Positions 1-64,000 of a stretch of 64,000 nt of DNA are shown piece by piece. The stretch is from Sphaerisporangium perillae (GTDB lineage: Bacteria; Actinomycetota; Actinomycetes; Streptosporangiales; Streptosporangiaceae): the NCBI RefSeq assembly GCF_023276435.1, contig NZ_JALLPO010000004.1:62001-126000 (forward strand), in the 5' to 3' direction. The translations under genes and the position numbers were made by a program. A model generated the notes under the pieces. The model was not told where the DNA came from. It worked only from the letters and a program-made list of their open reading frames with translations, and made no database searches. How positions within the stretch are numbered: position 1 is the first letter of the stretch; each line of letters opens with the position of its first letter.

Positions 1-848
1 AGCACCCCGAGCTGCTCGGAGCCCTGGTGCGCACGGCGTCCCACGTCTGGCACGCGATCGACCGGCAGGCCCTGACGGCCGCCGAGACCTACCGGCGCCG
101 AGAGAAGGAGCTGCTCGGCCGGAGCAACGAGCGGGTGAACGCCCTACTGGACGACCTGCTGGAGGGCACCGGCGACGCGGCCGTCCCCCGCTCCGCCGCC
201 GCCGCGCTGGACCTGCCCGAGCGCGGCCGTTATGCGGTCGTCACAATCAGGCTCCCCGTGCGCCACGGCGGCCTGGGCGCCGGCGTGGACGGCCACCCCG
301 AGACGCTCGGGCCGATGCGGCTGCTGTGGCGCATGCGCACCCAGTACGAGGTGGCCGTCGTCGCGCTCGGCGACGGCACGCTGGACGAGCTGATCGAAGG
401 CATGACCCCCGGGGTGTACGGCCCGGCCGGCGTCAGCCCTGTCGTCGACGGGCTGGAGGAGCTGGCCTCCGCCAGGAAGCTCGCCGAGCTGGCCATGCGC
501 ACCTGCTCCGGCTGCGGCCCGCAGATCGCCCGGCTGGACCGGCGCCTGCCGGCCGCGCTGGTGGTCTCCCAGCCCGAGCTCTCCGGCCGCCTGACCGCAG
601 AGGTCCTCGGCGCGCTGCTCGCCCTCGACCCGCCCGACCGCGAGATCCTGCTCGCCACGCTCTCGGCGTGGCTGCGCTGCGAGGGATCGGCCGCGCGCGC
701 GGCCGGGCAGCTGTACTGCCACCGCAACACCGTCTTCAACCGCATCCGCCGCGTCGAACAGCTCACCGGCCGCTCGGTGTCCCGCCCTCGCGACATCGTC
801 GAACTCGCCCTGGCCCTGGAGGCCGTCCGCCTCCTCCCGGTGGTCTGA
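1..848 (+). CDS. PucR/CdaR-type helix-turn-helix regulator (5' end outside window)
   Basis: The reading frame is open to the left edge of the window, so the N-terminus is missing; about 281 residues are visible. The last ~70 residues form a PucR-type C-terminal HTH: an acidic helix, then YCHRNTVFNRIRRVEQLTGR, a motif family members use to bind DNA. The middle part resembles the degenerate GGDEF-like region that precedes this HTH in PucR/CdaR proteins. Such proteins are transcription factors that sense metabolites or control differentiation in actinomycetes. The ligand and target cannot be deduced. A GTG at 27 is an internal codon rather than a convincing start, because the frame continues upstream. 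Confidence 0.85.
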   Translation, partial: HPELLGALVRTASHVWHAIDRQALTAAETYRRREKELLGRSNERVNALLDDLLEGTGDAAVPRSAAAALDLPERGRYAVVTIRLPVRHGGLGAGVDGHPETLGPMRLLWRMRTQYEVAVVALGDGTLDELIEGMTPGVYGPAGVSPVVDGLEELASARKLAELAMRTCSGCGPQIARLDRRLPAALVVSQPELSGRLTAEVLGALLALDPPDREILLATLSAWLRCEGSAARAAGQLYCHRNTVFNRIRRVEQLTGRSVSRPRDIVELALALEAVRLLPVV

Positions 849-1028
849 CCCGCTCGCGAACCGGAACGCACGGGCGGCGCGCCGTGGCGGCGCGGGCGCG
901 TGGGCAAGGGCGGCCCCGGCGCTGACCGGCGTTTGGACGTCCGTTGACCCCTCTCCTCCTAGCGTGGCCGTAACCGGTCGCACCCGGCGCCGCGCGCCGG
1001 CGCGAGGAACGAGATCGGAACACCGCCT

Positions 1029-1706
1029 GTGGCCAGAAGAGCGCTCGACACCCTGGGGCTTCCGCTGCTGCTGTTCGCCCTCGCGCTGGCCCTCGGCCTC
1101 GCCGCCAGGACCGCCGAATGGACCGGAGTCGATCTGCGCCTGGACGAGGCCGTGCGCGGCGCGCGGAGCGGACCGCTGACGGTGGCGGCCCAGGTGCTGA
1201 ACGCCGGCTTCGTCCCGCCCGCGGGGGTGGCGATGATCGCGCTGCTCACCGCCTACCTGTTCCTGGCCCGGCGCCCTCGCACGGCGGTGATCACGTTCCT
1301 GCTGGTGTCGGTGGGCTGGACGGTCAACTCGGTGCTGAAGGCGCTGATCGACCGGCCTCGGCCCCCGGTCGCCTTCCAGCTCGTCCCGCAGCTCGGGCAC
1401 GACAGCTTCCCGAGCGGCCACGTGGCGCTCACGATGTCGCTGGCCATCGCCCTGGCCTTCCTCGCCCGCCGCACCCGCTACTTCCGGCTCGTCGTCGTGC
1501 TGGGGGTCCTGCTGGTGGTCGCGCAGGCGATGGCGCGCCTGTACCTTGGCGTCCACTATCCGACGGACGTGGCCGGATCCATCCTCGCCAGCACGGCGGG
1601 CGCCGGCGCGGTGCTGCGGCTGAGCGACCGATTCGGCGCCGGGCCGGGCCCCGGCCTCCCCGGTCGCGAGGACAGCCGGCGCTCGGTCACCGGGCTGCCG
1701 TCCTAG
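1029..1706 (+). CDS. PAP2-family membrane phosphatase
   Basis: This is a 225-residue integral membrane protein with about six hydrophobic segments. It carries the three PAP2 signature motifs: K-x6-RP in KALIDRPRP (about residue 109), PSGH (about 133-136) and a C-terminal R-x5-H-x3-D in RLYLGVHYPTDV. The arginines and histidines of these motifs form the phosphatase active site, which usually faces the outside of the membrane. Family members dephosphorylate lipid phosphates such as phosphatidate or undecaprenyl pyrophosphate; which one is used here is unknown. The GTG start at 1029 has only a weak purine stretch upstream. A second PAP2 domain, fused to a lipid kinase, lies at 36474-37973. Confidence 0.9.
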   Translation: MARRALDTLGLPLLLFALALALGLAARTAEWTGVDLRLDEAVRGARSGPLTVAAQVLNAGFVPPAGVAMIALLTAYLFLARRPRTAVITFLLVSVGWTVNSVLKALIDRPRPPVAFQLVPQLGHDSFPSGHVALTMSLAIALAFLARRTRYFRLVVVLGVLLVVAQAMARLYLGVHYPTDVAGSILASTAGAGAVLRLSDRFGAGPGPGLPGREDSRRSVTGLPS

Positions 1707-1835
1707 CGTCACAGATGTGACGTCGGCGCCGCGAAAGGGGTGCGCCGGGACGAGTCGCCATATGGAATGGACTTGAGGTCCACGCCGGGCAGGCGCGGCG
1801 CCGGCAGCACCGATCGAGCCAGGAGGAGCCCCCCA

Positions 1836-2282
1836 GTGGACGAGGTCTGCGTGCGGATCGACGCACCCCCCAGGAAGGTGTGGGACCTGATCACCGACGT
1901 CACCCGTTACGGCGAGTGGAGCCCGGAGAGCAGGGGAGGGCGCTGGCTGGCGGGCGTGGGCGGCCGGGTGGGCGCCTCCTTCGTCGGCCGCAACCGCCGC
2001 GGGCCGTTCCGCTGGTCCACCACCTGCACCGTCGTCGAGTGGGAGCGGCCCCGCCGGTTCACCTTCGAGGTGGGGCTGTCGCGCATGCGCTGGGGGTACC
2101 GCCTGGTCCCCGACGGCGAGGGGACGCTCCTGTGCGAGTGGCGCGAGCACATCGGGACCCCCGCGGCCCCGGTGCGGGCGGTGCTCGCCCTGGGCGTCCT
2201 CGGCAAGGACCGCGAGAAGCTCGTGGTGGAGGGCATGCGCCAGACCCTGCGCCGGATCAAGGCGGTCGCCGAGCGCCCCTGA
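1836..2282 (+). CDS. SRPBCC (START-like) family protein
   Basis: This 148-residue protein belongs to the SRPBCC/polyketide-cyclase-like fold. The N-terminus has the usual pattern of a strand followed by an APPRKVWDLITDVTRYGEWSP helix region, and WGYRLVPDGEGT lies in the central sheet. Such proteins bind hydrophobic ligands in a deep cavity. The frame extends upstream to 1740, but GTG at 1836 is chosen because AGGAGGAG at 1821-1828 lies at ideal distance. The gene converges with the STAS gene, and its stop codon lies in the left arm of a hairpin at 2277-2305. The ligand is not predictable. Confidence 0.8.
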   Translation: MDEVCVRIDAPPRKVWDLITDVTRYGEWSPESRGGRWLAGVGGRVGASFVGRNRRGPFRWSTTCTVVEWERPRRFTFEVGLSRMRWGYRLVPDGEGTLLCEWREHIGTPAAPVRAVLALGVLGKDREKLVVEGMRQTLRRIKAVAERP

Positions 2283-2305
2283 TCGACGGTGGACCGCGAT
2301 CAGGG
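2277..2305. terminator. Hairpin between convergent genes
   Basis: Perfect 9-bp arms CCCTGATCG (2277-2285) and CGATCAGGG (2297-2305) surround an 11-nt loop. The hairpin lies between the SRPBCC gene ending at 2282 and the STAS gene ending at 2380 on the other strand. There is no T tract, as is common in high-GC actinomycetes. The left part is repeated imperfectly at 2324-2365. Confidence 0.5.
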
Positions 2306-2365
2306 CGGTGGCCGGGCATTCCCGATCGACAGTGGACCGCGACCAGCGGTGGCCGGCGCTCCCGG
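2281..2365. repeat. Imperfect tandem duplication, about 43 bp unit
   Basis: GATCGACGGTGGACCGCGAT at 2281 recurs as GATCGACAGTGGACCGCGAC at 2324, each followed by a CAG...GGTGGCCGG stretch. The two copies fill the space between the convergent genes. Confidence 0.6.
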
Positions 2366-2379
2366 CCGCCGGCGCGCGA

Positions 2380-2763
2380 TCAGCCGCCCGCGTCGTCGCG
2401 GGACCGGGGCGTGGGCGCCGACACCGCCGCCATCGAGGCCGCCACGTCGGCGTCCAGGGCGAACGCGGCGTCCAGGCGGGTGAGGGCGAGCAGGCGGCGC
2501 AGGAAGCCCTCGGCGCCGGCGAGCCGTACCCAGCCGCCGGACCTGCGCACGCGGCGGTGGACGTCGAGCAGGAGCCAGATGCCGCCGGAGTCGCAGAACC
2601 GGAGCGCGGTCACGTCCAGGACGATGCGATCGCGGCCCTGCGCCAGCAGGGCGTCCAGCGCGTCCCGTGCCTTCACCCGTGTGGTCGCGTCGAGCTCGCC
2701 GTCGAGCGCGACCACCGTGCAGTCGGGATCACAGTGGCTGGTGATCGCCATCTTCAGAGGCAT
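2380..2763 (-). CDS. STAS-domain anti-anti-sigma factor
   Basis: This 127-residue single-domain STAS protein resembles SpoIIAA/RsbV. The core has the strand VVALDGELDATTRV (about 17-30) and the loop FCDSGGIWLLL (about 56-66), which holds the conserved Asp-Ser pair; the Ser is the residue phosphorylated by the partner anti-sigma kinase in this family. The last ~20 residues are a non-conserved tail. The start at 2763 is supported by AGGGAG a few bases upstream. By family role it would bind an RsbW-type kinase and free a sigma factor; a candidate kinase is at 4053-4520 and a SpoIIE phosphatase at 10215-11291. Direct partnership is inference. Confidence 0.85.
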   Translation of the reverse strand: MPLKMAITSHCDPDCTVVALDGELDATTRVKARDALDALLAQGRDRIVLDVTALRFCDSGGIWLLLDVHRRVRRSGGWVRLAGAEGFLRRLLALTRLDAAFALDADVAASMAAVSAPTPRSRDDAGG

Positions 2764-2943
2764 CCGGCCGCTCCCTATGCCGAACGTCAGAGACGGAGGC
2801 GGCAGCTCACGTGGATAGTTGCCTGCCAATCGTCGCACCGCTCCATCATGGCTGGGCACTTTTGACGCGCTATGTACCTCGATCGAGACCTGGCGTCGCC
2901 AGGTTGGGCAGTCGGCGTTCCGTATGTGTGAAATGCTGACAAT

Positions 2944-3909
2944 ATGGACTCGGGACCTTCCTCGGAAAGCATCTATCCCCAGCCCCCCGACTCGAGCGAG
3001 CTGCTCGACCGCACCCCTGGCCTGTGGGTCGACGACAGCGACGACGACGATCCTGTCCTGCTCTACGCCGACGGCCGAGCCGTGGACACCTGGCGCGAGC
3101 ACTACCCCTACTCCGAGCGGATGTCGCGCTCGGAGTACGAGCAGATCAAGCGGCTGCTCCAGATCGAGCTGCTGAAGCTGCAGTACTGGATCAAGGACAC
3201 CGGGGGCCGCCTGGTGATCCTGTTCGAGGGCCGCGACGCCGCCGGCAAAGGCGGGACGATCAAGCGGTTCATGGAGCACCTCAACCCGCGCGGCGCGACC
3301 GTGGTGGCCCTGGAGAAGCCCAGCGAGCGAGAGCGCACGCAGTGGTACTTCCAGCGGTACATCGCCCACCTGCCCGCCGCCGGAGAGATCGCCCTGTTCG
3401 ACCGGTCGTGGTACAACCGCGCCGGCGTGGAGCTCGTCATGGGCTTCTGCACGCCCGAGGAGTACCAGGAGTTCATGATGCAGACGCCGCTCTTCGAGAG
3501 GATGCTCGTGCGCGACGGCATCCATCTCATCAAGCTGTGGTTCTCGGTCTCCCACCGCGAGCAGCGCACCCGGTTCATCATCCGCCAGGTCGACCCGGTC
3601 CGGCAGTGGAAGCTGTCCCCGATGGACCTGGCGTCCCTGGACAAGTGGAACGAGTACACCAGGGCCAAGGAGGACATGTTCCTCAACACCGACACCGAGG
3701 ACGCTCCCTGGACCGTCATCAAGAGCAACGACAAGAAGCGCGGCCGCATCGAGGCCATGCGCCACGTCCTCAGCCAGTTCCAGTACACGAACAAGGACCA
3801 CGAGGTCGTGGGCGTCCCCGACCCGCTCATCGTCCGCTCGGCCGCCGACATCGTCGACGAGGACCAGCCCGTTCCGCCGCCGTCGCGGGAGCCCGTCGAG
3901 GCGACCTGA
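2944..3909 (+). CDS. ppk2: Polyphosphate kinase 2
   Basis: This 321-residue protein is of normal length for a single-domain PPK2. It has Walker A GRDAAGKGG (about 96-104) and Walker B LFDRSWYNRAG (about 151-161), followed by the lid region with conserved RQVDPVRQWKLSP. The family uses polyphosphate as phosphate donor to make nucleoside triphosphates or diphosphates in the cytoplasm. The acidic N-terminal ~40 residues are variable. The start ATG at 2944 has no strong Shine-Dalgarno and may be close to the transcript start. It is divergent from the STAS gene across 180 bp of shared upstream DNA. Confidence 0.93.
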   Translation: MDSGPSSESIYPQPPDSSELLDRTPGLWVDDSDDDDPVLLYADGRAVDTWREHYPYSERMSRSEYEQIKRLLQIELLKLQYWIKDTGGRLVILFEGRDAAGKGGTIKRFMEHLNPRGATVVALEKPSERERTQWYFQRYIAHLPAAGEIALFDRSWYNRAGVELVMGFCTPEEYQEFMMQTPLFERMLVRDGIHLIKLWFSVSHREQRTRFIIRQVDPVRQWKLSPMDLASLDKWNEYTRAKEDMFLNTDTEDAPWTVIKSNDKKRGRIEAMRHVLSQFQYTNKDHEVVGVPDPLIVRSAADIVDEDQPVPPPSREPVEAT

Positions 3910-4052
3910 CCGTCGAGGCGCGCCCGTCCGATTGCGGTGGAGCACATAGGAGCGCTCCCACGGGCAACTAGGTTCCTACCTTTCCGCGACATCTCTAGGC
4001 ACGTCCCGGGCGTCCTTAACAGGGTGCGGGCAGATCTCTACCGGGGGGTCGC

Positions 4053-4520
4053 ATGACTTCATCAGGGTTCGGCGGGGCGGAACCAGCCAGTGATCGCGTG
4101 CTGCACCTCGCCGGCGATCCCGACGCCGTGGCGCGGGCCAGGCGGCTGGTGTCCTCCGCGCTGGGGAAGGGGCACCCGCTCCACGACGACTGTGTGCTGC
4201 TGACCAGCGAGATCGCCACCAACGCGGTGGTGCACTCCGACTCCGGTCACGGCGGCACGTTCTCGCTGAGCGTCTCCTACTCCGCCGAATGGGTGCGCAT
4301 CGCCGTCCAGGACGCCGGCTCCCTGGACCCCCCTTTCGGATGGCGGCCCTCCTCCCCGCTCGACACCGGGGGGCGGGGCCTGCTCCTGCTGGAGGCGCTC
4401 GCCCACCGCTGGGGGTTCATCAGGGAGGAGGGGACCAACAACGTGTGGTTCGAGATGCACGTCGACCTGCTGAACCCCGTCCCCGCCGCCTCCAACGGCT
4501 CCCTGCGGGTCGCCCGCTGA
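4053..4520 (+). CDS. RsbW-like ATP-binding anti-sigma factor/serine kinase
   Basis: This 155-residue protein is a stand-alone GHKL-type ATPase domain. The N box is SEIATNAVVHS (52-62), the G1 box VQDAG (85-89) and the G2 box GGRGLLLL (106-113). Such small proteins are either anti-sigma kinases or regulators of differentiation; actinomycetes encode dozens. The start at 4053 follows GGGGGG at a good distance. No sigma factor gene is adjacent, so its target is unknown. The STAS protein at 2380-2763 is a plausible antagonist by proximity only. Confidence 0.88.
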   Translation: MTSSGFGGAEPASDRVLHLAGDPDAVARARRLVSSALGKGHPLHDDCVLLTSEIATNAVVHSDSGHGGTFSLSVSYSAEWVRIAVQDAGSLDPPFGWRPSSPLDTGGRGLLLLEALAHRWGFIREEGTNNVWFEMHVDLLNPVPAASNGSLRVAR

Positions 4521-4536
4521 CCGGGACGCCGTCCGG

Positions 4537-5511
4537 TCAGGGCAGGTCCAGGCGGCACAGGCCCTCGGCCAGGACCTTGGTGGTCAGGCGGGTGCGGCTG
4601 TCGCACCCGAGCTTGGCGAAGATGTGCTCCAGGTGCGTGGTCACCGTGCGGACGCTGAGCACCAGCGCCGCGGCGATCTGCGGGTTGGAGTCGCCCAGGG
4701 CGACCCGGGTGAGCACCTCCACCTCCCGCGCGGTCAGCTCGTACGGCAGGGCGCACGGCCGCTCGGCGATCACGGCGCCCTGGATCGCGCCGTGGAAACC
4801 GACGCCGGCGCGGTGCACCCGCACCTCGCGCCACTGGCCACGGGAGTCCAGCCAGAGCCCCCGCCTCGACAGCTCGCGCGAGTCGATGAAGTCCGTGGCC
4901 AGCTCGGCCATCGCGGGCTCGCGCTCGATCGCCTCCGAGGCCGGCCAGCCGGCGACCGCCCGGCGCCGCCCGCCGCGCTCGAAGGCGACGGCGTGGAACC
5001 CCGGGGGCACCCCCATCGGGTCGATCACGCATCGGGTCAGATCGGTGACGTGGGCCAGCGTGCCGGAGACCGCGCTGATCACCGTGGCGGTCTCGGGCGG
5101 CAGCGTGTCGCGGCTGCTGACGTGCAGCAGGCCGGTGTAGCGGCCCTCGCTCACGAACAGCGGCGCGGTCAGCCCCGAGCGCCAGCCGTAGGGCTCCAGG
5201 TGCCTGCGGTAGTAGAGCTCGGTGCCGGGGGAGCCCATCGTCAGCGGAATGCGGGAGGTCATGGCGCGCCGGTAGGGGTCCAGGCGGGCGTACTCCTCGG
5301 CGGCGTCCTCGTCGACCCGGGCGTAACCGGAGGACACCAGGCTGCGGTGGCATCCGGTCGCCGGGTCGAACGCGACGAACTCGTACGCCTCCACCGGGAT
5401 GATCTTCCGCAGGGCGGTCATGGCGCCGTGCGCCCCGGACCCGCCGGCCACCTCGAACCCCACTTCGGTGAACGCGTGGAGGTGGCGTGCGTCCAGGGTG
5501 ATCTGATCCAT
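4537..5511 (-). CDS. LuxR-family transcriptional regulator
   Basis: The 324-residue protein ends in a clear LuxR HTH (about residues 255-320): LTAREVEVLTRVALGDSNPQIAAAL, then SVRTVTTHLEHIFAKLG. The N-terminal ~230 residues are GAF/PAS-like in pattern and presumably sense a ligand; no receiver aspartate pattern is seen. The start at 5511 is preferred over the longer frame because GGAGGA lies just upstream. It is divergent from the peptide-binding lipoprotein gene at 5641, and a 21-bp element at 5554-5574 lies between them, so it is a candidate regulator of the importer. Confidence 0.87.
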   Translation of the reverse strand: MDQITLDARHLHAFTEVGFEVAGGSGAHGAMTALRKIIPVEAYEFVAFDPATGCHRSLVSSGYARVDEDAAEEYARLDPYRRAMTSRIPLTMGSPGTELYYRRHLEPYGWRSGLTAPLFVSEGRYTGLLHVSSRDTLPPETATVISAVSGTLAHVTDLTRCVIDPMGVPPGFHAVAFERGGRRRAVAGWPASEAIEREPAMAELATDFIDSRELSRRGLWLDSRGQWREVRVHRAGVGFHGAIQGAVIAERPCALPYELTAREVEVLTRVALGDSNPQIAAALVLSVRTVTTHLEHIFAKLGCDSRTRLTTKVLAEGLCRLDLP

Positions 5512-5553
5512 CGGTCCTCCACGCTCAGCTTGCCCGACACAGATCATTACACG

Positions 5554-5574
5554 GAATACGTAAACCTTCCGATG
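5554..5574 (+). promoter_or_regulatory. Element shared with the peptidase operon (copy A)
   Basis: GAATACGTAAACC, then TTCCGATG, lies in the LuxR/importer divergent region. The same element with one mismatch lies on the minus strand at 27249-27269, directly at the start of the C39-peptidase operon. It contains the palindrome TACGTA. The ATG at 5572 is in frame with the lipoprotein gene, 23 codons upstream of the start chosen. Confidence 0.55.
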
Positions 5575-5640
5575 CAGACCCTTGCTCTGCTATTTAGCCT
5601 CTCCGGCATCACGCCGGAGCGACGGAGAGGCAGAGGAACA

Positions 5641-7245
5641 GTGACGGTCCACAAGAAGGCGCGAGGTGCCGCCGTCCTCCTCGCGGCGGCGCTCACGCTG
5701 AGCGCATGCGGCGGTTCCAGCGGGGACACCAGCGGTGACCAGGGCGGAAAGGGACCGAAGCAGTTCTCGGTCGCGCTCAACGAGCCTGACCACCTGACGC
5801 CCGGCAACACCTCCAGCAGCTATTCGATCACGGTGCTGCAGGCGCTGTTCGACACGCTCGTCGTGATCGACGCCAAGGGGCAGACGCAGATGCGCGCCGC
5901 GGAGTCGGTGACGAGCCAGGACCAGCAGACCTGGACCATCAAGATCAAGCCGGGGCAGAAGTTCCACAACGGGGAGGCTGTCACCGCCGAGAGCTTCGCC
6001 GACGCCTGGAACGCCGCCGCCTACGGCCCGAACGCGTGGACCAACAACTACTACTTCGCCAACATCGAGGGCTACGACAAGCTCAACCCCGAGGCCGAGG
6101 GCGCCAAGCCCGAGACCGACAAGCTGAGCGGCCTGAAGGTCGTGGACCCCAACACCCTCGAGGTGCACCTGACGGCGCCGTTCAGCCAGTTCCCGATCAC
6201 CCTGGCCTACACCGGCTTCGCGCCGATGCCGAAGGCCGCCTTCACCGATCTGAAGGCCTACGACCAGAAGCCGATCGGCAACGGCCCCTTCGCGCTGGAC
6301 GGCGAGTGGTCGCACAACCAGCAGATCAAGCTGAAGAAGTTCGACGGTTACGCGGGCTCGCGCCCGGCCAAGTCCGACGCCGTCCTGTTCAAGATCTACG
6401 CCAGCCGGGACACCGCGTACACCGACCTTCGGGCCAACAAGGTGGACCTGCTGCAGACCATCCCGCCGGCGAGCGCGGGCGAGGCCAAGAAGCTGCTCGG
6501 CGACCGGTTCGTCCCCACGGCCAGCGGCACCATGGACTACCTCGGCTTCCCGACGTTCGACAAGCGGTTCCAGAGCGCCGACCTGCGCAAGGCGATCTCG
6601 ATGGCGATCGACCGGCAGGGCATCGTCCAGGCCGTGTACAACGGCACGTTCAAGCCGATGGCCTCGCTGGTGGCGCCGCTGGTGCCGGGATACCGCGACA
6701 ACCCCTGCGGTGAGGCGTGCGCGTACGACCCGGCCAAGGCCAAGGCGCTCTACGACAAGTCCGGCGGGATCAAGGGCACGCTGAACCTCTACTTCTCCAA
6801 CGCCGACCCCAGCTACGAGCAGTGGATGCAGGCGGTGGCCAACCAGCTCAAGCAGAACCTCGGCATCGCCGACGTCCAGTTCAAGAAGATCCCGGCCGCC
6901 GACTACCTCTCGACGCTGCGCGAGAAGAAGGAGGACGGCCCCTACCGCAACAACTGGGTCATGGACTACCCGAGCCCGCAGAACTACCTGGAGTCGATGT
7001 GGGGCGCCGGTAACCGGATGGGCTGGGAGAACAAGCAGTTCAACGACCTGATCGCCAAGGCCAACGCGGCGCCGAGCATGGAGGCGAGCATCCCCCTCTA
7101 CCAGCAGGCCGAGGACGTGGCGCTCGCCGAGATGCCCATGATCCCGCTGTGGAACTGGCAGGATCAGGCAGGGTTCTCCAACAAGATCACGGGTGTGGCG
7201 ATCGACCCGTACAGCCCGAACCTCGACACGATCACGGTCAAGTAA
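5641..7245 (+). CDS. Peptide/nickel-type ABC transporter substrate-binding lipoprotein
   Basis: This 534-residue extracytoplasmic binding protein belongs to SBP family 5 (DppA/OppA-like). The signal peptide has KKAR, a hydrophobic core and the lipobox LSAC with Cys23. The mature part shows the typical VLQALFDTLVVID, GQKFHNGEAVTAESFADAW and FVPTASGTMDYLGF segments. Start GTG 5641 is chosen for its well-shaped signal peptide and the purine-rich GAGGAACA upstream; an in-frame ATG at 5572 would give a long, unusual N-terminus. It leads an operon with two permeases and would capture oligopeptides or a similar substrate outside the membrane. The substrate is not determined. Confidence 0.92.
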   Translation: MTVHKKARGAAVLLAAALTLSACGGSSGDTSGDQGGKGPKQFSVALNEPDHLTPGNTSSSYSITVLQALFDTLVVIDAKGQTQMRAAESVTSQDQQTWTIKIKPGQKFHNGEAVTAESFADAWNAAAYGPNAWTNNYYFANIEGYDKLNPEAEGAKPETDKLSGLKVVDPNTLEVHLTAPFSQFPITLAYTGFAPMPKAAFTDLKAYDQKPIGNGPFALDGEWSHNQQIKLKKFDGYAGSRPAKSDAVLFKIYASRDTAYTDLRANKVDLLQTIPPASAGEAKKLLGDRFVPTASGTMDYLGFPTFDKRFQSADLRKAISMAIDRQGIVQAVYNGTFKPMASLVAPLVPGYRDNPCGEACAYDPAKAKALYDKSGGIKGTLNLYFSNADPSYEQWMQAVANQLKQNLGIADVQFKKIPAADYLSTLREKKEDGPYRNNWVMDYPSPQNYLESMWGAGNRMGWENKQFNDLIAKANAAPSMEASIPLYQQAEDVALAEMPMIPLWNWQDQAGFSNKITGVAIDPYSPNLDTITVK

Positions 7246-7327
7246 GGATGCACACGATGGGGACTCCGCGCACGGTCACGGCCCCCGGCCGGCCGGGGTC
7301 CCCCCGCGCCGGGGCGGGAGCCCGGCA

Positions 7328-8254
7328 GTGAGGTACGCCGTCCACCGCCTGCTGCAGGCCATCCCGGTCTTTGTGGCGACCACCTTCCTGATCTACGCGA
7401 TGGTGTGGTCCCTGCCGGGCGACCCGATCGTGGCGCTCGCCGGGGACAAGCCGCTGCCGGAGAACGTCCTGCAGGCACTGCGCGACCACTACCACCTGAA
7501 CGACCCGCTGATCGTGCAGTACGGGCTGTACATGGCGGGGGTGTTCCTCCACGGCGACCTGGGGGAGACCTTCACCGGGCAGCCGGTCAGCGAGCTGCTC
7601 ACCGACCGCTGGGCGATCACCGCGCAACTCGCGGTCACCGCCTGGATCTTCGAGCTGGTCGTCGGCATCGGCCTCGGCGTGTTCGCGGCGCTGCGGCGGG
7701 GCCGGCTCGCCGACACGGCGGTGCTGGCCGGGACGACGTTCGTCATCGCGGTCCCGGTCTTCGTCGTCGGGTACACCGCCCAGATCGTCCTCGGCCTGAA
7801 CCTCGGGCTGTTCCCGACCGCCGGCACCGACGAGGGCTGGCCGACCAGCTACCTGCTGCCCGGCATGGTGCTCGGCTCGTTCGGCCTGGCGTACGTCGCC
7901 CGGCTGACCCGCGCCAGCGTGGTGGAGAACCTACGGGCCGACTACGTCCGCACGGCCGTCGCCAAGGGGATGCGGCGGTCCCGGGTCATCGGCCGGCACA
8001 CCCTGCGCAACTCGCTGATCCCGGTGGTGACCTACCTCGGCGTCGACTTCGGCAACCTGATGGCCGGGGCGGTGGTCACCGAGGGCATCTTCAACCTGCC
8101 GGGCATCGGCCAGCAGGTCTTCCAGTCGATCCAGCTCCAGGAGGGGCCGGTCGTCGTCGGCGTCACCACCCTGCTGGTGATGATCTTCATCGTGGCCAAC
8201 CTGCTCGTCGACCTGCTGTACGGCGTGCTCGACCCGAGGATCCGCCGTGGTTGA
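7328..8254 (+). CDS. ABC transporter permease, DppB/OppB type
   Basis: This 308-residue membrane protein has six predicted segments. It starts with the typical RYAVHRLLQAIPVFVATTFL first helix. The EAA-type cytoplasmic loop includes DYVRTAVAKGMRRSRVIGRH, which contacts the ATPase subunit in this family. GTG 7328 is chosen because GGGAG lies seven bases upstream and the length matches DppB. The downstream permease gene overlaps it by 8 nt, which implies translational coupling. Confidence 0.93.
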   Translation: MRYAVHRLLQAIPVFVATTFLIYAMVWSLPGDPIVALAGDKPLPENVLQALRDHYHLNDPLIVQYGLYMAGVFLHGDLGETFTGQPVSELLTDRWAITAQLAVTAWIFELVVGIGLGVFAALRRGRLADTAVLAGTTFVIAVPVFVVGYTAQIVLGLNLGLFPTAGTDEGWPTSYLLPGMVLGSFGLAYVARLTRASVVENLRADYVRTAVAKGMRRSRVIGRHTLRNSLIPVVTYLGVDFGNLMAGAVVTEGIFNLPGIGQQVFQSIQLQEGPVVVGVTTLLVMIFIVANLLVDLLYGVLDPRIRRG

Positions 8255-9155
8255 TCTCAAGGCCTCCGTCGAGTCGGCGGCCCCGGGTCCGGAGCCCGCG
8301 CGTGAAGTGCGGGGATCCCTCTGGCACGACGCCTGGCTGGAGCTGCGCGGCCGGCTCATCTTCTGGATCTCGATGGTCATCCTCGTCGTCGCCTGCGCGA
8401 TGGCCGCCTTCCCCTCGCTGTTCGCGAGGCTCGGCCCGAACGAGCAGTGCAACCTGCGGATGTCCAAGCAGGGCCCCGGCGGCGCGGCGATCTTCGGGTA
8501 CGACCTGCAGGGCTGCGACTACTGGTCCCAGATCGTGCACGGCACCCGCGCCTCGGTGCTCATCGGCATCGCCGTGACGGTCTTCGCGCTCCTGATCGCC
8601 ATCCTGCTCGGCCTGGTCGGCGGGTACTACGGCGGCGTGCTGGACGCGCTCATCTCGCGGATCACCGACGTGTTCTTCGGCATCCCCTTCGTCCTCGGGT
8701 CCACCGTCGTCCTGGTCGCCTTCCCCGGGCACGGCATCTGGGCCATGACCGTCGTGCTGGTGCTCCTGGGCTGGACCACCATGACCCGGCTGATGCGCGG
8801 GCAGGTGATCGCCGTGCGGGACTCCGACTACGTGCAGGCCGCCAAGGCGCTCGGGGCCGGCGACGGGCGCATCATGTTCAAGCACATCCTGCCCAACTCC
8901 ATCGCCCCGGTGTTCGTGGTCGCCATGCTGAACGTCGGCAACGTCATCTCCGGAGAGGCCACCCTGGACTACCTCGGCGTCGGCCTGCAGTACCCGGACG
9001 TGTCGTGGGGCCTGCAGCTCAACGTGGCGCAGTCGTTCTTCGCCGAGTACCCGCACCTGCTCGTCTTCCCCGCGATGTTCCTCACCGCCACCGTGCTGAG
9101 CTTCCTGATGCTCGGCGACGTCGTCCGCGACGCCCTGGACCCCAAACTCCGCTGA
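8247..9155 (+). CDS. ABC transporter permease, DppC/OppC type
   Basis: This 302-residue permease is the partner of the preceding DppB-type protein. It has an N-terminal cytoplasmic tail, a first helix around IFWISMVILVVACAMAAF, a large extracellular loop with three Cys/Asp-rich turns, and the EAA loop DYVQAAKALGAGDGRIMFKH. GTG 8247 overlaps the upstream gene, and GAGGA at 8235-8239 serves as ribosome site. No DppD/DppF ATPase genes follow, although most such operons carry them, so energisation must come from ATPases encoded elsewhere. Confidence 0.93.
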   Translation: MVDLKASVESAAPGPEPAREVRGSLWHDAWLELRGRLIFWISMVILVVACAMAAFPSLFARLGPNEQCNLRMSKQGPGGAAIFGYDLQGCDYWSQIVHGTRASVLIGIAVTVFALLIAILLGLVGGYYGGVLDALISRITDVFFGIPFVLGSTVVLVAFPGHGIWAMTVVLVLLGWTTMTRLMRGQVIAVRDSDYVQAAKALGAGDGRIMFKHILPNSIAPVFVVAMLNVGNVISGEATLDYLGVGLQYPDVSWGLQLNVAQSFFAEYPHLLVFPAMFLTATVLSFLMLGDVVRDALDPKLR

Positions 9156-9202
9156 CCTCCCCTCCGCCCGAAGGCGCGGTCCTGTTCCGAGAAGGACGAT
9201 AG

Positions 9203-10141
9203 GTGACCCTGGGGTACCTGCCGCCGACGTCGATGGTCGTGACCATGGTCGGGCGCACCGAGGACGGCCGGTCATGGCTGGCGGCGCTCCCATCCCTGGT
9301 GGAGGAGCTGCGCGAGCGGTGGTCCCTCCGGCTCGGCGCGCCCTTCGAGGGCGGAAGCTCCGCCTGGGTGGCGCCCGCACTCCTGCCGGACGGCGGCCCG
9401 GCGGTGCTCAAGGTGAGCCGGCCGCACCGTGAGGCGGCCGGCGAGGCCGAGGCCCTGCGATGGTGGGACGGGCGCGGCGCCGTACAGGTGTACCGGCACG
9501 ACCAGGAGAAGTACGCGCTGCTGCTGGAGCGGTGCGAGCCCGGCGGCCGGCTGGACACCGCGGACCACCTCGGAGCCGGGGAACGCCTCCTGCTGGGCGC
9601 GGAAGTGCTGAACGAGCTGTGGTGCGCGCCGCCGCCGCGCGCCGAGACGGGCATCGAGCGCCTCTGCGAGGTCACCGCCGAATGGGCCGGCCTGGTCGAG
9701 ACCCGGATGGACCGCTTCCGGCCTGGTTTCGACCCCGGGCTCGTGGCGCACGGCACGCGGTTGCTGCGTGAGCTGCCCGGCACCGCGACCCGGGAGGTCG
9801 TCCTCCACGGGGACTTCAACCCCGGCAATGTGCTCGCCGCCACGCGCCGCCCCTGGCTGGCCATCGACGCCAAGCCGATGATCGGCGACCCCGGCTACGA
9901 CCCCTGGCCGCTGGTCGAGCAGATCGACGACCCCTTCGCGCACTCCGATGCGCGCCGTGTGGCCGGCGAACGGTTCGCGCTGGTGGCCGATGCCCTCGGC
10001 GAGGACGCGCGGCGCCTGCAGGCGTGGGCGGTGGCCCGCCGCGTCGAGACGGCGCTCTGGGCGGTCCAGCACGGCGACCTGGACGGCGGGTCCCGGGTCA
10101 TGCGGGAGGCCCGGATCCTGGCGGACCTGGCCGGCATCTGA
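9203..10141 (+). CDS. Aminoglycoside phosphotransferase-family kinase (APH(6)-like)
   Basis: This 312-residue kinase-like protein resembles streptomycin 6-kinases. Lys70 in AVLKVS fits the ATP-binding lysine. The catalytic loop is LHGDFNPGNVL (about 201-211) and the metal-binding segment LAIDAKPMIGDPGYD (about 219-233). Family members phosphorylate hydroxyl groups of aminoglycosides or related sugars in the cytoplasm; resistance is not proven by sequence. GTG 9203 follows AAGGA. It lies 47 bp after the importer operon on the same strand and could be co-transcribed. Confidence 0.85.
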   Translation: MTLGYLPPTSMVVTMVGRTEDGRSWLAALPSLVEELRERWSLRLGAPFEGGSSAWVAPALLPDGGPAVLKVSRPHREAAGEAEALRWWDGRGAVQVYRHDQEKYALLLERCEPGGRLDTADHLGAGERLLLGAEVLNELWCAPPPRAETGIERLCEVTAEWAGLVETRMDRFRPGFDPGLVAHGTRLLRELPGTATREVVLHGDFNPGNVLAATRRPWLAIDAKPMIGDPGYDPWPLVEQIDDPFAHSDARRVAGERFALVADALGEDARRLQAWAVARRVETALWAVQHGDLDGGSRVMREARILADLAGI

Positions 10142-10214
10142 CGGCCCACCGGCGTCCGGCTCGGCCCGGCCTCGCCGCACGGCGGCAGGGCTCCTGAGGC
10201 GACCTGCCCTTACG

Positions 10215-11291
10215 TCAGTTGACGTGGGGTTTCGCGTGCCGGCGCAGAAGCAGCATCGCCGCGTCGTCCAGAAGGGGGCCGCCTACGTGGCTGAGAAGGT
10301 CCGAGCGCAGCTCATCGAGTGCGACCTGCGGATCGGCGTCCGTCAGCACCTTGACCCTCTCGAACAGCGGATAGAAGGTCCTGGCGCCGTCGCGCGCCTC
10401 GATCACGCCGTCGGTGTACAGCAGGAGCTGGTCGCCCTCCACGAACGGTACGCGGTGCGGCTTGGCCGCGCCCGGGCTGAGCGACGCGAGCCCCAGCGGA
10501 GGACTCTCCGTCTCGGGCTCGACGAAGGAGGTGCGGCCGTCGGGATGCAGGATCAACGGGGCGGGATGCCCGAAGTTGAGCAGGGAGATCTCCCCGTCGT
10601 GGACCTCGGCGAGGATGGCCGTGACGAATTTCTCCCCGCCCAGATGCCGCGCGAGGGTGTTCTCCAGGCGATCCCCCACACCGGACAGTTCGCGTTCGTC
10701 ATAGGCGGCCTCGCGGAACGCGCCGAGCACCCAGGCGGCCGTCTCCACCGCCGCCAACCCCTTGCCCTGGACGTCGCCGATGAGCAGGCGGACACCGCTG
10801 GGCGTGGTGACGACCTCGTACAGATCGCCGCCGATCTGGGCCTCCGCCGCCGCCGAGGTGTAGGACAGCGCGATACGGAGATCGCCCGCCCGGCGCGGCA
10901 CAGGGCGCAGCAGCACGCGCTGGGCGGCCTCCGCGACCATCCGCACGTTGCGGAGTTCACGCTCGCGCCGGATGCGCAGATGGCTCGCCAGCGCGCCGGC
11001 GCCGGTGACGCCGACGATGGTCGCGATGGTGAGGTTGTTCTGCGGGGTGAGCAGGAGGTCGTTGTAGTGCGCGAGGAGCAGGCAGATGGCCAGCGCCAGC
11101 ACGCCCACGGCCACTGTCCGGCGCACGCTGCCGGAGACCGAGGCGAACGTGGGGCCCAGCGTCAGCAGCGGCAGGAAACCCAGGCGCGGCCCCGCGAGCA
11201 GATCGACGGCGGCGACCGTGGCGAGGGCGACGAAAGGCAGCGACCTGAGCACTGACTGCGGCCGTCTGGCCCTCCTGCCTGTGATCCGCAC
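10215..11291 (-). CDS. Membrane-anchored SpoIIE/PP2C-type phosphatase
   Basis: This 358-residue protein has three to four N-terminal membrane segments (about residues 15-105), a short linker, then a PP2C/SpoIIE domain. Metal-binding acidic residues occur in GGDLYEVV, IGDVQGKGLAA, YTDGVIEARD and LDDAAMLLLRR. The family dephosphorylates STAS anti-anti-sigma proteins. GTG 11291 is preferred because AGGGGG lies about five bases upstream; an ATG at 11342 adds 17 residues without a ribosome site. A STAS protein lies 8 kb away, but pairing is not shown. No sensor domain beyond the membrane part is visible. Confidence 0.87.
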   Translation of the reverse strand: MRITGRRARRPQSVLRSLPFVALATVAAVDLLAGPRLGFLPLLTLGPTFASVSGSVRRTVAVGVLALAICLLLAHYNDLLLTPQNNLTIATIVGVTGAGALASHLRIRRERELRNVRMVAEAAQRVLLRPVPRRAGDLRIALSYTSAAAEAQIGGDLYEVVTTPSGVRLLIGDVQGKGLAAVETAAWVLGAFREAAYDERELSGVGDRLENTLARHLGGEKFVTAILAEVHDGEISLLNFGHPAPLILHPDGRTSFVEPETESPPLGLASLSPGAAKPHRVPFVEGDQLLLYTDGVIEARDGARTFYPLFERVKVLTDADPQVALDELRSDLLSHVGGPLLDDAAMLLLRRHAKPHVN

Positions 11292-11459
11292 CAATCCCCC
11301 TCTGGCAGATGATCGCACGACAAAACTAATTGATGAAACCATCTTTCAGAAGGGAAGGGGTTTCCGGCCACCTTAAGGGAAAGGAGCGCTGTGGTGGCGG
11401 ATGATGAGTCGTACACGTGGATGTACCGGTTTCAGCCGCCCGCGCGGTCCTGAGGCCGC

Positions 11460-12821
11460 TCACCGGGGCGCCGGGCACCAGTGCCGCTGGACGAGGGCGA
11501 GCAGGATGGCGCCGCCGAGATAGGTGGCCAGCACGCCCGGAGGAAGGCCCGTGGGCCCGTGGTCACCGGGACCGGCGCGGGCGACCCCGAGCAGCCCGGC
11601 GACCACGGCGCCGGCCCCCGCGACGGTCAAAGCGGCGGGCAGCACTCCCCGTACCGGCTCGACGGCCTGGGGCCGCCGGGCCGCCCGTCGTTCGAAGCGG
11701 CCGAACACCACGACCAGGACGGCGAGGATCAGCGCCAGGCAGGCGACCCAGGGGATCCGCAGGAGCAGCCAGAGGGCCGAGCCGGGCGCGGCGGAGGGCA
11801 GCACGCCCGTGCCGTACAGCAGCGCGACGCCGAACACGACGGCGGTCATGTGCCACAGGAACAGCGTCATGATGACCGAGTTGACGGCGACGACGGCCGT
11901 CCACAGGCCCGGCCGCCGCAGCAACCGGTTGCCCCGCTCGCGTAGCGCCAGGGCGATTCCCGTCTGCGTGACGGCCAGGGCGAGAAGGGCCAGCGTGGGC
12001 GGAGCGGTGTTCTGCGTCCGCTCGCCCGTGACCCCCACCATGCTGACCGGGTACGGGCCCGCCACCGTGAGGAGCACCAGCGCGGCCAGCCCGGCGGCGG
12101 CCAGCGGCAGGGCGACGCCCGGCCGCGACGGCAGGCGCCCGTCCTGCATCGAGAAGCCCAGCTGGTGGACGGCCAGCCACGCCAGCAGGTAGTTCGCCGG
12201 CCCCACATAGGGCACGCCGAAGGCCAGGCGCGCCACGTCGTCCGCGCCCACCATCACCGCCAGGACGATGGGCACGGCCAGGCCCGCGCGCCGGTGCAAG
12301 GCGTGCATGAACGGGGTGAGGAACACCACGCCGATGTAGGCCACCAGGAACCACAGCGGGATCGAGGCCAGCCAGACCGCCATGCCGACCAGTGCGGGAG
12401 CCGCCCCGAGGGCCCTGGCCACCAAGGCGCCCACGGCCAGCCCGCACAGCAGGACCGTCGTCGGGCGGACGAGCCGGGCGGCCCGGCTCAGCGCCCAGCC
12501 CGTGCCGTTCCCGCCGCGCCGCAGGGTCGAGGTGAGCGACGCCGCGTTCGCGAAGCCGCCGACCAGGAAGAACAGCGGCATGACCTGGAACAGCCATGTC
12601 AGCGGATGCGTCCACGGCACGACCTCCAGGACGCTGCGGCCATGGAACCCCGAGGCGTCGTGGGTCACGTAGACCGACAGCCAGTGGCCGAGGACCACCG
12701 CCGCGATGGCGACGGCCCGGATCAGGTCGACATGGCGATCACGCTGCGGGGGAGTCAGCGACGCCACCCGCCGCATCTCCCGCACCGCCCGCCGAGCCAC
12801 CCGCACGGGGTTCGTCGTCAT
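11460..12821 (-). CDS. Acyltransferase-3 family membrane protein
   Basis: This 453-residue protein has about ten membrane helices. It has the acyltransferase-3 hallmark near the N-terminus, RHVDLIRAVAIAAVVLGHW, with the catalytic-type His and Arg, and an early MPLFFLVGGFANA segment. Family members transfer acetyl or other acyl groups to sugars, lipids or natural products at the membrane. Start ATG 12821 fits the family N-terminus; the open frame extends further upstream but overlaps the next gene's end region and lacks family similarity. The substrate is unknown. Confidence 0.85.
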   Translation of the reverse strand: MTTNPVRVARRAVREMRRVASLTPPQRDRHVDLIRAVAIAAVVLGHWLSVYVTHDASGFHGRSVLEVVPWTHPLTWLFQVMPLFFLVGGFANAASLTSTLRRGGNGTGWALSRAARLVRPTTVLLCGLAVGALVARALGAAPALVGMAVWLASIPLWFLVAYIGVVFLTPFMHALHRRAGLAVPIVLAVMVGADDVARLAFGVPYVGPANYLLAWLAVHQLGFSMQDGRLPSRPGVALPLAAAGLAALVLLTVAGPYPVSMVGVTGERTQNTAPPTLALLALAVTQTGIALALRERGNRLLRRPGLWTAVVAVNSVIMTLFLWHMTAVVFGVALLYGTGVLPSAAPGSALWLLLRIPWVACLALILAVLVVVFGRFERRAARRPQAVEPVRGVLPAALTVAGAGAVVAGLLGVARAGPGDHGPTGLPPGVLATYLGGAILLALVQRHWCPAPR

Positions 12822-12852
12822 GCCTACGAGGTTAATAGGGGCATGTCCCGTT

Positions 12853-13242
12853 TCACCTGGCCACCTCGTCGATACCGGGGCAGGACGCCGGGGGAGCGGA
12901 CAGGCCGAAGAGCTGGTGGAGAAGGCCCACGGCGAGCGGGATGTCCGTGGCCCGCAGGCGGAGGACGGGCACGCCACCGGAGGGGAACTCCATGCGCAGC
13001 ATCGGGCCGCAGCGCCCCCGCTCGACCGAGACCAGGACGGGCCGGGGGTCCCCCGGCAGGCGCACGGTCATCTCGGGCTCGCGGTAGGCGATCAGGCCCG
13101 GGCCCTTCGGGGACCGCAGCCTGAGCCGCACGGTCCGGACCAGGAGGGTGCGCATGCCGTCGCGGCGCAGCCGCACGCCGAGATCGGTGAGCATGCCCGC
13201 GAACCGCTCCTCCGCTCCCCGCGCCAGCGGCAGCCCGATCAT
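12853..13242 (-). CDS. Protein of unknown function, second gene of a two-gene operon
   Basis: I do not recognise this 129-residue protein. It is rich in Arg and Leu, begins MIGLPLARGAEERF and has alternating hydrophobic strands (MTVRLPGDPRPVLVSVERG, MLRMEFPSGGVPVLRLRA) suggesting a small beta-rich fold. There is no signal peptide or membrane helix. Its start overlaps the stop of the upstream gene by 4 nt (ATGA), so the two are translationally coupled. Coding potential is supported by that overlap and by strong third-position GC. Confidence 0.65.
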   Translation of the reverse strand: MIGLPLARGAEERFAGMLTDLGVRLRRDGMRTLLVRTVRLRLRSPKGPGLIAYREPEMTVRLPGDPRPVLVSVERGRCGPMLRMEFPSGGVPVLRLRATDIPLAVGLLHQLFGLSAPPASCPGIDEVAR

Positions 13243-13562
13243 GGACGCGGCTCCTCGGCCGCGCCCGCGGCGCGCCGCACCGGGCCGAGGACGGTCGTGA
13301 TCTTCCGGGCGGCGCCGGGGATGTCACGCACCGGGCCGACGCGCTCGTTCCAGCTCCACCAGAAGTACGGCGTCCCCGACTCGTCCGGCCGCACGGTGAT
13401 CCGCTCGGTGAGGGACGTGGCCTCCAGCGAGATCACCCTCAGGAACGGGCGGGCGTAGCCGCGTACCACCCGGGCGGAGAAGCGCTCAGGGTCGAACGCG
13501 CGGGCGAGAGCGGCCAGCGGCTCGATCGTCTCGGACGGGGAAGGGGTCACGGGCGTGTTCAC
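13239..13562 (-). CDS. Small protein of unknown function, first gene of the pair
   Basis: This 107-residue protein is not assigned. Its pattern (LAALARAFDPERFSARVV, a central LTERITVRP, then TPYFWWSWNERVGP and a final helix KITTVLGPV) resembles the style of small actinomycete proteins often found near Scr1-type regulators, but I cannot name a family. GTG 13562 has no clear Shine-Dalgarno. It is divergent from the Scr1-type HTH gene across 190 bp, so the two may share a control region. Confidence 0.65.
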   Translation of the reverse strand: MNTPVTPSPSETIEPLAALARAFDPERFSARVVRGYARPFLRVISLEATSLTERITVRPDESGTPYFWWSWNERVGPVRDIPGAARKITTVLGPVRRAAGAAEEPRP

Positions 13563-13752
13563 CTTTCGAACTGGACTTCAACAAAGGCGTTGCGCGGACC
13601 TCCACCATTGCCGACGATGGTCACGGAAGGTAAGTATTCCGTCACGACAGGTGTCCTTGTGCTGTACAGGCCGGGTCGCGGAACGACACGTGGTCCGCCC
13701 GTGAACTGCTGACGGTTTCTGTCGAGTCGTAGAGATCTGGAGGACGCCGAGC

Positions 13753-14577
13753 ATGACGCCCCTACACGAACCCGACCCGAGCGGGAGCCCCCTCGCGTTC
13801 TTCGCCGCCGAGCTCCGCCGCGTCCGTGAGGAGGCCGGGCTGACCCAGGAGCAGCTCGGTGCGCTGATCAACTATTCGTCGGCCCAGGTCAGCGCCGTGG
13901 AAAACTGCAAGCGCAACCCGAAGAAGGACTTCGCCGACAGCTGCGACAAGGCCCTGAAGACCGACGGCACCTTCTCGCGCCTGTGGCCCCTCGTCCGCCG
14001 CGCCGTCCACAGAGGTCCGGCACGCTCGTACTTCGAGCTTGAGCGGGAGGCCACCTGTATACGGAACTTCGAGCCGATCAACGTGCCCGGCCTGCTCCAG
14101 ACGGAGTCGTACATCCGGACCGTGATGGAGGCGGGCAGCCCCGGAGACAGCGATGAGCGGATCGAAGCGAAGATCGCAGAACGGCTGGAGCGTCAGAAAC
14201 TGCTCCTCGACAAGGAGTCGCCCGCACTCGTCATCGTCCTTGACGAAGCCGTCTTGAACCGGCCTGTGGGTGGGGCAGACACCATGCGCGGCCAGCTACA
14301 GCATCTCCTGAGAGCCGCTAATGATCGCCGAATGACCCTGCAGGTCGTTCCCTCCACCGTAGGGGCCTATCCAGGAACGAACGGCCCTATCGCGCTCCTG
14401 TCTCTCCCCGGTACTTCTGAGATCGGTTACCTTGACAATGCGATGGGAGGACAGATCGTCAACGCTCCGGAAGACGTGGCCAAGCTCGCGTACCGTTTCG
14501 ACGTGCTGCGTGCGGAGGCTCTTCCGGAGAGGGCGTCCATCGAGCTCATCGGGAAGGTGCTGGAGAAGTGGACCTGA
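13753..14577 (+). CDS. Scr1-type helix-turn-helix regulator with DUF5753
   Basis: This 274-residue protein has an N-terminal XRE-type HTH (about 14-70, with LTQEQLGALINYSSAQVSAV) and a C-terminal DUF5753 region (about 95-270, with FEPINVPGLLQTESYIR and MTLQVVPSTVGAYPG). Such proteins are widespread in actinomycetes, usually paired with a DUF397 protein, and some control development or antibiotic production. The start is supported by GGAGGA. The downstream DUF397 gene overlaps it by 10 nt. Confidence 0.92.
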   Translation: MTPLHEPDPSGSPLAFFAAELRRVREEAGLTQEQLGALINYSSAQVSAVENCKRNPKKDFADSCDKALKTDGTFSRLWPLVRRAVHRGPARSYFELEREATCIRNFEPINVPGLLQTESYIRTVMEAGSPGDSDERIEAKIAERLERQKLLLDKESPALVIVLDEAVLNRPVGGADTMRGQLQHLLRAANDRRMTLQVVPSTVGAYPGTNGPIALLSLPGTSEIGYLDNAMGGQIVNAPEDVAKLAYRFDVLRAEALPERASIELIGKVLEKWT

Positions 14578-14882
14578 TCGTTTCGCGTTGGCGCAAGTCG
14601 AGTCATAGCGACAGTGAAGGCAACTGTGTCGAGGTGGCCTCAGCATGGCTGACGGCGAGCCCCCGCGTTGTTGAGACCGGCCGGGTGGAAGGTGCGATCA
14701 CGGAACCGGGCCGGGCGGCTGTCGCGCGCAAGGTCGCGTCCGGGGAACTGGTCCTGATACGAGACAGCAAGAATCTGGACGGGCCCTGGTTGTCGTCCAG
14801 TCCGGCGGAGTGGGGCGTCTTCCTGTCCGGTGTGCGGACCGGGAAGTTCGCCGGCCACCCTGCGCGGCTTTCTGACTGGTGA
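14568..14882 (+). CDS. DUF397 domain protein, partner of the Scr1-type regulator
   Basis: This 104-residue protein carries a DUF397 signature near the start, RWRKSSHSDSEGNCVEVA, and VLIRDSKNLDGPWL later. That matches the usual DUF397 pattern, although the spacing between the two halves is longer than usual. DUF397 proteins are small partners that modulate the adjacent HTH regulator. It overlaps the HTH gene by 10 nt, which supports translational coupling. GTG 14568 is the start because it gives the family's typical N-terminus. Confidence 0.88.
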   Translation: MDLIVSRWRKSSHSDSEGNCVEVASAWLTASPRVVETGRVEGAITEPGRAAVARKVASGELVLIRDSKNLDGPWLSSSPAEWGVFLSGVRTGKFAGHPARLSDW

Positions 14883-14921
14883 GCGGGGTGCGGGACTGGT
14901 GCGCTCGGATATCGCGGGCCG

Positions 14922-15926
14922 TCAGTCGCCGGTCATGTGGTCGGCACTTGATCCCACAGTGATGATGATCTTCCCGGCGGGGTGGCCTTCGGCGAGGTAG
15001 CGGATGGCGTCGGGTGCGTCGGCGAGAGGGTAGGTGCGGTCGACGACCGGGGTGACCGCGCCGGATTCGATCAGCTGCCCCAGTTCCTCCAGTTCCGAGG
15101 AGCGTTCCCTGGAGGCCAGGCCGCGCAGGTGCTGTCTGGTGAACATCGATACCAGGGGCGCGCGCAACTGGCGGGTGTAGCCACCGAGCAGTCCGCCGGC
15201 GTCGTGCCCGCCGCCGGCCAGCACCAGTGTCCCGCGCGGGGTCAGGGCGCGCCGCAGCAGCGACAGCGGGCGGCACCCCGCGATGTCGATGATCACGTCG
15301 TAGCTTGGCCCGTCGCGGTCGACCTCCTCTCGGGTGTAGTCGATCACCTCGTCGGCGCCGAGCGACCGCACCAGTTCCACCTTGCCGGTGCCGCACACGC
15401 CGGTCACCTTCGCGCCGGCCGCCTTGGCGATCTGCACCGCGAACGACCCGACGCCGCCGGCCGCGCCGATGACCATCACCTTCTGCCCCGCCTGTACCCG
15501 GCCGCCGTCGCGAACGCACTCCAGCGCGGTCACCCCGGAGATGGGCACCGCCGCGGCCTGCTCGAACGACAGCCTGGGCGGCTTGGGTGCGAGCCGCTCG
15601 CAGGAGGCGGCCGTGTACTCGGCGAACGTGCCGCTCGAGCTGGTGCCGTACACCTCGTCACCGGGCTGGAACCGCCGCACGCCGGAGCCGACCGCCGCCA
15701 CCACCCCGGCCAGCGCCCGGCCTCGCACCGCTACCCTGGGCCTTGTCAGCCCGAACGCGACCCGCGCGCCGTACGGCCGGCCGGTCATGCAGATCCACAC
15801 GCCCGGGTCGACCCCGGCGGCACGCACCTGGACCAGCACCTGGTCTTCCCCAATCGACGGCTGGTCCACCTCGCGCAACCGGAGCACATCGGCCGAGCCG
15901 TACACGTCCTGAGCGATCGCTTTCAT
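14922..15926 (-). CDS. MDR-family NAD(P)H quinone-oxidoreductase-like protein
   Basis: This 334-residue medium-chain dehydrogenase/reductase has the GroES-like N-terminal domain (VQVRAAGVDPGVW, GRALAGVVAAVGSGV) and the nucleotide-binding motif VMVIGAAGGVGSFAVQIAKAAGA (about 150-172). No structural or catalytic zinc cysteine set is present, which is typical of quinone oxidoreductase and enoyl-reductase members. The substrate is unknown. A relative lies at 54446-55399. Two hairpins with similar loops lie upstream at 15951-16084. Confidence 0.9.
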   Translation of the reverse strand: MKAIAQDVYGSADVLRLREVDQPSIGEDQVLVQVRAAGVDPGVWICMTGRPYGARVAFGLTRPRVAVRGRALAGVVAAVGSGVRRFQPGDEVYGTSSSGTFAEYTAASCERLAPKPPRLSFEQAAAVPISGVTALECVRDGGRVQAGQKVMVIGAAGGVGSFAVQIAKAAGAKVTGVCGTGKVELVRSLGADEVIDYTREEVDRDGPSYDVIIDIAGCRPLSLLRRALTPRGTLVLAGGGHDAGGLLGGYTRQLRAPLVSMFTRQHLRGLASRERSSELEELGQLIESGAVTPVVDRTYPLADAPDAIRYLAEGHPAGKIIITVGSSADHMTGD

Positions 15927-15950
15927 CTGATCTCCTTGAGCGTGGATACT

Positions 15951-16084
15951 CCCGCTTTCAGGCGGGGCAGGAAACGGGGGAGGAAACGCGGAACAGTGCC
16001 GCGCTTCCGGTTGGGTTGCGTAGCCGTAGCCGTCCGCTCTTTGAAGCAGGCGGACATGGCCTCAAGCCCGGCCTTCAGGCCGGG
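15951..16084. repeat. Paired hairpins, possible relic end of an IS200/IS605-like element
   Basis: Two hairpins of the same design lie 100 bp apart: CCCGC/GCGGG with a TTTCAG loop (15951-15966) and the perfect 7-bp CCCGGCC-TTCA-GGCCGGG (16067-16084). The right hairpin is preceded by CCTCAAG and followed by GTCGTTGAC. The layout resembles right ends of actinomycete IS200/IS605 elements with TnpB guide-RNA scaffolds, but no transposase is present. The right hairpin contains the stop codon of the XRE gene in its loop and could act as its terminator. Confidence 0.3.
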
Positions 16085-16323
16085 GTCGTTGACGTCGTCT
16101 CCTCCTGGGAGTCGGGATAGTGGAACACCTCATCGAGCGGGACCTTGAACACGTGGGCGATCTGGAAGGCCATCTCCAGGGATGGCGAGTACCGGCCCTG
16201 CTCGATGGCGATGACGGTCTGCCGGGTCACGCCGATGCGCTCGGCCAGCTCGGCCTGGGTCATCTCGTCGTGTGCGAAACGCAGCGCACGGATGCGGTTG
16301 TTCACACGGGTCGGTTTCACCAT
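16075..16323 (-). CDS. Small XRE-family helix-turn-helix regulator
   Basis: This 82-residue single-domain regulator has the HTH segment MTQAELAERIGVTRQTVIAIEQGRYSPSLEMA, similar to YozG-like proteins. ATG 16323 overlaps the stop of the upstream membrane-protein gene by 7 nt, so the two are coupled. Such pairs of a small membrane protein and an XRE regulator are common; the regulator often controls its own operon. Candidate operator repeats lie at 16767-16801. Its stop codon sits in a hairpin loop. Confidence 0.88.
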   Translation of the reverse strand: MVKPTRVNNRIRALRFAHDEMTQAELAERIGVTRQTVIAIEQGRYSPSLEMAFQIAHVFKVPLDEVFHYPDSQEETTSTTPA

Positions 16324-16745
16324 TGAGGGAGGCTCCTGCGATACACGATGACCTTGGTGACATTGCCCAGGACCGCCGACAGCACGAAGCACAGGTAGAT
16401 CACGTTGGCGATCCAGAAGCCGTCCCACTCGGCCAGCGCCATGAGCATCGCCGAGACCGCGCCGATCACCACGAACGACTGGCCGACGTGATCACCCAGC
16501 CGCCCGATCTCCCGGTCCCTTACGTCTTTGACCAGGGACGCCTTCGGACTGGCCGCACCGATCACGACCTCGACCACGATCGCGGCGACGATGGCCGCCC
16601 CCACGCTCCACAGCAGCGCCGCGGCATAGGGCACCTCGGCCAGCGACCGCCCGCCGGCCCGGCCTGACACCACGACCACGTACCCGCCGTACGCGGCGAC
16701 GGCCACCACCAGCCGGATCCACGCCCGTCTCTCCTCGAGTGTCAT
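16317..16745 (-). CDS. Small four-helix membrane protein paired with XRE regulator
   Basis: This 142-residue protein has four predicted membrane segments: LVVAVAAYGGYVVVV, VGAAIVAAIVVEVVIGA, VGQSFVVIGAVSAMLMAL and VIYLCFVLSAVLGNVTKVIVY. It resembles DUF2178-like membrane proteins, but the assignment is uncertain. ATG 16745 has GAGGAG six bases upstream. It is first in a two-gene operon with the XRE regulator. The function is unknown. Confidence 0.75.
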   Translation of the reverse strand: MTLEERRAWIRLVVAVAAYGGYVVVVSGRAGGRSLAEVPYAAALLWSVGAAIVAAIVVEVVIGAASPKASLVKDVRDREIGRLGDHVGQSFVVIGAVSAMLMALAEWDGFWIANVIYLCFVLSAVLGNVTKVIVYRRSLPQW

Positions 16746-16766
16746 GATCAGCTCCTCGATGTACAG

Positions 16767-16801
16767 AATCTTTGACATCTCGAAAGTAGCAAATCTTTGA
16801 C
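16767..16801. promoter_or_regulatory. Direct repeat AATCTTTGAC upstream of the XRE operon
   Basis: AATCTTTGAC occurs at 16767-16776 and again at 16792-16801, 25 bp apart, in the AT-rich region just upstream of the membrane-protein/XRE operon. A repeated site this close to the start is a good candidate operator for the autoregulating XRE protein. Confidence 0.45.
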
Positions 16802-16818
16802 CTCATGTCTAGAAACTT

Positions 16819-16992
16819 TTACATCGATCCCACGGTTGGGAGCAGGGCCGTCGCGGCAGCCCAGACGACGTTCATCGCGGCGTTGAAGAGGGTCAGTGTC
16901 CGCACCACCGGCTGCCGCCACAGATGCCGGAAGCCGGCGGCCACGCCGCCGCCCGCGGACGGCTTGATCGTCTGGGTAATCTCTCCGGGCGG
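16819..16992 (-). pseudogene. Internal fragment of an MFS drug-exporter-like gene
   Basis: On the minus strand a 57-codon open stretch encodes AAGFRHLWRQPVVRTLTLF followed by a hydrophobic NAAMNVVWAAATALL helix. This matches the loop and seventh helix of MFS_3/enterobactin-exporter-like transporters. It runs from a TGA at 16993-16995 to a TAA at 16819-16821, so both ends of the gene are lost. The preceding half of the transporter is not visible nearby. Confidence 0.6.
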
Positions 16993-16995
16993 TCA

Positions 16996-17535
16996 AGGGT
17001 GAATACGGGTGTGCCGGTGACGCTGTGCCGGGGCGGGCGTTCGGGAGGTGCCGCGGGGGAGCCGTGGGGCGATGGGCGGCTGGGGGGACTGGTGGCGGCC
17101 TGGGGAGAGGCGATCGACATGGTGCACCTTTTGTCGCTTTACGGGCGTCGGCATGGGTGGACGGGGAGGGGTCCCGGAGATAATGAGAGGGCCGCTGTGC
17201 GCCGGGCCCGCGGGAACGACCTGCGGGAACGACCGCGCGTATGGTGATGTTGATTGAGCGGGGGCCCGACGTTCGCGGCCTTCTCATAGGGCTTTCGCCG
17301 CGTCACCTCGCGGGCGGGCCCGACATGCGAGTCAGGAGCGGCGTCCGTCGCCGCGTCGCCGGTGTGAAGGGCCGGCGTCCTCCACCGCTTCGCCGGTGTG
17401 AAGGCCGGCGCCATCCTGCTCGCGGCGGATCACTCAGAGGCCGTCTCCCGATCTTCCATGCCGCCGAAAGGTGCACCACCGTCGTGGCCACTGCCCGGTG
17501 ACCGCCCTTCAAAGAGCGCAAAAGGGGACAGACCC
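16996..17535. other. 540 bp without a convincing gene
   Basis: A short frame from GTG 16999 to 17247 (82 codons, plus strand) has no recognisable family and weak support. A 21-22 bp direct repeat, TCGCCGGTGTGAAGG..., occurs at 17356-17377 and 17390-17410. The last 20 bp hold AAAGGGGA (17521-17528), the ribosome site of the fasciclin gene. The stretch follows a decayed MFS gene, so it may be degraded DNA. Confidence 0.5.
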
Positions 17536-18306
17536 ATGAACACTCGTCTTCTCGCCCTTCCGCTGGTAACGGCACTGTCGTTCACGGCCGCCTACACCAC
17601 CGGAGCCGGGGCCACCAGCACGAGCGGGCGTGGTGCGGGAGCCGGTGCGGTGACACCGGGCACCGTCCACACGCCGGCGCCATCCCCCTCCCCGCCGGTG
17701 GAGCCTCCGTCCTCGCCGGTGGAGCCTCCGTCCCCGCCGGTGACGCCTCCCTCCTCGCCGGTGGAGTCGCCCACGTCGCCCACGTCGCCCACGTCGCCCA
17801 CGTCTCCCACGGAATCACCGGCCTCGCCGTCCGCGACTCCGTTCGGGCCGGGCTGCGCGTCCCTGCCGACCTCGGGTCCGGGCAGCCCGGCCCAGATGGC
17901 GAAGGAGCCGCTGATCACCGCCGCCTCGCACATCCCGGAGCTGTCGACGCTGGTCGACGCCGCCAAGAAGGCGGGCGCGGTCGACACGCTGAACTCCGCC
18001 AAGGACATCACCGTCTTCGCGCCCACCAACACCGCATTCAACAAGGTCCCGAAGGACCAGCTGAGCAGGCTGCTGGGCGACAAGCAGGCCCTGACCAGGA
18101 TCCTCACCTACCACGTCGTCCAGGGCCGCAAGACGCCGGCCGACCTGGACAAGGGCCAGCTCACGACCGTGGAGGGCGGCAAGCTCACCATCCGGCGGGT
18201 GGACGACACCTACAAGGTCAACGACGCCAAGGTGACATGTGGCGGCATCCAGACGCGCAACGCCACGCTGTACATCATCGACTCCGTGCTGAAGCCCGGA
18301 GGGTAG
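17536..18306 (+). CDS. Secreted fasciclin (FAS1) domain protein
   Basis: This 256-residue protein has a signal peptide (about 1-26), a Pro/Ser/Thr-rich linker (about 45-105) and one FAS1 domain (about 120-255). The FAS1 domain has the characteristic ITVFAPTNTAFNKVP and LTYHVVQGRKTPADL segments. FAS1 domains mediate adhesion or matrix contacts outside the cell. The linker is built from 7-residue units encoded by 21-bp repeats and 3-residue TSP units encoded by 9-bp repeats (17692-17811). Start ATG 17536 has AAAGGGGA upstream. Confidence 0.9.
   Translation: MNTRLLALPLVTALSFTAAYTTGAGATSTSGRGAGAGAVTPGTVHTPAPSPSPPVEPPSSPVEPPSPPVTPPSSPVESPTSPTSPTSPTSPTESPASPSATPFGPGCASLPTSGPGSPAQMAKEPLITAASHIPELSTLVDAAKKAGAVDTLNSAKDITVFAPTNTAFNKVPKDQLSRLLGDKQALTRILTYHVVQGRKTPADLDKGQLTTVEGGKLTIRRVDDTYKVNDAKVTCGGIQTRNATLYIIDSVLKPGG
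17692..17811 (+). repeat. Tandem repeats encoding the Pro-rich linker
   Basis: Three and a half 21-bp units (17692-17766) encode PVEPPSS-like heptads. Five 9-bp TCGCCCACG-type units (17767-17811) encode SPT triplets. All are in frame, so copy-number change would alter linker length without a frameshift. Confidence 0.8.
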
Positions 18307-18345
18307 CGGGAGGGAACGACGGTCCCGGGGCAGGGGAGAGAGCGC

Positions 18346-18924
18346 TCAGGTCTGCGACTGGCACAGCGGGAGCGACTTGTCCGCCGGCGCGCACAGCGTG
18401 ATGCCGAACGGCACGCGGAACCTGCCCTCGGACCCGCCGCTGCTGTAGGTGATGACGAAGCCGGAGCTCGACGCGCTGACGGCACCGGGGCGCGACGTCT
18501 GCAGCACCACCTCGCTGAACTCCACGCGTGACGAGCCGTCCGCCTGGCACACCTGGGTGACCGTGCGCAGGGCGGTGGAGATGCCGCGCCGCTTGAGGCT
18601 CTTCGGCTCGCCCCAGCCCACGCCGTCCTCGCCGAAGCCCCGGTAGAAGGGCCGGAGCGCGAACGCCTGGACCGACAGCCCGCCCGCGGCGTTCTCGAAC
18701 TCGACGCCGGTCACCTCGACGGCTCCGGCCTTGTCGAGGCAGACGGCGAAGCCGCCGAACAGGTAGGGCATGCCCTGCGTGGTCAGGCGGAGCGCGAAGG
18801 ACTGCCGCCCGCCGTCGCCCGGCTCGACCAGCCGGGGGGACGCCGAGTACAGGCCGTCGGCCGCCCCTTCGCTCGCGCAGCCGGGACAGGCCGCCGAGAG
18901 CAGTATGAGGCAGGCCATCGCCAC
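18346..18924 (-). CDS. Exported protein of unknown function, possible lipoprotein
   Basis: This 192-residue protein begins with a hydrophobic stretch ending in Cys-rich LSAACPGCAS. That may be a signal sequence with a lipid-attachment Cys, but the lipobox is imperfect and no basic residues precede it, so the true start may differ. The rest is beta-rich, with FEVTG-like strands and conserved-looking Cys at QVCQADG and TLCAPAD. It starts 36 bp after the secreted 504-residue protein on the same strand and is likely in one operon with it. No family is recognised. Confidence 0.6.
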   Translation of the reverse strand: MAMACLILLSAACPGCASEGAADGLYSASPRLVEPGDGGRQSFALRLTTQGMPYLFGGFAVCLDKAGAVEVTGVEFENAAGGLSVQAFALRPFYRGFGEDGVGWGEPKSLKRRGISTALRTVTQVCQADGSSRVEFSEVVLQTSRPGAVSASSSGFVITYSSGGSEGRFRVPFGITLCAPADKSLPLCQSQT

Positions 18925-18960
18925 GCGAGTGCGGGTCGCTTTTTCCGGTATCAGGATGAT

Positions 18961-20475
18961 CTAACCCTTATGTGCCTCGATGATGGAGGAAAGCCGCACA
19001 CCCACGCTTCTGTTGCCGCAGAGGCGGGTGAGTTTCGTCGGCCTGAACGACAGTTTCGACCGGGTGTCGTAGCCGCTCTGGGCCGATGCGCTGAAACCCG
19101 CCACGGTGACGCCGCCGCCTATTCTCACGTTCCGCGCCTGATCCTTGTCCCAGACGGAGGATTTTCCGTAAAGCGTTATGCATTGTGCCTTCAAAGCCGG
19201 GTGATAGGCGCGAGCGAAACGCTTGATGGGATCCCCGAGGCTCATGGGTACCAGATTCCGCCTGCCATCGCAGCTGTTCGCTATGACTCCGTAATTGACG
19301 GTGCCGATGGCCCAGGCGTCCGCGACCCGGGACACCGTGTGGCTGTTGCCCACCCGCACCGACAGCGTCAGCGAGCCGCTGGAGGACCACTTTCCGTGGG
19401 CGCCTCCCGTTCCCACGCTGAGCGTGTGGTCGGCCCCGTCGGCCTGGGTCACCGTCGCGAGCGCGCCGGACCAGGCGTAGACGCCCATGTAGGTCTCCTC
19501 GCGCCCGTTGTGCCGCTTCACCACCCGCGACACGCACGGACCGGGGGACCTGCCCGCCGCGGCCATCCTGCCCTCGGTGATCTGTGCCGGGGTGAGGGAT
19601 CGGTCCCGGATCGCGGCGGCGATGGCGGGGAAGGCCGGCGAGCGGGGCGTCGCCTCGGCGAGCTTCGCCTCGAGGGCCGCCGCCGCTCCGATCGGCCGGG
19701 ACGGAGCCGGGGGCGGCGTGGCCGGAGGAGCCCATGCCTCGCCCTCGGGCACGGGGGCGACCGGCTCGCCGGCGGGAGCGGTCACCCAGGTGGCGGGGTC
19801 GTCGTTGGCGTCGGCGACCGAGGGGCGGGCGCCGAGGTCGACGACGAGCTGCCGGGGGACGGAGGCCCCGGCGGCCTCGCTGGAGGCGGTGGACCACAGC
19901 GGGAGCACCGGCCGGCCGCCCGCCGTGCCGACGATCACCACCAGCCGCTCGGACCCGCCCATGCCGGGAACGACGTAGACGGGGTCTCCGGGATCACAGT
20001 CCCGCCGCACGTACGCGCCGCACCGCTCGGCGGTGCCGCCGATCGGAGTGGCGTGGGACGAGCGGACCGCGGTCGTCGTCCAGTGCACCTCACGGTCGCC
20101 GTGGGAGATGGCGATCTCCAGATGGACCCGCCCCCGGTCATCGACGTATGGGGCCGGCAGCGCCGAGGGGTCGACGTTGACCGAGAACCGCCCGAGGGAG
20201 TCGGTGCCCGCCGCGCCGACCACCAGAGTGCCGAGATCGGTTCCCTCCGGGACGTCGAGCGCGTCCCCGGCGGGATAGGCGATGGCGAGGACATCGGCGC
20301 CCTGGACGGCCACGCCGTCCGCGGCGACCACTCCGCTGACGACGGATCTGGACGTCATCCCGGAATAGGGGAAGGCGACGTCGTCCACGTGCGCCGGCGC
20401 GGCCGTCACCTGCAGGCTCGCTGTGATTGCGGTGGTCACTGAGAGCAGCTTCCACCCGCGAGGGAACGGCTCCAC
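18961..20475 (-). CDS. Secreted protein of unknown function with an Ig-like/CNA-type N-terminal domain
   Basis: This 504-residue protein has a signal peptide (about 1-35, WKLLSVTTAITASLQVTAAPAHV). A carboxypeptidase-regulatory-like beta domain follows (about 45-125, VSGVVAADGVAVQGADVLA and DSLGRFSVNVDP). A Pro-rich linker comes at about 245-265, and the C-terminal ~200 residues are of unknown type with YMGVYAWSG and Cys pairs. GTG 20475 is chosen for AAAGGGGA upstream; the frame extends to 20550. A palindrome lies 52 bp upstream. Function is unknown; the cell wall or outside is the likely location. Confidence 0.7.
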   Translation of the reverse strand: MEPFPRGWKLLSVTTAITASLQVTAAPAHVDDVAFPYSGMTSRSVVSGVVAADGVAVQGADVLAIAYPAGDALDVPEGTDLGTLVVGAAGTDSLGRFSVNVDPSALPAPYVDDRGRVHLEIAISHGDREVHWTTTAVRSSHATPIGGTAERCGAYVRRDCDPGDPVYVVPGMGGSERLVVIVGTAGGRPVLPLWSTASSEAAGASVPRQLVVDLGARPSVADANDDPATWVTAPAGEPVAPVPEGEAWAPPATPPPAPSRPIGAAAALEAKLAEATPRSPAFPAIAAAIRDRSLTPAQITEGRMAAAGRSPGPCVSRVVKRHNGREETYMGVYAWSGALATVTQADGADHTLSVGTGGAHGKWSSSGSLTLSVRVGNSHTVSRVADAWAIGTVNYGVIANSCDGRRNLVPMSLGDPIKRFARAYHPALKAQCITLYGKSSVWDKDQARNVRIGGGVTVAGFSASAQSGYDTRSKLSFRPTKLTRLCGNRSVGVRLSSIIEAHKG

Positions 20476-20526
20476 GTGGTTTTCCCCTTTTGCTGACCAA
20501 TGAAGCTTTCCTGGAACAGGAGACGA

Positions 20527-20547
20527 CCGGCCGGTATTACCGGCCGG
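20527..20547. promoter_or_regulatory. Palindrome upstream of the secreted-protein operon
   Basis: CCGGCCGG, TATTA, CCGGCCGG: each arm is itself self-complementary and the pair forms an 8-bp stem with 5-nt loop. It lies 52 bp upstream of GTG 20475 and could be an operator or a 5' leader hairpin. Confidence 0.4.
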
Positions 20548-20835
20548 CACTTGTATGAATCGCCCCGTTATTGTGGTTCTGCACCATCATTCACGCGTGA
20601 TCGGCAGCGTTCAGTACAGGGGATGAGGCAACCTGAGTCAACGCCCGCCCCCTTTCGGCGTCGCGTGTCGGCGATGGGCACGGCGATGCCGTCTACACCC
20701 GCTGAACGGTCGCGCCTTCTCACGCAAGGTCTCTGGCGCTACTCTTGTCCTCATGACTGCCGGGTCGGCCACACGCCGCACACAGAACGGGCGCCCGGCC
20801 ACTGCTTGATCACCGCGCGGGCGAGAGGCCCGCCC

Positions 20836-20870
20836 CCGTTACGAGAAGCGCGCACAGCCACTCGTAACGG
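20836..20870 (+). promoter_or_regulatory. Stem-loop abutting the Shine-Dalgarno of the S1-domain gene
   Basis: Perfect 10-bp arms CCGTTACGAG (20836-20845) and CTCGTAACGG (20861-20870) enclose a 15-nt loop and end three bases before GGAGGTGA (20873-20880). Position and perfection suggest control of translation or mRNA stability. Confidence 0.6.
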
Positions 20871-20884
20871 ACGGAGGTGAATAC

Positions 20885-21094
20885 ATGAGCTGGCAGGAAT
20901 TCCTCGCCCGTCACCAGGTCGGTGACGTCATCGAGGGTGTGGTGACCAAGGAAGTGCCGTTCGGATCGTTCGTCGAGTCCGAGGGGTTCACCGGTCTCGC
21001 ACACCAGCAGTCCTGGCCGGTCGGCACCCGCGTCTCGGTCCGGATCCTCGCGATCGACACCGAGCAGCAGCGGTTCAGCCTGACCTCGGCCTGA
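20885..21094 (+). CDS. Small stand-alone S1 RNA-binding domain protein
   Basis: This 69-residue protein is a single S1 domain: VGDVIEGVVTKEVPFGSFVE is the typical first half with the conserved Phe-Gly-Phe RNA-contact region, and VSVRILAIDTEQQRFSLTSA is the typical end. Family knowledge suggests binding to single-stranded RNA in the cytoplasm. It has a perfect GGAGGTGA ribosome site, a stem-loop directly before it and a strong terminator after it (21102-21134), so it is a monocistronic unit. Confidence 0.9.
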   Translation: MSWQEFLARHQVGDVIEGVVTKEVPFGSFVESEGFTGLAHQQSWPVGTRVSVRILAIDTEQQRFSLTSA

Positions 21095-21101
21095 TGTGAC
21101 G

Positions 21102-21134
21102 CTGATCCGGGGGAAGAGCGGTCCCCCGGATCAG
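21102..21134 (+). terminator. Strong terminator hairpin after the S1-domain gene
   Basis: Perfect 13-bp arms CTGATCCGGGGGA and TCCCCCGGATCAG with a 7-nt loop, eight bases after the stop codon, followed by a CT-rich stretch. Confidence 0.8.
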
Positions 21135-21222
21135 CCTCTCTCGCATTATCGCCGTCGCGGTTCCGCGCGGGGACGGCCGCAGCGGGCGCCGGGTCCCGTG
21201 GCGGCGGCCGCCGCGCGGCGGC

Positions 21223-21807
21223 CTACTTGGTCTTGGCGGACGCCGAGGACGTCTTCGCCAGGTTCACCAGGGTGTTGTGGAACGACCTGATCAGCCATTG
21301 GCCGGAGGTCTTGACCGCGATGCTGGTGTTGATCGAGAGGGTGTTCGGGTGGCAGGACGTCTCGGCGCCGTAGAGCACGCAACCCTTCCGGATGATCAGG
21401 GCCAGCGTCGGGGACAGCAGGTCGATCTTTTCCTCGAGCGTGTGGATGCGGCTGTTCTTGAGCTGGTTGGCGAGGTAGCGCTGGTATTTGACCCCTATTT
21501 CGTGACGGCCGCGCATATGTTCGCCTGTGACGTTGACGAAATCGGCATCCGGTGTGTAAGTCGTGGCATAGGCCTTTCCGTCTCCCCGGGCCCATGTCTC
21601 CGCCTGCCGCTGATAGAGCCGGGCCAAGGCGGCGAGATCGGGGTTGGTCTGGCTGGTCCTCGCCATTGGAGAGCGGGCCGCCGTCGCGACCGTCTCACCG
21701 GCCGGCGTCCCGGCCGCGGTGGGTGTCGCGGCGCCGCTCAGCGCGATTCCCAGGCCCCCCATGAATGCCAGGCGGACCGTTCTGCTCGCATATCGACGAA
21801 TGCCCAT
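21223..21807 (-). CDS. Secreted NTF2/SgcJ-like protein (copy 1)
   Basis: This 194-residue protein has a signal-peptide-like N-terminus (RRYASRTVRLAFMGGLGIALSGAA). The domain that follows is of the SgcJ/EcaC or DUF4440 NTF2-like type, with WARGDGKAYATTYTPDADFVNVTGE and WLIRSFHNTL as hallmark segments. NTF2-like domains form a cone-shaped pocket and may be enzymes or ligand binders. It is a tandem paralogue of 21943-22491 on the same strand, with the two being clearly alike across their length. ATG 21807 is preceded by a G-rich stretch. Confidence 0.82.
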   Translation of the reverse strand: MGIRRYASRTVRLAFMGGLGIALSGAATPTAAGTPAGETVATAARSPMARTSQTNPDLAALARLYQRQAETWARGDGKAYATTYTPDADFVNVTGEHMRGRHEIGVKYQRYLANQLKNSRIHTLEEKIDLLSPTLALIIRKGCVLYGAETSCHPNTLSINTSIAVKTSGQWLIRSFHNTLVNLAKTSSASAKTK

Positions 21808-21942
21808 CTGTTCCCCCCGATCGAACTGGATCTGGAACAAGCGTAGAAGCGCTTCCTTCCTTACCGCTGTAAGCCCGTGACGTGTCCTTTCGCGAGCCGC
21901 GTGGGGAAAGGCGCCATGACCTTCCGGCGGGAGCGTCCCGTC

Positions 21943-22491
21943 CTACCGCCGGACAAGGGTGTTGTGGAAGGAGGTGATCATCCACCGGCCGTCATGCTTG
22001 ACGGCGACGCTGGTGTTCAGCGAGAGGGTGTCCGGGCGGCAGGCCGTCTCCGTGCCGTACAGCACGCAGTCCTTCCGGACGATGATCGCCATCGTGGGCG
22101 ACACGAAGCGGACCCTCTCCTCCAGCCTGAGGAGGCGGGTCTTCTTGAGCTGGTTGTCGAAGTAGTACTGGATCCGGGACGCTATGCCGTCGCGGGTGCG
22201 CAGGTGCTCGCCTCTGATGTTGACGAGGTCGGCGTCCCGCGTGTAGGCCGCCGCGTACGCCGCCGCGTCTCCCCGGGCCCAGGCGACGGCCTCGCGCTCC
22301 CAGATGTGGCGCAGTGCGGCCAGATCGGATTCGGCGTGGTCCGCCCACGGTGTCCGCGAGCCGCCCGGCGCCACCGCGTCCGCGGCCGGGGCGATGGACG
22401 CCATCGGGGTCGCGGCGCCGATCAGCGCCATTCCGAGCCCGGTGATGAGAGTCAGGCCGATGGTTCTCCTCAGCTGTCGTTGCATGCCCAT
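21943..22491 (-). CDS. Secreted NTF2/SgcJ-like protein (copy 2)
   Basis: This 182-residue protein is a paralogue of the neighbouring 194-residue protein, with the same layout: signal peptide (MQRQLRRTIGLTLITGLGMALIGAA), then an NTF2-like domain with WARGDAAAYAAAYTRDADLVNIRGE and WMITSFHNTL. The shared CVLYG-x-ET-xC-x-P-x-TLS segment includes two conserved Cys that may form a disulfide outside the cell. AGGAG precedes the start. It lies upstream of copy 1 and points the same way, as expected for a tandem gene duplication. Confidence 0.82.
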   Translation of the reverse strand: MGMQRQLRRTIGLTLITGLGMALIGAATPMASIAPAADAVAPGGSRTPWADHAESDLAALRHIWEREAVAWARGDAAAYAAAYTRDADLVNIRGEHLRTRDGIASRIQYYFDNQLKKTRLLRLEERVRFVSPTMAIIVRKDCVLYGTETACRPDTLSLNTSVAVKHDGRWMITSFHNTLVRR

Positions 22492-22864
22492 GGTTGCTCC
22501 TGTCCGACGCTGTCTCGAGCAGACCTATAAGCAGTTCACCTCGCTACGGATGACACGATGACGTGTCCGGTGATGAGTCGGGAAGGTGGAGCCGCGCGGG
22601 CTCCCGCGCAGCGCTCAGGCGGACGATTCCCCTGTACCGGGCCGGATGGCGGCGGGCTGAAGGGGCACGCGCTTCCCGCGTGCAGTGCGCTGAGCGGCAT
22701 GCGCGTCCGGCGCGAGGTGTCACGAGTGATTTGCTGTGGAAGACACGCCGTTCTCTCGGCGTGTAGTGCTCAGTCCCTTTTGTGGCCTTTCTGGCAGTAT
22801 TCCCCAAGCACTGTCTTTCGTACCTCCGCCCGGCCGAGACGGCCGGTGGCGCCGCCGGGATGTC
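22492..22864. other. Intergenic region of 373 bp
   Basis: The region lies between the start of the NTF2-like gene and the end of the peptidase operon. It holds a hairpin at 22743-22764 but no gene that I can support. Confidence 0.5.
22743..22764 (-). terminator. Hairpin after the peptidase operon
   Basis: ACACGCCG and CGGCGTGT form an 8-bp stem with a 6-nt loop, about 100 nt past the stop of the M20 gene on the minus strand. It is a candidate end of that transcript. Confidence 0.4.
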
Positions 22865-24232
22865 TCAGCATGACGGCGCGGGGGCGGTGAGGAGGCGGTC
22901 CAGGACGCGGACCCCGAACTCCAGGCCGGCGACCGGCACCCGCTCGTCCACGCCGTGGAACATGCCGAAGTAGTCCAGGCCGGGATCCAGCAGCAGCGGC
23001 GCGAAGCCGTACCCCCTGATGCCGATCTTGGCGAACGACTTGGCGTCGGTGCCGCCGGTCGTGACGTACGGCACGGGCCGGCCCGCAGGGTCCTCGGCGC
23101 GCAGCGCGGCGCACAGGTCGTCGAAGAGCCCCTCGGCCGGGGAGGTCACGCCGTCGTCGAAGCTCACGAACTCCCGGGTGATCTTGGGGCCGAGCAGCTT
23201 GTCGATCGTCTCGAGGAACTCGTCGCGGAGCCCGGGCAGGATCCTGCCGTCCACGTGCGCCTCGGCCGTGCCCGGGATGACGTTGACCTTGTAACCGGCG
23301 TCCAGCATGGTCGGATTGGCCGAGTTGCGGATCACGCCCTTGAACAGCGTGCCGGCCCTGCCGAGCCGCTCCACCTCCTCGTCGAGCCGGTCGAGGTCGA
23401 TGGTCGTCCCGAGCGCCTTGCCGAGGTTGCCGATAAGGGAGGCGACGGCGGGCGTCAGCCGTACGGGCCAGCGGTGGTCGGCGAGGCGGGCGAGGGCCCG
23501 GCACAGCTCGGCCACCGGGTTGTCGACCGGCGGCTTGGAGCCGTGCCCGGCCACACCGTGCGCGGTGACCTTCATCCACGCCGTGCCCCGCTCGCCGACC
23601 GCCACCGGATACACCCGCAGGTCACCGGAGGACGGACCGGCCGGCGCGTCATCGCCGGCGAAGGCCGCGGAGTGGACGGCGCCGGAGCCGATCGTGCCGG
23701 GCGGGACGGTCACGCTGAAGCCGCCGGACTCGCTGATGGCCTCGGTGCACCCGTCGAACAGATCGCGGTGCCGGGTGACGGCGTAGCCGGCGCCGTACTC
23801 GCCGGTGGCCTCCTCGTCGGCCAGGAACGCCAGCACGATGTCGCGCCGGGGACGGACGCCGCGCCGCGCCCACTCGCGCACCAGCGCCAGCGTCATGGAC
23901 AGCGTGCCCTTCATGTCCACCGCGCCGCGCCCGTGGACGCACCCGTCGGCGATCTCGCCGGAGAACGGGTGCGTCGTCCACTCGGCCGGGTCGGCGGGGA
24001 CGACGTCCAGGTGCCCGTGGATCAGCAGCGCCTCGGGGCTCTCGCCGGGGATCCTGGCCACCACGCTCGTGCGGCGGGGCGCCGACTCGAACACCGTCGG
24101 CTCGATGCCGGCGCCTGCGAGCAGCCCGGCGACGTACTCCGCCGCGGGCCGCTCGCCGGAGCCGTCCGGCGTCCCGTCGTTGGTCGTGTCGATCCTGAGC
24201 AGGTCAGAGCAGATGCCCGCGACGTCGGTCAC
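22865..24232 (-). CDS. M20-family metallopeptidase/dipeptidase
   Basis: This 455-residue protein has the M20 zinc ligands and catalytic residues: HGHLDVVPAD (about 72-81), GRGAVDMKG (bridging Asp about 106), ADEEATGEYG (catalytic Glu and zinc Glu about 140-141), the SNF-type lid domain, and the late GTDAKSF and FHGVDERV with the last His. Members cleave di- and tripeptides or N-acyl amino acids in the cytoplasm. GTG 24232 overlaps the S9 stop as GTGA and is preceded by AAAGGA. It is the last gene of the three-peptidase operon. Confidence 0.92.
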   Translation of the reverse strand: MTDVAGICSDLLRIDTTNDGTPDGSGERPAAEYVAGLLAGAGIEPTVFESAPRRTSVVARIPGESPEALLIHGHLDVVPADPAEWTTHPFSGEIADGCVHGRGAVDMKGTLSMTLALVREWARRGVRPRRDIVLAFLADEEATGEYGAGYAVTRHRDLFDGCTEAISESGGFSVTVPPGTIGSGAVHSAAFAGDDAPAGPSSGDLRVYPVAVGERGTAWMKVTAHGVAGHGSKPPVDNPVAELCRALARLADHRWPVRLTPAVASLIGNLGKALGTTIDLDRLDEEVERLGRAGTLFKGVIRNSANPTMLDAGYKVNVIPGTAEAHVDGRILPGLRDEFLETIDKLLGPKITREFVSFDDGVTSPAEGLFDDLCAALRAEDPAGRPVPYVTTGGTDAKSFAKIGIRGYGFAPLLLDPGLDYFGMFHGVDERVPVAGLEFGVRVLDRLLTAPAPSC

Positions 24233-26100
24233 ATTCGTCCTTTCAATGCCAGCGGCGGCACCTCGGGGGTGGGGAAGCCGAAAATGAGACCATAGAACGC
24301 GAGCTCCGCCTCGAGCGCCGCGACGATGGTCTCCTCCCTGCGCCAGCCGTGCTGTTCCCCGGGAAACGTAAGATACGCCCACCGGCCACCGTGCTCGTCC
24401 AGCGCGGCGACGAAGCGCTCGGCCTGGCCGGGGTCGACGATGGCGTCCTCCAGGCCGTGCATGAGCAGCGCGGGCCCGGACGCCTGGGCGGCGTGCAGGG
24501 TCGGGGAGCGGTCGAGGTAGCGCTGGCGGGTCTCGGGCAGCGGGCCGATGAGCCCGTCGAGGTAGCGGGACTCGAAGTCGTGGGTCTCCCTCGCCCAGCC
24601 CTCCGGGTCGGTGATCGCGTAGTGGGCGACCGCGCCGCGGAAGACGTCGCTGTGCACGAGCGCGGCAACGGAGGTCCAGCCGCCCGCGCTGCCGCCCCTG
24701 ATCGCGACGCGTTCGGGGTCGGCGAGCCCGGCCGCGATCAGGCCGCGGGCGACGGTCTCGCTGTCGCGCACGTCGACGATGCCCCAGTTGTTGCGCAGCC
24801 GCTCGCGGTAGGCCCTGCCGTACCCGGTGGAGCCCCCGTAGTTCACCTCGGCCACGCCGATGCCCCTGCTGGTGAAGTAGGCGACCTCCAGGTCGAAGAC
24901 CATCGGGCTGGACCCGGTGGGGCCTCCGTGAACGAAGATCACATACGGGGAGGGCGCGCCTTCCACCGCGCCGGCGGGCGGGTACACGTGGGCGTGCACG
25001 CCGTCGAAGGCCATCGCCTCGGGGGTCGGCAGGACCGCCGGGTCGGGGAGCTTCTTGGCGGGGGAGAGCACCTCGTGGGCGCCGGTCGAAAGGTCGATCC
25101 GGACGACCTCGAACGGCTTGCGCGGGGACCCGCCGACGGCGACGACTCTCGACCCGTCCGGCGAGGCGGAGATCGTCGGCGCCCAGTAGGTGTAGGACCC
25201 GCCGATGTCGGTGATCTCGCCGGTCTCCGGGTCCAGCACCCCCAGCCGCTTGCCGTCGGCCGTGCCGTACATCGTGACGATGCGGTCGCCGGCGAGCGTG
25301 AACCACCGGTAGCCGAGCTTCCAGGCCGCGTCGCCGAACTCCTGCGGCATCGGGGTGAGGTTGCGCGCGGGGGAGCCGTCCAGCCGGACCAGGTGGATGT
25401 TCCACCAGCCGGTCGGGTCGGTCACGGCGTACAGGGCGTCGTCGTCACGCCATTCGGCCTGCGCCACCGCCTCCTGCGGCCCGCCCGCCACGACGCGGTA
25501 CGGCCCGGCGGTTCCGTCCTGCAGCAGCGGGGCCACGCACAGCGAGGTGCCGTCCCAGGGCATGGCGGGATGGTCGTAGCCGATCCAGGCGATCTGGGTG
25601 CCGCCGGGGGAGACGCGCGGGTTCATGATGAAGTGCTGCGCCTTGACGACCACGCGGAGCGGCCCGCCGTCCAGCGGCACCGCGACCAGGTCGCGCTCGT
25701 CGTCGGTCTCGCGCACGCACCACACCTCGCCGCCGTGGACGACCAGGTCGGCGTAGCGGGAGGGTCCGGGCGGGGTGAGCGGCACGGGGTCGGCTCCCGG
25801 CGCCAGGCGGTAGAGCCGCTGGTCGGCCCAGTTGGTGAACACCAGGCCGCCGCCGGGGAGCGGCCGCCAGGAGCGGCCGCCGTACTCGATCACCCGGTTG
25901 CGGGAGTTCCAGCCCTGCGGCAGGACGTCGTGGACGCTCCCGTCGGGGCCGCGCCGCACGACACAGCGCCGGCCGCCCTCGCCGGGGCGCGGCTCGTCCC
26001 ACCAGACCTCCTCACCTCCACCGGCCGGCACGATGTCCACCCAGAGCGGGCGGTCATCCACGCGTGCGACGTCAACGGCAGTGATAGGAGATTCGATCAC
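24229..26100 (-). CDS. S9-family (prolyl oligopeptidase-type) serine peptidase
   Basis: This 623-residue protein has an N-terminal beta-propeller (about 1-370) and a C-terminal alpha/beta-hydrolase domain. The domain starts at PYVIFVHGGPTGSS and carries the nucleophile GGSAGGWT (Ser about 470), the Asp in HGLEDAIVDPGQ and the His in FPGEQHGWRR. No signal peptide is seen, so it probably acts on imported peptides in the cytoplasm. It starts with GTG at 26100, overlapping the C39 stop by 4 nt, and ends overlapping the M20 start by 4 nt. This coupling suggests stepwise peptide degradation. Confidence 0.93.
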   Translation of the reverse strand: MIESPITAVDVARVDDRPLWVDIVPAGGGEEVWWDEPRPGEGGRRCVVRRGPDGSVHDVLPQGWNSRNRVIEYGGRSWRPLPGGGLVFTNWADQRLYRLAPGADPVPLTPPGPSRYADLVVHGGEVWCVRETDDERDLVAVPLDGGPLRVVVKAQHFIMNPRVSPGGTQIAWIGYDHPAMPWDGTSLCVAPLLQDGTAGPYRVVAGGPQEAVAQAEWRDDDALYAVTDPTGWWNIHLVRLDGSPARNLTPMPQEFGDAAWKLGYRWFTLAGDRIVTMYGTADGKRLGVLDPETGEITDIGGSYTYWAPTISASPDGSRVVAVGGSPRKPFEVVRIDLSTGAHEVLSPAKKLPDPAVLPTPEAMAFDGVHAHVYPPAGAVEGAPSPYVIFVHGGPTGSSPMVFDLEVAYFTSRGIGVAEVNYGGSTGYGRAYRERLRNNWGIVDVRDSETVARGLIAAGLADPERVAIRGGSAGGWTSVAALVHSDVFRGAVAHYAITDPEGWARETHDFESRYLDGLIGPLPETRQRYLDRSPTLHAAQASGPALLMHGLEDAIVDPGQAERFVAALDEHGGRWAYLTFPGEQHGWRREETIVAALEAELAFYGLIFGFPTPEVPPLALKGRM

Positions 26101-27251
26101 CAGTTGCCCTCTGAGGATGGGAGTGGGATGTCGAGCGGGTGGATGACATGGACGATTCCCCCGCTGCTGGTGGTGCGTAACCAGACGTTCTCGAACGCGG
26201 CCCTCGGATAGGTTCTTTTGACCGTCTCATCGGACGGCGCCGCCGGATCGTTGGCGATGACGTCGCCGTCGGTGGTGAACCCCGTCACGACCATGAGGTG
26301 GCCGCGCGTGGAGTACCCCGACCCCGGCAATTCGTGCTCCTTGAAGGACTGCGAGGTGATCAGCGGGATGCCGGCCCGGATGAAGCGTTCCACCTCGGCG
26401 AGCGAGCGCATGCGGGTGACGAAGCCGCTCAGCCCGTACCGGCCGGCGTAGGCGACGCCGAACGGCCAGTTGCCGGTGCCCTGGTAGCTGTGGTCGTACA
26501 TGTCGCGCGCCGCGTGGTCCACGGCCGGGCACGGGTCGGCCGGGTCGACGAACGCCAGGTCCCCGGGACCGGGCCCGCGCCCCCAGTACTGCAGCACCAT
26601 GGTCATCGAGGCGGGGCTGCACCAGGAGTCCCCGCCGCCGCCCCACTCGAGGTAGTGGCCGGCGTGGGTCTTCTGCGAACGCGGCGGCACGCTGAGTTCG
26701 ACGCCGGCCGCCTCGCCGGGCCGGCTGACCGGCACGCTGGGGCGCGCCGGCACCACCGAGGCCATCACCCCGACCGTGTGGACCGCCGCTCCCGGGCCGT
26801 GGAGCGTGATCCGCAGCCGGTACGCGCAGACGGGGCGGGTGGCGACGAAGGTGTCCACCGCGACGTCGCCGTCCTCGTCGCCCTGCCCGGGCAGCGAGGT
26901 GCGGTGGATGTCGCCGCCGCCCTCCGCCCAGCGGCCCATGTCGTACCACTTGGTGAGCCCGCCGGTGACGGTCCGGGCCTGCAGCTCGACCCGCAGCCAC
27001 GACCCCGCAGGAGCGCTCGCCGTCCACGACGGGACCAGCTCGGTCGCAGGGAAGCCGATGTCGCGCTCTTCTGAGGTCCAGCGGGTGTACGGCCACGTCG
27101 TGGTCTCGCTGCCGAAGGGGTCGAGGTAGGCCGTGACGCCGCTCTCCGAGGGGACCACGGCGGTCCATCGGTGGAAGACGACGCGGCTCTGATCGGCGGG
27201 TGACGGGGTGACCACCTTGCCGATTCTGGTTTTGCCCCCTGGGCGGCACAT
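26097..27251 (-). CDS. C39-like cysteine peptidase domain protein
   Basis: This 384-residue protein has a beta-rich N-terminal half (about 1-215) and a C-terminal C39-like papain-fold domain. The domain holds the Cys in SWCSPASMTMVLQYWG, the His in RGHLMVVTGF and the Asp in VIANDPAAPSDE. No clear signal peptide is visible from the chosen start. ATG 27251 has no Shine-Dalgarno and directly abuts the conserved element at 27249-27269, so translation could be leaderless; a longer open frame upstream has no family similarity. It leads the C39-S9-M20 operon. Confidence 0.85.
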   Translation of the reverse strand: MCRPGGKTRIGKVVTPSPADQSRVVFHRWTAVVPSESGVTAYLDPFGSETTTWPYTRWTSEERDIGFPATELVPSWTASAPAGSWLRVELQARTVTGGLTKWYDMGRWAEGGGDIHRTSLPGQGDEDGDVAVDTFVATRPVCAYRLRITLHGPGAAVHTVGVMASVVPARPSVPVSRPGEAAGVELSVPPRSQKTHAGHYLEWGGGGDSWCSPASMTMVLQYWGRGPGPGDLAFVDPADPCPAVDHAARDMYDHSYQGTGNWPFGVAYAGRYGLSGFVTRMRSLAEVERFIRAGIPLITSQSFKEHELPGSGYSTRGHLMVVTGFTTDGDVIANDPAAPSDETVKRTYPRAAFENVWLRTTSSGGIVHVIHPLDIPLPSSEGNW

Positions 27252-27269
27252 CGGATGGTTTACGTATTC
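27249..27269 (-). promoter_or_regulatory. Element shared with the peptide importer (copy B)
   Basis: Read on the minus strand this is GAATACGTAAACC followed by ATCCGATG, where the ATG is the start of the C39 gene. It matches 5554-5574 at 20 of 21 positions, and both copies also have ATTAC just upstream at slightly different spacing. Confidence 0.55.
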
Positions 27270-27403
27270 GTAATCAGGCGCCCGGCCATGCCCGTGGGCA
27301 GGGGCTCCTCGGCCCCGCCCTCCCTGCCGGGACCGGCGTGGCGGTGCCGATCCCGCAGGAGCCGGTCGGCATCGACAGAGGTCGTGGCGGGTACGCCAGA
27401 CCC

Positions 27404-28075
27404 ATGCGCGATCTTGCAGACGTGCGGATGTTCGTCTACCGGTGCTTCGCCGAGCGCGGGGAGCCGCCGACCGCGGAAGAGGTGGCCGCCGAGTTCGGGC
27501 TCGACACGGCGGGGGCACTCGAGGCGCTGAGGGCGCTGCACGACACGCACCTGATCGTGCTCGACGAGGAACGGCGGAGGATCCTCATGGCCCACCCGTG
27601 GTCGGCGGTGTCACTCGGCTTCCTCGTCACCGACGGGCGGGTGAAGTGGTGGGGCGGCTGCGCCTGGGACTCGTTCGCGATCCCCGCGCTCGTCGGCCGG
27701 GACTGCCTGGTCGCGACCCACTGCGCCGGCTGCGGGAAGGCGCTGGCCCTCGACGTGTGCCCCGACGAGCACCCGCCGGTGGACCTGGTGGCGCACTTCC
27801 TGGTGCCCATCCCGCGCATGTGGGACGACGTGATGTTCACCTGCGCGCACCAGGCGCTGTTCTGCTCGGAGGAGCACGTGGGCCGGTGGCTGCGGCAGAA
27901 CCGCAGTCCGCGCGGCGTGATCCTCGACATGCGCACGCTGTGGCTGCTGGCCACCCGGTGGTACGCCGGGCGGCTCTCCAGGGAGTACCGCCGGCGCACC
28001 CCCGACGAGGCGCGAGCGCTGTTCGAGGAGCTCGGCCTCGTCGGGCCCTTCTGGGGGAACGAGGGGCGAAGGTAG
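27404..28075 (+). CDS. Alkylmercury-lyase (MerB)-family protein
   Basis: This 223-residue protein has an N-terminal winged-helix-like region (about 1-60) followed by a MerB-type domain. The signature WGGCAWDSFAIPALVGR places Cys86 and Asp89 where MerB has its catalytic Cys96 and Asp99. Cys147 in FTCAHQALFC fits the second catalytic Cys, and SEEHVGRWL matches the MerB tail. MerB breaks carbon-mercury bonds in the cytoplasm, but many actinomycete members stand alone. No merA, merR or transporter is nearby, so mercury as the substrate is uncertain. The start lacks a clear ribosome site. Confidence 0.8.
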   Translation: MRDLADVRMFVYRCFAERGEPPTAEEVAAEFGLDTAGALEALRALHDTHLIVLDEERRRILMAHPWSAVSLGFLVTDGRVKWWGGCAWDSFAIPALVGRDCLVATHCAGCGKALALDVCPDEHPPVDLVAHFLVPIPRMWDDVMFTCAHQALFCSEEHVGRWLRQNRSPRGVILDMRTLWLLATRWYAGRLSREYRRRTPDEARALFEELGLVGPFWGNEGRR

Positions 28076-28113
28076 CGGGGCAGGTGGCCCCGGCCCGGGA
28101 TGGGGACGGCGGG

Positions 28114-29223
28114 TCAGAGGTAGAGGCCGGTCGTCTCGGCCGGGGACGGGGGGATGGCGGGGGCGCGCCCCGATCGCAGGGCGAACAGCTCCGCCAGCGT
28201 GGCGCCACCCGGCCCGACGCCCTCGGAGGAGCCGAGCCACGCGGTGGCCTCCTCGGCCGACAGGCGGCCCGCCTCGATCTGCGACAGGCAGCGCCCAGGG
28301 CGGACGACCGCCGGGTGCAGCCGGGCGAGGTCCTCGTTGGTGGTCACGGCCACCAGGACGTCCCTGCCCTGGCCGAGCAGCCCGTCGGTCAGGTTGAGCA
28401 GGCGGGACAGGCCCTGGCCCGTGGCGTCCTTGGCCTCGGCGCGGATGAGCTCGTCGCAGTCCTCCAGCACCAGCAGCCGCCAGCGGTGGTCGTCGTCGTC
28501 GGAGTCGTACCCGACGGCGACCTCCATCAGGTAGCCGGGGTCGCCGAACAGCCGCTCGGGGTCCAGCACGCAGTCGACCTGGCACCAGTCGGTCCACTCC
28601 CTGGCCAGCGCGCGCAGGGCCGTGGTCTTGCCGGTGCCCGGCGGGCCGTGCAGGAGGATCAGCCGCCCGTTGATCTCCGACGGGGTGACCGCCATGAGGT
28701 GTTCCAGCGACTCGCCCGCGCCGCGGTTGTAGTTGGCGCGGATCGCCGGCCAGCGCGGCGCGGTGATAGGGCGCTGCGTGCGGCGGGGCCCGTGGGCGCC
28801 CACCCACCAGAAGCCCATGTCGACGTGGTCGGCGTCCTGGGGCGGCGGCTCGACCGCGTCCCGGGTGGACTCCTCCAGCACCGAGCGCGCCAGCTCGTCG
28901 CTGACGGCGGTCACGGTGAGCACGGCCGTGCGGTTGCGGAACCGCACGACGCGCAGGGTCCAGCCGTCCCCGCACGCCAGGCGGGAGTCGCGGCCGTCCT
29001 CCTCCTTGGCGGCACGGGTGAGCCGGGCGCGCGCGGGCATGAGCGGGGCGCCGGGACGCACCCTCTCCAGGTTGGCGGAACGCGCCCACGGCTGGTTCCC
29101 CGTGGCGAACGGGGACAGCGCGAGCGCGTCGATGACGTCGACGGGCGAGTCGCCGTCGTCAAGCCATACCTTCATCGGCAGGGCTTCGGCGGCGGGGAAA
29201 CGGACCTCCTCCACAACGGACAT
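28114..29223 (-). CDS. DUF5925/AAA-family ATPase
   Basis: This 369-residue protein has an N-terminal region of the DUF5925 type (about 1-170) and an AAA ATPase core. Walker A is GPPGTGKTT (about 193-201), Walker B LLVLEDCDEL (about 250-259) and sensor 1 VAVTTNEDLARLHPAVVRPGR. The AAA part resembles CDC48/FtsH-type domains that remodel proteins. ATG 29223 has no ribosome site; an in-frame ATG lies upstream at 29271. The partner or substrate is unknown. It is divergent from the amidase gene. Confidence 0.85.
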   Translation of the reverse strand: MSVVEEVRFPAAEALPMKVWLDDGDSPVDVIDALALSPFATGNQPWARSANLERVRPGAPLMPARARLTRAAKEEDGRDSRLACGDGWTLRVVRFRNRTAVLTVTAVSDELARSVLEESTRDAVEPPPQDADHVDMGFWWVGAHGPRRTQRPITAPRWPAIRANYNRGAGESLEHLMAVTPSEINGRLILLHGPPGTGKTTALRALAREWTDWCQVDCVLDPERLFGDPGYLMEVAVGYDSDDDDHRWRLLVLEDCDELIRAEAKDATGQGLSRLLNLTDGLLGQGRDVLVAVTTNEDLARLHPAVVRPGRCLSQIEAGRLSAEEATAWLGSSEGVGPGGATLAELFALRSGRAPAIPPSPAETTGLYL

Positions 29224-29460
29224 ATATTCATGATTCAGGCCGATGGTGTGCGGAGTCCATGGATTTTTCACGTGCGTTGGCCTAATCAGGGAGAGTCAAC
29301 ATACGTAATTGGTAAATCACGCCATGTGGCCATGTGTCCACGTTAAGGTGACACATGCGGTTTGGAACCACTGCGAGCCGCAATGGGCCGGTTTGAGGGC
29401 CCGCTGGCTGGACAGTGGCCCCTGAGTCCGGAACTGTTCGTACCCCCCCTGGAGAAGTCC

Positions 29461-30240
29461 GTGGCCATCGACCTCGTGTCGCGCGAAGCCTGGGGCGCCC
29501 GCGCCCCCCGCGGCTCCTATTCGACGTTGACCTCCACCAAGGGCGTGAAGGTGCACTACACCGGCGGCCGGGTCGAACCGGCGATCGTGGACGATCACGC
29601 CAAGTGTGTCGCCATGGTGAAATCCATCCAGAACTTCCACATGGATGGAAACGGCTGGCTGGACATCGGTTACAGCATGGTCGCCTGCCCGCACCGCAAG
29701 GTCTTCGTCGGACGCGGCCCCAAGCACCTGCCCGCCGCCAACGGCCCTGGCCTGAACTCCGGCCACTACGCCGTCCTCGGCCTCGTCGGCGACTCCGGCC
29801 TGGTCCAGCCGCCGGACGCCATGCTCCACGGCATCCTCGACGCCATCGAGTACCTGCGCGAGAAGGGCGGCGCCGGCGCGGCGATCAAGGGCCACCGCGA
29901 CGGGTACTCCACCGACTGCCCCGGCGACACGCTGTACGCGTGGGTGAAGAAGGGCGCGCCGCGCCCCGGCGGCGGCACCGGCCCGGCCGACCCGCCCCCG
30001 GCGGAGCACCCCCAGTGGCCCGGCAGGCTGCTGTCCTACCCGCCCGTCATGCGCGGCGACGACGTGCGCACCTGGCAGGTCCAGATGGACAAGCGCGGCT
30101 GGACCATCGACGTGGACGGTGCGTACGGCCCCGGCTCCCGCGACGTCTGCCGCGAGTTCCAGCAGGAGCAGCACCTGGACGTGGACGGCGTCGTCGGCGA
30201 GATCACCTGGGACGCCGCCTTCGAGGCCCCGGCTCCCTGA
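29461..30240 (+). CDS. N-acetylmuramoyl-L-alanine amidase with peptidoglycan-binding domain
   Basis: This 259-residue protein has an amidase-2/PGRP domain (about 5-170) and a C-terminal PG-binding-1 domain (about 195-255, with RTWQVQMDKRGWTIDVDGAYGPGS). The zinc ligands of the family are visible: His32 in VHYTGG, His145 and Cys153 in GHRDGYSTDCPG. It would cleave the bond between muramic acid and the peptide stem. GTG 29461 follows GGAG at six bases. No signal peptide is seen, which recalls phage endolysins, but no phage genes are near. Confidence 0.87.
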   Translation: MAIDLVSREAWGARAPRGSYSTLTSTKGVKVHYTGGRVEPAIVDDHAKCVAMVKSIQNFHMDGNGWLDIGYSMVACPHRKVFVGRGPKHLPAANGPGLNSGHYAVLGLVGDSGLVQPPDAMLHGILDAIEYLREKGGAGAAIKGHRDGYSTDCPGDTLYAWVKKGAPRPGGGTGPADPPPAEHPQWPGRLLSYPPVMRGDDVRTWQVQMDKRGWTIDVDGAYGPGSRDVCREFQQEQHLDVDGVVGEITWDAAFEAPAP

Positions 30241-30331
30241 ACCCGGGCGCGGCACGCCGTCCGGCCTGGCACGAGGCGAAGCGCGCGGGGCGGGACAAGG
30301 AGAATCGCCGGGCCGCTAAGCGGGACCCGGC

Positions 30332-30361
30332 TTAACCTTGCCCCGAGGCAGCGCCTAGCAT
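30332..30361 (+). promoter_or_regulatory. Probable leaderless promoter of mutA-mutB-meaB
   Basis: TTAACC (30332-30337) and TAGCAT (30356-30361) are separated by 18 bp, and the ATG of mutA starts seven bases after the -10. With no Shine-Dalgarno present, the transcript probably starts at or next to the start codon. Confidence 0.55.
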
Positions 30362-30368
30362 CCGGGAC

Positions 30369-32182
30369 ATGACGGTGCAGCCTGAGGAATTCCATCCGGG
30401 CGCCGATTTCCCTCCGAGCACGCGGGAGGACTGGCGGCGGCTCGCCGTGGGCGTGCTGCGCAGGTCCGGCGCCGAGGTCGACTCACCCGAAGATGCGCTG
30501 GCCCACACGACCTACGACGGCGTGACGCTCCGGCCGCTGTACGACGCCGCCGACCTGCCCGGCGACCCCGGAGTGCCGGGGGCCGCCCCCTACGTCCGGG
30601 GCAGCCGCGCGGCGGGCGGCGTGCTGTCCGGCTGGGACGTGCGCCAGCGCCACGCCCACCCCGACCCCGCGGTGACCCGCGAGGCCGTGCTGGCCGACCT
30701 GGAGAACGGCGTCACCTCGATCTGGCTCGTCCTCGGCGACGGCGGGCTCGAGATCTCCGCGCTGCCCCGGGTACTGGACGGCGTCTACCTCGACCTGGCC
30801 CCCGTCGTGCTCGACGCGGGAACCGCCACCGAGCAGGCCGCCGACGCCTTCCTGCGACTCGCCGCCGAACGCGGCACCGCCCCGGCGGGCGGCAACCTCG
30901 GCGCCGACCCCATCGGCCTGCGGGCCAGAACCGGGACGCCGGCGCCGCTCGCCCCCGCGGTCGCGCTGGCCCTGCGGGCGCGCGAGATCCCCTCCCTGCG
31001 CGCGATCACCGTGGACGCGACCCCCTACCACGACGCGGGCGGCGCCGACGCCGAGGAGCTCGGCTGCTCCCTGGCCACCGGCGTCGCCTACCTGCGCGCC
31101 CTGACCGACGGCGGCCTCACGGTGGAGGAGGCGTTCGGGCAGATCGAGTTCCGGTACGCCGCCACGGCCGACCAGTTCCTCACGATCGCGAAGTTCCGGG
31201 CGGCGCGGATGCTCTGGGCCCGCGTCGCCGAGGCCTGCGGCGTCCCCGCCCGCGGAGGCCAGACCCAGCACGCGGTCACCTCCTCGGCGATGATGACCGG
31301 CCGCGACCCGTGGGTGAACATGATCCGCACGACGCTCGCCTGCTTCGGCGCCGGCGTCGGCGGCGCGGACGCCGTCACGGTGCAGCCCTTCGACGCGCGC
31401 CTCGGCCTGCCCGACGCCTTCGCCCGGCGCATCGCCCGCAACACCCAGTCGCTGCTGGTCGAGGAGGCCAACGTGGCCAGGGTCGCCGACCCGGCCGGCG
31501 GCTCCTGGTACGCGGAGCGGCTCACCGCCGACCTCGCGGGCAAGGCCTGGGAGTGGTTCCAGGAGATCGAGCGCGCGGGCGGCGCCGAGGCGGCGCTGGA
31601 CCGGCTGATCCCCGAACGCCTCGCCGCCATTTGGGCGCGCCGCTCCCACGACATCGCCCGCCGCAAGGAGCCGATCACCGGGGTCAGCGAGTTCCCGAAC
31701 CTCGACGAGCGGCGCCCCGCCCGCGAACCGGCCCCCCGGCCGGCCGTGGGCGGCCTGCCCCGCGTGCACTACGCGCAGGGCTTCGAGTCGCTGCGCGACC
31801 GCGCCGACCGCGCGCGGGAGCGGCCGCGGGTGTTCCTCGCGACGATCGGCCCGGTGGCGGCGCACACCGCGCGGGCCTCCTTCGCCGCCAACCTGTTCCA
31901 GGCCGGCGGCATCGCCACCATCACGAGCGGGCCGGGCACCGACCCGGAGGCGATCGCCGAGGCGTTCGTCCGCGGCGGCACCACCGTCGCCTGCCTGTGC
32001 TCCGGCGACAAGCTGTACGCCGAGCACGCGACGGCCGTCGCCGCCGCGCTGAGACGGGCCGGCGCGAAGAAGGTCTGGCTGGCGGGGAAGGGCGACCACG
32101 AGGGCGTGGACGCCACCCTCTACGCCGGCTGCGACGTGCTCCAGGTGCTCCGCACCACCTTCGACGACCTGGGAGTTGCCCC

Positions 32183-32186
<4 letters not shown>
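30369..32186 (+). CDS. mutA: Methylmalonyl-CoA mutase small subunit
   Basis: This 605-residue protein is the beta/small subunit of the heterodimeric B12 enzyme that interconverts methylmalonyl-CoA and succinyl-CoA. It has the TIM-barrel part (about 60-420, e.g. [20 protein letters not shown] and [21 protein letters not shown]) and a C-terminal B12-binding-like domain in which the histidine motif DxHxxG is absent, as usual for this subunit. The gene starts seven bases after a good -10 box, and its stop overlaps mutB as ATGA. Length and order match the actinomycete mutAB operon. Confidence 0.95.
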
Positions 32187-34358
<2,172 letters not shown>

Positions 34359-34372
<14 letters not shown>

Positions 34373-35339
34373 GGACTACGTCCAGGGAGTCCGGGAGGGG
34401 GCCATCGGGTGGATCGCCCGGGCGATCACGCTCGTGGAGTCCACCCGGGCCGACCACCGTGAGCTCGCCCAGCGGCTGCTCGTCGAGCTGACGCCGCTGG
34501 CGGGCAAGGCCAGGAGGGTCGGGGTGACCGGCGTGCCGGGGGTGGGCAAGTCCACCTTCATCGACGCGCTCGGCGTCCACCTCACCGGGGAGGGGCACCG
34601 CGTCGCCGTGCTCGCCGTCGACCCCTCCTCCACGCGCACCGGCGGCAGCATCCTCGGCGACAAGACCCGCATGGCCCGGCTGTCGGCCGACCCCCACGCC
34701 TACATCCGGCCCTCGCCCACCTCCGGCACCCTCGGCGGCGTCACCAAGGCGACCCGCGAGGCCATGGTGGTCGTCGAGGCGGCGGGCTTCGACGTGGTGC
34801 TCGTGGAGACCGTGGGCGTCGGGCAGTCCGAGACCGCCGTCGCCGAGATGGTGGACACCTTCCTGCTGCTCACCCTGGCCAGGACCGGCGACCAGCTCCA
34901 GGGCATCAAGAAGGGCGTGCTGGAGCTGGCCGACGTCATCGCGGTCAACAAGGCCGACGGCCCGCACGAGATGGACGCCCGCAAGGCCGCCAGGGAGCTG
35001 GCCGGCGCGCTGCGGCTGCTGCGGTCCGGCGGCGGCTCGTGGACCGCGCCGGTGCTGACGTGCAGCGGAATGCAGGGCACCGGCCTTCCCGAGCTGTGGC
35101 GGCAGATCGTCCACCACCAGGACCTCATGGAGGCCTCCGGCGAGCTCGCGGCCAAGCGCCGCCGCCAGCAGGTCGGCTGGACCTGGACCCTGGTGCGCGA
35201 CCGGCTGCTCGCCCGGCTCAAGGAGGACCCCCGGGTCGCGGCGATCAGCGCCGAGATCGAGCGCGAGGTGCTGGAGGGCACCCTCACCCCCGCCCTGGCC
35301 GCCGACCGCCTCCTCGCCGCCTTCGACCGGCACCCCTGA
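34359..35339 (+). CDS. meaB: Methylmalonyl-CoA mutase-associated GTPase
   Basis: This 326-residue G-protein chaperone has the P-loop GVPGVGKST (58-66), the [18 protein letters not shown] switch region typical of MeaB/Arg[10 protein letters not shown] and the NKAD guanine-binding motif. MeaB protects the mutase from inactivation and helps load intact adenosylcobalamin. It overlaps mutB by 14 nt and has the usual C-terminal dimerisation arm. No methylmalonyl-CoA epimerase gene is in this window. Confidence 0.95.
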
Positions 35340-35369
35340 CCCGCCCCCTCTCCCCGCTCGATACGGTGC

Positions 35370-35873
35370 TCAGGCGTCCTCGTGGGGGGTGTCCGGGCGG
35401 GTGATGGTGAACATGTAGCAGCCGTAGGCGACGTTGCGGCTGTGGATCTCGACGACGCCGGGCCGGGCCAGCATCGCGGCGATCACCCCTTCCGGGTCCT
35501 GGCCGTCGTGCACCCGGGTGGCGTCGTGGATCCAGCCCCGGGCGTCGTAGGCCCGCAGCACCTGCGGCCGTCCGTACCAGCCGGCCGGGTAGCGGTCGAG
35601 CGCCGCCGGGCCTTCGCAGGGCCGGGCGTGCGCCAGCACGGCGCCGATCTCGCGGTACGGGCTCGCCGGAAGCGGCGGCTCGTAGCCGAACAGCAGCAAC
35701 TCCTCGCCCGGCTCCGCGTCCCGCAGGCAGCAGCGCAGCGGCTCGCCGCCCTCGGCGACGATCAGCGCGGGAGGGTTGCCGGAGGCGTCCTCGCCCGCTC
35801 GCGCGCACTCCAGCGCCTCGGCGGGGAAAGGGTGGACGCGGAAGGTGGCGATCGTGGTGTCATGCGTGGTCAT
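35370..35873 (-). CDS. DUF1203 family protein
   Basis: This 167-residue protein fits the DUF1203 family in length and pattern: FRVHPFPAEAL at the start, PLRCCLRDAEPGEELLLFGYEP, then IGAVLAHARPCEG and a terminal EIHSRNVAYGCYMFTITRP. The paired Cys in RCCLRD and the late Cys are typical. The function of the family is unknown; the protein is predicted cytoplasmic. It converges with meaB across 30 bp. Confidence 0.85.
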   Translation of the reverse strand: MTTHDTTIATFRVHPFPAEALECARAGEDASGNPPALIVAEGGEPLRCCLRDAEPGEELLLFGYEPPLPASPYREIGAVLAHARPCEGPAALDRYPAGWYGRPQVLRAYDARGWIHDATRVHDGQDPEGVIAAMLARPGVVEIHSRNVAYGCYMFTITRPDTPHEDA

Positions 35874-36077
35874 GCCCCTACGGTGCCCGCCCCAAGACCG
35901 CCACGCCAGCGGAAATCGGCCCTCGCGCTGCGGGGCGGGCCGGTCGGGAGCATTATTCGCGTGGGTACGGTGGTCACTCTCGGTAGAAGATTTTCGCTCC
36001 TCGCCGTGCCGTCCCGCTTCCTCGAGGGCTCATCGATGTCACCATGGCGACACACTCGGTTAACGGGAGGTGGGGCC

Positions 36078-36413
36078 GTGAGCGGTGAGCCGATGCTTTC
36101 GAAGGCCGAGGCCAAGGCCGAGACCCGGACGCTCGGAGAGCAATGCCCGCCGGCGGCGCAGGACGGCCTTGGCCCCGGTGAGCCACCCCTGCTGTACGCC
36201 AGGGTGCTGAGCCTGTGCCGCCTGCTGGGGGAGGAGAGGTTCTTCCGCGCGGCGTTCGGCCACGCGGGGGTACGCCCGCGTGAGGCCGCCGCGGACGGCA
36301 CGACACGGGTGCTCGAGCTCGACGTAGACGAGGTGCTGCGGGCCGCGCTCGGCCAGACCGAGGCCGCCTCCCTGACCGCCCCGGCCGAGCCGGGCACGCT
36401 GTCCGGCCGCTGA
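36078..36413 (+). CDS. Small protein of unknown function
   Basis: This 111-residue protein has no family I recognise. It begins VSGEPMLSKAEAKAETRT, is predominantly helical and contains LLYARVLSLCRLLGEERFFRAAFGHAG. GTG 36078 is well supported by GGGAGG seven bases upstream. There is no membrane segment. It lies 60 bp upstream of the PAP2-kinase fusion gene on the same strand. Confidence 0.6.
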   Translation: MSGEPMLSKAEAKAETRTLGEQCPPAAQDGLGPGEPPLLYARVLSLCRLLGEERFFRAAFGHAGVRPREAAADGTTRVLELDVDEVLRAALGQTEAASLTAPAEPGTLSGR

Positions 36414-36473
36414 CGCGCCCCCGCCGCCTTGACAGGGCGCCGGTTTCACACCGCGTGACTGGCGACGTCCTCT

Positions 36474-37973
36474 GTGGGCACTAACGAAGGCATGTGGAAC
36501 GCCAGCCCCACCGGCCCGGGGATCAGGAAGCGGCTCGGCGCGCTGGACCGGCGCCTGTTCAAGTCGGTCGCCGCCGCGCACTTCCCGGGCTTCGACCACC
36601 TCCTGCCGCGACTCTCGCGCGCCGCGGACAACTCCGTGCTGTGGGCGGCCGTCGCGGGCGGCCTGGCGCTCACCGGGCGCCGGCGGATGCGCCGCGCCGC
36701 CACGCGCGGGCTCCTGGCGATCAGCCTGGCGAGCCCGGTGGTCAACCTGCTCGGCAAGCAGGCGTTCGCGCGGGCCCGGCCGTCCATCGTGGACTTCCCG
36801 CTGGCCCGCCTCGGCAAGATCCCTTCCTCGCACTCGTTCCCGTCCGGTCACTCCGCCTCGGCGGCGGCGTTCGCCACGGCCGTGGCGCTGGAGGCGCCGG
36901 CCAGGGTGGCGGTGCCGGTCGCCGTGACCGCCGGCGCGGTGTGCTTCTCCCGCGTCTACACCGGCGTCCACTACCCGGGGGACGTGCTCGCCGGGATGGC
37001 GCTCGGCGTGACCGCGGCACTGGTCACCAGGCGTCTCTGGCCTGGTCACACCGTCATCGGCGGGGCGCGCGTCGCCGCCACCGCGCCGCTGCCCGAACTG
37101 GACCCCGAAGGCGAGGGAGTGGTCGCCGTCGTCAACAACGCCGCGGGGAACGACCCCTGCACGGCCGCCGCCCTGCGCAAGGCGCTGCCCAGGGCCGAGG
37201 TCATCGAGACCGAGGCGGGTGAGGACCTGATGGAGCGGCTCAAGGACGCCGCCAAACGCGCCCGGGTGCTCGCCGTGGCGGGCGGCGACGGCACCATGAA
37301 CTGCGGGGCGCAGGCGGCGCTGGAGCAGGGCGTCCCGCTGCTTCCCGTCCCGGCGGGGACGCTCGACCACTTCGCCCGCACGCTCGGCCTCGAGACCATC
37401 GAGGAGGCGGTCGCCGCGTACCGGCACGGCCAGGTGGTCGCCGTGGACGTCGGTGAGGTCGCCGGCCGCGTCTTCCTCAACACCGCCGGCATCGGCATCT
37501 ACCCCCTGCTCGTCGACCGCAGGGAGGACTGGGAAAGGAAGATCGGGAAGTGGCCGGCGCTGGTGCTGGCCATGGCGGACCTGCTCATGCGCGACAGCCG
37601 CCCGCTGGAGCTCGTCGTGGACGGCGTGCGACGCAGGGTGTGGCTGCTGTTCCTGGGCAACTGCGCCTACGAGTCGCGCGGTGTCGCGCCGACGCGCAGG
37701 AACAGGCTGGAGGACGGCGTGCTGGACATCCGCCTGCTCACGGCCACCGCCCGCTTGCCCCGCCTCCGCGCGATGGTCAGCACGGTGTTCGGCGGGGTGG
37801 GCCTGTCACGGCACTACCTCCAGTGGCGCGCGGACACCGTACGGGTCGCCGCGCCCGGCGATCCCGCCGGGGAGATCCGGCTGGCACGCGACGGGGAGAC
37901 GGTCACCGTCCCCGGCCCCGTCGTCCTCGCCAAGCGCCCCCGCGCCCTGCTGGTCTTCCGCCCCACGGAGTGA
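36474..37973 (+). CDS. Fused PAP2 phosphatase and diacylglycerol-kinase-like protein
   Basis: This 499-residue protein joins a membrane PAP2 domain (about 35-195) to a DAGK catalytic domain (about 215-495). PAP2 motifs are KQAFARARP, SFPSGHS and SRVYTGVHYPGD. The kinase domain has VVNNAAG and the nucleotide-binding GGDGTMN, followed by PVPAGTLDHFAR. One half removes phosphate from a lipid and the other may add it, so the fusion could recycle lipid phosphates such as undecaprenyl or diacylglycerol species. The start is uncertain between GTG 36474 and ATG 36492. Fusions of this kind occur in actinomycetes. Confidence 0.88.
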   Translation: MGTNEGMWNASPTGPGIRKRLGALDRRLFKSVAAAHFPGFDHLLPRLSRAADNSVLWAAVAGGLALTGRRRMRRAATRGLLAISLASPVVNLLGKQAFARARPSIVDFPLARLGKIPSSHSFPSGHSASAAAFATAVALEAPARVAVPVAVTAGAVCFSRVYTGVHYPGDVLAGMALGVTAALVTRRLWPGHTVIGGARVAATAPLPELDPEGEGVVAVVNNAAGNDPCTAAALRKALPRAEVIETEAGEDLMERLKDAAKRARVLAVAGGDGTMNCGAQAALEQGVPLLPVPAGTLDHFARTLGLETIEEAVAAYRHGQVVAVDVGEVAGRVFLNTAGIGIYPLLVDRREDWERKIGKWPALVLAMADLLMRDSRPLELVVDGVRRRVWLLFLGNCAYESRGVAPTRRNRLEDGVLDIRLLTATARLPRLRAMVSTVFGGVGLSRHYLQWRADTVRVAAPGDPAGEIRLARDGETVTVPGPVVLAKRPRALLVFRPTE

Positions 37974-37992
37974 CCCGGCGGGGCCGCCCGCC

Positions 37993-38021
37993 TTGACATG
38001 CCCCGGGCACTCCTCGATCAT
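37993..38021 (+). promoter_or_regulatory. Strong promoter of a truncated lipoprotein gene
   Basis: TTGACA (37993-37998), a 17-bp spacer and GATCAT (38016-38021) precede an ATG by seven bases. This is the same leaderless layout as at mutA. Confidence 0.6.
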
Positions 38022-38028
38022 CGTCGAA

Positions 38029-38157
38029 ATGAGCGTCCCCCGGTGGTTTCCCGCCGCGCTAGCCATGACCTTGACCCTCGCCGCGTGCGGCTCCGGAGGC
38101 GGCGACGACCACGGCGTACGACTCGTGGCGGGAAACAGCCCGGAGCCGACGTCGTGA
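38029..38157 (+). CDS. 42-residue lipoprotein stub
   Basis: The predicted product is a signal sequence (VPRWFPAALAMTLTLAAC) with lipobox LAAC, a short GSGGGDD linker and about 15 further residues ending SPEPTS. It looks like the start of a larger lipoprotein that was cut off: known small lipoproteins of this length are rare, and the stop overlaps the start of acetoacetate-CoA ligase as GTGA. It has its own promoter at 37993-38021. It may now serve mainly to drive the downstream gene by coupling. It could alternatively be a genuine microprotein. Confidence 0.55.
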   Translation: MSVPRWFPAALAMTLTLAACGSGGGDDHGVRLVAGNSPEPTS

Positions 38158-40121
38158 CGCCGGGGCAGCCCCTCTACGTGCCGCCGCCGGACCTCCGCCG
38201 CACGACCCGGATCGGCCACTACCTCGGCTGGCTGGAGGAGAACCGAGGACTCACCTTTTCTTCCTACGACGAGCTGCACCGCTGGTCGGTCACCGACCTC
38301 GACGGCTTCTGGTCCTCCATCTGGGACCACTTCCAGGTCCGTGCGCACACCCCGCCCCGGCGTGTACTGGGCCGACGCGAGATGCCGGGAGCCGAATGGT
38401 TTCCGGGCGCGACCCTCAACTACGCCGAGCACGCCTTGCGTTCCCGCGAGGCCGCCCCGCACGAGGTGGCCGTCGTCGCCCACTCGCAGACCCGCCCGCC
38501 GGTGGAGCTGAGCTGGGGGCAACTGGCCGATCAGGTCGCCCGGGCGAGGGCCGGTCTGCGCCGCCTCGGGGTCGGCCGCGGGGACCGGGTAGTCGCCTAT
38601 CTGCCCAGCATCCCCGAGACCCTGGTCGCGTTCCTCGCGACGGCCAGCCTCGGCGCGGTGTGGGCGAGCTGCGCACCGGAATTCGGCGCCGCCGCCGTCG
38701 TCGACCGCTTCTCCCAGATCGAACCGACCGTCCTGCTCGCCGTCACCGGCTATAGCTACGGCGCCAAGGACATCGACCGCCGCGACGATGTGGCGGCCGT
38801 CCGAGCCGGGCTGCCCACCGTACGGCACGCCGTCCACGTCCCCTACGGCCCCGGCGAACTCCCGGACACCGTCCGGTGGGACGACCTGCTCGCCGGGCCC
38901 GGCGACCCCGGATTCGAGCCCGTCCCGTTCGCCCACCCGCTGTGCGTGCTGTTCTCGTCGGGTACCACAGGCAAGCCCAAGCCGATCGTGCACGGCCACG
39001 GCGGCATTCTCCTGGAGCACCTCAAGAACCATGCCCTGAGCTGGGACCTGGGTCCCGGCGACCGGCTGCTGTGGTTCTCCACGACCGCTTGGATGATCTG
39101 GAACGCCCTCGTCTCCGGGCTCGTGGTGGGCGCCTCGATCGTCATGATCGACGGCAACCCCCTGTATCCCGGCCTGGATTGGCAGTGGCAACTCGCCGAG
39201 GAGACCGGTGCCACCCTGTTGGGCGCCAGCCCCGGCTTCCTCATGGCCTGCCGCAAGGAGGGCCTGACACCGCGGAAGGATCACGACCTGTCCCGGCTGC
39301 GCCAGATCGGTGCCGCCGGCAGTCCGCTGCCGGCCGAGGGTTACTACTGGGTGCACGAGCAGTTCGGCCCGGACGTCCTCCTCAACGTCGGCAGCGGAGG
39401 CACCGACGTGTGCTCGGGGCTGGTCCAGGGCGGCCCCTGGCAGCCGGTCATCGCCGGGGAGATCTCGGCCCCTTGCCTGGGCGTCGCCGCGGCGGCCTTC
39501 GACGAGCGGGGCCGCGCGGTCGTCGACGAACTCGGCGAACTGGTCGTCACCGAGCCCATGCCGTCCATGCCGGTGGGCTTCTGGGGCGACACGGACGGCT
39601 CCCGCTACCACGCCGCCTACTTCGACACCTATCCCGGAGTGTGGAAGCACGGCGACTGGGTGCGCTTCGCCCCGCAGGGAAACTGCGTCATCGCCGGGCG
39701 CTCCGACGCCACCCTCAACCGTGGCGGAGTGCGGCTGGGCACCGCGGAGTTCTACCGCGTCATCGAAGAACTCCCGCAGATCGACGACAGCCTGGTGATC
39801 CATCTCGAAGACCCCGCGGGCGGCCCCGGCGAGCTGCTTCTGTACGTGGTTCTGCGCGACAGCGCCGAACTCGACGAGGCCCTACGACGGCGTATCGCCG
39901 CGGCGTTGCGCGGTGCCCTGTCCCCCCGGCACGTGCCGGACAGCATCACCGCCATCCCGGCCATCCCACGCAACCGTACGGGGAAGAAGCTCGAACTGCC
40001 CGCCAAGAGGATCCTGCTCGGAGCTGAAGCGGCCGATGTCGCCAGCCGTGACGCGCTGGCCGATCCCGCCTCCCTGGACCCCTTCGTCGCCGAGGCAGCC
40101 GCCCGCCGAGCCGCGCGCTGA
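38154..40121 (+). CDS. Acetoacetate-CoA ligase (acetoacetyl-CoA synthetase)
   Basis: This 655-residue ANL-superfamily enzyme has the length and N-terminal layout of acetoacetyl-CoA synthetases (YDELHRWSVTDLDGFWSSIWDHF, then MPGAEWFPGATLNYAEH). The adenylation P-loop is FSSGTTGKPKPIVHGHGG, the A5-type motif GSGGTDVCSG and the final Lys in RNRTGKKLELP. It would activate acetoacetate with ATP and CoA. GTG 38154 overlaps the lipoprotein stub by 4 nt; the frame extends to 37998, but that part has no family similarity. It ends 8 bp before the convergent PaaX gene. Confidence 0.92.
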   Translation: MTPGQPLYVPPPDLRRTTRIGHYLGWLEENRGLTFSSYDELHRWSVTDLDGFWSSIWDHFQVRAHTPPRRVLGRREMPGAEWFPGATLNYAEHALRSREAAPHEVAVVAHSQTRPPVELSWGQLADQVARARAGLRRLGVGRGDRVVAYLPSIPETLVAFLATASLGAVWASCAPEFGAAAVVDRFSQIEPTVLLAVTGYSYGAKDIDRRDDVAAVRAGLPTVRHAVHVPYGPGELPDTVRWDDLLAGPGDPGFEPVPFAHPLCVLFSSGTTGKPKPIVHGHGGILLEHLKNHALSWDLGPGDRLLWFSTTAWMIWNALVSGLVVGASIVMIDGNPLYPGLDWQWQLAEETGATLLGASPGFLMACRKEGLTPRKDHDLSRLRQIGAAGSPLPAEGYYWVHEQFGPDVLLNVGSGGTDVCSGLVQGGPWQPVIAGEISAPCLGVAAAAFDERGRAVVDELGELVVTEPMPSMPVGFWGDTDGSRYHAAYFDTYPGVWKHGDWVRFAPQGNCVIAGRSDATLNRGGVRLGTAEFYRVIEELPQIDDSLVIHLEDPAGGPGELLLYVVLRDSAELDEALRRRIAAALRGALSPRHVPDSITAIPAIPRNRTGKKLELPAKRILLGAEAADVASRDALADPASLDPFVAEAAARRAAR

Positions 40122-40128
40122 CCCGGTT

Positions 40129-40965
40129 TCACAGGCTGATTTCGTCCAGCAGCGCTGCCGCCAGCTTGGCGGCGCCCGGGGCGATCTTGCGGTTGAGCAG
40201 GCTGAAGACCTGCTCGGCGCGGATCGCCGGCCACTGCTCGGGCAGGTGCTCGGCCGGCAGATGAGGGTCCCATCGGACGACCTGCAGCCAGTCGGTGTGC
40301 AGGCGGATCTGGCAGGCGAGGTCGTCACCTGCCACGGCCGGTGGTGGGCTGGTGTCCCACTGGCCCAGGAACGCTTGGTAGCGGGCGGCGATGCCGTCGA
40401 TGTCGAAGGCGCGGCGGATCAGGTCGGCGGAGTCGGTCAGCCCCATGGCCCGTGCCTGCAAAGTGGTGACGTGGTCACCCAGTTCGAGGGGTGCGAGGGC
40501 CGCCGCGATGTCCTTGGTGCCCGGAGCGATCCACAGGCCTGCCTGGAGAGAGGCGAAGCCGGCCCAGGCAAGTCGGGAGCGCAGGTCGTGGCGTGTGCTC
40601 ACCCGGTCGTTGGGGAGTGAGAAAGCGACCACGGTCCAGGTGCCGTCCCAGTCCTCGTTGACCGCGCCGGTGTCACGGACCCGCCGGCGCCCGTCCTGCA
40701 GTACACGGATGGCGCGCTCGGTGAGACCGAAATAGGCCTTGCGTCCTCTGCGATGACGCGTCAGCAGGTCACGCCTGGCCATGCGGGACAGGGTGGAGCG
40801 CACCGCATCCTCCGACACGCCCAGGCGGGCCAGGACGTCGATGACGCTTCCGGAGTACACGGCGACGTCGCGGTCCAGCACGTAGATGCCAAGGAAGCTG
40901 AACATCAGTGATTGCGGCCGAGCCGAAGTCGCCGCGGTCTGCTCGTCCTCGTTTTCGAACGTCAC
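40129..40965 (-). CDS. PaaX-family transcriptional repressor
   Basis: This 278-residue protein has the PaaX layout: winged helix at the N-terminus (SFLGIYVLDRDVAVYSGSVIDVLARLG, VRSTLSRMARRDLLTRHRRGRKAYF), a central PaaX domain (DWDGTWTVVAFSLPNDR) and a C-terminal domain. PaaX proteins repress aromatic or related acyl-CoA catabolism genes and respond to a CoA thioester. The start at 40965 is uncertain, with no Shine-Dalgarno; a -10-like TACCCT just upstream suggests leaderless translation, and an in-frame GTG lies at 41001. It is divergent from the MHS transporter gene. Confidence 0.9.
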   Translation of the reverse strand: MTFENEDEQTAATSARPQSLMFSFLGIYVLDRDVAVYSGSVIDVLARLGVSEDAVRSTLSRMARRDLLTRHRRGRKAYFGLTERAIRVLQDGRRRVRDTGAVNEDWDGTWTVVAFSLPNDRVSTRHDLRSRLAWAGFASLQAGLWIAPGTKDIAAALAPLELGDHVTTLQARAMGLTDSADLIRRAFDIDGIAARYQAFLGQWDTSPPPAVAGDDLACQIRLHTDWLQVVRWDPHLPAEHLPEQWPAIRAEQVFSLLNRKIAPGAAKLAAALLDEISL

Positions 40966-41255
40966 GCCTAGAGGGTAGACGAGACGGCCAATGTTGGTCA
41001 CAATCTTGACGTAGAGAAAAAACCTGCCCTACTTTACGGGCGGGTCGGCTGACCGGACACCGGTGGTAGTTCCGGGGGACGGCCGGACACGGCTGACACC
41101 AGCCGGGCCCGACCGCGGCCCCGAACATCCACCGGACGCACCTCGCTGCTTCTTGCTACGAGCACGCCGTGCAAGACGGGCATCCACGTCATCCACCACT
41201 GAAGCCACGCCGCTTTGCGGGCTGTTCCACCTCAGCGAGCAAGGGAGCTCACGAC

Positions 41256-42632
41256 ATGCAGGCCGCTTCTCCCCATCAGGTAACGCACGATCCCCTGCAG
41301 TTGCGCCGGGCGGTGACCTCCAGCTTCCTGGGGAGCGTCATCGAGTACTACGACTTCCTCCTGTACTCCACCGCATCGGCGGTGATCTTCGCCCACGTCT
41401 TCTTCTCCAACCTCGGCCCCGTGGCCGGCACCCTCGCCAGCTTCACCACCTTCGCCACGGGCTACCTGGCCAGGCCGCTGGGCGGGATCATCTTCGGGCA
41501 CTTCGGGGACCGGCTCGGCCGCAAGCAGATGCTTGTGCTGACGATGGCTCTCATGGGTGTCGCCAGCTTCCTCATCGGCGTCCTGCCCACGTACGGCCAG
41601 GTGGGCACCCTGGCACCGGTCGCACTGCTGCTCCTGCGGATCATCCAAGGAGTGGCGGTAGGCGGTGAGTGGGGCGGTGCCGTGCTCATCTCCGCCGAGC
41701 ACGCCACCCGACGGCGAGGGCTGTGGGCAAGCTTCACCAACGCCGGCGCCCCCTTCGGCATGGCGCTCTCCACGGTCGCCTTGTCGGCGACGGCGGCCGC
41801 TGTCGGTGAGGACGCCTTCCTGTCCTGGGGTTGGCGCATCCCCTTCCTGCTCAGCCTGGTGCTGCTGGCCGTCGGCCTGTTCATCCGGGTGCGCGTCACC
41901 GAAACACCGGTGTTCGCCGAGGCGGAGAAGAAGCAGGAATCGACGCCGCGCCCATCCCTCCCCCTGTGGGACGTGCTGCGCCACTACCCCCGGGTGCTGC
42001 TGCTGGGCATCGGGGTCGGCCTGTCTGCGTTCGTCTTCCAGGGCACCGTGACCACGTACATCATCTCCTACGCGGTCCAGGACGGCTTCGCACGGCAGAC
42101 GGTGCTCAACAGCCTGGCGGTGTCCTCCGCGCTGGCGGTGGCCGGCATCATCGGCTGGTCGGCGCTGTCCGACCGCCTGGGACGGCGTCCGGTGGTCATG
42201 GCGGGCGCGCTGGCGGTGGGCGGCTTCTCCTTCGCGCTGTTCCCGCTCGTCGACACGGGCAGCACAGCGCTGCTCGTGCTGGCGCTGGTGGTCGGGCAGT
42301 CGCTGGTGCATCCGATGATGTACGGCCCGCTCGCCGCGCTGTACACGGAACTGTTCTCCACCCGGAGCCGTTACACCGGCGCTTCCCTCGGTTACCAGAT
42401 CGCAGGACTGGGGGCCGGCTTCGCCCCGCTGATCTTCACCGAGGTGCGGGCCGACGCCGGTGAAGGGGCAACGCTGATCATCTCTGCGATCATCGCCGCG
42501 TTCTGTCTGGGGACGGTGGTGTGCCTCGCCCTGCTCGGGGAGACCAGCCGCACCGATCTCGCCGGCATGTCCGCGGACTCCTCGGCAGGGCTGCCCGTCA
42601 ACGGTCAGGCGGATGCTGCTCCGGCTTCGTGA
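41256..42632 (+). CDS. MHS-family MFS transporter (organic acid symporter-like)
   Basis: This 458-residue protein has twelve membrane segments and the hallmarks of the metabolite:H+ symporter family: the first-helix SFLGSVIEYYDFLLY, the MFS motif GHFGDRLGRKQML, then RIIQGVAVGGEWGGAVL and a central WGWRIPFLLSLVL. Members import shikimate, alpha-ketoglutarate, proline betaine or aromatic acids with protons. AGGGAG precedes the ATG. Placed between PaaX and a beta-oxidation-like operon, it is likely the importer of the pathway's acid substrate. Confidence 0.92.
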   Translation: MQAASPHQVTHDPLQLRRAVTSSFLGSVIEYYDFLLYSTASAVIFAHVFFSNLGPVAGTLASFTTFATGYLARPLGGIIFGHFGDRLGRKQMLVLTMALMGVASFLIGVLPTYGQVGTLAPVALLLLRIIQGVAVGGEWGGAVLISAEHATRRRGLWASFTNAGAPFGMALSTVALSATAAAVGEDAFLSWGWRIPFLLSLVLLAVGLFIRVRVTETPVFAEAEKKQESTPRPSLPLWDVLRHYPRVLLLGIGVGLSAFVFQGTVTTYIISYAVQDGFARQTVLNSLAVSSALAVAGIIGWSALSDRLGRRPVVMAGALAVGGFSFALFPLVDTGSTALLVLALVVGQSLVHPMMYGPLAALYTELFSTRSRYTGASLGYQIAGLGAGFAPLIFTEVRADAGEGATLIISAIIAAFCLGTVVCLALLGETSRTDLAGMSADSSAGLPVNGQADAAPAS

Positions 42633-42897
42633 GCTGCTGCAAGCGGCGTCTGATCGGGGGCCGGCCCACGGCCCGCGACGAGGGAGGCCTCCAGGGGGTC
42701 GGCCGAGAATCCTGTCTCTCGCCTCACCGTCCTGGGGGCCTCGCCGGTGGTGTGCCCGGCAGCGTTCGGCCTGCTGCACACGCTTCCCACGGGGCATGAT
42801 GCATCGTCACCCGCGTTCACCGGCAGGAAGCCGGTCGCGGGACGAACACCCGTCCCCGGAAAGCGATGTTCCCGCCGGAGGTTTCGTCGAGTGGCGG

Positions 42898-44046
42898 TCA
42901 GGGCCGCAGGGAGCGGCCGATGATCTCCTTCATGATCTCTGTGGTGCCGGCATACAGCGTGCTCGCGCGGGCGTCGAGGAAATCGCGGGCGACGTCGTAT
43001 TCCGTCATGTAGCCGTAGCCGCCGTGCAGTTGCAGGCTGCGTGTGACGACGCGCTGCTGGAGTTCGGTGGTCCACCACTTGGCCATGGCTGCGTCGACGG
43101 GGCTGAGCCGGCCGGCGACGAGTTCGGTGACGCACCGGTCGAGGAACACCCGGGCGACCTGCACCTCGGTGGCGATCTCGGCGAGGGTGAACCTGTTGGC
43201 CTGGAAGCCGGCGACGGACCGTCCGAACGCGGTGCGCTCCGCCGTGTACTGAAGGGTGTTCTTCAGGGTGCGTTCCATGGAGGCGACCGCGGTGGCGGCG
43301 ACGCTCAGACGCTCCTGCGGAAGGTTGTGCATGAGATAGGCGAAACCGCGGCCCTCCTCGCCCAGCAGGTTCGCGGCGGGCACCCGTACGTCCGTGAACG
43401 ACAGCTCGGCCGTGTCCTGGGCATGCAGACCGATCTTGTCCAGCTTGCGGCCCCGCTCGAAGCCGGGCATGCCGCGCTCAAGCACCAGAAGGCTGATGCT
43501 GTCGCGGCCGACGGCCGGATCGGTGGAGACGACGGCGACGACAAGGTCGGCGAGGATGCCGTTGCTGATGAAGGTCTTGGCTCCGTTGACGACGTACTCG
43601 TCCCCGTCGCGTACCGCGGTGGTCCGTACGGCCTTCAGGTCGCTGCCGGTGCCGGGCTCGGTCATGGCGATGGCCGACACCTTCGTACCGCTGCACAGGT
43701 CCGGCAGCCAGCGCTGTCGCTGCTCCTCGGTGGCCAGGTCCCTCAGGTAGGGCGCCACGAGGTCGTTGAACCCGCTCAGGTTCATGGTCACGGCGGCTGC
43801 TCCGGCGCGGCACAGCTCTTCGATGACGACGAGGTTGTAGCGGAAGTCCGCGACACCGCCCCCACCGTACGCCTCGTCGATGTCCAGGCCCAGCAGACCC
43901 ACGGCGCCGGCCTTCACGTACAGTTCCCTGTCCACCTGCCCGGCTTGTTCCCAGGCTGACAGATGCGGCTGGACTTCCTTGGTGACGAAGTCCCGCACCA
44001 TTGCGCGAAAGTCCTGGTGGTCGGTGTCGAACAGGTCGCGGTCCAT
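42898..44046 (-). CDS. Acyl-CoA dehydrogenase, long-chain-like subfamily
   Basis: This 382-residue flavoenzyme matches acyl-CoA dehydrogenases: MTEPGTGSDLKAV (FAD/substrate motif), FISNGILAD, RTAFGRSVAGFQ, LQLHGGYGYMTEYDV and the end YAGTTEIMKEIIGR. The usual Glu in Y-E-G-T is replaced by Ala, but LPQERL in the G-helix fits the position of the catalytic Glu used by LCAD-type enzymes, and the overall match to LCAD is good. It would form the 2,3-double bond of an acyl-CoA. ATG 44046 follows GAAGGA. It is the last gene of the SDR-ligase-MaoC-ACAD operon. Confidence 0.93.
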   Translation of the reverse strand: MDRDLFDTDHQDFRAMVRDFVTKEVQPHLSAWEQAGQVDRELYVKAGAVGLLGLDIDEAYGGGGVADFRYNLVVIEELCRAGAAAVTMNLSGFNDLVAPYLRDLATEEQRQRWLPDLCSGTKVSAIAMTEPGTGSDLKAVRTTAVRDGDEYVVNGAKTFISNGILADLVVAVVSTDPAVGRDSISLLVLERGMPGFERGRKLDKIGLHAQDTAELSFTDVRVPAANLLGEEGRGFAYLMHNLPQERLSVAATAVASMERTLKNTLQYTAERTAFGRSVAGFQANRFTLAEIATEVQVARVFLDRCVTELVAGRLSPVDAAMAKWWTTELQQRVVTRSLQLHGGYGYMTEYDVARDFLDARASTLYAGTTEIMKEIIGRSLRP

Positions 44047-44194
44047 GGCCGGCAGTCCTTCGGAGGATGTGAGGGGCGTGGGTGTCGAGAGCGGCAGCCG
44101 GCTCTTCGCGGTTGCGCCTCGTTCCGTCCGAACAGTTGCGAGGTGCGTGGCTGCGCGAGGCGGGCAGCCGTCTGCCGCTGCGGGGTGGTGATCC

Positions 44195-44659
44195 TCAGGC
44201 GTAGTGGCGGTAGATGGCCTGCGCGGCGCAGGCGGGTTTGTCAGAGCCCTCGATCTCCACGGTGAAGGCGAGCCGCATCTCGACACCGTTGCCGCGGACC
44301 TCCTCCACGGACTCCACCACGCAGTGCAGGCGGATCTTCGCGCCGACCTTCACCGGATGGGGGAAACGGACCTTGTCCAGGCCGTAGTTGAGGCTCATGG
44401 AGGTGCCCTCGATGGCCAGCAACTGGTTGAAGAGAGGGATGATCAGGGACAGGGTCAGGTATCCGTGGGCGATCGTTCCGCTGAACGGACCGGTGGCGGC
44501 GCGCTCGGGGTCGATGTGGATCCACTGGTGGTCGCCGGTGGCGTCGGCGAAGGTGTTCACCCGGTCCTGGGTGATCTCCACCCAGTCGGTACGGCCGAGG
44601 TCGGTCCCGGCGAGGGCCTTGATCTCGTCGAGTCCGGTGACGGTGCGGAATGCGGTCAC
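44195..44659 (-). CDS. MaoC-family enoyl-CoA hydratase
   Basis: This 154-residue single hot-dog domain carries the R-hydratase motif with the catalytic Asp and His: FADATGDHQWIHIDPERA, then GPFSGTIAHGYLTLSL. It would add water to a 2-enoyl-CoA. The gene lies 12 bp after the ligase gene stop on the same strand and 148 bp upstream of the acyl-CoA dehydrogenase. Together with its neighbours it completes the activation, oxidation, hydration and second oxidation steps. Confidence 0.93.
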   Translation of the reverse strand: MTAFRTVTGLDEIKALAGTDLGRTDWVEITQDRVNTFADATGDHQWIHIDPERAATGPFSGTIAHGYLTLSLIIPLFNQLLAIEGTSMSLNYGLDKVRFPHPVKVGAKIRLHCVVESVEEVRGNGVEMRLAFTVEIEGSDKPACAAQAIYRHYA

Positions 44660-44671
44660 GGCAGGTCTCCT

Positions 44672-46156
44672 TCAGATAGTGGTACCGAAGTTGTCGCGGA
44701 TGCGGGGCTTGAGCAGCTTCCCGGCGCCGCTGCGCGGCAGGACGTCGGTGAAGACGAGCGACTTGGGGATCTTGTAGCGGGCCAGGCGCCCTTCCATGAA
44801 GGCGAGGATGTCCTCGGCGCTCGCCTGGGCGCCGGGTGCCAGGACCACGACGGCACGGGGGACCTCGCCCCACTTCTCGTCCCGGACACCGATGACGGCG
44901 CAGTCGCCGACGGCCGGGTGCTCGTACAGAACGTTCTCGATCTCGGCCGGGTAGATGTTCTCCCCACCAGAGATGATCATGTCTTTGGCGCGGTCGACGA
45001 TGGTGACGTACCCGTCCTCGTCGGCGTGGGCGATGTCTCCGGAGCGGAACCAGCCGTCGTGGAAGGCAGTCGCCGTCTCCTCGGGGAGGTTCCAGTATCC
45101 GCTCATGACGTTCGGGCCCTCCACGAGCAGTTCGCCACGTGTGGCGTCCTCGCCTGCGCGGTCGACGATGCGGATGTCGCTGAAGAAGTGGGGAAGACCG
45201 GCGCTGCCAAGCTTGTCGAGGGCGTGCTCGGCGTCGAGCAGGCACACGCCGGGGGACGCCTCGGTCATGCCGTAGCCCTGGAGGAAACCCAGCCCGCGCT
45301 GCTGATAGGTGCGGATCAGCGCTTCGGACACCGGTGCGCCCCCGCACAGCAGGATCCGCAGCGACGACAGGTCGGCGTCGGCGAACCGGGGCTCCGCGGC
45401 GATCTGCCGGAACATGGCCGGCACCCCGAACATCACCGTGACCCGGAAGCGCTCGATCAGGTCGAGGGTGCGGGCAGGCGAGAACGACTCCTCGAGGACG
45501 AGTGTGCCGCCCTTGAGAACGGCGGGCAGGCAGGTCATGTTCAGCGCGGCCGTGTGGAACAACGGCGCGGACAGCAAGGTCACGTCACCGGCGGCGAACT
45601 CCCCGTCGACCAAGGTGTTCAGGCTGTTCCAGATGAGGTTGCCGTGGGTGAGCACGGCGCCCTTGGCATGCCCGGTCGTCCCGGACGTGTACATGATGAC
45701 CGCGGTGTCGGCGTGCGTCACAGGGATGTCGAGAGGCACCGGTGTGCAGGCGGCGAGGTCCTTGTCCAGGCGGTCCCCCACGGCGACCAGACAGGGGGTA
45801 GGGCAGGAGAGGGCGAAGTGCTCGAAGGCCGAGGTGTGCACCAGCACGTTCGCCCCGGAGTCCTGGAGGCAGTGCCACAGTTCGGGTTCGGCGAGCCGGG
45901 TGTTGAGCGGCACGAAGATGGCCCCGAGTTGACCGGCCGCGAAGAAGGTCTCCAGGAAGGAGGGGTGGTTGGGGCCGAGGAAGGCGACGCGGTCGCCGGG
46001 ACGCACGCCGAGGCGGCGCAGATGGTGGGCCAGGCGCGTGGTGCGGTCGTGCAGTTGGGCGTAGGTGATCTGGACACCGCCGTGGACGACGGCGGGGCGG
46101 TGAGGGCTTTTGCGGGCGCGTCGCGCGATCCAAGATCCGACGCCGTGGTTGCGCAT
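44672..46156 (-). CDS. Acyl-CoA ligase (AMP-forming, ANL superfamily)
   Basis: This 494-residue enzyme has the ANL motifs: P-loop MYTSGTTGHAKGAVLTH, A5 GYGMTEASPGV, A7 FRSGDIAHADEDGYVTIVDR, A8 ISGGENIYPAEIENVL and the A10 lysine in RSGAGKLLKP. It belongs with short/medium-chain or aryl-acid CoA ligases of the FadD/LcfB style. It would activate the imported acid for the neighbouring oxidation enzymes. The gene lies 139 bp downstream of the SDR stop. Confidence 0.93.
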   Translation of the reverse strand: MRNHGVGSWIARRARKSPHRPAVVHGGVQITYAQLHDRTTRLAHHLRRLGVRPGDRVAFLGPNHPSFLETFFAAGQLGAIFVPLNTRLAEPELWHCLQDSGANVLVHTSAFEHFALSCPTPCLVAVGDRLDKDLAACTPVPLDIPVTHADTAVIMYTSGTTGHAKGAVLTHGNLIWNSLNTLVDGEFAAGDVTLLSAPLFHTAALNMTCLPAVLKGGTLVLEESFSPARTLDLIERFRVTVMFGVPAMFRQIAAEPRFADADLSSLRILLCGGAPVSEALIRTYQQRGLGFLQGYGMTEASPGVCLLDAEHALDKLGSAGLPHFFSDIRIVDRAGEDATRGELLVEGPNVMSGYWNLPEETATAFHDGWFRSGDIAHADEDGYVTIVDRAKDMIISGGENIYPAEIENVLYEHPAVGDCAVIGVRDEKWGEVPRAVVVLAPGAQASAEDILAFMEGRLARYKIPKSLVFTDVLPRSGAGKLLKPRIRDNFGTTI

Positions 46157-46295
46157 ACGGCTACCGTGCCTTTCGGGGGGAGCCTGGCCTCAGCTCCGGG
46201 CTGAGGGAGCGGTGGCCCGTGCGGGACACCTCCGCGTGCGTGTGCACGTCGATCGCGGTCAGCTGGGCCGGGTCCATGGGGCCGGGGCGGCCATG

Positions 46296-47210
46296 TCAGT
46301 CTCCCGTCGGCGGCTGGGGTGCGGGGATGCCGAAGGTCTCGGGTTGCGCTGCGACACCGTCGCTCCAGGCGGCGGCGATCTCGTCGGCACTCCAGCCGCC
46401 GTCGCGGAAGTCGGCCTTCTTCTCCTGCGGGTGATACCACAGCGCCAGCCGGTCCCCGCCGATGCCGATCGCCTGACCGGTGACGGCGGCCGAGGCGTCG
46501 GAGCCGAGGAAGACGACCAGGCCGGCAGCGTCTTCCACGGTGCCCAGTCCCTCCTGCTTGCGCATCCAGTCCGGCAGAGGGGCACCGGTGCGCTCGGCCT
46601 CCTCGATGGCGGGTGCGAACGCCGGGATCGTCCTGGTCATCTCGGTGGCCGCCACGGGGATGACGGCGTTCACCGTGATCCGCGCCCGTGCCAGCTCCAT
46701 GGCCCAGGTACGGGCCATGGCCACGATGCCGGCCTTGGCCGCCGCGTAGTTGGTCTGCCCGAAGTTGCCGCGCTGCCCGGCCGGTGACCCGATCAGGATG
46801 ATGCGGCCGCCCTCGCCCTGCTCCCGCATCCGCACTGCGGCTGCCCGGGCGCAGGTGAACGTGCCGCGCAAGTGGACACGGACCACGTCGTCGAAGTCGT
46901 CGTCGGTCATCTTCCACAGGACCTTGTCCCGCAGGATGCCGGCGTTGGTCACCAGCACGTCGAGCCGCCCGAAATGCTCCACCGCCGCCGAGATCAGCTC
47001 CTCGGCCGCGGCGGTGGCGCCGACCGCGGCGGTCACTCCGAACGCCTTGCCGCCGACCGACTCCACGCTCTGCACCGCCGCGTCGACGACCTGCCGTTCC
47101 ACGTCGTTGACCACGACGGATGCCCCGGCCGCGGCGAGTGCGCGGGCGTAGGCAAGCCCGAGACCGCGGCCGCTGCCGGTGACGACGGCCACCTTCCCCG
47201 TCAGATCCAT
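46296..47210 (-). CDS. SDR-family 3-hydroxyacyl-CoA dehydrogenase-like protein
   Basis: This 304-residue short-chain dehydrogenase has the Rossmann motif TGSGRGLG (11-18), NAG (89-91) and the catalytic triad Ser142, Tyr155 and Lys159 (YAAAK). Its opening MDLTGKVAVVTGSGRGLGL is like the dehydrogenase part of peroxisomal multifunctional enzyme type 2, which oxidises (3R)-hydroxyacyl-CoA; that fits a MaoC hydratase, which makes the R form. GGAG precedes ATG 47210. It is the first gene of the operon and starts inside the duplicated regulatory block with the MarR-type operator. Confidence 0.9.
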   Translation of the reverse strand: MDLTGKVAVVTGSGRGLGLAYARALAAAGASVVVNDVERQVVDAAVQSVESVGGKAFGVTAAVGATAAAEELISAAVEHFGRLDVLVTNAGILRDKVLWKMTDDDFDDVVRVHLRGTFTCARAAAVRMREQGEGGRIILIGSPAGQRGNFGQTNYAAAKAGIVAMARTWAMELARARITVNAVIPVAATEMTRTIPAFAPAIEEAERTGAPLPDWMRKQEGLGTVEDAAGLVVFLGSDASAAVTGQAIGIGGDRLALWYHPQEKKADFRDGGWSADEIAAAWSDGVAAQPETFGIPAPQPPTGD

Positions 47211-47320
47211 GGAACTCCACCCTTCATCGACAGGATTCCTGGTTATGGCTGACAGTCTCGCGACTAACAGGAATCCTGTCAATGGTGGTGGCGTGGGCCT
47301 ATCTTCCGCAGGGCGCGCAG
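47172..47320. repeat. Duplicated regulatory block, copy 1 (SDR side)
   Basis: About 149 bp that include the first codons of the SDR gene, its ribosome site, the double operator and a leader sequence (GTGGGCCTATCTTCCGCAGG). It matches 48883-49038 in the same orientation along its whole length with scattered differences. Between the two copies lies the secreted hydrolase gene. Confidence 0.85.
47229..47280. promoter_or_regulatory. Double MarR-type operator, copy 1
   Basis: GACAGGATTCCTG (47229-47241) and its perfect inverse CAGGAATCCTGTC (47268-47280). Each arm contains the 11-bp palindrome CAGGAWTCCTG, so there are two sites 37 bp apart centre to centre. On the minus strand, TTGACA within the right arm is followed 17 bp later by GAGACT, a plausible promoter of the SDR operon. 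Confidence 0.75.
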
Positions 47321-47414
47321 TCTCGGCGGGTGATGCCCATGGGACACAGCGCGGAGTGCTCGTGGCCGGGTGCGGCAGGCATGGACAGAGCCGGTCGGGC
47401 GCCGAAGGGAGCCG

Positions 47415-48779
47415 TCATGGCCGGGAGCCGTCATGGTGCGCGAGGTCGTACGGGCGCGGGTACGAGGCGGGCCGGTAGGCCACGTAGCGCGGCTTGCTCG
47501 TCGGATCCGCCTGCTGCGCACGGGAGTTGAGCGTGGCCGGCGAGGTGTCCCAGCTGCCGGTGTCCAAGCGGTGCTCCAGGGTGTCCAGGGCGCCGATGAT
47601 CTCGCCCGAGGTGAAGGTGCAGTGCCCGGGGCCGTCGACGTAGGCCTGGCTCAGCAGGGCGCCCGAGCCGGCTGCGACAGCGGCCCGGCGGTGGGCGCTC
47701 TCCGCCTGGACGGGAACCAGCGGGTCGCCGGTGGTGTGGATGTCGAGCTGGGGGTCGGCGAGCCGGCCCTTGAAAACGCTGGTGTTCCGCATCCACCGTA
47801 CGGCGGCGGGGTCGGCGGAGATACGGGGTGCGCGGTCGAGCGCCGCGAGGTCGGTGCGCAGCGACAGACCCGCCTTCTTGTACAACTCCGTCACCTCCTT
47901 GAACAGCGGGGAGCGGTGGAGCATTGCCGTGTAGTCGACGCCCGTGTTCCAGGACATGTTGCCCCCGGCGCGGCTCTCGGCCTCCTGCCGCCAGCCGAAG
48001 GCGGACAGCTGGAGGAGCCCTGTGACGGCGGTGTACTGGTTGGCCTGCTGGGCGTCCCAGTCGGTGGGGCCCGGCTCGGTCTGCGTGGTGCTGTTGTAGC
48101 CGGGGATGTTGTACAGTGCCGCGGCGAGGGCGACGCGGGCGCGGCCCCCGGCGGTCAGCTGGGCCGCGGTGGCCGCGGCGGTCAGGGTCGTGGCGGCGCT
48201 CTGCGCCTGCGCCCGGCCGGCGAATCCGGTGAGCGGGATGTTCGCGTCCGGCGCCAGCAGTGTCTTCAGCGCGAACGCCGAGTCCAGCGTGTTGTTCCAG
48301 TTCGCCACGCCACCCTGCACCAGACCGCACATGGAGAGCGAGCCGTCGAAGCGGTCCGCGTGCCGCTCGGCCAGCCTCGTCGTGACGAGTCCCCCGTACG
48401 AGGTGCCCCAGGCGATGGTCCGCTTCGCCTTGCCGAACTTGTCGGTGAACAGGTCCAGGGTGGCGAGCTGGTCGGGCACGGCTTCCGTGACCGCCCAGCC
48501 GTTCGTCGCGTACGAGGACCCGATGAGTCCGTAGCCCTGGTCGAGAAGTGAGTCCAGGGTGGCCGGACTGGGCGTGTTCCGGGCGGGGTTGGGCTGTCCG
48601 GCGGGGGCGTAGCCGTGGCTGTAGAGGAGCACGGTGCCGTTCCAGGCGGCAGGGACGTCCATCACGTATGCGGCGCCGGAGGGGAGGCGGCCCTCCAGGT
48701 GGGTGTCCGTGGCGGCCTGTGCGGGTAGGGAGGTGAGAGCACACAGGCAGAGGGTCAGCAGGGCGACTGGAGTTCTCAT
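47415..48779 (-). CDS. Secreted alpha/beta-hydrolase-family protein
   Basis: This 454-residue protein has a signal peptide (MRTPVALLTLCLCALTSLPAQA) and an alpha/beta-hydrolase fold. The oxyanion region is LLYSHGYAPAG, the nucleophile AWGTSYGGLVTTRLA, the Asp in HTTGDPLVPVQAE and the His in VDGPGHCTFTSGE. It is likely an extracellular esterase or peptidase of an actinomycete family I cannot name exactly. It lies between two copies of the MarR-type operator block and reads on the minus strand, so it is likely co-regulated with the SDR operon. The ribosome site is weak. Confidence 0.8.
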   Translation of the reverse strand: MRTPVALLTLCLCALTSLPAQAATDTHLEGRLPSGAAYVMDVPAAWNGTVLLYSHGYAPAGQPNPARNTPSPATLDSLLDQGYGLIGSSYATNGWAVTEAVPDQLATLDLFTDKFGKAKRTIAWGTSYGGLVTTRLAERHADRFDGSLSMCGLVQGGVANWNNTLDSAFALKTLLAPDANIPLTGFAGRAQAQSAATTLTAAATAAQLTAGGRARVALAAALYNIPGYNSTTQTEPGPTDWDAQQANQYTAVTGLLQLSAFGWRQEAESRAGGNMSWNTGVDYTAMLHRSPLFKEVTELYKKAGLSLRTDLAALDRAPRISADPAAVRWMRNTSVFKGRLADPQLDIHTTGDPLVPVQAESAHRRAAVAAGSGALLSQAYVDGPGHCTFTSGEIIGALDTLEHRLDTGSWDTSPATLNSRAQQADPTSKPRYVAYRPASYPRPYDLAHHDGSRP

Positions 48780-48882
48780 CGGGGTCCATTCCGGTGTCGG
48801 TGTGACGGAGCGGGGGGCGGGGTGCTGAAGGACGTTGGCGCGTGTCTCGCACAGCAGTGGTCGGCCGTCTCGTCGATCGTGG

Positions 48883-49038
48883 GCTGCCGGTGGCCGTGCG
48901 CGGCCGCCTTCCCCGTCAGATCCATGGAACTCCGCACTTCATTGACAGGATTCCTGATTATGGCTGACGGTCAGTCTGACGACCGGCAGGAATCCTGTCA
49001 ATAGGGTAGGGTGGACCTATCTTCTGCAGGGCGCGCAG
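48883..49038. repeat. Duplicated regulatory block, copy 2 (MarR side)
   Basis: This block includes a remnant of the SDR start (ATGGATCTGACGGGGAAGG on the minus strand, about nine codons and then broken), the operator and the leader of the MarR gene. It is the counterpart of 47172-47320. Confidence 0.85.
48944..49001. promoter_or_regulatory. Double MarR-type operator, copy 2
   Basis: TTGACAGGATTCCTG (48942-48956) and CAGGAATCCTGTCAA (48987-49001) are perfect inverted arms. Each contains the palindrome CAGGAWTCCTG, 41 bp apart centre to centre. This is 4 bp wider than copy 1. It lies directly upstream of the MarR gene, as expected for autoregulation. Confidence 0.78.
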
Positions 49039-49076
49039 CCGCGGCCGCCCCTCGGGACAGCCGAATGGAGGGCGCC

Positions 49077-49532
49077 GTGTCGGAAGCCGCCATGCAGCCG
49101 GCCGGTCGAGGTGTGAAGGCGCCCCCGTCACTGCTGTACCTGGTCAAACGCGTCGAACTCGTCGTGCGGGCACGGCTCGACGAGCTACTCAAGCCGGCGG
49201 GTGTGACCGCTCTGCAGTACACCGCGCTGACCGTGCTGGAGCGGCATGACGGCCTCACCGCCGCACAGCTCGCCCGTGACTCCTTCGTCACCGCCCAGTC
49301 GATGGCCGACATGGTCCGCACGCTCGAGACCCGGGGCTACGTCGTCCGGCGCCCCAACGCGGCCAACCGGCGCGAGCTTCTCATCGCACTGACCGGCCTC
49401 GGACACGAACTCCTCGCCGAGTACGCGCAGCCCGTACGCGACCTGGAGCGGAGCATGACCGATGGTCTCATCGCCGACCAGATCGCCGAGCTGCGCGCCG
49501 CGCTCGACCACGCTTGGCGGCAGCTCTCCTGA
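49077..49532 (+). CDS. MarR-family transcriptional regulator
   Basis: This 151-residue winged-helix protein has the MarR pattern: LLYLVKRVELVVRARLDELL, then ALQYTALTVL, the recognition region LTAAQLARDSFVTAQSMADMVRTLE, and the wing RRPNAANRRELLIALT. GTG 49077 is preferred because GGAGGG lies six bases upstream; other in-frame starts are at 49011 and 49065. It is next to the operator at 48944-49001 and is the obvious candidate to bind it and its copy at 47229-47280. MarR proteins in catabolic operons often sense an aryl- or acyl-CoA. Confidence 0.92.
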   Translation: MSEAAMQPAGRGVKAPPSLLYLVKRVELVVRARLDELLKPAGVTALQYTALTVLERHDGLTAAQLARDSFVTAQSMADMVRTLETRGYVVRRPNAANRRELLIALTGLGHELLAEYAQPVRDLERSMTDGLIADQIAELRAALDHAWRQLS

Positions 49533-49621
49533 CGTGGTCCGGACCGCCCAGCCCACCTCGAAGACGTCGGCTGCCGGGCCAGGTTCCCGATCTGGGACAG
49601 GAAGTCTCCCGCCCCGTCCGC

Positions 49622-50053
49622 TCAGCGCGCCCGCTCCCAGACCGGCGGGACGCCCGGAGTCAGCACGGTGTAGTCGGGTGCCTCCCGCAGTGCCTGCTCC
49701 GCGCCGCCCGGCGTGTAGATCGCGATGATGCGCAGCTGCCGCCAGCCGGTGTTGAAGGTGGAGTGCACCGTTCCCCTCGGCACGAACACGAAGTCCCCGG
49801 CCTTCACCGGGAACTCCCCCGAGTCACCCACGGTTTGGACACCATCGCCATCGATGAAGTACAGGACCTCGTCGGAGTTCGGGTGCGTATGCGGCTCGTG
49901 GCCCTTGGCGGGGTTGATGATCACCTCACCCGCGGTAAGGGGCGCCCCCGAGAAGAGATCGGCGCTCACCCCCCACTTGATGCTTCCCCAGTCGAAGACC
50001 TCGGTCGACAGCTCCGACTGCACGGTTTGGGCCCTCGTCTCGGATTCGCTCAC
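49622..50053 (-). CDS. Cupin-domain protein
   Basis: This 143-residue single-domain cupin has the metal-binding motif 1 HEPHTHPNSDEVLYFIDGDG and motif 2 GDFVFVPRGTVHSTFNTG. Cupins bind a metal and act as oxidases, isomerases or sensors. GTG 50053 follows AGAGGA. It lies 46 bp downstream of the TIM-barrel gene on the same strand, the end of a cluster with the Tm-1-like and PEP-hydrolase-like genes. The substrate is not predictable. Confidence 0.88.
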   Translation of the reverse strand: MSESETRAQTVQSELSTEVFDWGSIKWGVSADLFSGAPLTAGEVIINPAKGHEPHTHPNSDEVLYFIDGDGVQTVGDSGEFPVKAGDFVFVPRGTVHSTFNTGWRQLRIIAIYTPGGAEQALREAPDYTVLTPGVPPVWERAR

Positions 50054-50099
50054 GATTCCTCTCCTTTCCAGTACGTATGCTTCTCGCCTGCACCCGCCC

Positions 50100-50927
50100 T
50101 CAGGGCCGGACGATGATGGACTTGAAGTCTTCGGTCTGCCGGCGGATGCCCGCTTCCGTGGGCAGGCGTTCGATCGAGCTCGCGCCGAAGAAGCCCACGA
50201 CCCCGTCCGTGTGGGTGAGTACGTACTGTGCGTCCGCGGGTTCCGCGATGGGGCCGCCGTGGCACAGGACGAGAATGTCCGGGTTGACCGCGACCGCGGC
50301 ATCCCGAATCGCCTGGATCCGCTCGACGCACTCATCGAGTGTGAGCGCGGTGCGTGCGCCGATGGTGCCCTTGGTGGTCAGGCCCATGTGCGGGACGAGG
50401 ACATCGGCGCCGGCCTCGGCCATGGCGGTGGCCTGGTCGACGTCGAACACGTACGGTGCGGTCAGCAGTTCGCGTTCGTGTGCGGCCGCGATCATCTTGA
50501 TCTCCAGGTCGAAGCCCATCCCGGTCTCCTCCAGGTTCTGGCGGAAGACGCCGTCGATCAGCCCTACCGTCGGGAAGTTCTGCACGCCGGTGAACCCGGC
50601 TTCCTTGACCTTGTCGAGGAAGCGGCCCATCACCCGGAACGGGTCCGTGCCGTTGACGCCCGCGAGTACGGGCGTGTCTTCGACCACGGGGAGCACCTCG
50701 TCCGCCATCTCCATGACGATGGCGTTCGCGTCGCCGTAGGCCAGCAGGCCCGCGAGGGATCCCCGGCCGGCCATCCGGTACCGCCCCGAGTTGTAGACGA
50801 TGAGCAGGTCGATGCCGCCCGCCTCGGCCGACTTGGCGGAGATGCCCGTTCCGGCGCCGCCGCCGATGATCGGCCGGCCTGCCGCGACGGTCGTCCTGAG
50901 CCGTTCGAGTGCCGTGTTCCGGTCCAT
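50100..50927 (-). CDS. PEP-hydrolase-like TIM-barrel protein (Tm-1 C-terminal half)
   Basis: This 275-residue protein belongs to the phosphoenolpyruvate hydrolase-like family, which also forms the C-terminal half of the tomato virus-resistance protein Tm-1. Marker segments are [59 protein letters not shown] and [12 protein letters not shown]. The bacterial reaction is not established. AAGGAA precedes ATG 50927. It follows the Tm-1-like gene by 103 bp on the same strand. Confidence 0.88.
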
Positions 50928-51030
50928 GATCGCGTTCCTTCCCGCCCACGCACGGGGTGGGCACCTGCTGCTCAGCCATACCAGCTGGTTGCTCCAGCTC
51001 ACGGCCGCGCCGCTTCGACCGCCCGCCCCA

Positions 51031-52254
51031 TCACCGAAACGAGGTGATCAGCCCGTGCAGGCGCCGTGCGGCGTCGCGCCCGAACCCGCGGTCGTTGATG
51101 TGCGAGTCCACCTCGACGATCTCAGCCGGCGACCCGGTGAGCGCACCCCGCAGCGCTGAGAAGAGCTCTCCGTCCGCCGCGGCGTCCCGGAACGGGCCGC
51201 CCTCCTTGTCGATGCCGCTCACACCGCGCAGCGGAAGAAGCACCGTGACCGGCCCGCGGGCACGGGACAACTTCGTACCGATGCGCCGGCCGAGTTCGGC
51301 GTTCTCCTCCGGCGTGGTCCGCATCAACGTGACGGTCGGATTGTGGATCACGAAGGTCCGGTCAGCGAAAGCGCCGGGCACTGTCTCACGCGGCCCGAAG
51401 TTGACCAAGTCGAGTGCGCCGAGCGAGACGACCTGGGGGATGCCCTGCTCACCGGCCGCCTCCAGCCGGTGCGGCCCCGCGCTCAGCACACCGCCCACGA
51501 GATCGTCGGCGAGTTCCGTGGTGGTCAGGTCGAGCACTCCCACGAGCCGGCCGTCGCGCACGAGCTTCTCCATCGCGCGCCCGCCGGCACCGGTGGCATG
51601 GAAGACGAGCGGTTCGTAACCGAGGCCGACCAGCTCCGCCCGTGCCTCGTCGACGGCCGGCGTGGTCAGGCCGAACATCGTCAGACCCACCAGTGGCCGC
51701 TGCTCGCCGGCCGGTGCGGTGCGCCGGGCCTCCTGCTCCGCGGCCATCGCGGCGATCGCCGCGGCGGCGTTGGCGAAGACCTGCTCGGAAACGGAGTTGA
51801 TCCCGGCGACGTCGACCACCGAGTGCATGAGCGTCACGTCACTCTCGCCGACGTAGGGCGAGACATCACCCGAGGCCATCGTGGAGACCAGCAGTTTCGG
51901 CACCCCGACCGGCAGGGCGCGCATCGCGCGGGACGCGACCGACGAGCCACCGGAACCGCCGACGGCGAGCACGCCGTCGAGCCGGCCCTCCGCATGCAGC
52001 GCGAGGGTCACCGACGTGGCGCCGGAGGCCATCGCCTCCATGGCCGCGCCCCGATCGCGTGCCTCCCGTAGCGCCGTGAGATCGGCATGCCCGGCCTGGG
52101 CGACCTGCGAAGCGGTGACGTCCGCGGCTGATTCCGAGAACAGCCCGACGTCGATCGTGACGGTGCTCGCCCCGTGCGCGCGTACCCGGTCGGCGATCCA
52201 CGCGTACTCCTCGCCCTTGGTGTCCATCGTGCCGATGAGAACGACCGTGGCCAT
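51031..52254 (-). CDS. Tm-1-like ATP-binding domain protein (UPF0261)
   Basis: This 407-residue protein matches the Tm-1-like/UPF0261 family: [20 protein letters not shown] at the start, [37 protein letters not shown], and a later [22 protein letters not shown]. In plants the same domain binds ATP within Tm-1; in bacteria its function is unknown. AGGAGG lies eight bases before ATG 52254. It leads the Tm-1-like/TIM-barrel/cupin cluster and is divergent from a MocR gene across a perfect operator. Confidence 0.9.
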
Positions 52255-52321
52255 CCTGTATGCCTCCTGCTCTCCTTCGAGCCCTGTGCTGGGCATTGTG
52301 ACAGGGTGGGAGCGTCCCGAG

Positions 52322-52347
52322 TGGTCCACTTGAGACCAAGTGGACCA
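52322..52347. promoter_or_regulatory. Perfect 11-bp inverted repeat between the Tm-1-like and MocR genes
   Basis: TGGTCCACTTG (52322-52332), a 4-nt spacer, then CAAGTGGACCA (52337-52347). It sits in the 114-bp divergent region, 21 bp before the MocR start, and is a likely MocR operator. Confidence 0.75.
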
Positions 52348-52368
52348 AGGCTGAGAGGTGTGCGATCG

Positions 52369-53763
52369 ATGCGGACGAGCGGAGAGGCCGAGCGTGTGGC
52401 CCGGTTGCTCGGCGTGTGGCGCGACGAAACGCCCGTGAGCGTCCCGCTCCGGGACGCGCTCGCTGAGCTGATCGACGGCTCGTACCTGCCGGCCGGCTGG
52501 CGTATGCCCGGCCAGCGGGCGCTGGCGACCGCGCTCGGTGTGGCCAGGGGCACGGTTGCCCGGGCGTACACCGAGCTCACAGCGAGTGGCCGCTTGACCG
52601 CGATGCGCGGTTCGGGCACGTATGTCCGCAGAGCCGCAGGCCTGGTACGGCCCGATGAGGGACGGCTGAGCTCGTTCGGTGACGGCCGGGTGGTCGTCGA
52701 TCTCTCCTCCGGGGCGCTTCCCGGCTCCGAGCTGGTCGCACGCGTCATGCCGGAGGTCAGCAGGCAGCTGCTCGAGCACCACCTCCATGAGACCGGGTAC
52801 CACCCCGCAGGACTGCCGGAACTGCGTGCCGCGCTCGCCGCCCGCATCACGGAGCAGGGTCTGCCCACGCGTACGGACCAGGTGATGGTCACCGCAGGCT
52901 CCCAACAGGCCATCTGGTTGATCGCGACCGCCCTCGCCGGGCCCGGCACGTCGACCCTCGTCGAAGACCCCAGCTACCGAGGGGCTCTGGAAGCCTTGGC
53001 GGCCGCGGGCGGCCGCCTGCGGGGCATCCCTTTGACCCCGGCCGGCGTGGACCTGAGCCTTCTCGAGGCCGCCATCGGCGACGCGGATCTGCTCTACGTA
53101 CAGACCGCGCTGCACAACCCGACCGGTGCCCACATGCCGGAGGCGCAGCGCAGAGTCCTCGCCGACATCGCGGCCAGGCGCGGCACTCTCGTGGTCGACG
53201 ACCAGTCGCAGGCCGAGCTCGGCTGGTTCCGGTCGCAGCCGATGCCGGGGCTCGAACGAATGGCCGACCCTGAACGACTGCTGATCGTGGGCACGCTGTC
53301 GAAGCTGTTCTGGGGCGGGCTGCGAGTGGGATGGGTACGAGGGCCTCGGGAGATCATCGGACGGCTCGCGGCGCTGCGCGGCAGCATCGACCTCGGCGGC
53401 CCGATCGCCGACCAATTGGCGGCGCTGCAGCTGCTGCCCCAGGCGGATCGGCAGCGGGAACTGCGCCGCGAGTTCCTGGCACGGCAGTTCGCGGTCACCG
53501 CAGAGGTCCTCCGTACCGTTTTGCCCCGTTGGCATTGGAGCACCCCCGTGGGCGGGTCAGGCCTCTGGACCGACACCGGTCAGGACGCCGTGGCCCTCGC
53601 GCAGCGTGCTTTGGTACGCGGAATCCGGCTCACCGCCGGCCCGGCGTTCTCTCCGCACGGCGGGCACCGCACCTTCGTGCGGCTGCCCGTATGGCACCCG
53701 CAATTCCGATTCGCCGATGCGGCTCAGGTCATCGCTGACCTTCAGGGCACCCGGTCTCCATGA
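52369..53763 (+). CDS. MocR-type regulator (GntR HTH plus PLP aminotransferase domain)
   Basis: This 464-residue protein has an N-terminal GntR winged helix (about 15-85: VPLRDALAELIDGSYLPAGWRMPGQRALATALGVARGTVARAYTEL) and a fold-type-I aminotransferase domain. The PLP-binding Lys is in GTLSKLFWGGLRVGW. MocR proteins bind DNA under control of PLP and an amino substrate. Start ATG 52369 has GAGAGG upstream. It is divergent from the Tm-1-like cluster and probably controls it through the palindrome at 52322-52347. Confidence 0.92.
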   Translation: MRTSGEAERVARLLGVWRDETPVSVPLRDALAELIDGSYLPAGWRMPGQRALATALGVARGTVARAYTELTASGRLTAMRGSGTYVRRAAGLVRPDEGRLSSFGDGRVVVDLSSGALPGSELVARVMPEVSRQLLEHHLHETGYHPAGLPELRAALAARITEQGLPTRTDQVMVTAGSQQAIWLIATALAGPGTSTLVEDPSYRGALEALAAAGGRLRGIPLTPAGVDLSLLEAAIGDADLLYVQTALHNPTGAHMPEAQRRVLADIAARRGTLVVDDQSQAELGWFRSQPMPGLERMADPERLLIVGTLSKLFWGGLRVGWVRGPREIIGRLAALRGSIDLGGPIADQLAALQLLPQADRQRELRREFLARQFAVTAEVLRTVLPRWHWSTPVGGSGLWTDTGQDAVALAQRALVRGIRLTAGPAFSPHGGHRTFVRLPVWHPQFRFADAAQVIADLQGTRSP

Positions 53764-53909
53764 ATGGTCGTAGCGCTCGAACGAGGCCGGCATGCAGGCG
53801 CCGGCGAACGCGGTCGACCTGTCGCTGCTGAAGTGGGGGCGGCCATCGCGTAACGGCTCCTGCTGGGCGGCGGTCACTTCGAGCCGCGAAGGCGGCGAAG
53901 GAACCGACG

Positions 53910-54272
53910 CTACGTCGTGTGAATCTTGTCGAGGTTGACTTCTATCCAGTTGCGCAGTGCTGCCAGTGGTGTGGCGACGCCTCGACCGATGTCGGTGAGG
54001 GCGTATTCGACGTGCAACGGTACTTCCGGGTAGATGGTGCGGTCGACGAAGCCGAAGTCCTCAAGCTTGCGCAGTGTCTGGGTGAGCACCTTGGGACTCA
54101 CGCCCTGAAGCCTGCTTTGCAGTTCACCGAATCTGTGGGGTTGTTCTTCGAGCGCGCCGATGATCAGGGTCGACCACTTGTTGGCCAGGAGATAGAGCAC
54201 GTCGCGGCCCGGACATTGGGCGGAGTAGATGTCGTGCTTCTCGTGTCGGTCTGTCGCGCAGGCCCTCACCAT
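53910..54272 (-). CDS. HxlR-family transcriptional regulator
   Basis: This 120-residue protein is a typical HxlR winged helix: CPGRDVLYLLANKWSTLIIGAL, then HRFGELQSRLQGVSPKVLTQTLRKLEDFGFV and RTIYPEVPLHVEYALTDIG. The Cys near the N-terminus is common in redox- or electrophile-sensing members. It is divergent from an MDR-family oxidoreductase gene, with repeat operators between them. Such pairs often respond to quinones or aldehydes. Confidence 0.92.
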   Translation of the reverse strand: MVRACATDRHEKHDIYSAQCPGRDVLYLLANKWSTLIIGALEEQPHRFGELQSRLQGVSPKVLTQTLRKLEDFGFVDRTIYPEVPLHVEYALTDIGRGVATPLAALRNWIEVNLDKIHTT

Positions 54273-54305
54273 CGCCGCGGCCAGTCTCCCTCCGAGCTCA
54301 TACTT

Positions 54306-54339
54306 CCGAATGGATAGTACTTGCCGAATGGATAGTACT
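54306..54339. promoter_or_regulatory. Two 16-bp direct repeats, 18-bp period
   Basis: CCGAATGGATAGTACT occurs identically at 54306-54321 and 54324-54339 between the divergent HxlR and oxidoreductase genes. The unit ends in the palindrome AGTACT. It is a good candidate for HxlR binding. Confidence 0.7.
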
Positions 54340-54445
54340 GGCCCTTGCGGGTAACTAGCACCCTCGGGGTAGTTTCCGGGCCGGTAGGCGCGATCGACCG
54401 CGGCGGTCGCCCACGTCGGATCTGTCTGGAAGGGAATCCTTTTTC

Positions 54446-55399
54446 ATGGAGCTCACGATGCGCGTCGCACGGCAGGAAGCCTACGGCCCTGGCCAGGAGT
54501 TGGAGATCGTCCAGGTCAATCGTCCCAGTGCGTTGCCGGGCGAGGTGCTGGTCCGGGTGTGTGCCGCGGGGGTGAACCCGGTGGACTGGAAGACCCGCGC
54601 GGGTGGGGGAATCGCCGGGCTGCTGGGGGACGGACCGCTGGTGCCCGGGTGGGACGTGTCGGGTGTGGTCGAGGAGGTCGGGCCGGGCGTGACCCGTTTC
54701 GAGGTGGGTGACGAGGTGTATGGCATGCCACGGTTCCCCGGCCGCGCGAACGCCTATGCCGAGTATGTTTCCGCGCCGCCGCGCCACCTTGCCCGCAAAC
54801 CCGCCAGCATCGATCACGTGCGGGCGGCGGCGGTGCCGCTTGCGGGGTTGACGGCGTGGCAGGCGCTGGTGGACACCGCCAAGATCGCTGCCGGGCGGCG
54901 GGTCCTGATCCTTGCCGCGGGTGGCGGGGTCGGTCACCTCGCCGTGCAGATCGCCAAAGCCCGCGGAGCTCATGTCATCGGCACCGCGAGCGCCGGAAAG
55001 CATGATCTCCTGCGTGACCTGGGCGCGGACGAACTCGTCGACTACACCGTGACGGACGTCGGGGAGGTGGTGCGCGACATCGATGTCGTGCTCGATCTCC
55101 TCGGTGGCGACCACACCACCCGTGTCGTGCCGACGTTGCGTCCCGGCGGCCTGCTGATCACCACACCCGACCCCCCGGCACCGGCGGCCGAGCGAGCGGC
55201 GGCCGAGGCCGGCGTGCGCCTGACCTGGATTCTGGTAGAGCCCGATCACCACGCCCTCGACCAGCTCACCGAACTGATCGAACAAGGCAAGATCCGCGTG
55301 GAAATCGACAGCACGTGGCCGTTGGCGCAGGCGGCGCAGGCGCACAAGACCGGGAGCCTCGGTCACACCCGCGGCAAGATCGTGCTCGAAGTCGCGTAA
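54446..55399 (+). CDS. MDR-family NADPH-dependent oxidoreductase
   Basis: This 317-residue protein is a zinc-free medium-chain reductase of the quinone-oxidoreductase type: VRVCAAGVNPVDWKTRAGGG, GWDVSGVVEEVGPGV, and the nucleotide motif VLILAAGGGVGHLAVQIAKARGA (about 152-174). The end HTRGKIVLEV is typical. It likely reduces a quinone or enone with NADPH. It is related to the protein at 14922-15926. An HxlR regulator lies divergently with two direct-repeat operators. Confidence 0.92.
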   Translation: MELTMRVARQEAYGPGQELEIVQVNRPSALPGEVLVRVCAAGVNPVDWKTRAGGGIAGLLGDGPLVPGWDVSGVVEEVGPGVTRFEVGDEVYGMPRFPGRANAYAEYVSAPPRHLARKPASIDHVRAAAVPLAGLTAWQALVDTAKIAAGRRVLILAAGGGVGHLAVQIAKARGAHVIGTASAGKHDLLRDLGADELVDYTVTDVGEVVRDIDVVLDLLGGDHTTRVVPTLRPGGLLITTPDPPAPAAERAAAEAGVRLTWILVEPDHHALDQLTELIEQGKIRVEIDSTWPLAQAAQAHKTGSLGHTRGKIVLEVA

Positions 55400-55495
55400 G
55401 GGGCTCCCCCCGAAGCCACAGCTTCCCCGCCTGACCCTGTGACCCGCGCCGACCGGTCGCCGAATGCGACCGGTCGACGGCTGGTCGCGGGAGTG

Positions 55496-55753
55496 TTAGC
55501 TGGAGAACAGCATCCCCATGAAGCCGCGGTCGCGGTGACCGCGGTGACCGTGGTGCGGCGCGCCCCATGCCGGTCCGCCGTGCGGCGGGGGCGGGGAGGA
55601 GTAGTGCTGCTGGGACCACTGGCTCTCGACCCTGGCGAGGGTCTCGAGCTCTCCGTAGTCCAGGAAGATGCCACGGCAGTTCTCGCACTGCTCAATGTGG
55701 ACGCCGTTGCGGTCGTAGGTCCGCATGTTACCGCTGCACTTCGGGCAACGCAT
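55496..55753 (-). CDS. TFIIB-type zinc-ribbon protein
   Basis: This 85-residue protein has a zf-TFIIB zinc ribbon: MRCPKCSGNMRTYDRNGVHIEQCENCRGIFLD with two CxxC pairs. A C-terminal tail rich in His, Pro and Gly ends in RGFMGMLFSS. ATG 55753 is preferred over 55771 because AAGGAGAG lies seven bases upstream. The family is common but unassigned; nucleic-acid or metal binding is likely. Confidence 0.88.
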   Translation of the reverse strand: MRCPKCSGNMRTYDRNGVHIEQCENCRGIFLDYGELETLARVESQWSQQHYSSPPPPHGGPAWGAPHHGHRGHRDRGFMGMLFSS

Positions 55754-55789
55754 CGGGTCGCTCTCCTTCAAGTGGCCTCAAAGGCGAGC

Positions 55790-56779
55790 CTACGGCCGGA
55801 CGGCGGCGTGCGCGATCCTCCCGCAGGAGGAGACGAGGGCCTGCTCCACTTCGTCCAAAGGACGGCCCTCCGCGCCCGCCGCCGCCACCGCCGTGGCCGC
55901 CAACTGGACCGTCAACGCACGGGCCGGGGCGTCCAGTTCCCGCCACGGATCGGCGCGTGACACGGCGGATCCGCCGGCGTCGAGGTAGGCGGTGAGGAAG
56001 CGCCCCCACAGGTCCGGGTCGAGCAGCCCGGTCGCGAACCAGGCCGCGGGGCGGGCGAGGTCCCACGCCGGATCCCCGGCGCCGAGGTCGTCGACGTCGA
56101 TGAGCACCCACTCGCCCTCATACCGGACGATCTGGCCGAGATGCCAGTCACCGTGGGCCGGTCTCCCCGCACCTGGCCCTGTGCCGCCCGCCCCGGACAG
56201 GACGGGAAGGGTCCGAAACGCCTCGCGGATGACCGCGGCCGGACCGGCGTACGCGCCGTCCAGGGCGTCCAGCCTGCTGACGGCACGCGGCACGCGGGCC
56301 GGTCCGCCGGACGGGGGGAGGGCCAGGCCGGCCGCGGGCACGGCGTGCAGCCGGGCGAGCAGCCCGGCCGCGGCCTCCCAGGGGGCCGCGGCGGGATCGG
56401 ACGGCTCCACCGGCTCGCCCGCCGGCCACACCGTGACCGGCCGGCCCGCGACGTGTTCCACCCGGTCGGTGAGCGGCGGGAGCAGCACCCCGGGCAGCGC
56501 GAGGGCCGCGCGCAGGCGTGCGGTGAGGGCCGCCTCGTCGGTGCCCTCGGGATGTGCCTTGACGACCACGTCGCCGGCCCGCACGACGAGCACGCGGGTG
56601 TCCTTCAGGATCGCGACCGCCGGCGTCGCCGCCCCGCCCCGCGCGGTGGCGGCCCGCCCATCCGGCCCGGCCCGCCCATCCGGCTCCTCCGGGATCCCGC
56701 CGCTCCGTCTCGCTCCGCCCGCCGACGCCGCGTGTTCGCGGGCGAGGCGGGACAGCCGCTCGGCCAGGGGTGTGGTCAC
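55790..56779 (-). CDS. Phosphotransferase-family (APH-like) kinase
   Basis: This ~329-residue protein has the APH/choline-kinase-like fold. VVVKAHPEGTDE carries the ATP-binding Lys. The catalytic loop AHGDWHLGQIV fits H-G-D-x-H, and the metal site LIDVDDLGAGDPAWDLA follows. The natural substrate is unknown. The start is uncertain: GTG 56779 has a purine-rich GAGAAAG, while ATG 56827 would add 16 residues but leaves almost no spacer to the divergent LLM gene. Confidence 0.8.
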   Translation of the reverse strand: MTTPLAERLSRLAREHAASAGGARRSGGIPEEPDGRAGPDGRAATARGGAATPAVAILKDTRVLVVRAGDVVVKAHPEGTDEAALTARLRAALALPGVLLPPLTDRVEHVAGRPVTVWPAGEPVEPSDPAAAPWEAAAGLLARLHAVPAAGLALPPSGGPARVPRAVSRLDALDGAYAGPAAVIREAFRTLPVLSGAGGTGPGAGRPAHGDWHLGQIVRYEGEWVLIDVDDLGAGDPAWDLARPAAWFATGLLDPDLWGRFLTAYLDAGGSAVSRADPWRELDAPARALTVQLAATAVAAAGAEGRPLDEVEQALVSSCGRIAHAAVRP

Positions 56780-56839
56780 GCTTTCTCGCCAGGAAGGGTC
56801 ACCGGTCCAATCTAAGGGCGGGGTCATAGGGTGAGGACC

Positions 56840-57745
56840 ATGAGGATCGGCTTTGGAGTTCCCGTCTCGGGCTCGTGGGCGACGCCCGCCAACATGCTTC
56901 GTCTCGCGCGCCGCGCCGAGGAGCTCGGCTACGACTCGCTGTGGACCTTCCAGCGATTGCTCTACCCGGTCGGCCATCCCATGGGGCCGCAATACCGCAG
57001 CGTCCAGGACCCGATCGTGACCCTGGCGTACCTGGCGGGGGTGACGAGCCGCGTCCGGCTCGGGGTCGCGGTGCTGAACATGCCGTTCTTCTCTCCGGCG
57101 CTGCTGGCCAAGCAGCTCGCCACGTTGCAGGACGTGTCGGGCGGGCGGCTGGACGTGGGGCTCGGCCTCGGCTGGCTGCCCGAGGAGTTCGTGGCCTCAG
57201 GGGTGCCCATGGAGGGCAGGGGACGCCGCGCGGTCGAGTACCTGCAGGTGCTGCGCCGGCTGTGGCACGACGACATCGTTTCGCACAAGGGGGAGTTCTA
57301 CGAGATCCCGCCGTCGCACCAGGACCCGAAGCCGCACCCCGTGCCGCCCGTGCTGCTCGGCGGGACGGCCGAGGTGGCGCTCCGGCGGGCCGGCGAGCTG
57401 GGGGACGGCTGGATCAGCTCCAGCAGGGCGGACCTCGCCACGATCGACCACCAGATCTACATTGTAAAGGAGGCCGCCCGCGCCGCCGGGCGTGACCCCG
57501 GCGCCCTGCGGTTCGTGTGCCGGGGCGTCACCAAGGTGCGGGAGGGCGGCCTGCCCGATCGTGCGCCCTTGAGCGGGTCGCTGGACGAGATCCGGGCGGA
57601 CGTCGAGGCCCTGGCCGCCACCGGGGTCACCGAGCTGTTCCACGACCTCAATTTCGACCCCGAGGTCGGCCCCCCGGACGCCGACCCCGCCGCGTCGATG
57701 CGCCGCGCGGAGGAGACCCTGGAGGCCCTGGCTCCCGGAGCCTAG
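56840..57745 (+). CDS. LLM-class (F420-dependent-type) oxidoreductase
   Basis: This ~301-residue protein is a luciferase-like monooxygenase/F420-dependent reductase: MRIGFGVPVSGSWATP at the start, EELGYDSLWTFQ, RVRLGVAVLNMPFFSP and the tight GRLDVGLGLGWLPEEF segment, a hallmark of actinobacterial F420 LLM proteins. The role (oxidation or reduction of a secondary metabolite or lipid) cannot be deduced. GTG 56831 three codons upstream is an equally possible start. Confidence 0.88.
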   Translation: MRIGFGVPVSGSWATPANMLRLARRAEELGYDSLWTFQRLLYPVGHPMGPQYRSVQDPIVTLAYLAGVTSRVRLGVAVLNMPFFSPALLAKQLATLQDVSGGRLDVGLGLGWLPEEFVASGVPMEGRGRRAVEYLQVLRRLWHDDIVSHKGEFYEIPPSHQDPKPHPVPPVLLGGTAEVALRRAGELGDGWISSSRADLATIDHQIYIVKEAARAAGRDPGALRFVCRGVTKVREGGLPDRAPLSGSLDEIRADVEALAATGVTELFHDLNFDPEVGPPDADPAASMRRAEETLEALAPGA

Positions 57746-57798
57746 GGCGATCGCGCCGGAGTGTGAGAGCAGCCGAGGAAGATGGGCCTCGAAATTAC

Positions 57799-57812
57799 AC
57801 CAAGCGTTTGGT
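57799..57812. promoter_or_regulatory. TetR-type palindrome in the SnoaL-like gene promoter
   Basis: ACCAAGCGTTTGGT forms an imperfect palindrome (CCAA-GCGT-TTGG) 12 bp before ATG 57824. The pattern resembles operators of TetR-family repressors. No TetR gene is in the window. Confidence 0.35.
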
Positions 57813-57823
57813 TGGATAGCGGC

Positions 57824-58267
57824 ATGATCTCCATGAAGGAAACAGCCGATCGGCTGGAGATGGCCGACGTGCTGGCCCGGTACGCGTATGCCGTGGACAG
57901 CGGCGAGTGGGACCGGCTCGACACCGTGTTCACCGAGGACGCGATTATCGACTACACGTCGGCCGGCGGCATCAAGGGCACGAGGCGGGAGGCCCAGGCG
58001 TGGCTGGCGGACGTCCTGCGGCGCTGGCCGGGACGCCTGCACCTCATCGGCGCGATGTCCATCCGGTTCGAGGGCGAGAACGGGGACGAGGCCCTCGTGG
58101 TGGCCTCCTTCGCCGACACGCTCGCGCCTTCCAGGGAGGCCGTCGCCGCCGACACCCCCGGCCTGATCCAGGGCGGCGGCTGGTACCACCACCGCATGGT
58201 CCGTACCCCAGCCGGGTGGCGGAGCAGGGAACTGGTCGAGGAGCAGACCTGGCGCACCATGAGATGA
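57824..58267 (+). CDS. SnoaL/NTF2-like protein
   Basis: This 147-residue NTF2-like protein of the SnoaL-4 style has DRLEMADVLARYAYAVDSGEWDRLDTVFTEDAIIDYTSAGG, the standard opening of the family, and GWYHHRMVRTPAGWRSREL near the end. Family members are isomerases, dehydratases or ligand binders. No signal peptide is present, unlike the two paralogues at 21223-22491. Start ATG 57824 is one of two close candidates (57833). Confidence 0.88.
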   Translation: MISMKETADRLEMADVLARYAYAVDSGEWDRLDTVFTEDAIIDYTSAGGIKGTRREAQAWLADVLRRWPGRLHLIGAMSIRFEGENGDEALVVASFADTLAPSREAVAADTPGLIQGGGWYHHRMVRTPAGWRSRELVEEQTWRTMR

Positions 58268-58354
58268 CCGCGCCGCGGTGACGGCGGGTGAAATGTCGGC
58301 CATGCACCTGTCATCCTGGGTTCGTAAGCCAAGGACGTCGAACGCGGGGGAACG

Positions 58355-59137
58355 GTGAACGAGCGCAAGCCGATCGAATGCTGGCTGTCGGACATGGACG
58401 GCGTCCTCGTCCACGAGGGGAGCCCCGTGCCGGGGGCCGATGAGTTCATCCGCAGGCTGCGAGACTCCGGCAAGCGGTTCCTGGTGCTGACCAACAACTC
58501 CATCTACACCCCGCGCGACCTGTCCGTACGGCTGCGCGGCGTCGGCCTTGAGGTGCCGCCGGAGTCGATCTGGACTTCGGCGCTGGCCACCGCCAGGTTC
58601 CTGGACGACCAGCGGCCCGGCGGGTCGGCGTACGTCATCGGCGAGTCGGGCCTGACCACGGCCCTGCACGACGCGGGGTACATCCTGACCGACACCGCTC
58701 CCGACTACGTGGTGCTCGGCGAGACCCGCACCTACAGCTTCACGGCGATAACCAAGGCCATCCGCCTCATCGACGCCGGCAGTCGCTTCATCGCCACCAA
58801 CCCCGACGCCGTGGGCCCGTCCAACGAGGGCTCGCTGCCCGCCTGCGGAGCGGTCGCCGCGATGATCACCAAGGCCACGGGCGTGGAGCCCTACTTCGTG
58901 GGCAAGCCGAACCCGATGATGATGCGTAGTGCCCTGAACGCCATCGACGGGCACAGCGAGAGCACCGTCATGATCGGCGACCGGATGGACACCGACATCG
59001 TGTCCGGCATGGAGGCGGGGCTGCACACGATCCTCGTGCTCACCGGGGTGACCTCCAAGGACCAGGTCGACCGCTACCCGTTCCGTCCCTCGCGCATCGT
59101 CGACTCCGTGGCGGATCTCATCGACCTCGTGAAATGA
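58355..59137 (+). CDS. HAD-IIA (NagD-like) phosphatase
   Basis: This 260-residue HAD hydrolase has motif [10 protein letters not shown] (D13, D15), motif II VLTNN, the Lys in FVGKPNP and motif [14 protein letters not shown]. The C2 cap places it with NagD/PGP-type phosphatases that hydrolyse sugar or nucleotide phosphates. GTG 58355 follows a GGGGGAACG ribosome site. The substrate is unknown. It is followed on the same strand by an unrelated DinB-like gene. Confidence 0.92.
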
Positions 59138-59176
59138 CTGCCATACCCTGTCAGGCTTTCTGGGCAGGATGGTGAC

Positions 59177-59815
59177 ATGACGGACGTTTATCTGGAGCTG
59201 GGTCCCAAGAAGGTCTTCGCCTGCGCCTACGACTGGCCGGGCTGGTGCCGCGTCGGCAAGGGGGAGGAGGGCGCCTTGGCGGCGCTCGCCGAGTACATCC
59301 CCCGCTACCGGGTGATCGCCGAGCGGGCCGGGCTTCCATTCGAACCCGACGCGTTCACCGTCGTCGAGCGGACGCCGGGGAACTCGACCACCGACTTCGG
59401 CGCTCCCGGGGCCGTTCCCGAGATCGACGCCCACCCGGTCGACGTGGCGACCGCCGAGCGCGGCACCGCGCTGGTCCGGGCGGCCTGGGAGGTGTTCGAC
59501 GAGGTCGCCGCCGCCTCTCCTGAGGAACTGCGCAAGGGGCCGCGCGGCGGCGGCCGGGACCGCGACAAGATGGTGTCGCACGTGGTGGAGGCCGAGCGGT
59601 CCTACGCGCGCCAGATCGGCGTGCGGCACCGGCCGTTCGCGCCGGATGACCACGTGGCCCGGGCGGCGATGCGCGACGAGATCGCCGGCGTGCTGGGCAA
59701 GCCCTCCGACGGTTCACCCCTGCGCCCGGGCGGCTGGCCGGCCCGGTACGCCGCCCGGCGCATCGCCTGGCACGTGATCGACCACATCTGGGAGATGGAG
59801 GACCGCCGGACCTGA
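59177..59815 (+). CDS. DinB-like helical protein of unknown function
   Basis: This 212-residue protein has GRDRDKMVSHVVEAERSYARQIG and a C-terminal RIAWHVIDHIWEMEDR. Both are typical of the DinB/YfiT-like metal-binding helix bundle, with His residues that could bind a metal. The N-terminal ~90 residues include YDWPGWCRVGKGEEGALAAL, a pattern seen in many actinobacterial proteins of this kind. The activity is unknown. Confidence 0.75.
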   Translation: MTDVYLELGPKKVFACAYDWPGWCRVGKGEEGALAALAEYIPRYRVIAERAGLPFEPDAFTVVERTPGNSTTDFGAPGAVPEIDAHPVDVATAERGTALVRAAWEVFDEVAAASPEELRKGPRGGGRDRDKMVSHVVEAERSYARQIGVRHRPFAPDDHVARAAMRDEIAGVLGKPSDGSPLRPGGWPARYAARRIAWHVIDHIWEMEDRRT

Positions 59816-59828
59816 CGGCCGCCGAGGG

Positions 59829-60254
59829 TCAGCTCTCGTCGGTGCGGCGCAGGCGCTTGATGTCGGAGCGGTGCTTCTTGGCCGTGAGACGTCGCTGGAC
59901 CGCGCGGCGGGACGGCTTGGTGGACCGGCGCTTGGCGGGCGGGGGAGCGACGGCGTCCTCGAGCAGGCGCGACAGGCGGACCCGCGCGGCCTCGCGGTTG
60001 CGCAGCTGCGAGCGGTACTCCGAGGCGGTGATCGTGATGACGCCGTCGACCATCCGGGAGCCGAGCCGCTCCAGCGCGCGGGCCTTGAGCGGCGGCGGGA
60101 GGGCCTCGGTGGCCTGGAGGTCGAAGCTCAGCTCCACGCGGCTGTCGGTGGTGTTGACGCCCTGGCCGCCCGGCCCGGAGGAACGCGAGAAACGCCAGCT
60201 CAGCTCGGCCTCCGGGATGGCGAGCGAGTTGCGTACGAGAAGTGGACCGGGCAT
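59829..60254 (-). CDS. arfB: Alternative ribosome-rescue peptidyl-tRNA hydrolase
   Basis: This 141-residue protein carries the RF1-like catalytic motif SGPGGQGVN (GGQ at about 29-31) and the basic C-terminal tail KRRSTKPSRRAVQRRLTAKKHRSDI (25 residues, not fully listed here) that inserts into the mRNA channel. ArfB releases peptides from ribosomes stalled without a stop codon. It lacks the codon-recognition domains of release factors. It converges with the DinB-like gene. Confidence 0.93.
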   Translation of the reverse strand: MPGPLLVRNSLAIPEAELSWRFSRSSGPGGQGVNTTDSRVELSFDLQATEALPPPLKARALERLGSRMVDGVITITASEYRSQLRNREAARVRLSRLLEDAVAPPPAKRRSTKPSRRAVQRRLTAKKHRSDIKRLRRTDES

Positions 60255-60433
60255 TCCCCCAGCGTAGCCGCTAGGGCCCGCCAGGGATCAACCCATTTGT
60301 TGCACTTCCCGGCGGGTCAGTGTCCGGTGACCTGGGTGAAGCCGCTTGCTAAGATCGCCGGGCTGGAGCACAGTGTCCCTGTACTCCCAGCGCCTGCCGG
60401 GCCGAGTACGCACACGACGTGGGAGGCCGTGCG

Positions 60434-61285
60434 GTGGCGAGCATCGTGGGGGTTCACGGCATCGGCAAGTACCGCTACTTCGCGGCCGCGGGTTCCGCGC
60501 GGGGCGCGGCCGAGGTCATGCGGGACAAGTGGAACCGCTACCTGCACGCCGGCCTCGGAGGCGGCGTCCCGTACGCCGGGCAGTCCTACGTCAGCGAGGT
60601 GGCCTACTACGCCCACCTGCTCCGCGAGGAGACGCCGCCCGCGACCAGGCGTGACCTGCGCAAGATGGACCCGCCCTCCCAGCTCGTGCTGGCCGGCTGG
60701 ATGGAGCAGCTGGGCGGGGCCGGGTCCGGCGCGGGGGAGACGCTCACCGGGCTGATCCACCGGTTCGCCGAGTGGCTGCTGCTGAAGCTCGGGCCGAGGG
60801 CCAAGGACTTCGCCGAGGATTTCTGCCCCGAGGTCGCGGCCTACTTCGCCGGCGCGGACGCGGCGGCGAGGGTGCGTTCGCGTGACGCCGTGGCCGACGC
60901 GATCCGCCGCAACAAGCCCAAGGTGCTCATCGCCCACTCGCTGGGGAGCGTCGTGGCCTACGAGGCGCTGTGGGCCCATCCCGACCTCTCGGTCGAACTG
61001 TTCGTCACGCTCGGCAGCCCGCTGGCGATGCGCAACGTCGTCTTCGAGCGGCTCCAGCCGCTTCCGGCGGCCGGGCGCGGCCGGTGTCCCAGCGGGGTGC
61101 GCCGCTGGGTGAACATCGCCGACAAGGACGACATCGCCGCCATCCCCGGGGCCTTGAAGAGCCGTTTCGACGGCGTCACCACCGACGAGAAGGTCAACAT
61201 CAACTGGGCGGACTTCCACACCGCGCGCAACTACCTGGCCTGCGGAGCGGTCAACGAGCACGTGCGGCCGTTCCTCGCCTCCTGA
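60434..61285 (+). CDS. Lipase-like alpha/beta hydrolase
   Basis: This 283-residue protein has the oxyanion-type start ASIVGVHGIGKYRYF and the nucleophile elbow LIAHSLGSVVAYEAL (G-x-S-x-G variant with His-Ser). FVTLGSPLAMRN carries the conserved Leu-Gly-Ser-Pro, and the His is in NWADFHTARNYL. No signal peptide is seen. GTG 60434 is chosen for GGGAGG seven bases upstream. The substrate is unknown. Confidence 0.8.
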   Translation: MASIVGVHGIGKYRYFAAAGSARGAAEVMRDKWNRYLHAGLGGGVPYAGQSYVSEVAYYAHLLREETPPATRRDLRKMDPPSQLVLAGWMEQLGGAGSGAGETLTGLIHRFAEWLLLKLGPRAKDFAEDFCPEVAAYFAGADAAARVRSRDAVADAIRRNKPKVLIAHSLGSVVAYEALWAHPDLSVELFVTLGSPLAMRNVVFERLQPLPAAGRGRCPSGVRRWVNIADKDDIAAIPGALKSRFDGVTTDEKVNINWADFHTARNYLACGAVNEHVRPFLAS

Positions 61286-61304
61286 CTTCGGTACTATCGC
61301 GATC

Positions 61305-61913
61305 ATGAAATGGGTCCTTTTCGACTACGGAGAAGTGCTGAGTCATGCGCAGCCCGCGGCCGACCGCGAGCGGATGGTGGCGGCCGCGGGCATCGACGCC
61401 GCCGAGTTCTGGCGGGGCTACTGGGAGCACAGGCTGGAGTTCGACCGGGGCACCATGACGCCGGGCGTGTACTGGTCTGAGGTGCTGGACCGCAGGGCGA
61501 GCGACGACGAGGTGGAGCGGCTGATCTCGCTCGACGTCGAGAGCTGGACTCACCCCAACGAGGACGCCGTGGCGGTCCTGTCGGAGTTCAGGCAGGCCGG
61601 GTGCCCGGTGGCGCTGCTGTCCAACGCCCCGGTCTGCGTCGCGGCGGGCGTCGAGAGGCTGCCCTGGATCCAGAACATGAACGCCCGGTTCTACAGCGGT
61701 CACATGGGCCTGGTGAAGCCGGACGCGGAGATCTACCTCAGGGTCGCGGCCGCCCTCGGGGCCCGGCCGGAGGACTTCGTGTTCGTCGACGACCGCCTGG
61801 TGAACGTCAACGGCGCGGAGTCGGCGGGCATGAGCGCCGTCCACTTCCGTGACGCCGAGACCCTGCGCGCCGACCTCAGCCTGGCCCTCGCCGCACCGGA
61901 CCAGACCCTCTGA
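61305..61913 (+). CDS. HAD-IA family hydrolase
   Basis: This 202-residue HAD protein has motif I FDYGEVL, where the second Asp of DxD is replaced by Gly, as in the epoxide-hydrolase N-terminal-like branch. ALLSNAP is motif II, GLVKPDAEIY motif III and VFVDDRLVNVNGAESAG motif IV. It is likely a phosphatase of low-molecular-weight substrates. It lies 19 bp after the lipase-like gene and may be co-transcribed with it. Confidence 0.88.
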   Translation: MKWVLFDYGEVLSHAQPAADRERMVAAAGIDAAEFWRGYWEHRLEFDRGTMTPGVYWSEVLDRRASDDEVERLISLDVESWTHPNEDAVAVLSEFRQAGCPVALLSNAPVCVAAGVERLPWIQNMNARFYSGHMGLVKPDAEIYLRVAAALGARPEDFVFVDDRLVNVNGAESAGMSAVHFRDAETLRADLSLALAAPDQTL

Positions 61914-62022
61914 CCGCCCTCGCGCTCCTGACATGTAGGACACTTCACGCTCTGACCTGCGATGACGTATTGAGCATCCCTTATGCGGGCATACGTATAA
62001 CAACGGAATAACGGAGGCGTGA

Positions 62023-62295
62023 ATGGCTGTCACCGGTATTATCAGTGCGATCATCGTGGGTCTGGTGATCGGTGTGCTCGCGCGGCTTCTCATCCCCGGG
62101 CGGCAGAACATCCCGATCTGGCTCACCATCGTGATCGGCATCGTCGCGGCTCTGATCGGCACGGCCATCGCCGGGGCTCTGGGAGTCGCCACCACCAGAG
62201 GCATCGACTGGATAGAGCTCATCCTGCAGATCATCCTGGCGATCATCGGAGTCCTGCTGGCCAGCACCCTGTACGGCAAACGCAGGGTCACCTGA
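62023..62295 (+). CDS. GlsB/YeaQ/YmgE-type stress-response membrane protein
   Basis: This 90-residue protein has three membrane helices of the GlsB family: IISAIIVGLVIGVLARLLIPG, IWLTIVIGIVAALIGTAIAG and LILQIILAIIGVLLAS. GGAGG precedes the start. Such proteins are often induced by stress. A strong terminator at 62312-62348 follows, so it is a single-gene unit. Confidence 0.92.
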   Translation: MAVTGIISAIIVGLVIGVLARLLIPGRQNIPIWLTIVIGIVAALIGTAIAGALGVATTRGIDWIELILQIILAIIGVLLASTLYGKRRVT

Positions 62296-62311
62296 CCGGC
62301 CCCCGCCGGCC

Positions 62312-62348
62312 GCGAGCCCGCCGGGCCTCATCCGCCCGGCGGGCTCGC
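62312..62348 (+). terminator. Strong terminator after the GlsB-type gene
   Basis: Perfect 15-bp arms GCGAGCCCGCCGGGC and GCCCGGCGGGCTCGC with a 7-nt loop, 17 bp after the stop codon. Confidence 0.8.
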
Positions 62349-62594
62349 CCGCGACCCAGCCTCCCGCGGAGCCCGGCCTCCCCCCGGCGCTCCGCCCGGA
62401 ACGTCCCCCCGCCCGCACGCTTCGCTTCGAACGTCCCCCACCCGCAGGCTTCGCCTGGAATGCCGGAACCGGTCGCCTCCGCGTCGGCGGGCGTTCAACC
62501 ATCCGGGTAGCCCGCCTGCCTGTGCGGCAGGTGTTCACGCGGCCGACATCACGCACTCGCTCGCAGGTCAGCCGGGCAGCCTGCACTAATAGAC
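62349..62594. other. Non-coding stretch with a 30-bp tandem repeat
   Basis: GAACGTCCCCC...CCCGCA-GCTTCGC occurs at 62399-62428 and, with a few changes, at 62429-62457, and a third partial copy begins GAATGCC at 62458. No gene is seen. The end holds the upstream region of phoD. Confidence 0.55.
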
Positions 62595-64000
62595 GTGGAC
62601 CAGAACCCGTCACGCAGAGCGTTCCTGATCGCCGCCGCCGTCGCGGGAGCCGGCGGCCTGATGTCACCCGCCTCCGCCGGCGCGTCCACCACGACCCGGG
62701 GGAGCGTCCAGGCGGCCCCGGCGGGCGCCGGCCGCATCGCACCGGACCCGTTCACGCTGGGCATCGCCTCCGGTGACCCGGCCGCCGACGGGTTCGTGCT
62801 GTGGACCCGGCTCGCGCCCGACCCCCTCGCCCCCGACGGGCACGGCGGCATGCCGGCCCGGGACGCCGAGGTGGGGTGGCAGGTGGCCACCGACGAGCGT
62901 TTCCGCCAGGTGGTGCGCACCGGCACCGCGACCGCCCGTCCCGGATCCGCGCACGCGGTGCACGTGGAGCTCCAGGGCCTCGAGCCGGGACGGGAGTACT
63001 TCTACCGCTTCCGCGCGGGCGGCCACCTCTCCCCGGCCGGACGCACCCGCACCGCGCCCGCCCCGGGCACCACGCCGGCGTCCTTCACCTTCGCGGCCGT
63101 GTCCTGCGCCCAGTACGAGCACGGCTACTACACGGCCTACCGCCGGATGGCGGAGCAGCACCCCGACCTGGTCGTCCACCTCGGCGACTACATCTACGAG
63201 TACTCCGGCGGCGTCTACACGGCGGCCCAGGGCAACGTGCGCGAGCACGTGGGCGGCAAGCTGCAGACGCTCGCCGATTACCGGACGCGGCACGCGCAGT
63301 ACAAGACCGACCCCGACCTCCAGCGCGCCCACCTCAACAGCCCCTGGCTGGTGATCTTCGACGATCACGAGGTCGAGAACAACTGGGCCGGCGACAACCC
63401 GGGCACGCTCGTCCCCGGCTTCGCCGCACGCAAGGCGGCGGGCTTCCAGGCGTACTACGAGCACATGCCGCTGCGCAGGTCCGCCGTCGCCCGGGGCCAC
63501 GGCATCAGGATCAACCGGAGGGTCTCGTGGGGATCCCTCGCGACGTTCCACCTGCTCGACAGCCGGCAGTTCCGCGACGAGCAGCCGTGCGACGACGGCA
63601 TGCGCTCCGGATGCGACGAGCGTCTCGGCCAGGAGCGCGTCATGCTCGGAGCCGACCAGATGAAGTGGCTGGCCGAAGGGCTGTCGTCGGCGCCCGGCGC
63701 CTGGAACCTCATCGCCCAGCAGGTCATCGTCGGCCAGCGCGACTACCACCTCGGCCCCGGCAGGGAGCTGAACGTGGACGCCTGGGACGGCTACCCGGCC
63801 GAGCGCGACAGGCTGCTGGCCACCCTCGCCTCCTCGCCGGCGGGCGACTCCATCGTGCTCACCGGCGACGCCCACGTGGCCTCCGCCTCCGACCTGCCGG
63901 CCGACTTCGACGACCCGGACTCCGCGCGGGTCGGCGTCGAGCTGGTGGCCACCTCCATCTCCAGCGACGGGGACGGCTACCACGACCCGGCCAGGGACGC
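62595..64000 (+). CDS. phoD: PhoD-family alkaline phosphatase/phosphodiesterase (3' end outside window)
   Basis: The frame runs from GTG 62595 to the window end (468 codons visible). The N-terminus has a TAT signal (SRRAFLIAAAVAGAGG). An N-terminal Ig-like domain (FTLGIASGDPAADGFVLWTRLAP) precedes the PhoD phosphatase core: FAAVSCAQYEHGYYTAYRRM, HLGDYIYEY, WLVIFDDHEVENNW and SIVLTGDAHVASASDLP, which hold the metal ligands. PhoD releases phosphate from mono- and diesters outside the cell. A Shine-Dalgarno is not evident, so translation may be leaderless. The C-terminal end is missing. Confidence 0.93.
   Translation, partial: MDQNPSRRAFLIAAAVAGAGGLMSPASAGASTTTRGSVQAAPAGAGRIAPDPFTLGIASGDPAADGFVLWTRLAPDPLAPDGHGGMPARDAEVGWQVATDERFRQVVRTGTATARPGSAHAVHVELQGLEPGREYFYRFRAGGHLSPAGRTRTAPAPGTTPASFTFAAVSCAQYEHGYYTAYRRMAEQHPDLVVHLGDYIYEYSGGVYTAAQGNVREHVGGKLQTLADYRTRHAQYKTDPDLQRAHLNSPWLVIFDDHEVENNWAGDNPGTLVPGFAARKAAGFQAYYEHMPLRRSAVARGHGIRINRRVSWGSLATFHLLDSRQFRDEQPCDDGMRSGCDERLGQERVMLGADQMKWLAEGLSSAPGAWNLIAQQVIVGQRDYHLGPGRELNVDAWDGYPAERDRLLATLASSPAGDSIVLTGDAHVASASDLPADFDDPDSARVGVELVATSISSDGDGYHDPARD

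Follow-up and report, generated by a model that had tools for sequence, protein, structure and literature searches.

A feruloyl-esterase-like gene between duplicated operator blocks in Sphaerisporangium perillae: probable capture into a CouR-like MarR regulon

Introduction

The CouR regulon of Rhodococcus jostii RHA1 serves a CoA-thioester hydroxycinnamate pathway in which an amidohydrolase does the last deacetylation step. There, the MarR repressor gene is divergent from a pathway gene, and its operator, a single cATTGA-N5-TCAATg box between couN and couR, lies over the -35 element (PMC4737184). In Streptomyces scabies, the consecutive tags SCAB_15591-15621 stand for a hydratase, a feruloyl-CoA synthetase, an amidohydrolase and a dehydrogenase; SCAB_15591 to SCAB_15621 all appear in the ferulate proteome table, and expression of the hydratase and feruloyl-CoA synthetase genes rises more than 100-fold with ferulate and 300-fold with p-coumarate (PMC6904314). 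A further account describes a phenylpropanoid methyl esterase of Pseudomonas fluorescens, with 6-aminohexanoate-dimer hydrolases as nearest characterised relatives, whose gene is near a p-coumarate/ferulate cluster and which feeds that cluster ester-released acids (PMC12642758).

The joining of new genes to old regulators is usually inferred once the scars have vanished. In the window (the whole 64,000-nucleotide stretch of Sphaerisporangium perillae DNA analysed here), one 2-kb stretch still shows the two parent types, the two junctions and an apparently altered control. We read this locus, with a probability of roughly 0.8, as a mosaic of two hydroxycinnamate clusters in which a feruloyl-esterase-like gene moved to CouR-like MarR control through duplication of an operator block. 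Judged from their genes, both parent clusters look like hydroxycinnamate (ferulate/p-coumarate type) catabolic clusters, and the recipient pathway could make use of the acquired gene. From titles and abstract beginnings we recognised no literature on this operator, on this hydrolase family or on such an operator-block duplication; subscription papers lay mostly outside the scope of this search, which makes it weak evidence of absence.

Results and discussion

The native pathway operon and its MarR regulator

The native part of the locus and its neighbours comprise the following genes.

46296..47210, minus strand: SDR of the (3R)-hydroxyacyl-CoA dehydrogenase type, opening the pathway operon
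46173..46296, minus strand: 5' remnant of a CouO-like amidohydrolase gene of the native operon
44672..46156, minus strand: CoA ligase of the feruloyl-CoA-synthetase type (best solved relatives 8weu, 613.5 bits, and 8wev, 612.4 bits)
44195..44659, minus strand: MaoC-type enoyl-CoA hydratase
42898..44127, minus strand: acyl-CoA dehydrogenase
41256..42632, plus strand: MFS transporter, candidate aromatic-acid importer
40129..41001, minus strand: PaaX-type regulator
49077..49532, plus strand: MarR-family regulator, start codon uncertain (in-frame alternatives GTG 49011 or ATG 49065)

The best solved relatives of the ligase include a feruloyl-CoA synthetase, and upon this match unspecific fatty-acid degradation was dropped as a reading of the operon. 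By gene type (ligase, MaoC, SDR) the operon resembles the CouR regulon; the amidohydrolase gene is broken in the window, and contig C45 carries an intact 77% copy. The same four gene types make up SCAB_15591-15621, but the available part of that account names no MarR regulator and describes no linked esterase (PMC6904314). The MarR protein matches PF12802 and PF01047 above their cut-offs and is weakly similar in sequence to 3fm5 and 5cyv, structures of CouR (E ~3e-5).

Relatives of the MarR regulator were found via short peptide patterns; of the 109 confirmed, the best 80 were compared as loci of other genomes. Some of these 80 share a species or a record, and the set possibly lacks the records closest to the window's genome. 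In 45 of the 80, the SDR and MarR genes are intact, adjacent and divergent around the operator, with no hydrolase gene between them in any of the 45. The sequence-only reading had proposed that an acquired hydrolase gene split an ancestral SDR-operator-MarR order, and this is supported by the relatives, by the closeness of the two operator copies to each other and by scraps of donor genes on both sides of the hydrolase. The native loci carry pathway genes of the same types (amidohydrolase 45/45, MaoC 45/45, ligase 43/45). As in the CouR system, the regulator of these relatives is divergent from the first pathway gene, and in the window, where this gene pair is split by the insert, an operator box overlaps the predicted -35 element.

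The duplicated operator block

The two copies of the operator block are placed as follows.

47186..47327, no strand assigned: copy 1, facing the SDR gene, with SDR start, leftward promoter, two boxes and decayed MarR leader
48883..49045, no strand assigned: copy 2, with SDR remnant, leftward promoter, two boxes, rightward promoter and MarR leader

Base-by-base local alignment of 47100-47420 with 48800-49130 confirms that the block is duplicated on either side of the secreted hydrolase gene (identity 138/166 columns, score 187; best of 300 base shuffles 32). The ungapped core of the repeats (47186-47257 / 48901-48972) is 92% identical, and in a second pairwise comparison the copies share 116/132 bases with 5 gap positions. 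The repeats had been described as matching along their whole length, MarR leader included; on alignment, about one column in six differs, a 4-bp insertion separates the two boxes of copy 2 as compared to copy 1, and recognisable copy 1 ends before the MarR gene. The broken SDR start claimed for copy 2 is present, as the ATG at 48925 followed by about 14 altered codons. Easy loss of the gene by recombination between the repeats, also suggested earlier, is unlikely because they are too diverged (83-88% alike, longest shared exact run 27 bp).

Each copy is 78-87% identical to the intergenic regions of five close relatives, and the copies are closer to each other than either is to any of these five, with copy 2 against one relative, L043, coming close (103/118, 22 gap positions). 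In trees of the intergenic regions of 11 of the 45 relatives plus both window copies, FastTree joins the copies with a support of 0.90 and IQ-TREE does not recover them as a pair (nearby nodes 28 and 62); the claim of a duplication within this lineage rests mainly on the pairwise identities.

CAGGAWTCCTG is the core of the paired boxes in each block, at 47231-47241 and 47268-47278 (copy 1) and at 48946-48956 and 48987-48997 (copy 2), in contrast to the single box in the available description of CouR; the CouR-type ATTGA-N5-TCAAT is absent from both blocks. In its exact form, ACAGGATTCCTG occurs four times genome-wide, every time inside the two blocks, and an operator scan of the genome found no exact core outside them. 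Sites with one mismatch to the operator exist elsewhere in the genome. Exactly two CAGGNNNCCTG boxes are present in 44 of the 45 intact loci of relatives.

The hydrolase and its donor cluster

Between the blocks lie the hydrolase gene and the two donor scraps.

47415..48779, minus strand: secreted alpha/beta hydrolase of 454 aa, feruloyl-esterase-like (signal peptide and GTSYG motif recognised by eye)
48782..48854, minus strand: 3' scrap of a donor MFS transporter gene (76.7% over 73 nt against L189, E 1.6e-10)
47324..47411, minus strand: 5' scrap of a donor IclR-family regulator gene, ~80-90 nt, abutting copy 1

An alpha/beta hydrolase fold with the nucleophile motif GxSxG is indicated by PF00561 (30.4 bits, cut-off 25.8), by GTSYG, of which S, first G+2 and last G are invariant across 21 aligned rows, and by a structure model with pLDDT 90.3. 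In Foldseek, the first 27 matches of the model comprise MHETases, feruloyl esterases and a single esterase from Aspergillus oryzae, the best of them (MHETase, feruloyl esterases) at E ~1e-10 with TM at most 0.40 in the query; sequence identity to the structural matches is just 10-18%. In VIA-align, LipA (a secreted esterase), acylaminoacyl peptidases, a feruloyl esterase and a cinnamoyl esterase all fall within 1.5 Z units, so the substrate is not set by the fold alone. By sequence, phmmer found no good PDB relative (best E 0.14), a profile search of the PDB gave dipeptidyl peptidase 2 as best (E 0.002), and the Pfam family DUF6351 ('tannase-like') was approached by the donor homologue L189 only (21.4 against 22.4 bits). 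A dN/dS of 0.29 against L189 indicates that the hydrolase is under purifying selection. It likely cleaves plant esters, and as a member of an uncharacterised secreted family linked to actinomycete hydroxycinnamate catabolism it makes an enzyme test worthwhile. Its gene resembles that of the P. fluorescens esterase in being near a hydroxycinnamate cluster; operator duplication is, in contrast, unmentioned in the available part of that report (PMC12642758).

Streptomyces homologues of the hydrolase are at most 81% identical and mostly reside within MFS-hydrolase-IclR units (best 4 to 11 candidates per genome scored). The IclR-type Streptomyces clusters L221-L236 resemble the window in having the same hydrolase (74-81%) and the same pathway enzymes, but their hydrolase gene mostly stands in such a unit, and in 41 locus records scanned there is neither a MarR gene nor a box upstream of the hydrolase. 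Where wide flanks were fetched, the hydrolase gene adjoins SDR, amidohydrolase, CoA-ligase and MaoC genes in 16/16 Streptomyces loci, along with IclR in 14 and MFS in 13 of the 16; pathway genes are absent from the fetched flank in nine of the 11 hydrolase loci L178-L188, including L187 at 76%. Homology to the donor type runs unbroken from 48854 to 47324 (83.6% against L189), and each scrap is significant on its own, the MFS scrap being matched at E <= 0.01 by 6/20 donor-type loci and the IclR scrap at 71-79% over 61-89 nt by 15/20 (best E 3.5e-12). The sequence-only reading contained neither the donor cluster nor the pathway.

Origin of the mosaic

These comparisons demonstrate, at the level of sequence, the duplication, the native order in relatives, the donor scraps on both sides and, preceding the hydrolase gene, a retained predicted promoter with boxes and a ribosome site. 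In the proposed explanation, a native SDR-ligase-MaoC-acyl-CoA-dehydrogenase operon, divergent from a CouR-like MarR repressor, would have received ~1.5 kb from an IclR-type Streptomyces-like cluster, namely the hydrolase gene with MFS and IclR scraps, set between two native operator blocks. MarR would bind the four boxes and repress the SDR gene, the hydrolase gene and itself, and an aromatic acyl-CoA, the product of the ligase, would release it. The secreted hydrolase would be an esterase freeing hydroxycinnamates from plant esters, and the acids would then be imported and degraded.

A compatible variant, with the same anatomy and a little short of even odds, is that the mosaic arose in some other, unsampled actinomycete and arrived as one unit, which would make the capture uninformative on this lineage. 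In its favour, among 11 genomes of the genus the MarR gene was found in that of the window alone, and the SDR and MarR proteins are 89% and 87% identical to their counterparts in one Streptomyces. Against it, the mosaic occurs in none of the 80 other-genome loci (best 80 of 109) and in none of the 46 MarR-positive genomes among 341 of the family (best 4 to 11 candidates per genome scored), where the best non-self MarR match (81-82%, in G017) comes without the hydrolase.

Control of the captured gene

The predicted control elements of the two blocks are these.

47254..47282, minus strand: predicted SDR promoter in copy 1 (TTGACA, 17 nt, GAGACT)
48973..49001, minus strand: predicted hydrolase promoter in copy 2, inherited from the SDR gene (TTGACA, 17 nt, CAGACT)
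49007..49012, plus strand: predicted -10 of the MarR promoter in copy 2 (TAGGGT)
48776..48925, minus strand: 49-codon leader frame running from the SDR start codon into donor sequence, its TGA overlapping the hydrolase ATG (ATGA)

The right-hand box overlaps the predicted TTGACA -35 element. AGT[CG]T is retained between the boxes in 41/45 relatives and TANNNT at the MarR -10 position in 43/45, while the copy 1 equivalent of the latter (47289-47294) reads TGGCGT. Thus copy 2 retains both predicted promoters and copy 1 lacks the rightward one, which would run against the hydrolase gene; the predicted promoter lost by copy 1 is the one no longer needed there. The proposal that a third gene had come under the same repressor stands as far as sequence can support it, through the leftward promoter, boxes, ribosome site and start codon kept in copy 2, and the pathway's repressor probably governs the hydrolase gene as well.

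It is improbable, in comparison, that the duplication is a neutral scar with the hydrolase expressed from its own or another signal outside MarR control. Such a scar would agree with box conservation between the copies, which is not significantly above the rest of the block (p = 0.19), and selection on the boxes, as read from copy divergence, is therefore not claimed. The leader geometry might also be chance (~0.18; the stretch is open in 2692/5000 base shuffles, times 1/3 for frame). Against a scar stand the retention and loss of promoters just described, the purifying selection on the hydrolase, and the gap of only the 73-nt MFS scrap and ~28 unassigned bases between copy 2 and the hydrolase gene.

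Under the preferred reading of capture into the MarR regulon, the hydrolase may be translated by coupling, since the frame that opens at the inherited SDR start has a stop codon overlapping the start of the hydrolase gene. Given its chance probability, the leader frame is suggestive and was rejected as proof of coupling. The start-stop overlap of this frame with the hydrolase gene was absent from the earlier reading. A more tentative idea is enrolment in one step, whereby the whole divergent block, ribosome site and start codon included, was copied beyond the insert, and the copied start replaced the donor MFS gene in coupling to the hydrolase. If true, this could be a general route for gene capture by MarR-type clusters.

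A false join of two loci at the repeat is very unlikely: the genome is a draft of 120 contigs, but the two copies are 12-17% divergent, identity of the donor scraps to Streptomyces loci is just 71-79% and the locus lies deep within a contig of at least 126 kb. Least credible is a composite mobile element with the direct repeats as its ends and the hydrolase gene between them as cargo, since in 45 relatives the repeated block is the native intergenic region, the hydrolase gene is the sole gene called between them, with neither a transposase nor element-specific ends, and the exact core is confined to this locus. A plasmid origin was likewise discarded, a distant blastn search of 47186-49046 against 72,556 plasmid records having returned two weak partial matches that cover 14% and 9% of the query, both inside the hydrolase gene.

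A distant homologue of the hydrolase (41-46%) adjoins a MarR gene in seven of the 46 MarR-positive family genomes (best 4 to 11 candidates per genome scored), and gene contexts were examined for five of the seven; these pairs are not close kin of the window's pair, and the event in the window therefore looks independent.

Duplication of the operator block

The operator block is present twice in the window, on either side of the hydrolase gene (47415..48779, -), between the divergent SDR (46296..47210, -) and MarR (49077..49532, +) genes.

47186-47327: operator block copy 1, by the SDR gene, direct repeat of copy 2
48883-49045: operator block copy 2, between the hydrolase and MarR genes, direct repeat of copy 1

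Alignment of the two copies gave 138 identical columns out of 166, with a score of 187 against a maximum of 32 in 300 shuffles, which bears out the sequence-only reading of a regulatory block duplicated around the hydrolase gene. The two are indeed direct repeats, but they do not match over their whole length as had been claimed, since copy 2 has four more bases between its boxes and the longest exact run in common is 27 bp. Ready excision of the gene between the repeats, also suggested earlier, is unlikely. Each block contains two cores, CAGGAWTCCTG, and the exact ACAGGATTCCTG occurs four times in the 9.3-Mb genome, always within these copies.

Native arrangement in relatives

When a collection of 84,980 species genomes was scanned for patterns of the MarR protein, 109 relatives were confirmed; what follows is based on the best 80 loci. 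The SDR gene adjoins the MarR gene divergently in 45 of these 80, with projected starts 83-354 bp apart; in the other 35 the pair is absent or far apart within the fetched stretch. No hydrolase gene lies between SDR and MarR in any of the 45 native loci, and exactly two CAGGNNNCCTG boxes are present in 44 of their intergenic regions (one in L113), where about 0.002 per 150 bp would be expected by chance (estimated from eight fixed bases and equal base frequencies). Therefore the ancestral SDR-operator-MarR order proposed from the sequence exists without the hydrolase and is common. Among the best 80 of the 109, a flanking hydrolase homologue (43%) was seen in a single locus, L087, where it is downstream of MarR.

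Source of the insert and age of the duplication

Close relatives of the hydrolase were found in 55 of 392 sampled genomes (E <= 1e-150, best 81%), whose assignment to Streptomyces rests on MarR-locus records and similarity. In blastn, the best locus, L189, matched the window in one run from 48854 to 47324 (83.6%), which therefore continues about 75 nt past the hydrolase start (48779) and about 90 nt past its end (47415). Past the start, the L189 sequence is that of the 3' end of an MFS gene; past the end, it is the 5' end of an IclR-family gene (Pfam on homologues in L178, a further hydrolase locus). Both scraps are significant alone: the MFS scrap at 76.7% over 73 nt (E 1.6e-10; matched by 6 of 20 donor-type loci) and the IclR scrap at 71-79% over 61-89 nt (best E 3.5e-12; 15 of 20). 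The IclR scrap ends at 47324 and copy 1 starts at 47327, the few bases CGGC at the junction occurring in native and donor DNA alike. The source of the insert is visible in these matches. The history of the locus is better supported than the sequence-only reading could know.

The copies agree at 116 of 132 aligned bases (5 gap positions), compared with 78-87% between each copy and the five nearest relatives; the closest of these comparisons, copy 2 against L043, gives 103/118 but needs 22 gap positions. Synonymous distances between the window and its closest relative, L039 (Streptomyces sp. S465), are 0.27 for SDR and 0.24 for MarR. FastTree joined the two copies with a support of 0.90, and IQ-TREE did not recover the pairing. 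The best reading is that the duplication arose within this lineage, after the split from L039, yet is not recent.

Predicted promoters and probable control

A predicted leftward promoter, TTGACA-17-NAGACT, overlaps the right box in both copies. A rightward TANNNT follows the right box and its TCAAT by 3-5 nt in 43 of the 45 native relatives; this position is kept as TAGGGT in copy 2 and lost as TGGCGT in copy 1, where a rightward promoter would oppose the hydrolase gene. The hydrolase gene has been parted from whatever promoter preceded the donor MFS gene, so that its nearest predicted promoter is in copy 2, which has to serve both the hydrolase and MarR genes. A 49-codon frame runs from the SDR start in copy 2 to a TGA that overlaps the hydrolase ATG. 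Since the MFS stop in L189 similarly overlaps a TTG start, the copied SDR start may have replaced the MFS gene and taken over its coupling to the hydrolase, but a frame of this kind would turn up by chance about one time in six. We strongly infer MarR regulation of the locus from its sequence, and rate it as a CouR-like catabolic regulon into which a gene was captured by duplicating the operator block.

Native pathway genes

The 45 native clusters (from the best 80 of 109 loci) contain amidohydrolase (45/45), MaoC (45/45) and CoA ligase (43/45) genes. The best solved relatives of the window ligase are 8weu (named fatty-acyl-CoA synthase, 613.5 bits) and 8wev (feruloyl-CoA synthetase, 612.4 bits), while SDR, MaoC and MarR best match (3R)-hydroxyacyl-CoA dehydrogenase, Rv0130 and HcaR, respectively. 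In S. scabies, SCAB_15591 (hydratase), SCAB_15601 (feruloyl-CoA synthetase), SCAB_15611 (amidohydrolase) and SCAB_15621 (dehydrogenase) all appear in the ferulate proteome table of PMC6904314, the first two being up >100-fold with ferulate and >300-fold with p-coumarate. It is therefore very probable that the native cluster encodes a Cou-type hydroxycinnamate pathway, as outlined in PMC4737184.

All that the window keeps of the amidohydrolase gene is a 5' remnant (46173-46296) in the gap between SDR and ligase, and this gap is about 830 bp shorter than its L039 counterpart. An intact amidohydrolase gene, 77% identical to that of L039, is located on another contig of the same genome (C45:117023-117922), and the 15 kb retrieved at that place contain none of the remaining pathway genes. 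A search of the 10 other genomes of the genus did not find the MarR, and the cluster as a whole, or the mosaic in its finished form, may therefore have been acquired from outside.

Positions 38200-42632, next to the pathway operon, hold a PaaX-type regulator, an MFS transporter and a gene that by eye resembles acetoacetyl-CoA synthetase; most of the IclR-type Streptomyces clusters likewise come with PaaX and MFS genes. Next to the MarR gene, cupin, PEP-hydrolase-like (PF09370) and UPF0261 (Tm-1-like) genes lie in a row on the minus strand (49622-53535), opposite a MocR-type regulator gene; none of the three was found at >=45% identity in the loci of the best 80 of 109 relatives.

Likely function of the hydrolase

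In all 16 wide-flank loci, taken from the top of the Streptomyces hydrolase match list minus L178 and L179, the hydrolase gene lies beside SDR, amidohydrolase, ligase and MaoC genes, along with IclR (14/16), MFS (13/16) and PaaX (15/16) genes. Pathway genes are present in L178 and L179 too, and in the distant genome of L152 the hydrolase heads an SDR-amidohydrolase-ligase-MaoC row. In contrast, the nine remaining wide loci in the range L178-L188, including L187 with a 76% homologue, have MFS, PaaX, a ligase of weak similarity or no pathway gene. Going by this context, the hydrolase belongs with hydroxycinnamate pathway genes. The top 27 Foldseek matches of its structural model (pLDDT 90.3) are MHETases, feruloyl esterases and one Aspergillus oryzae esterase, although query TM-scores of the top hits are low (0.33-0.40) and rmsd is large; VIA-align ranked LipA, peptidases and feruloyl/cinnamoyl esterases together. 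Genomic context, structure matches and a signal peptide read by eye make it likely, though not proven, that the hydrolase is an esterase freeing hydroxycinnamates from plant esters.

This hydrolase family may have come under MarR control on more than one occasion. Distant hydrolase homologues adjoin MarR genes in five other family genomes (L156, L157, L158, L159 and L160), and variant boxes, e.g. CAGGAAACCTG or CAGGTTTCCTG, are seen in four of these five loci. Separately, Actinoallomurus iriomotensis (L044 / L161) has a second MarR gene, 52% identical and tail-to-tail with the first (L161:6761-7171, -), with the variant box CAGGAAACCTGTACATC upstream.
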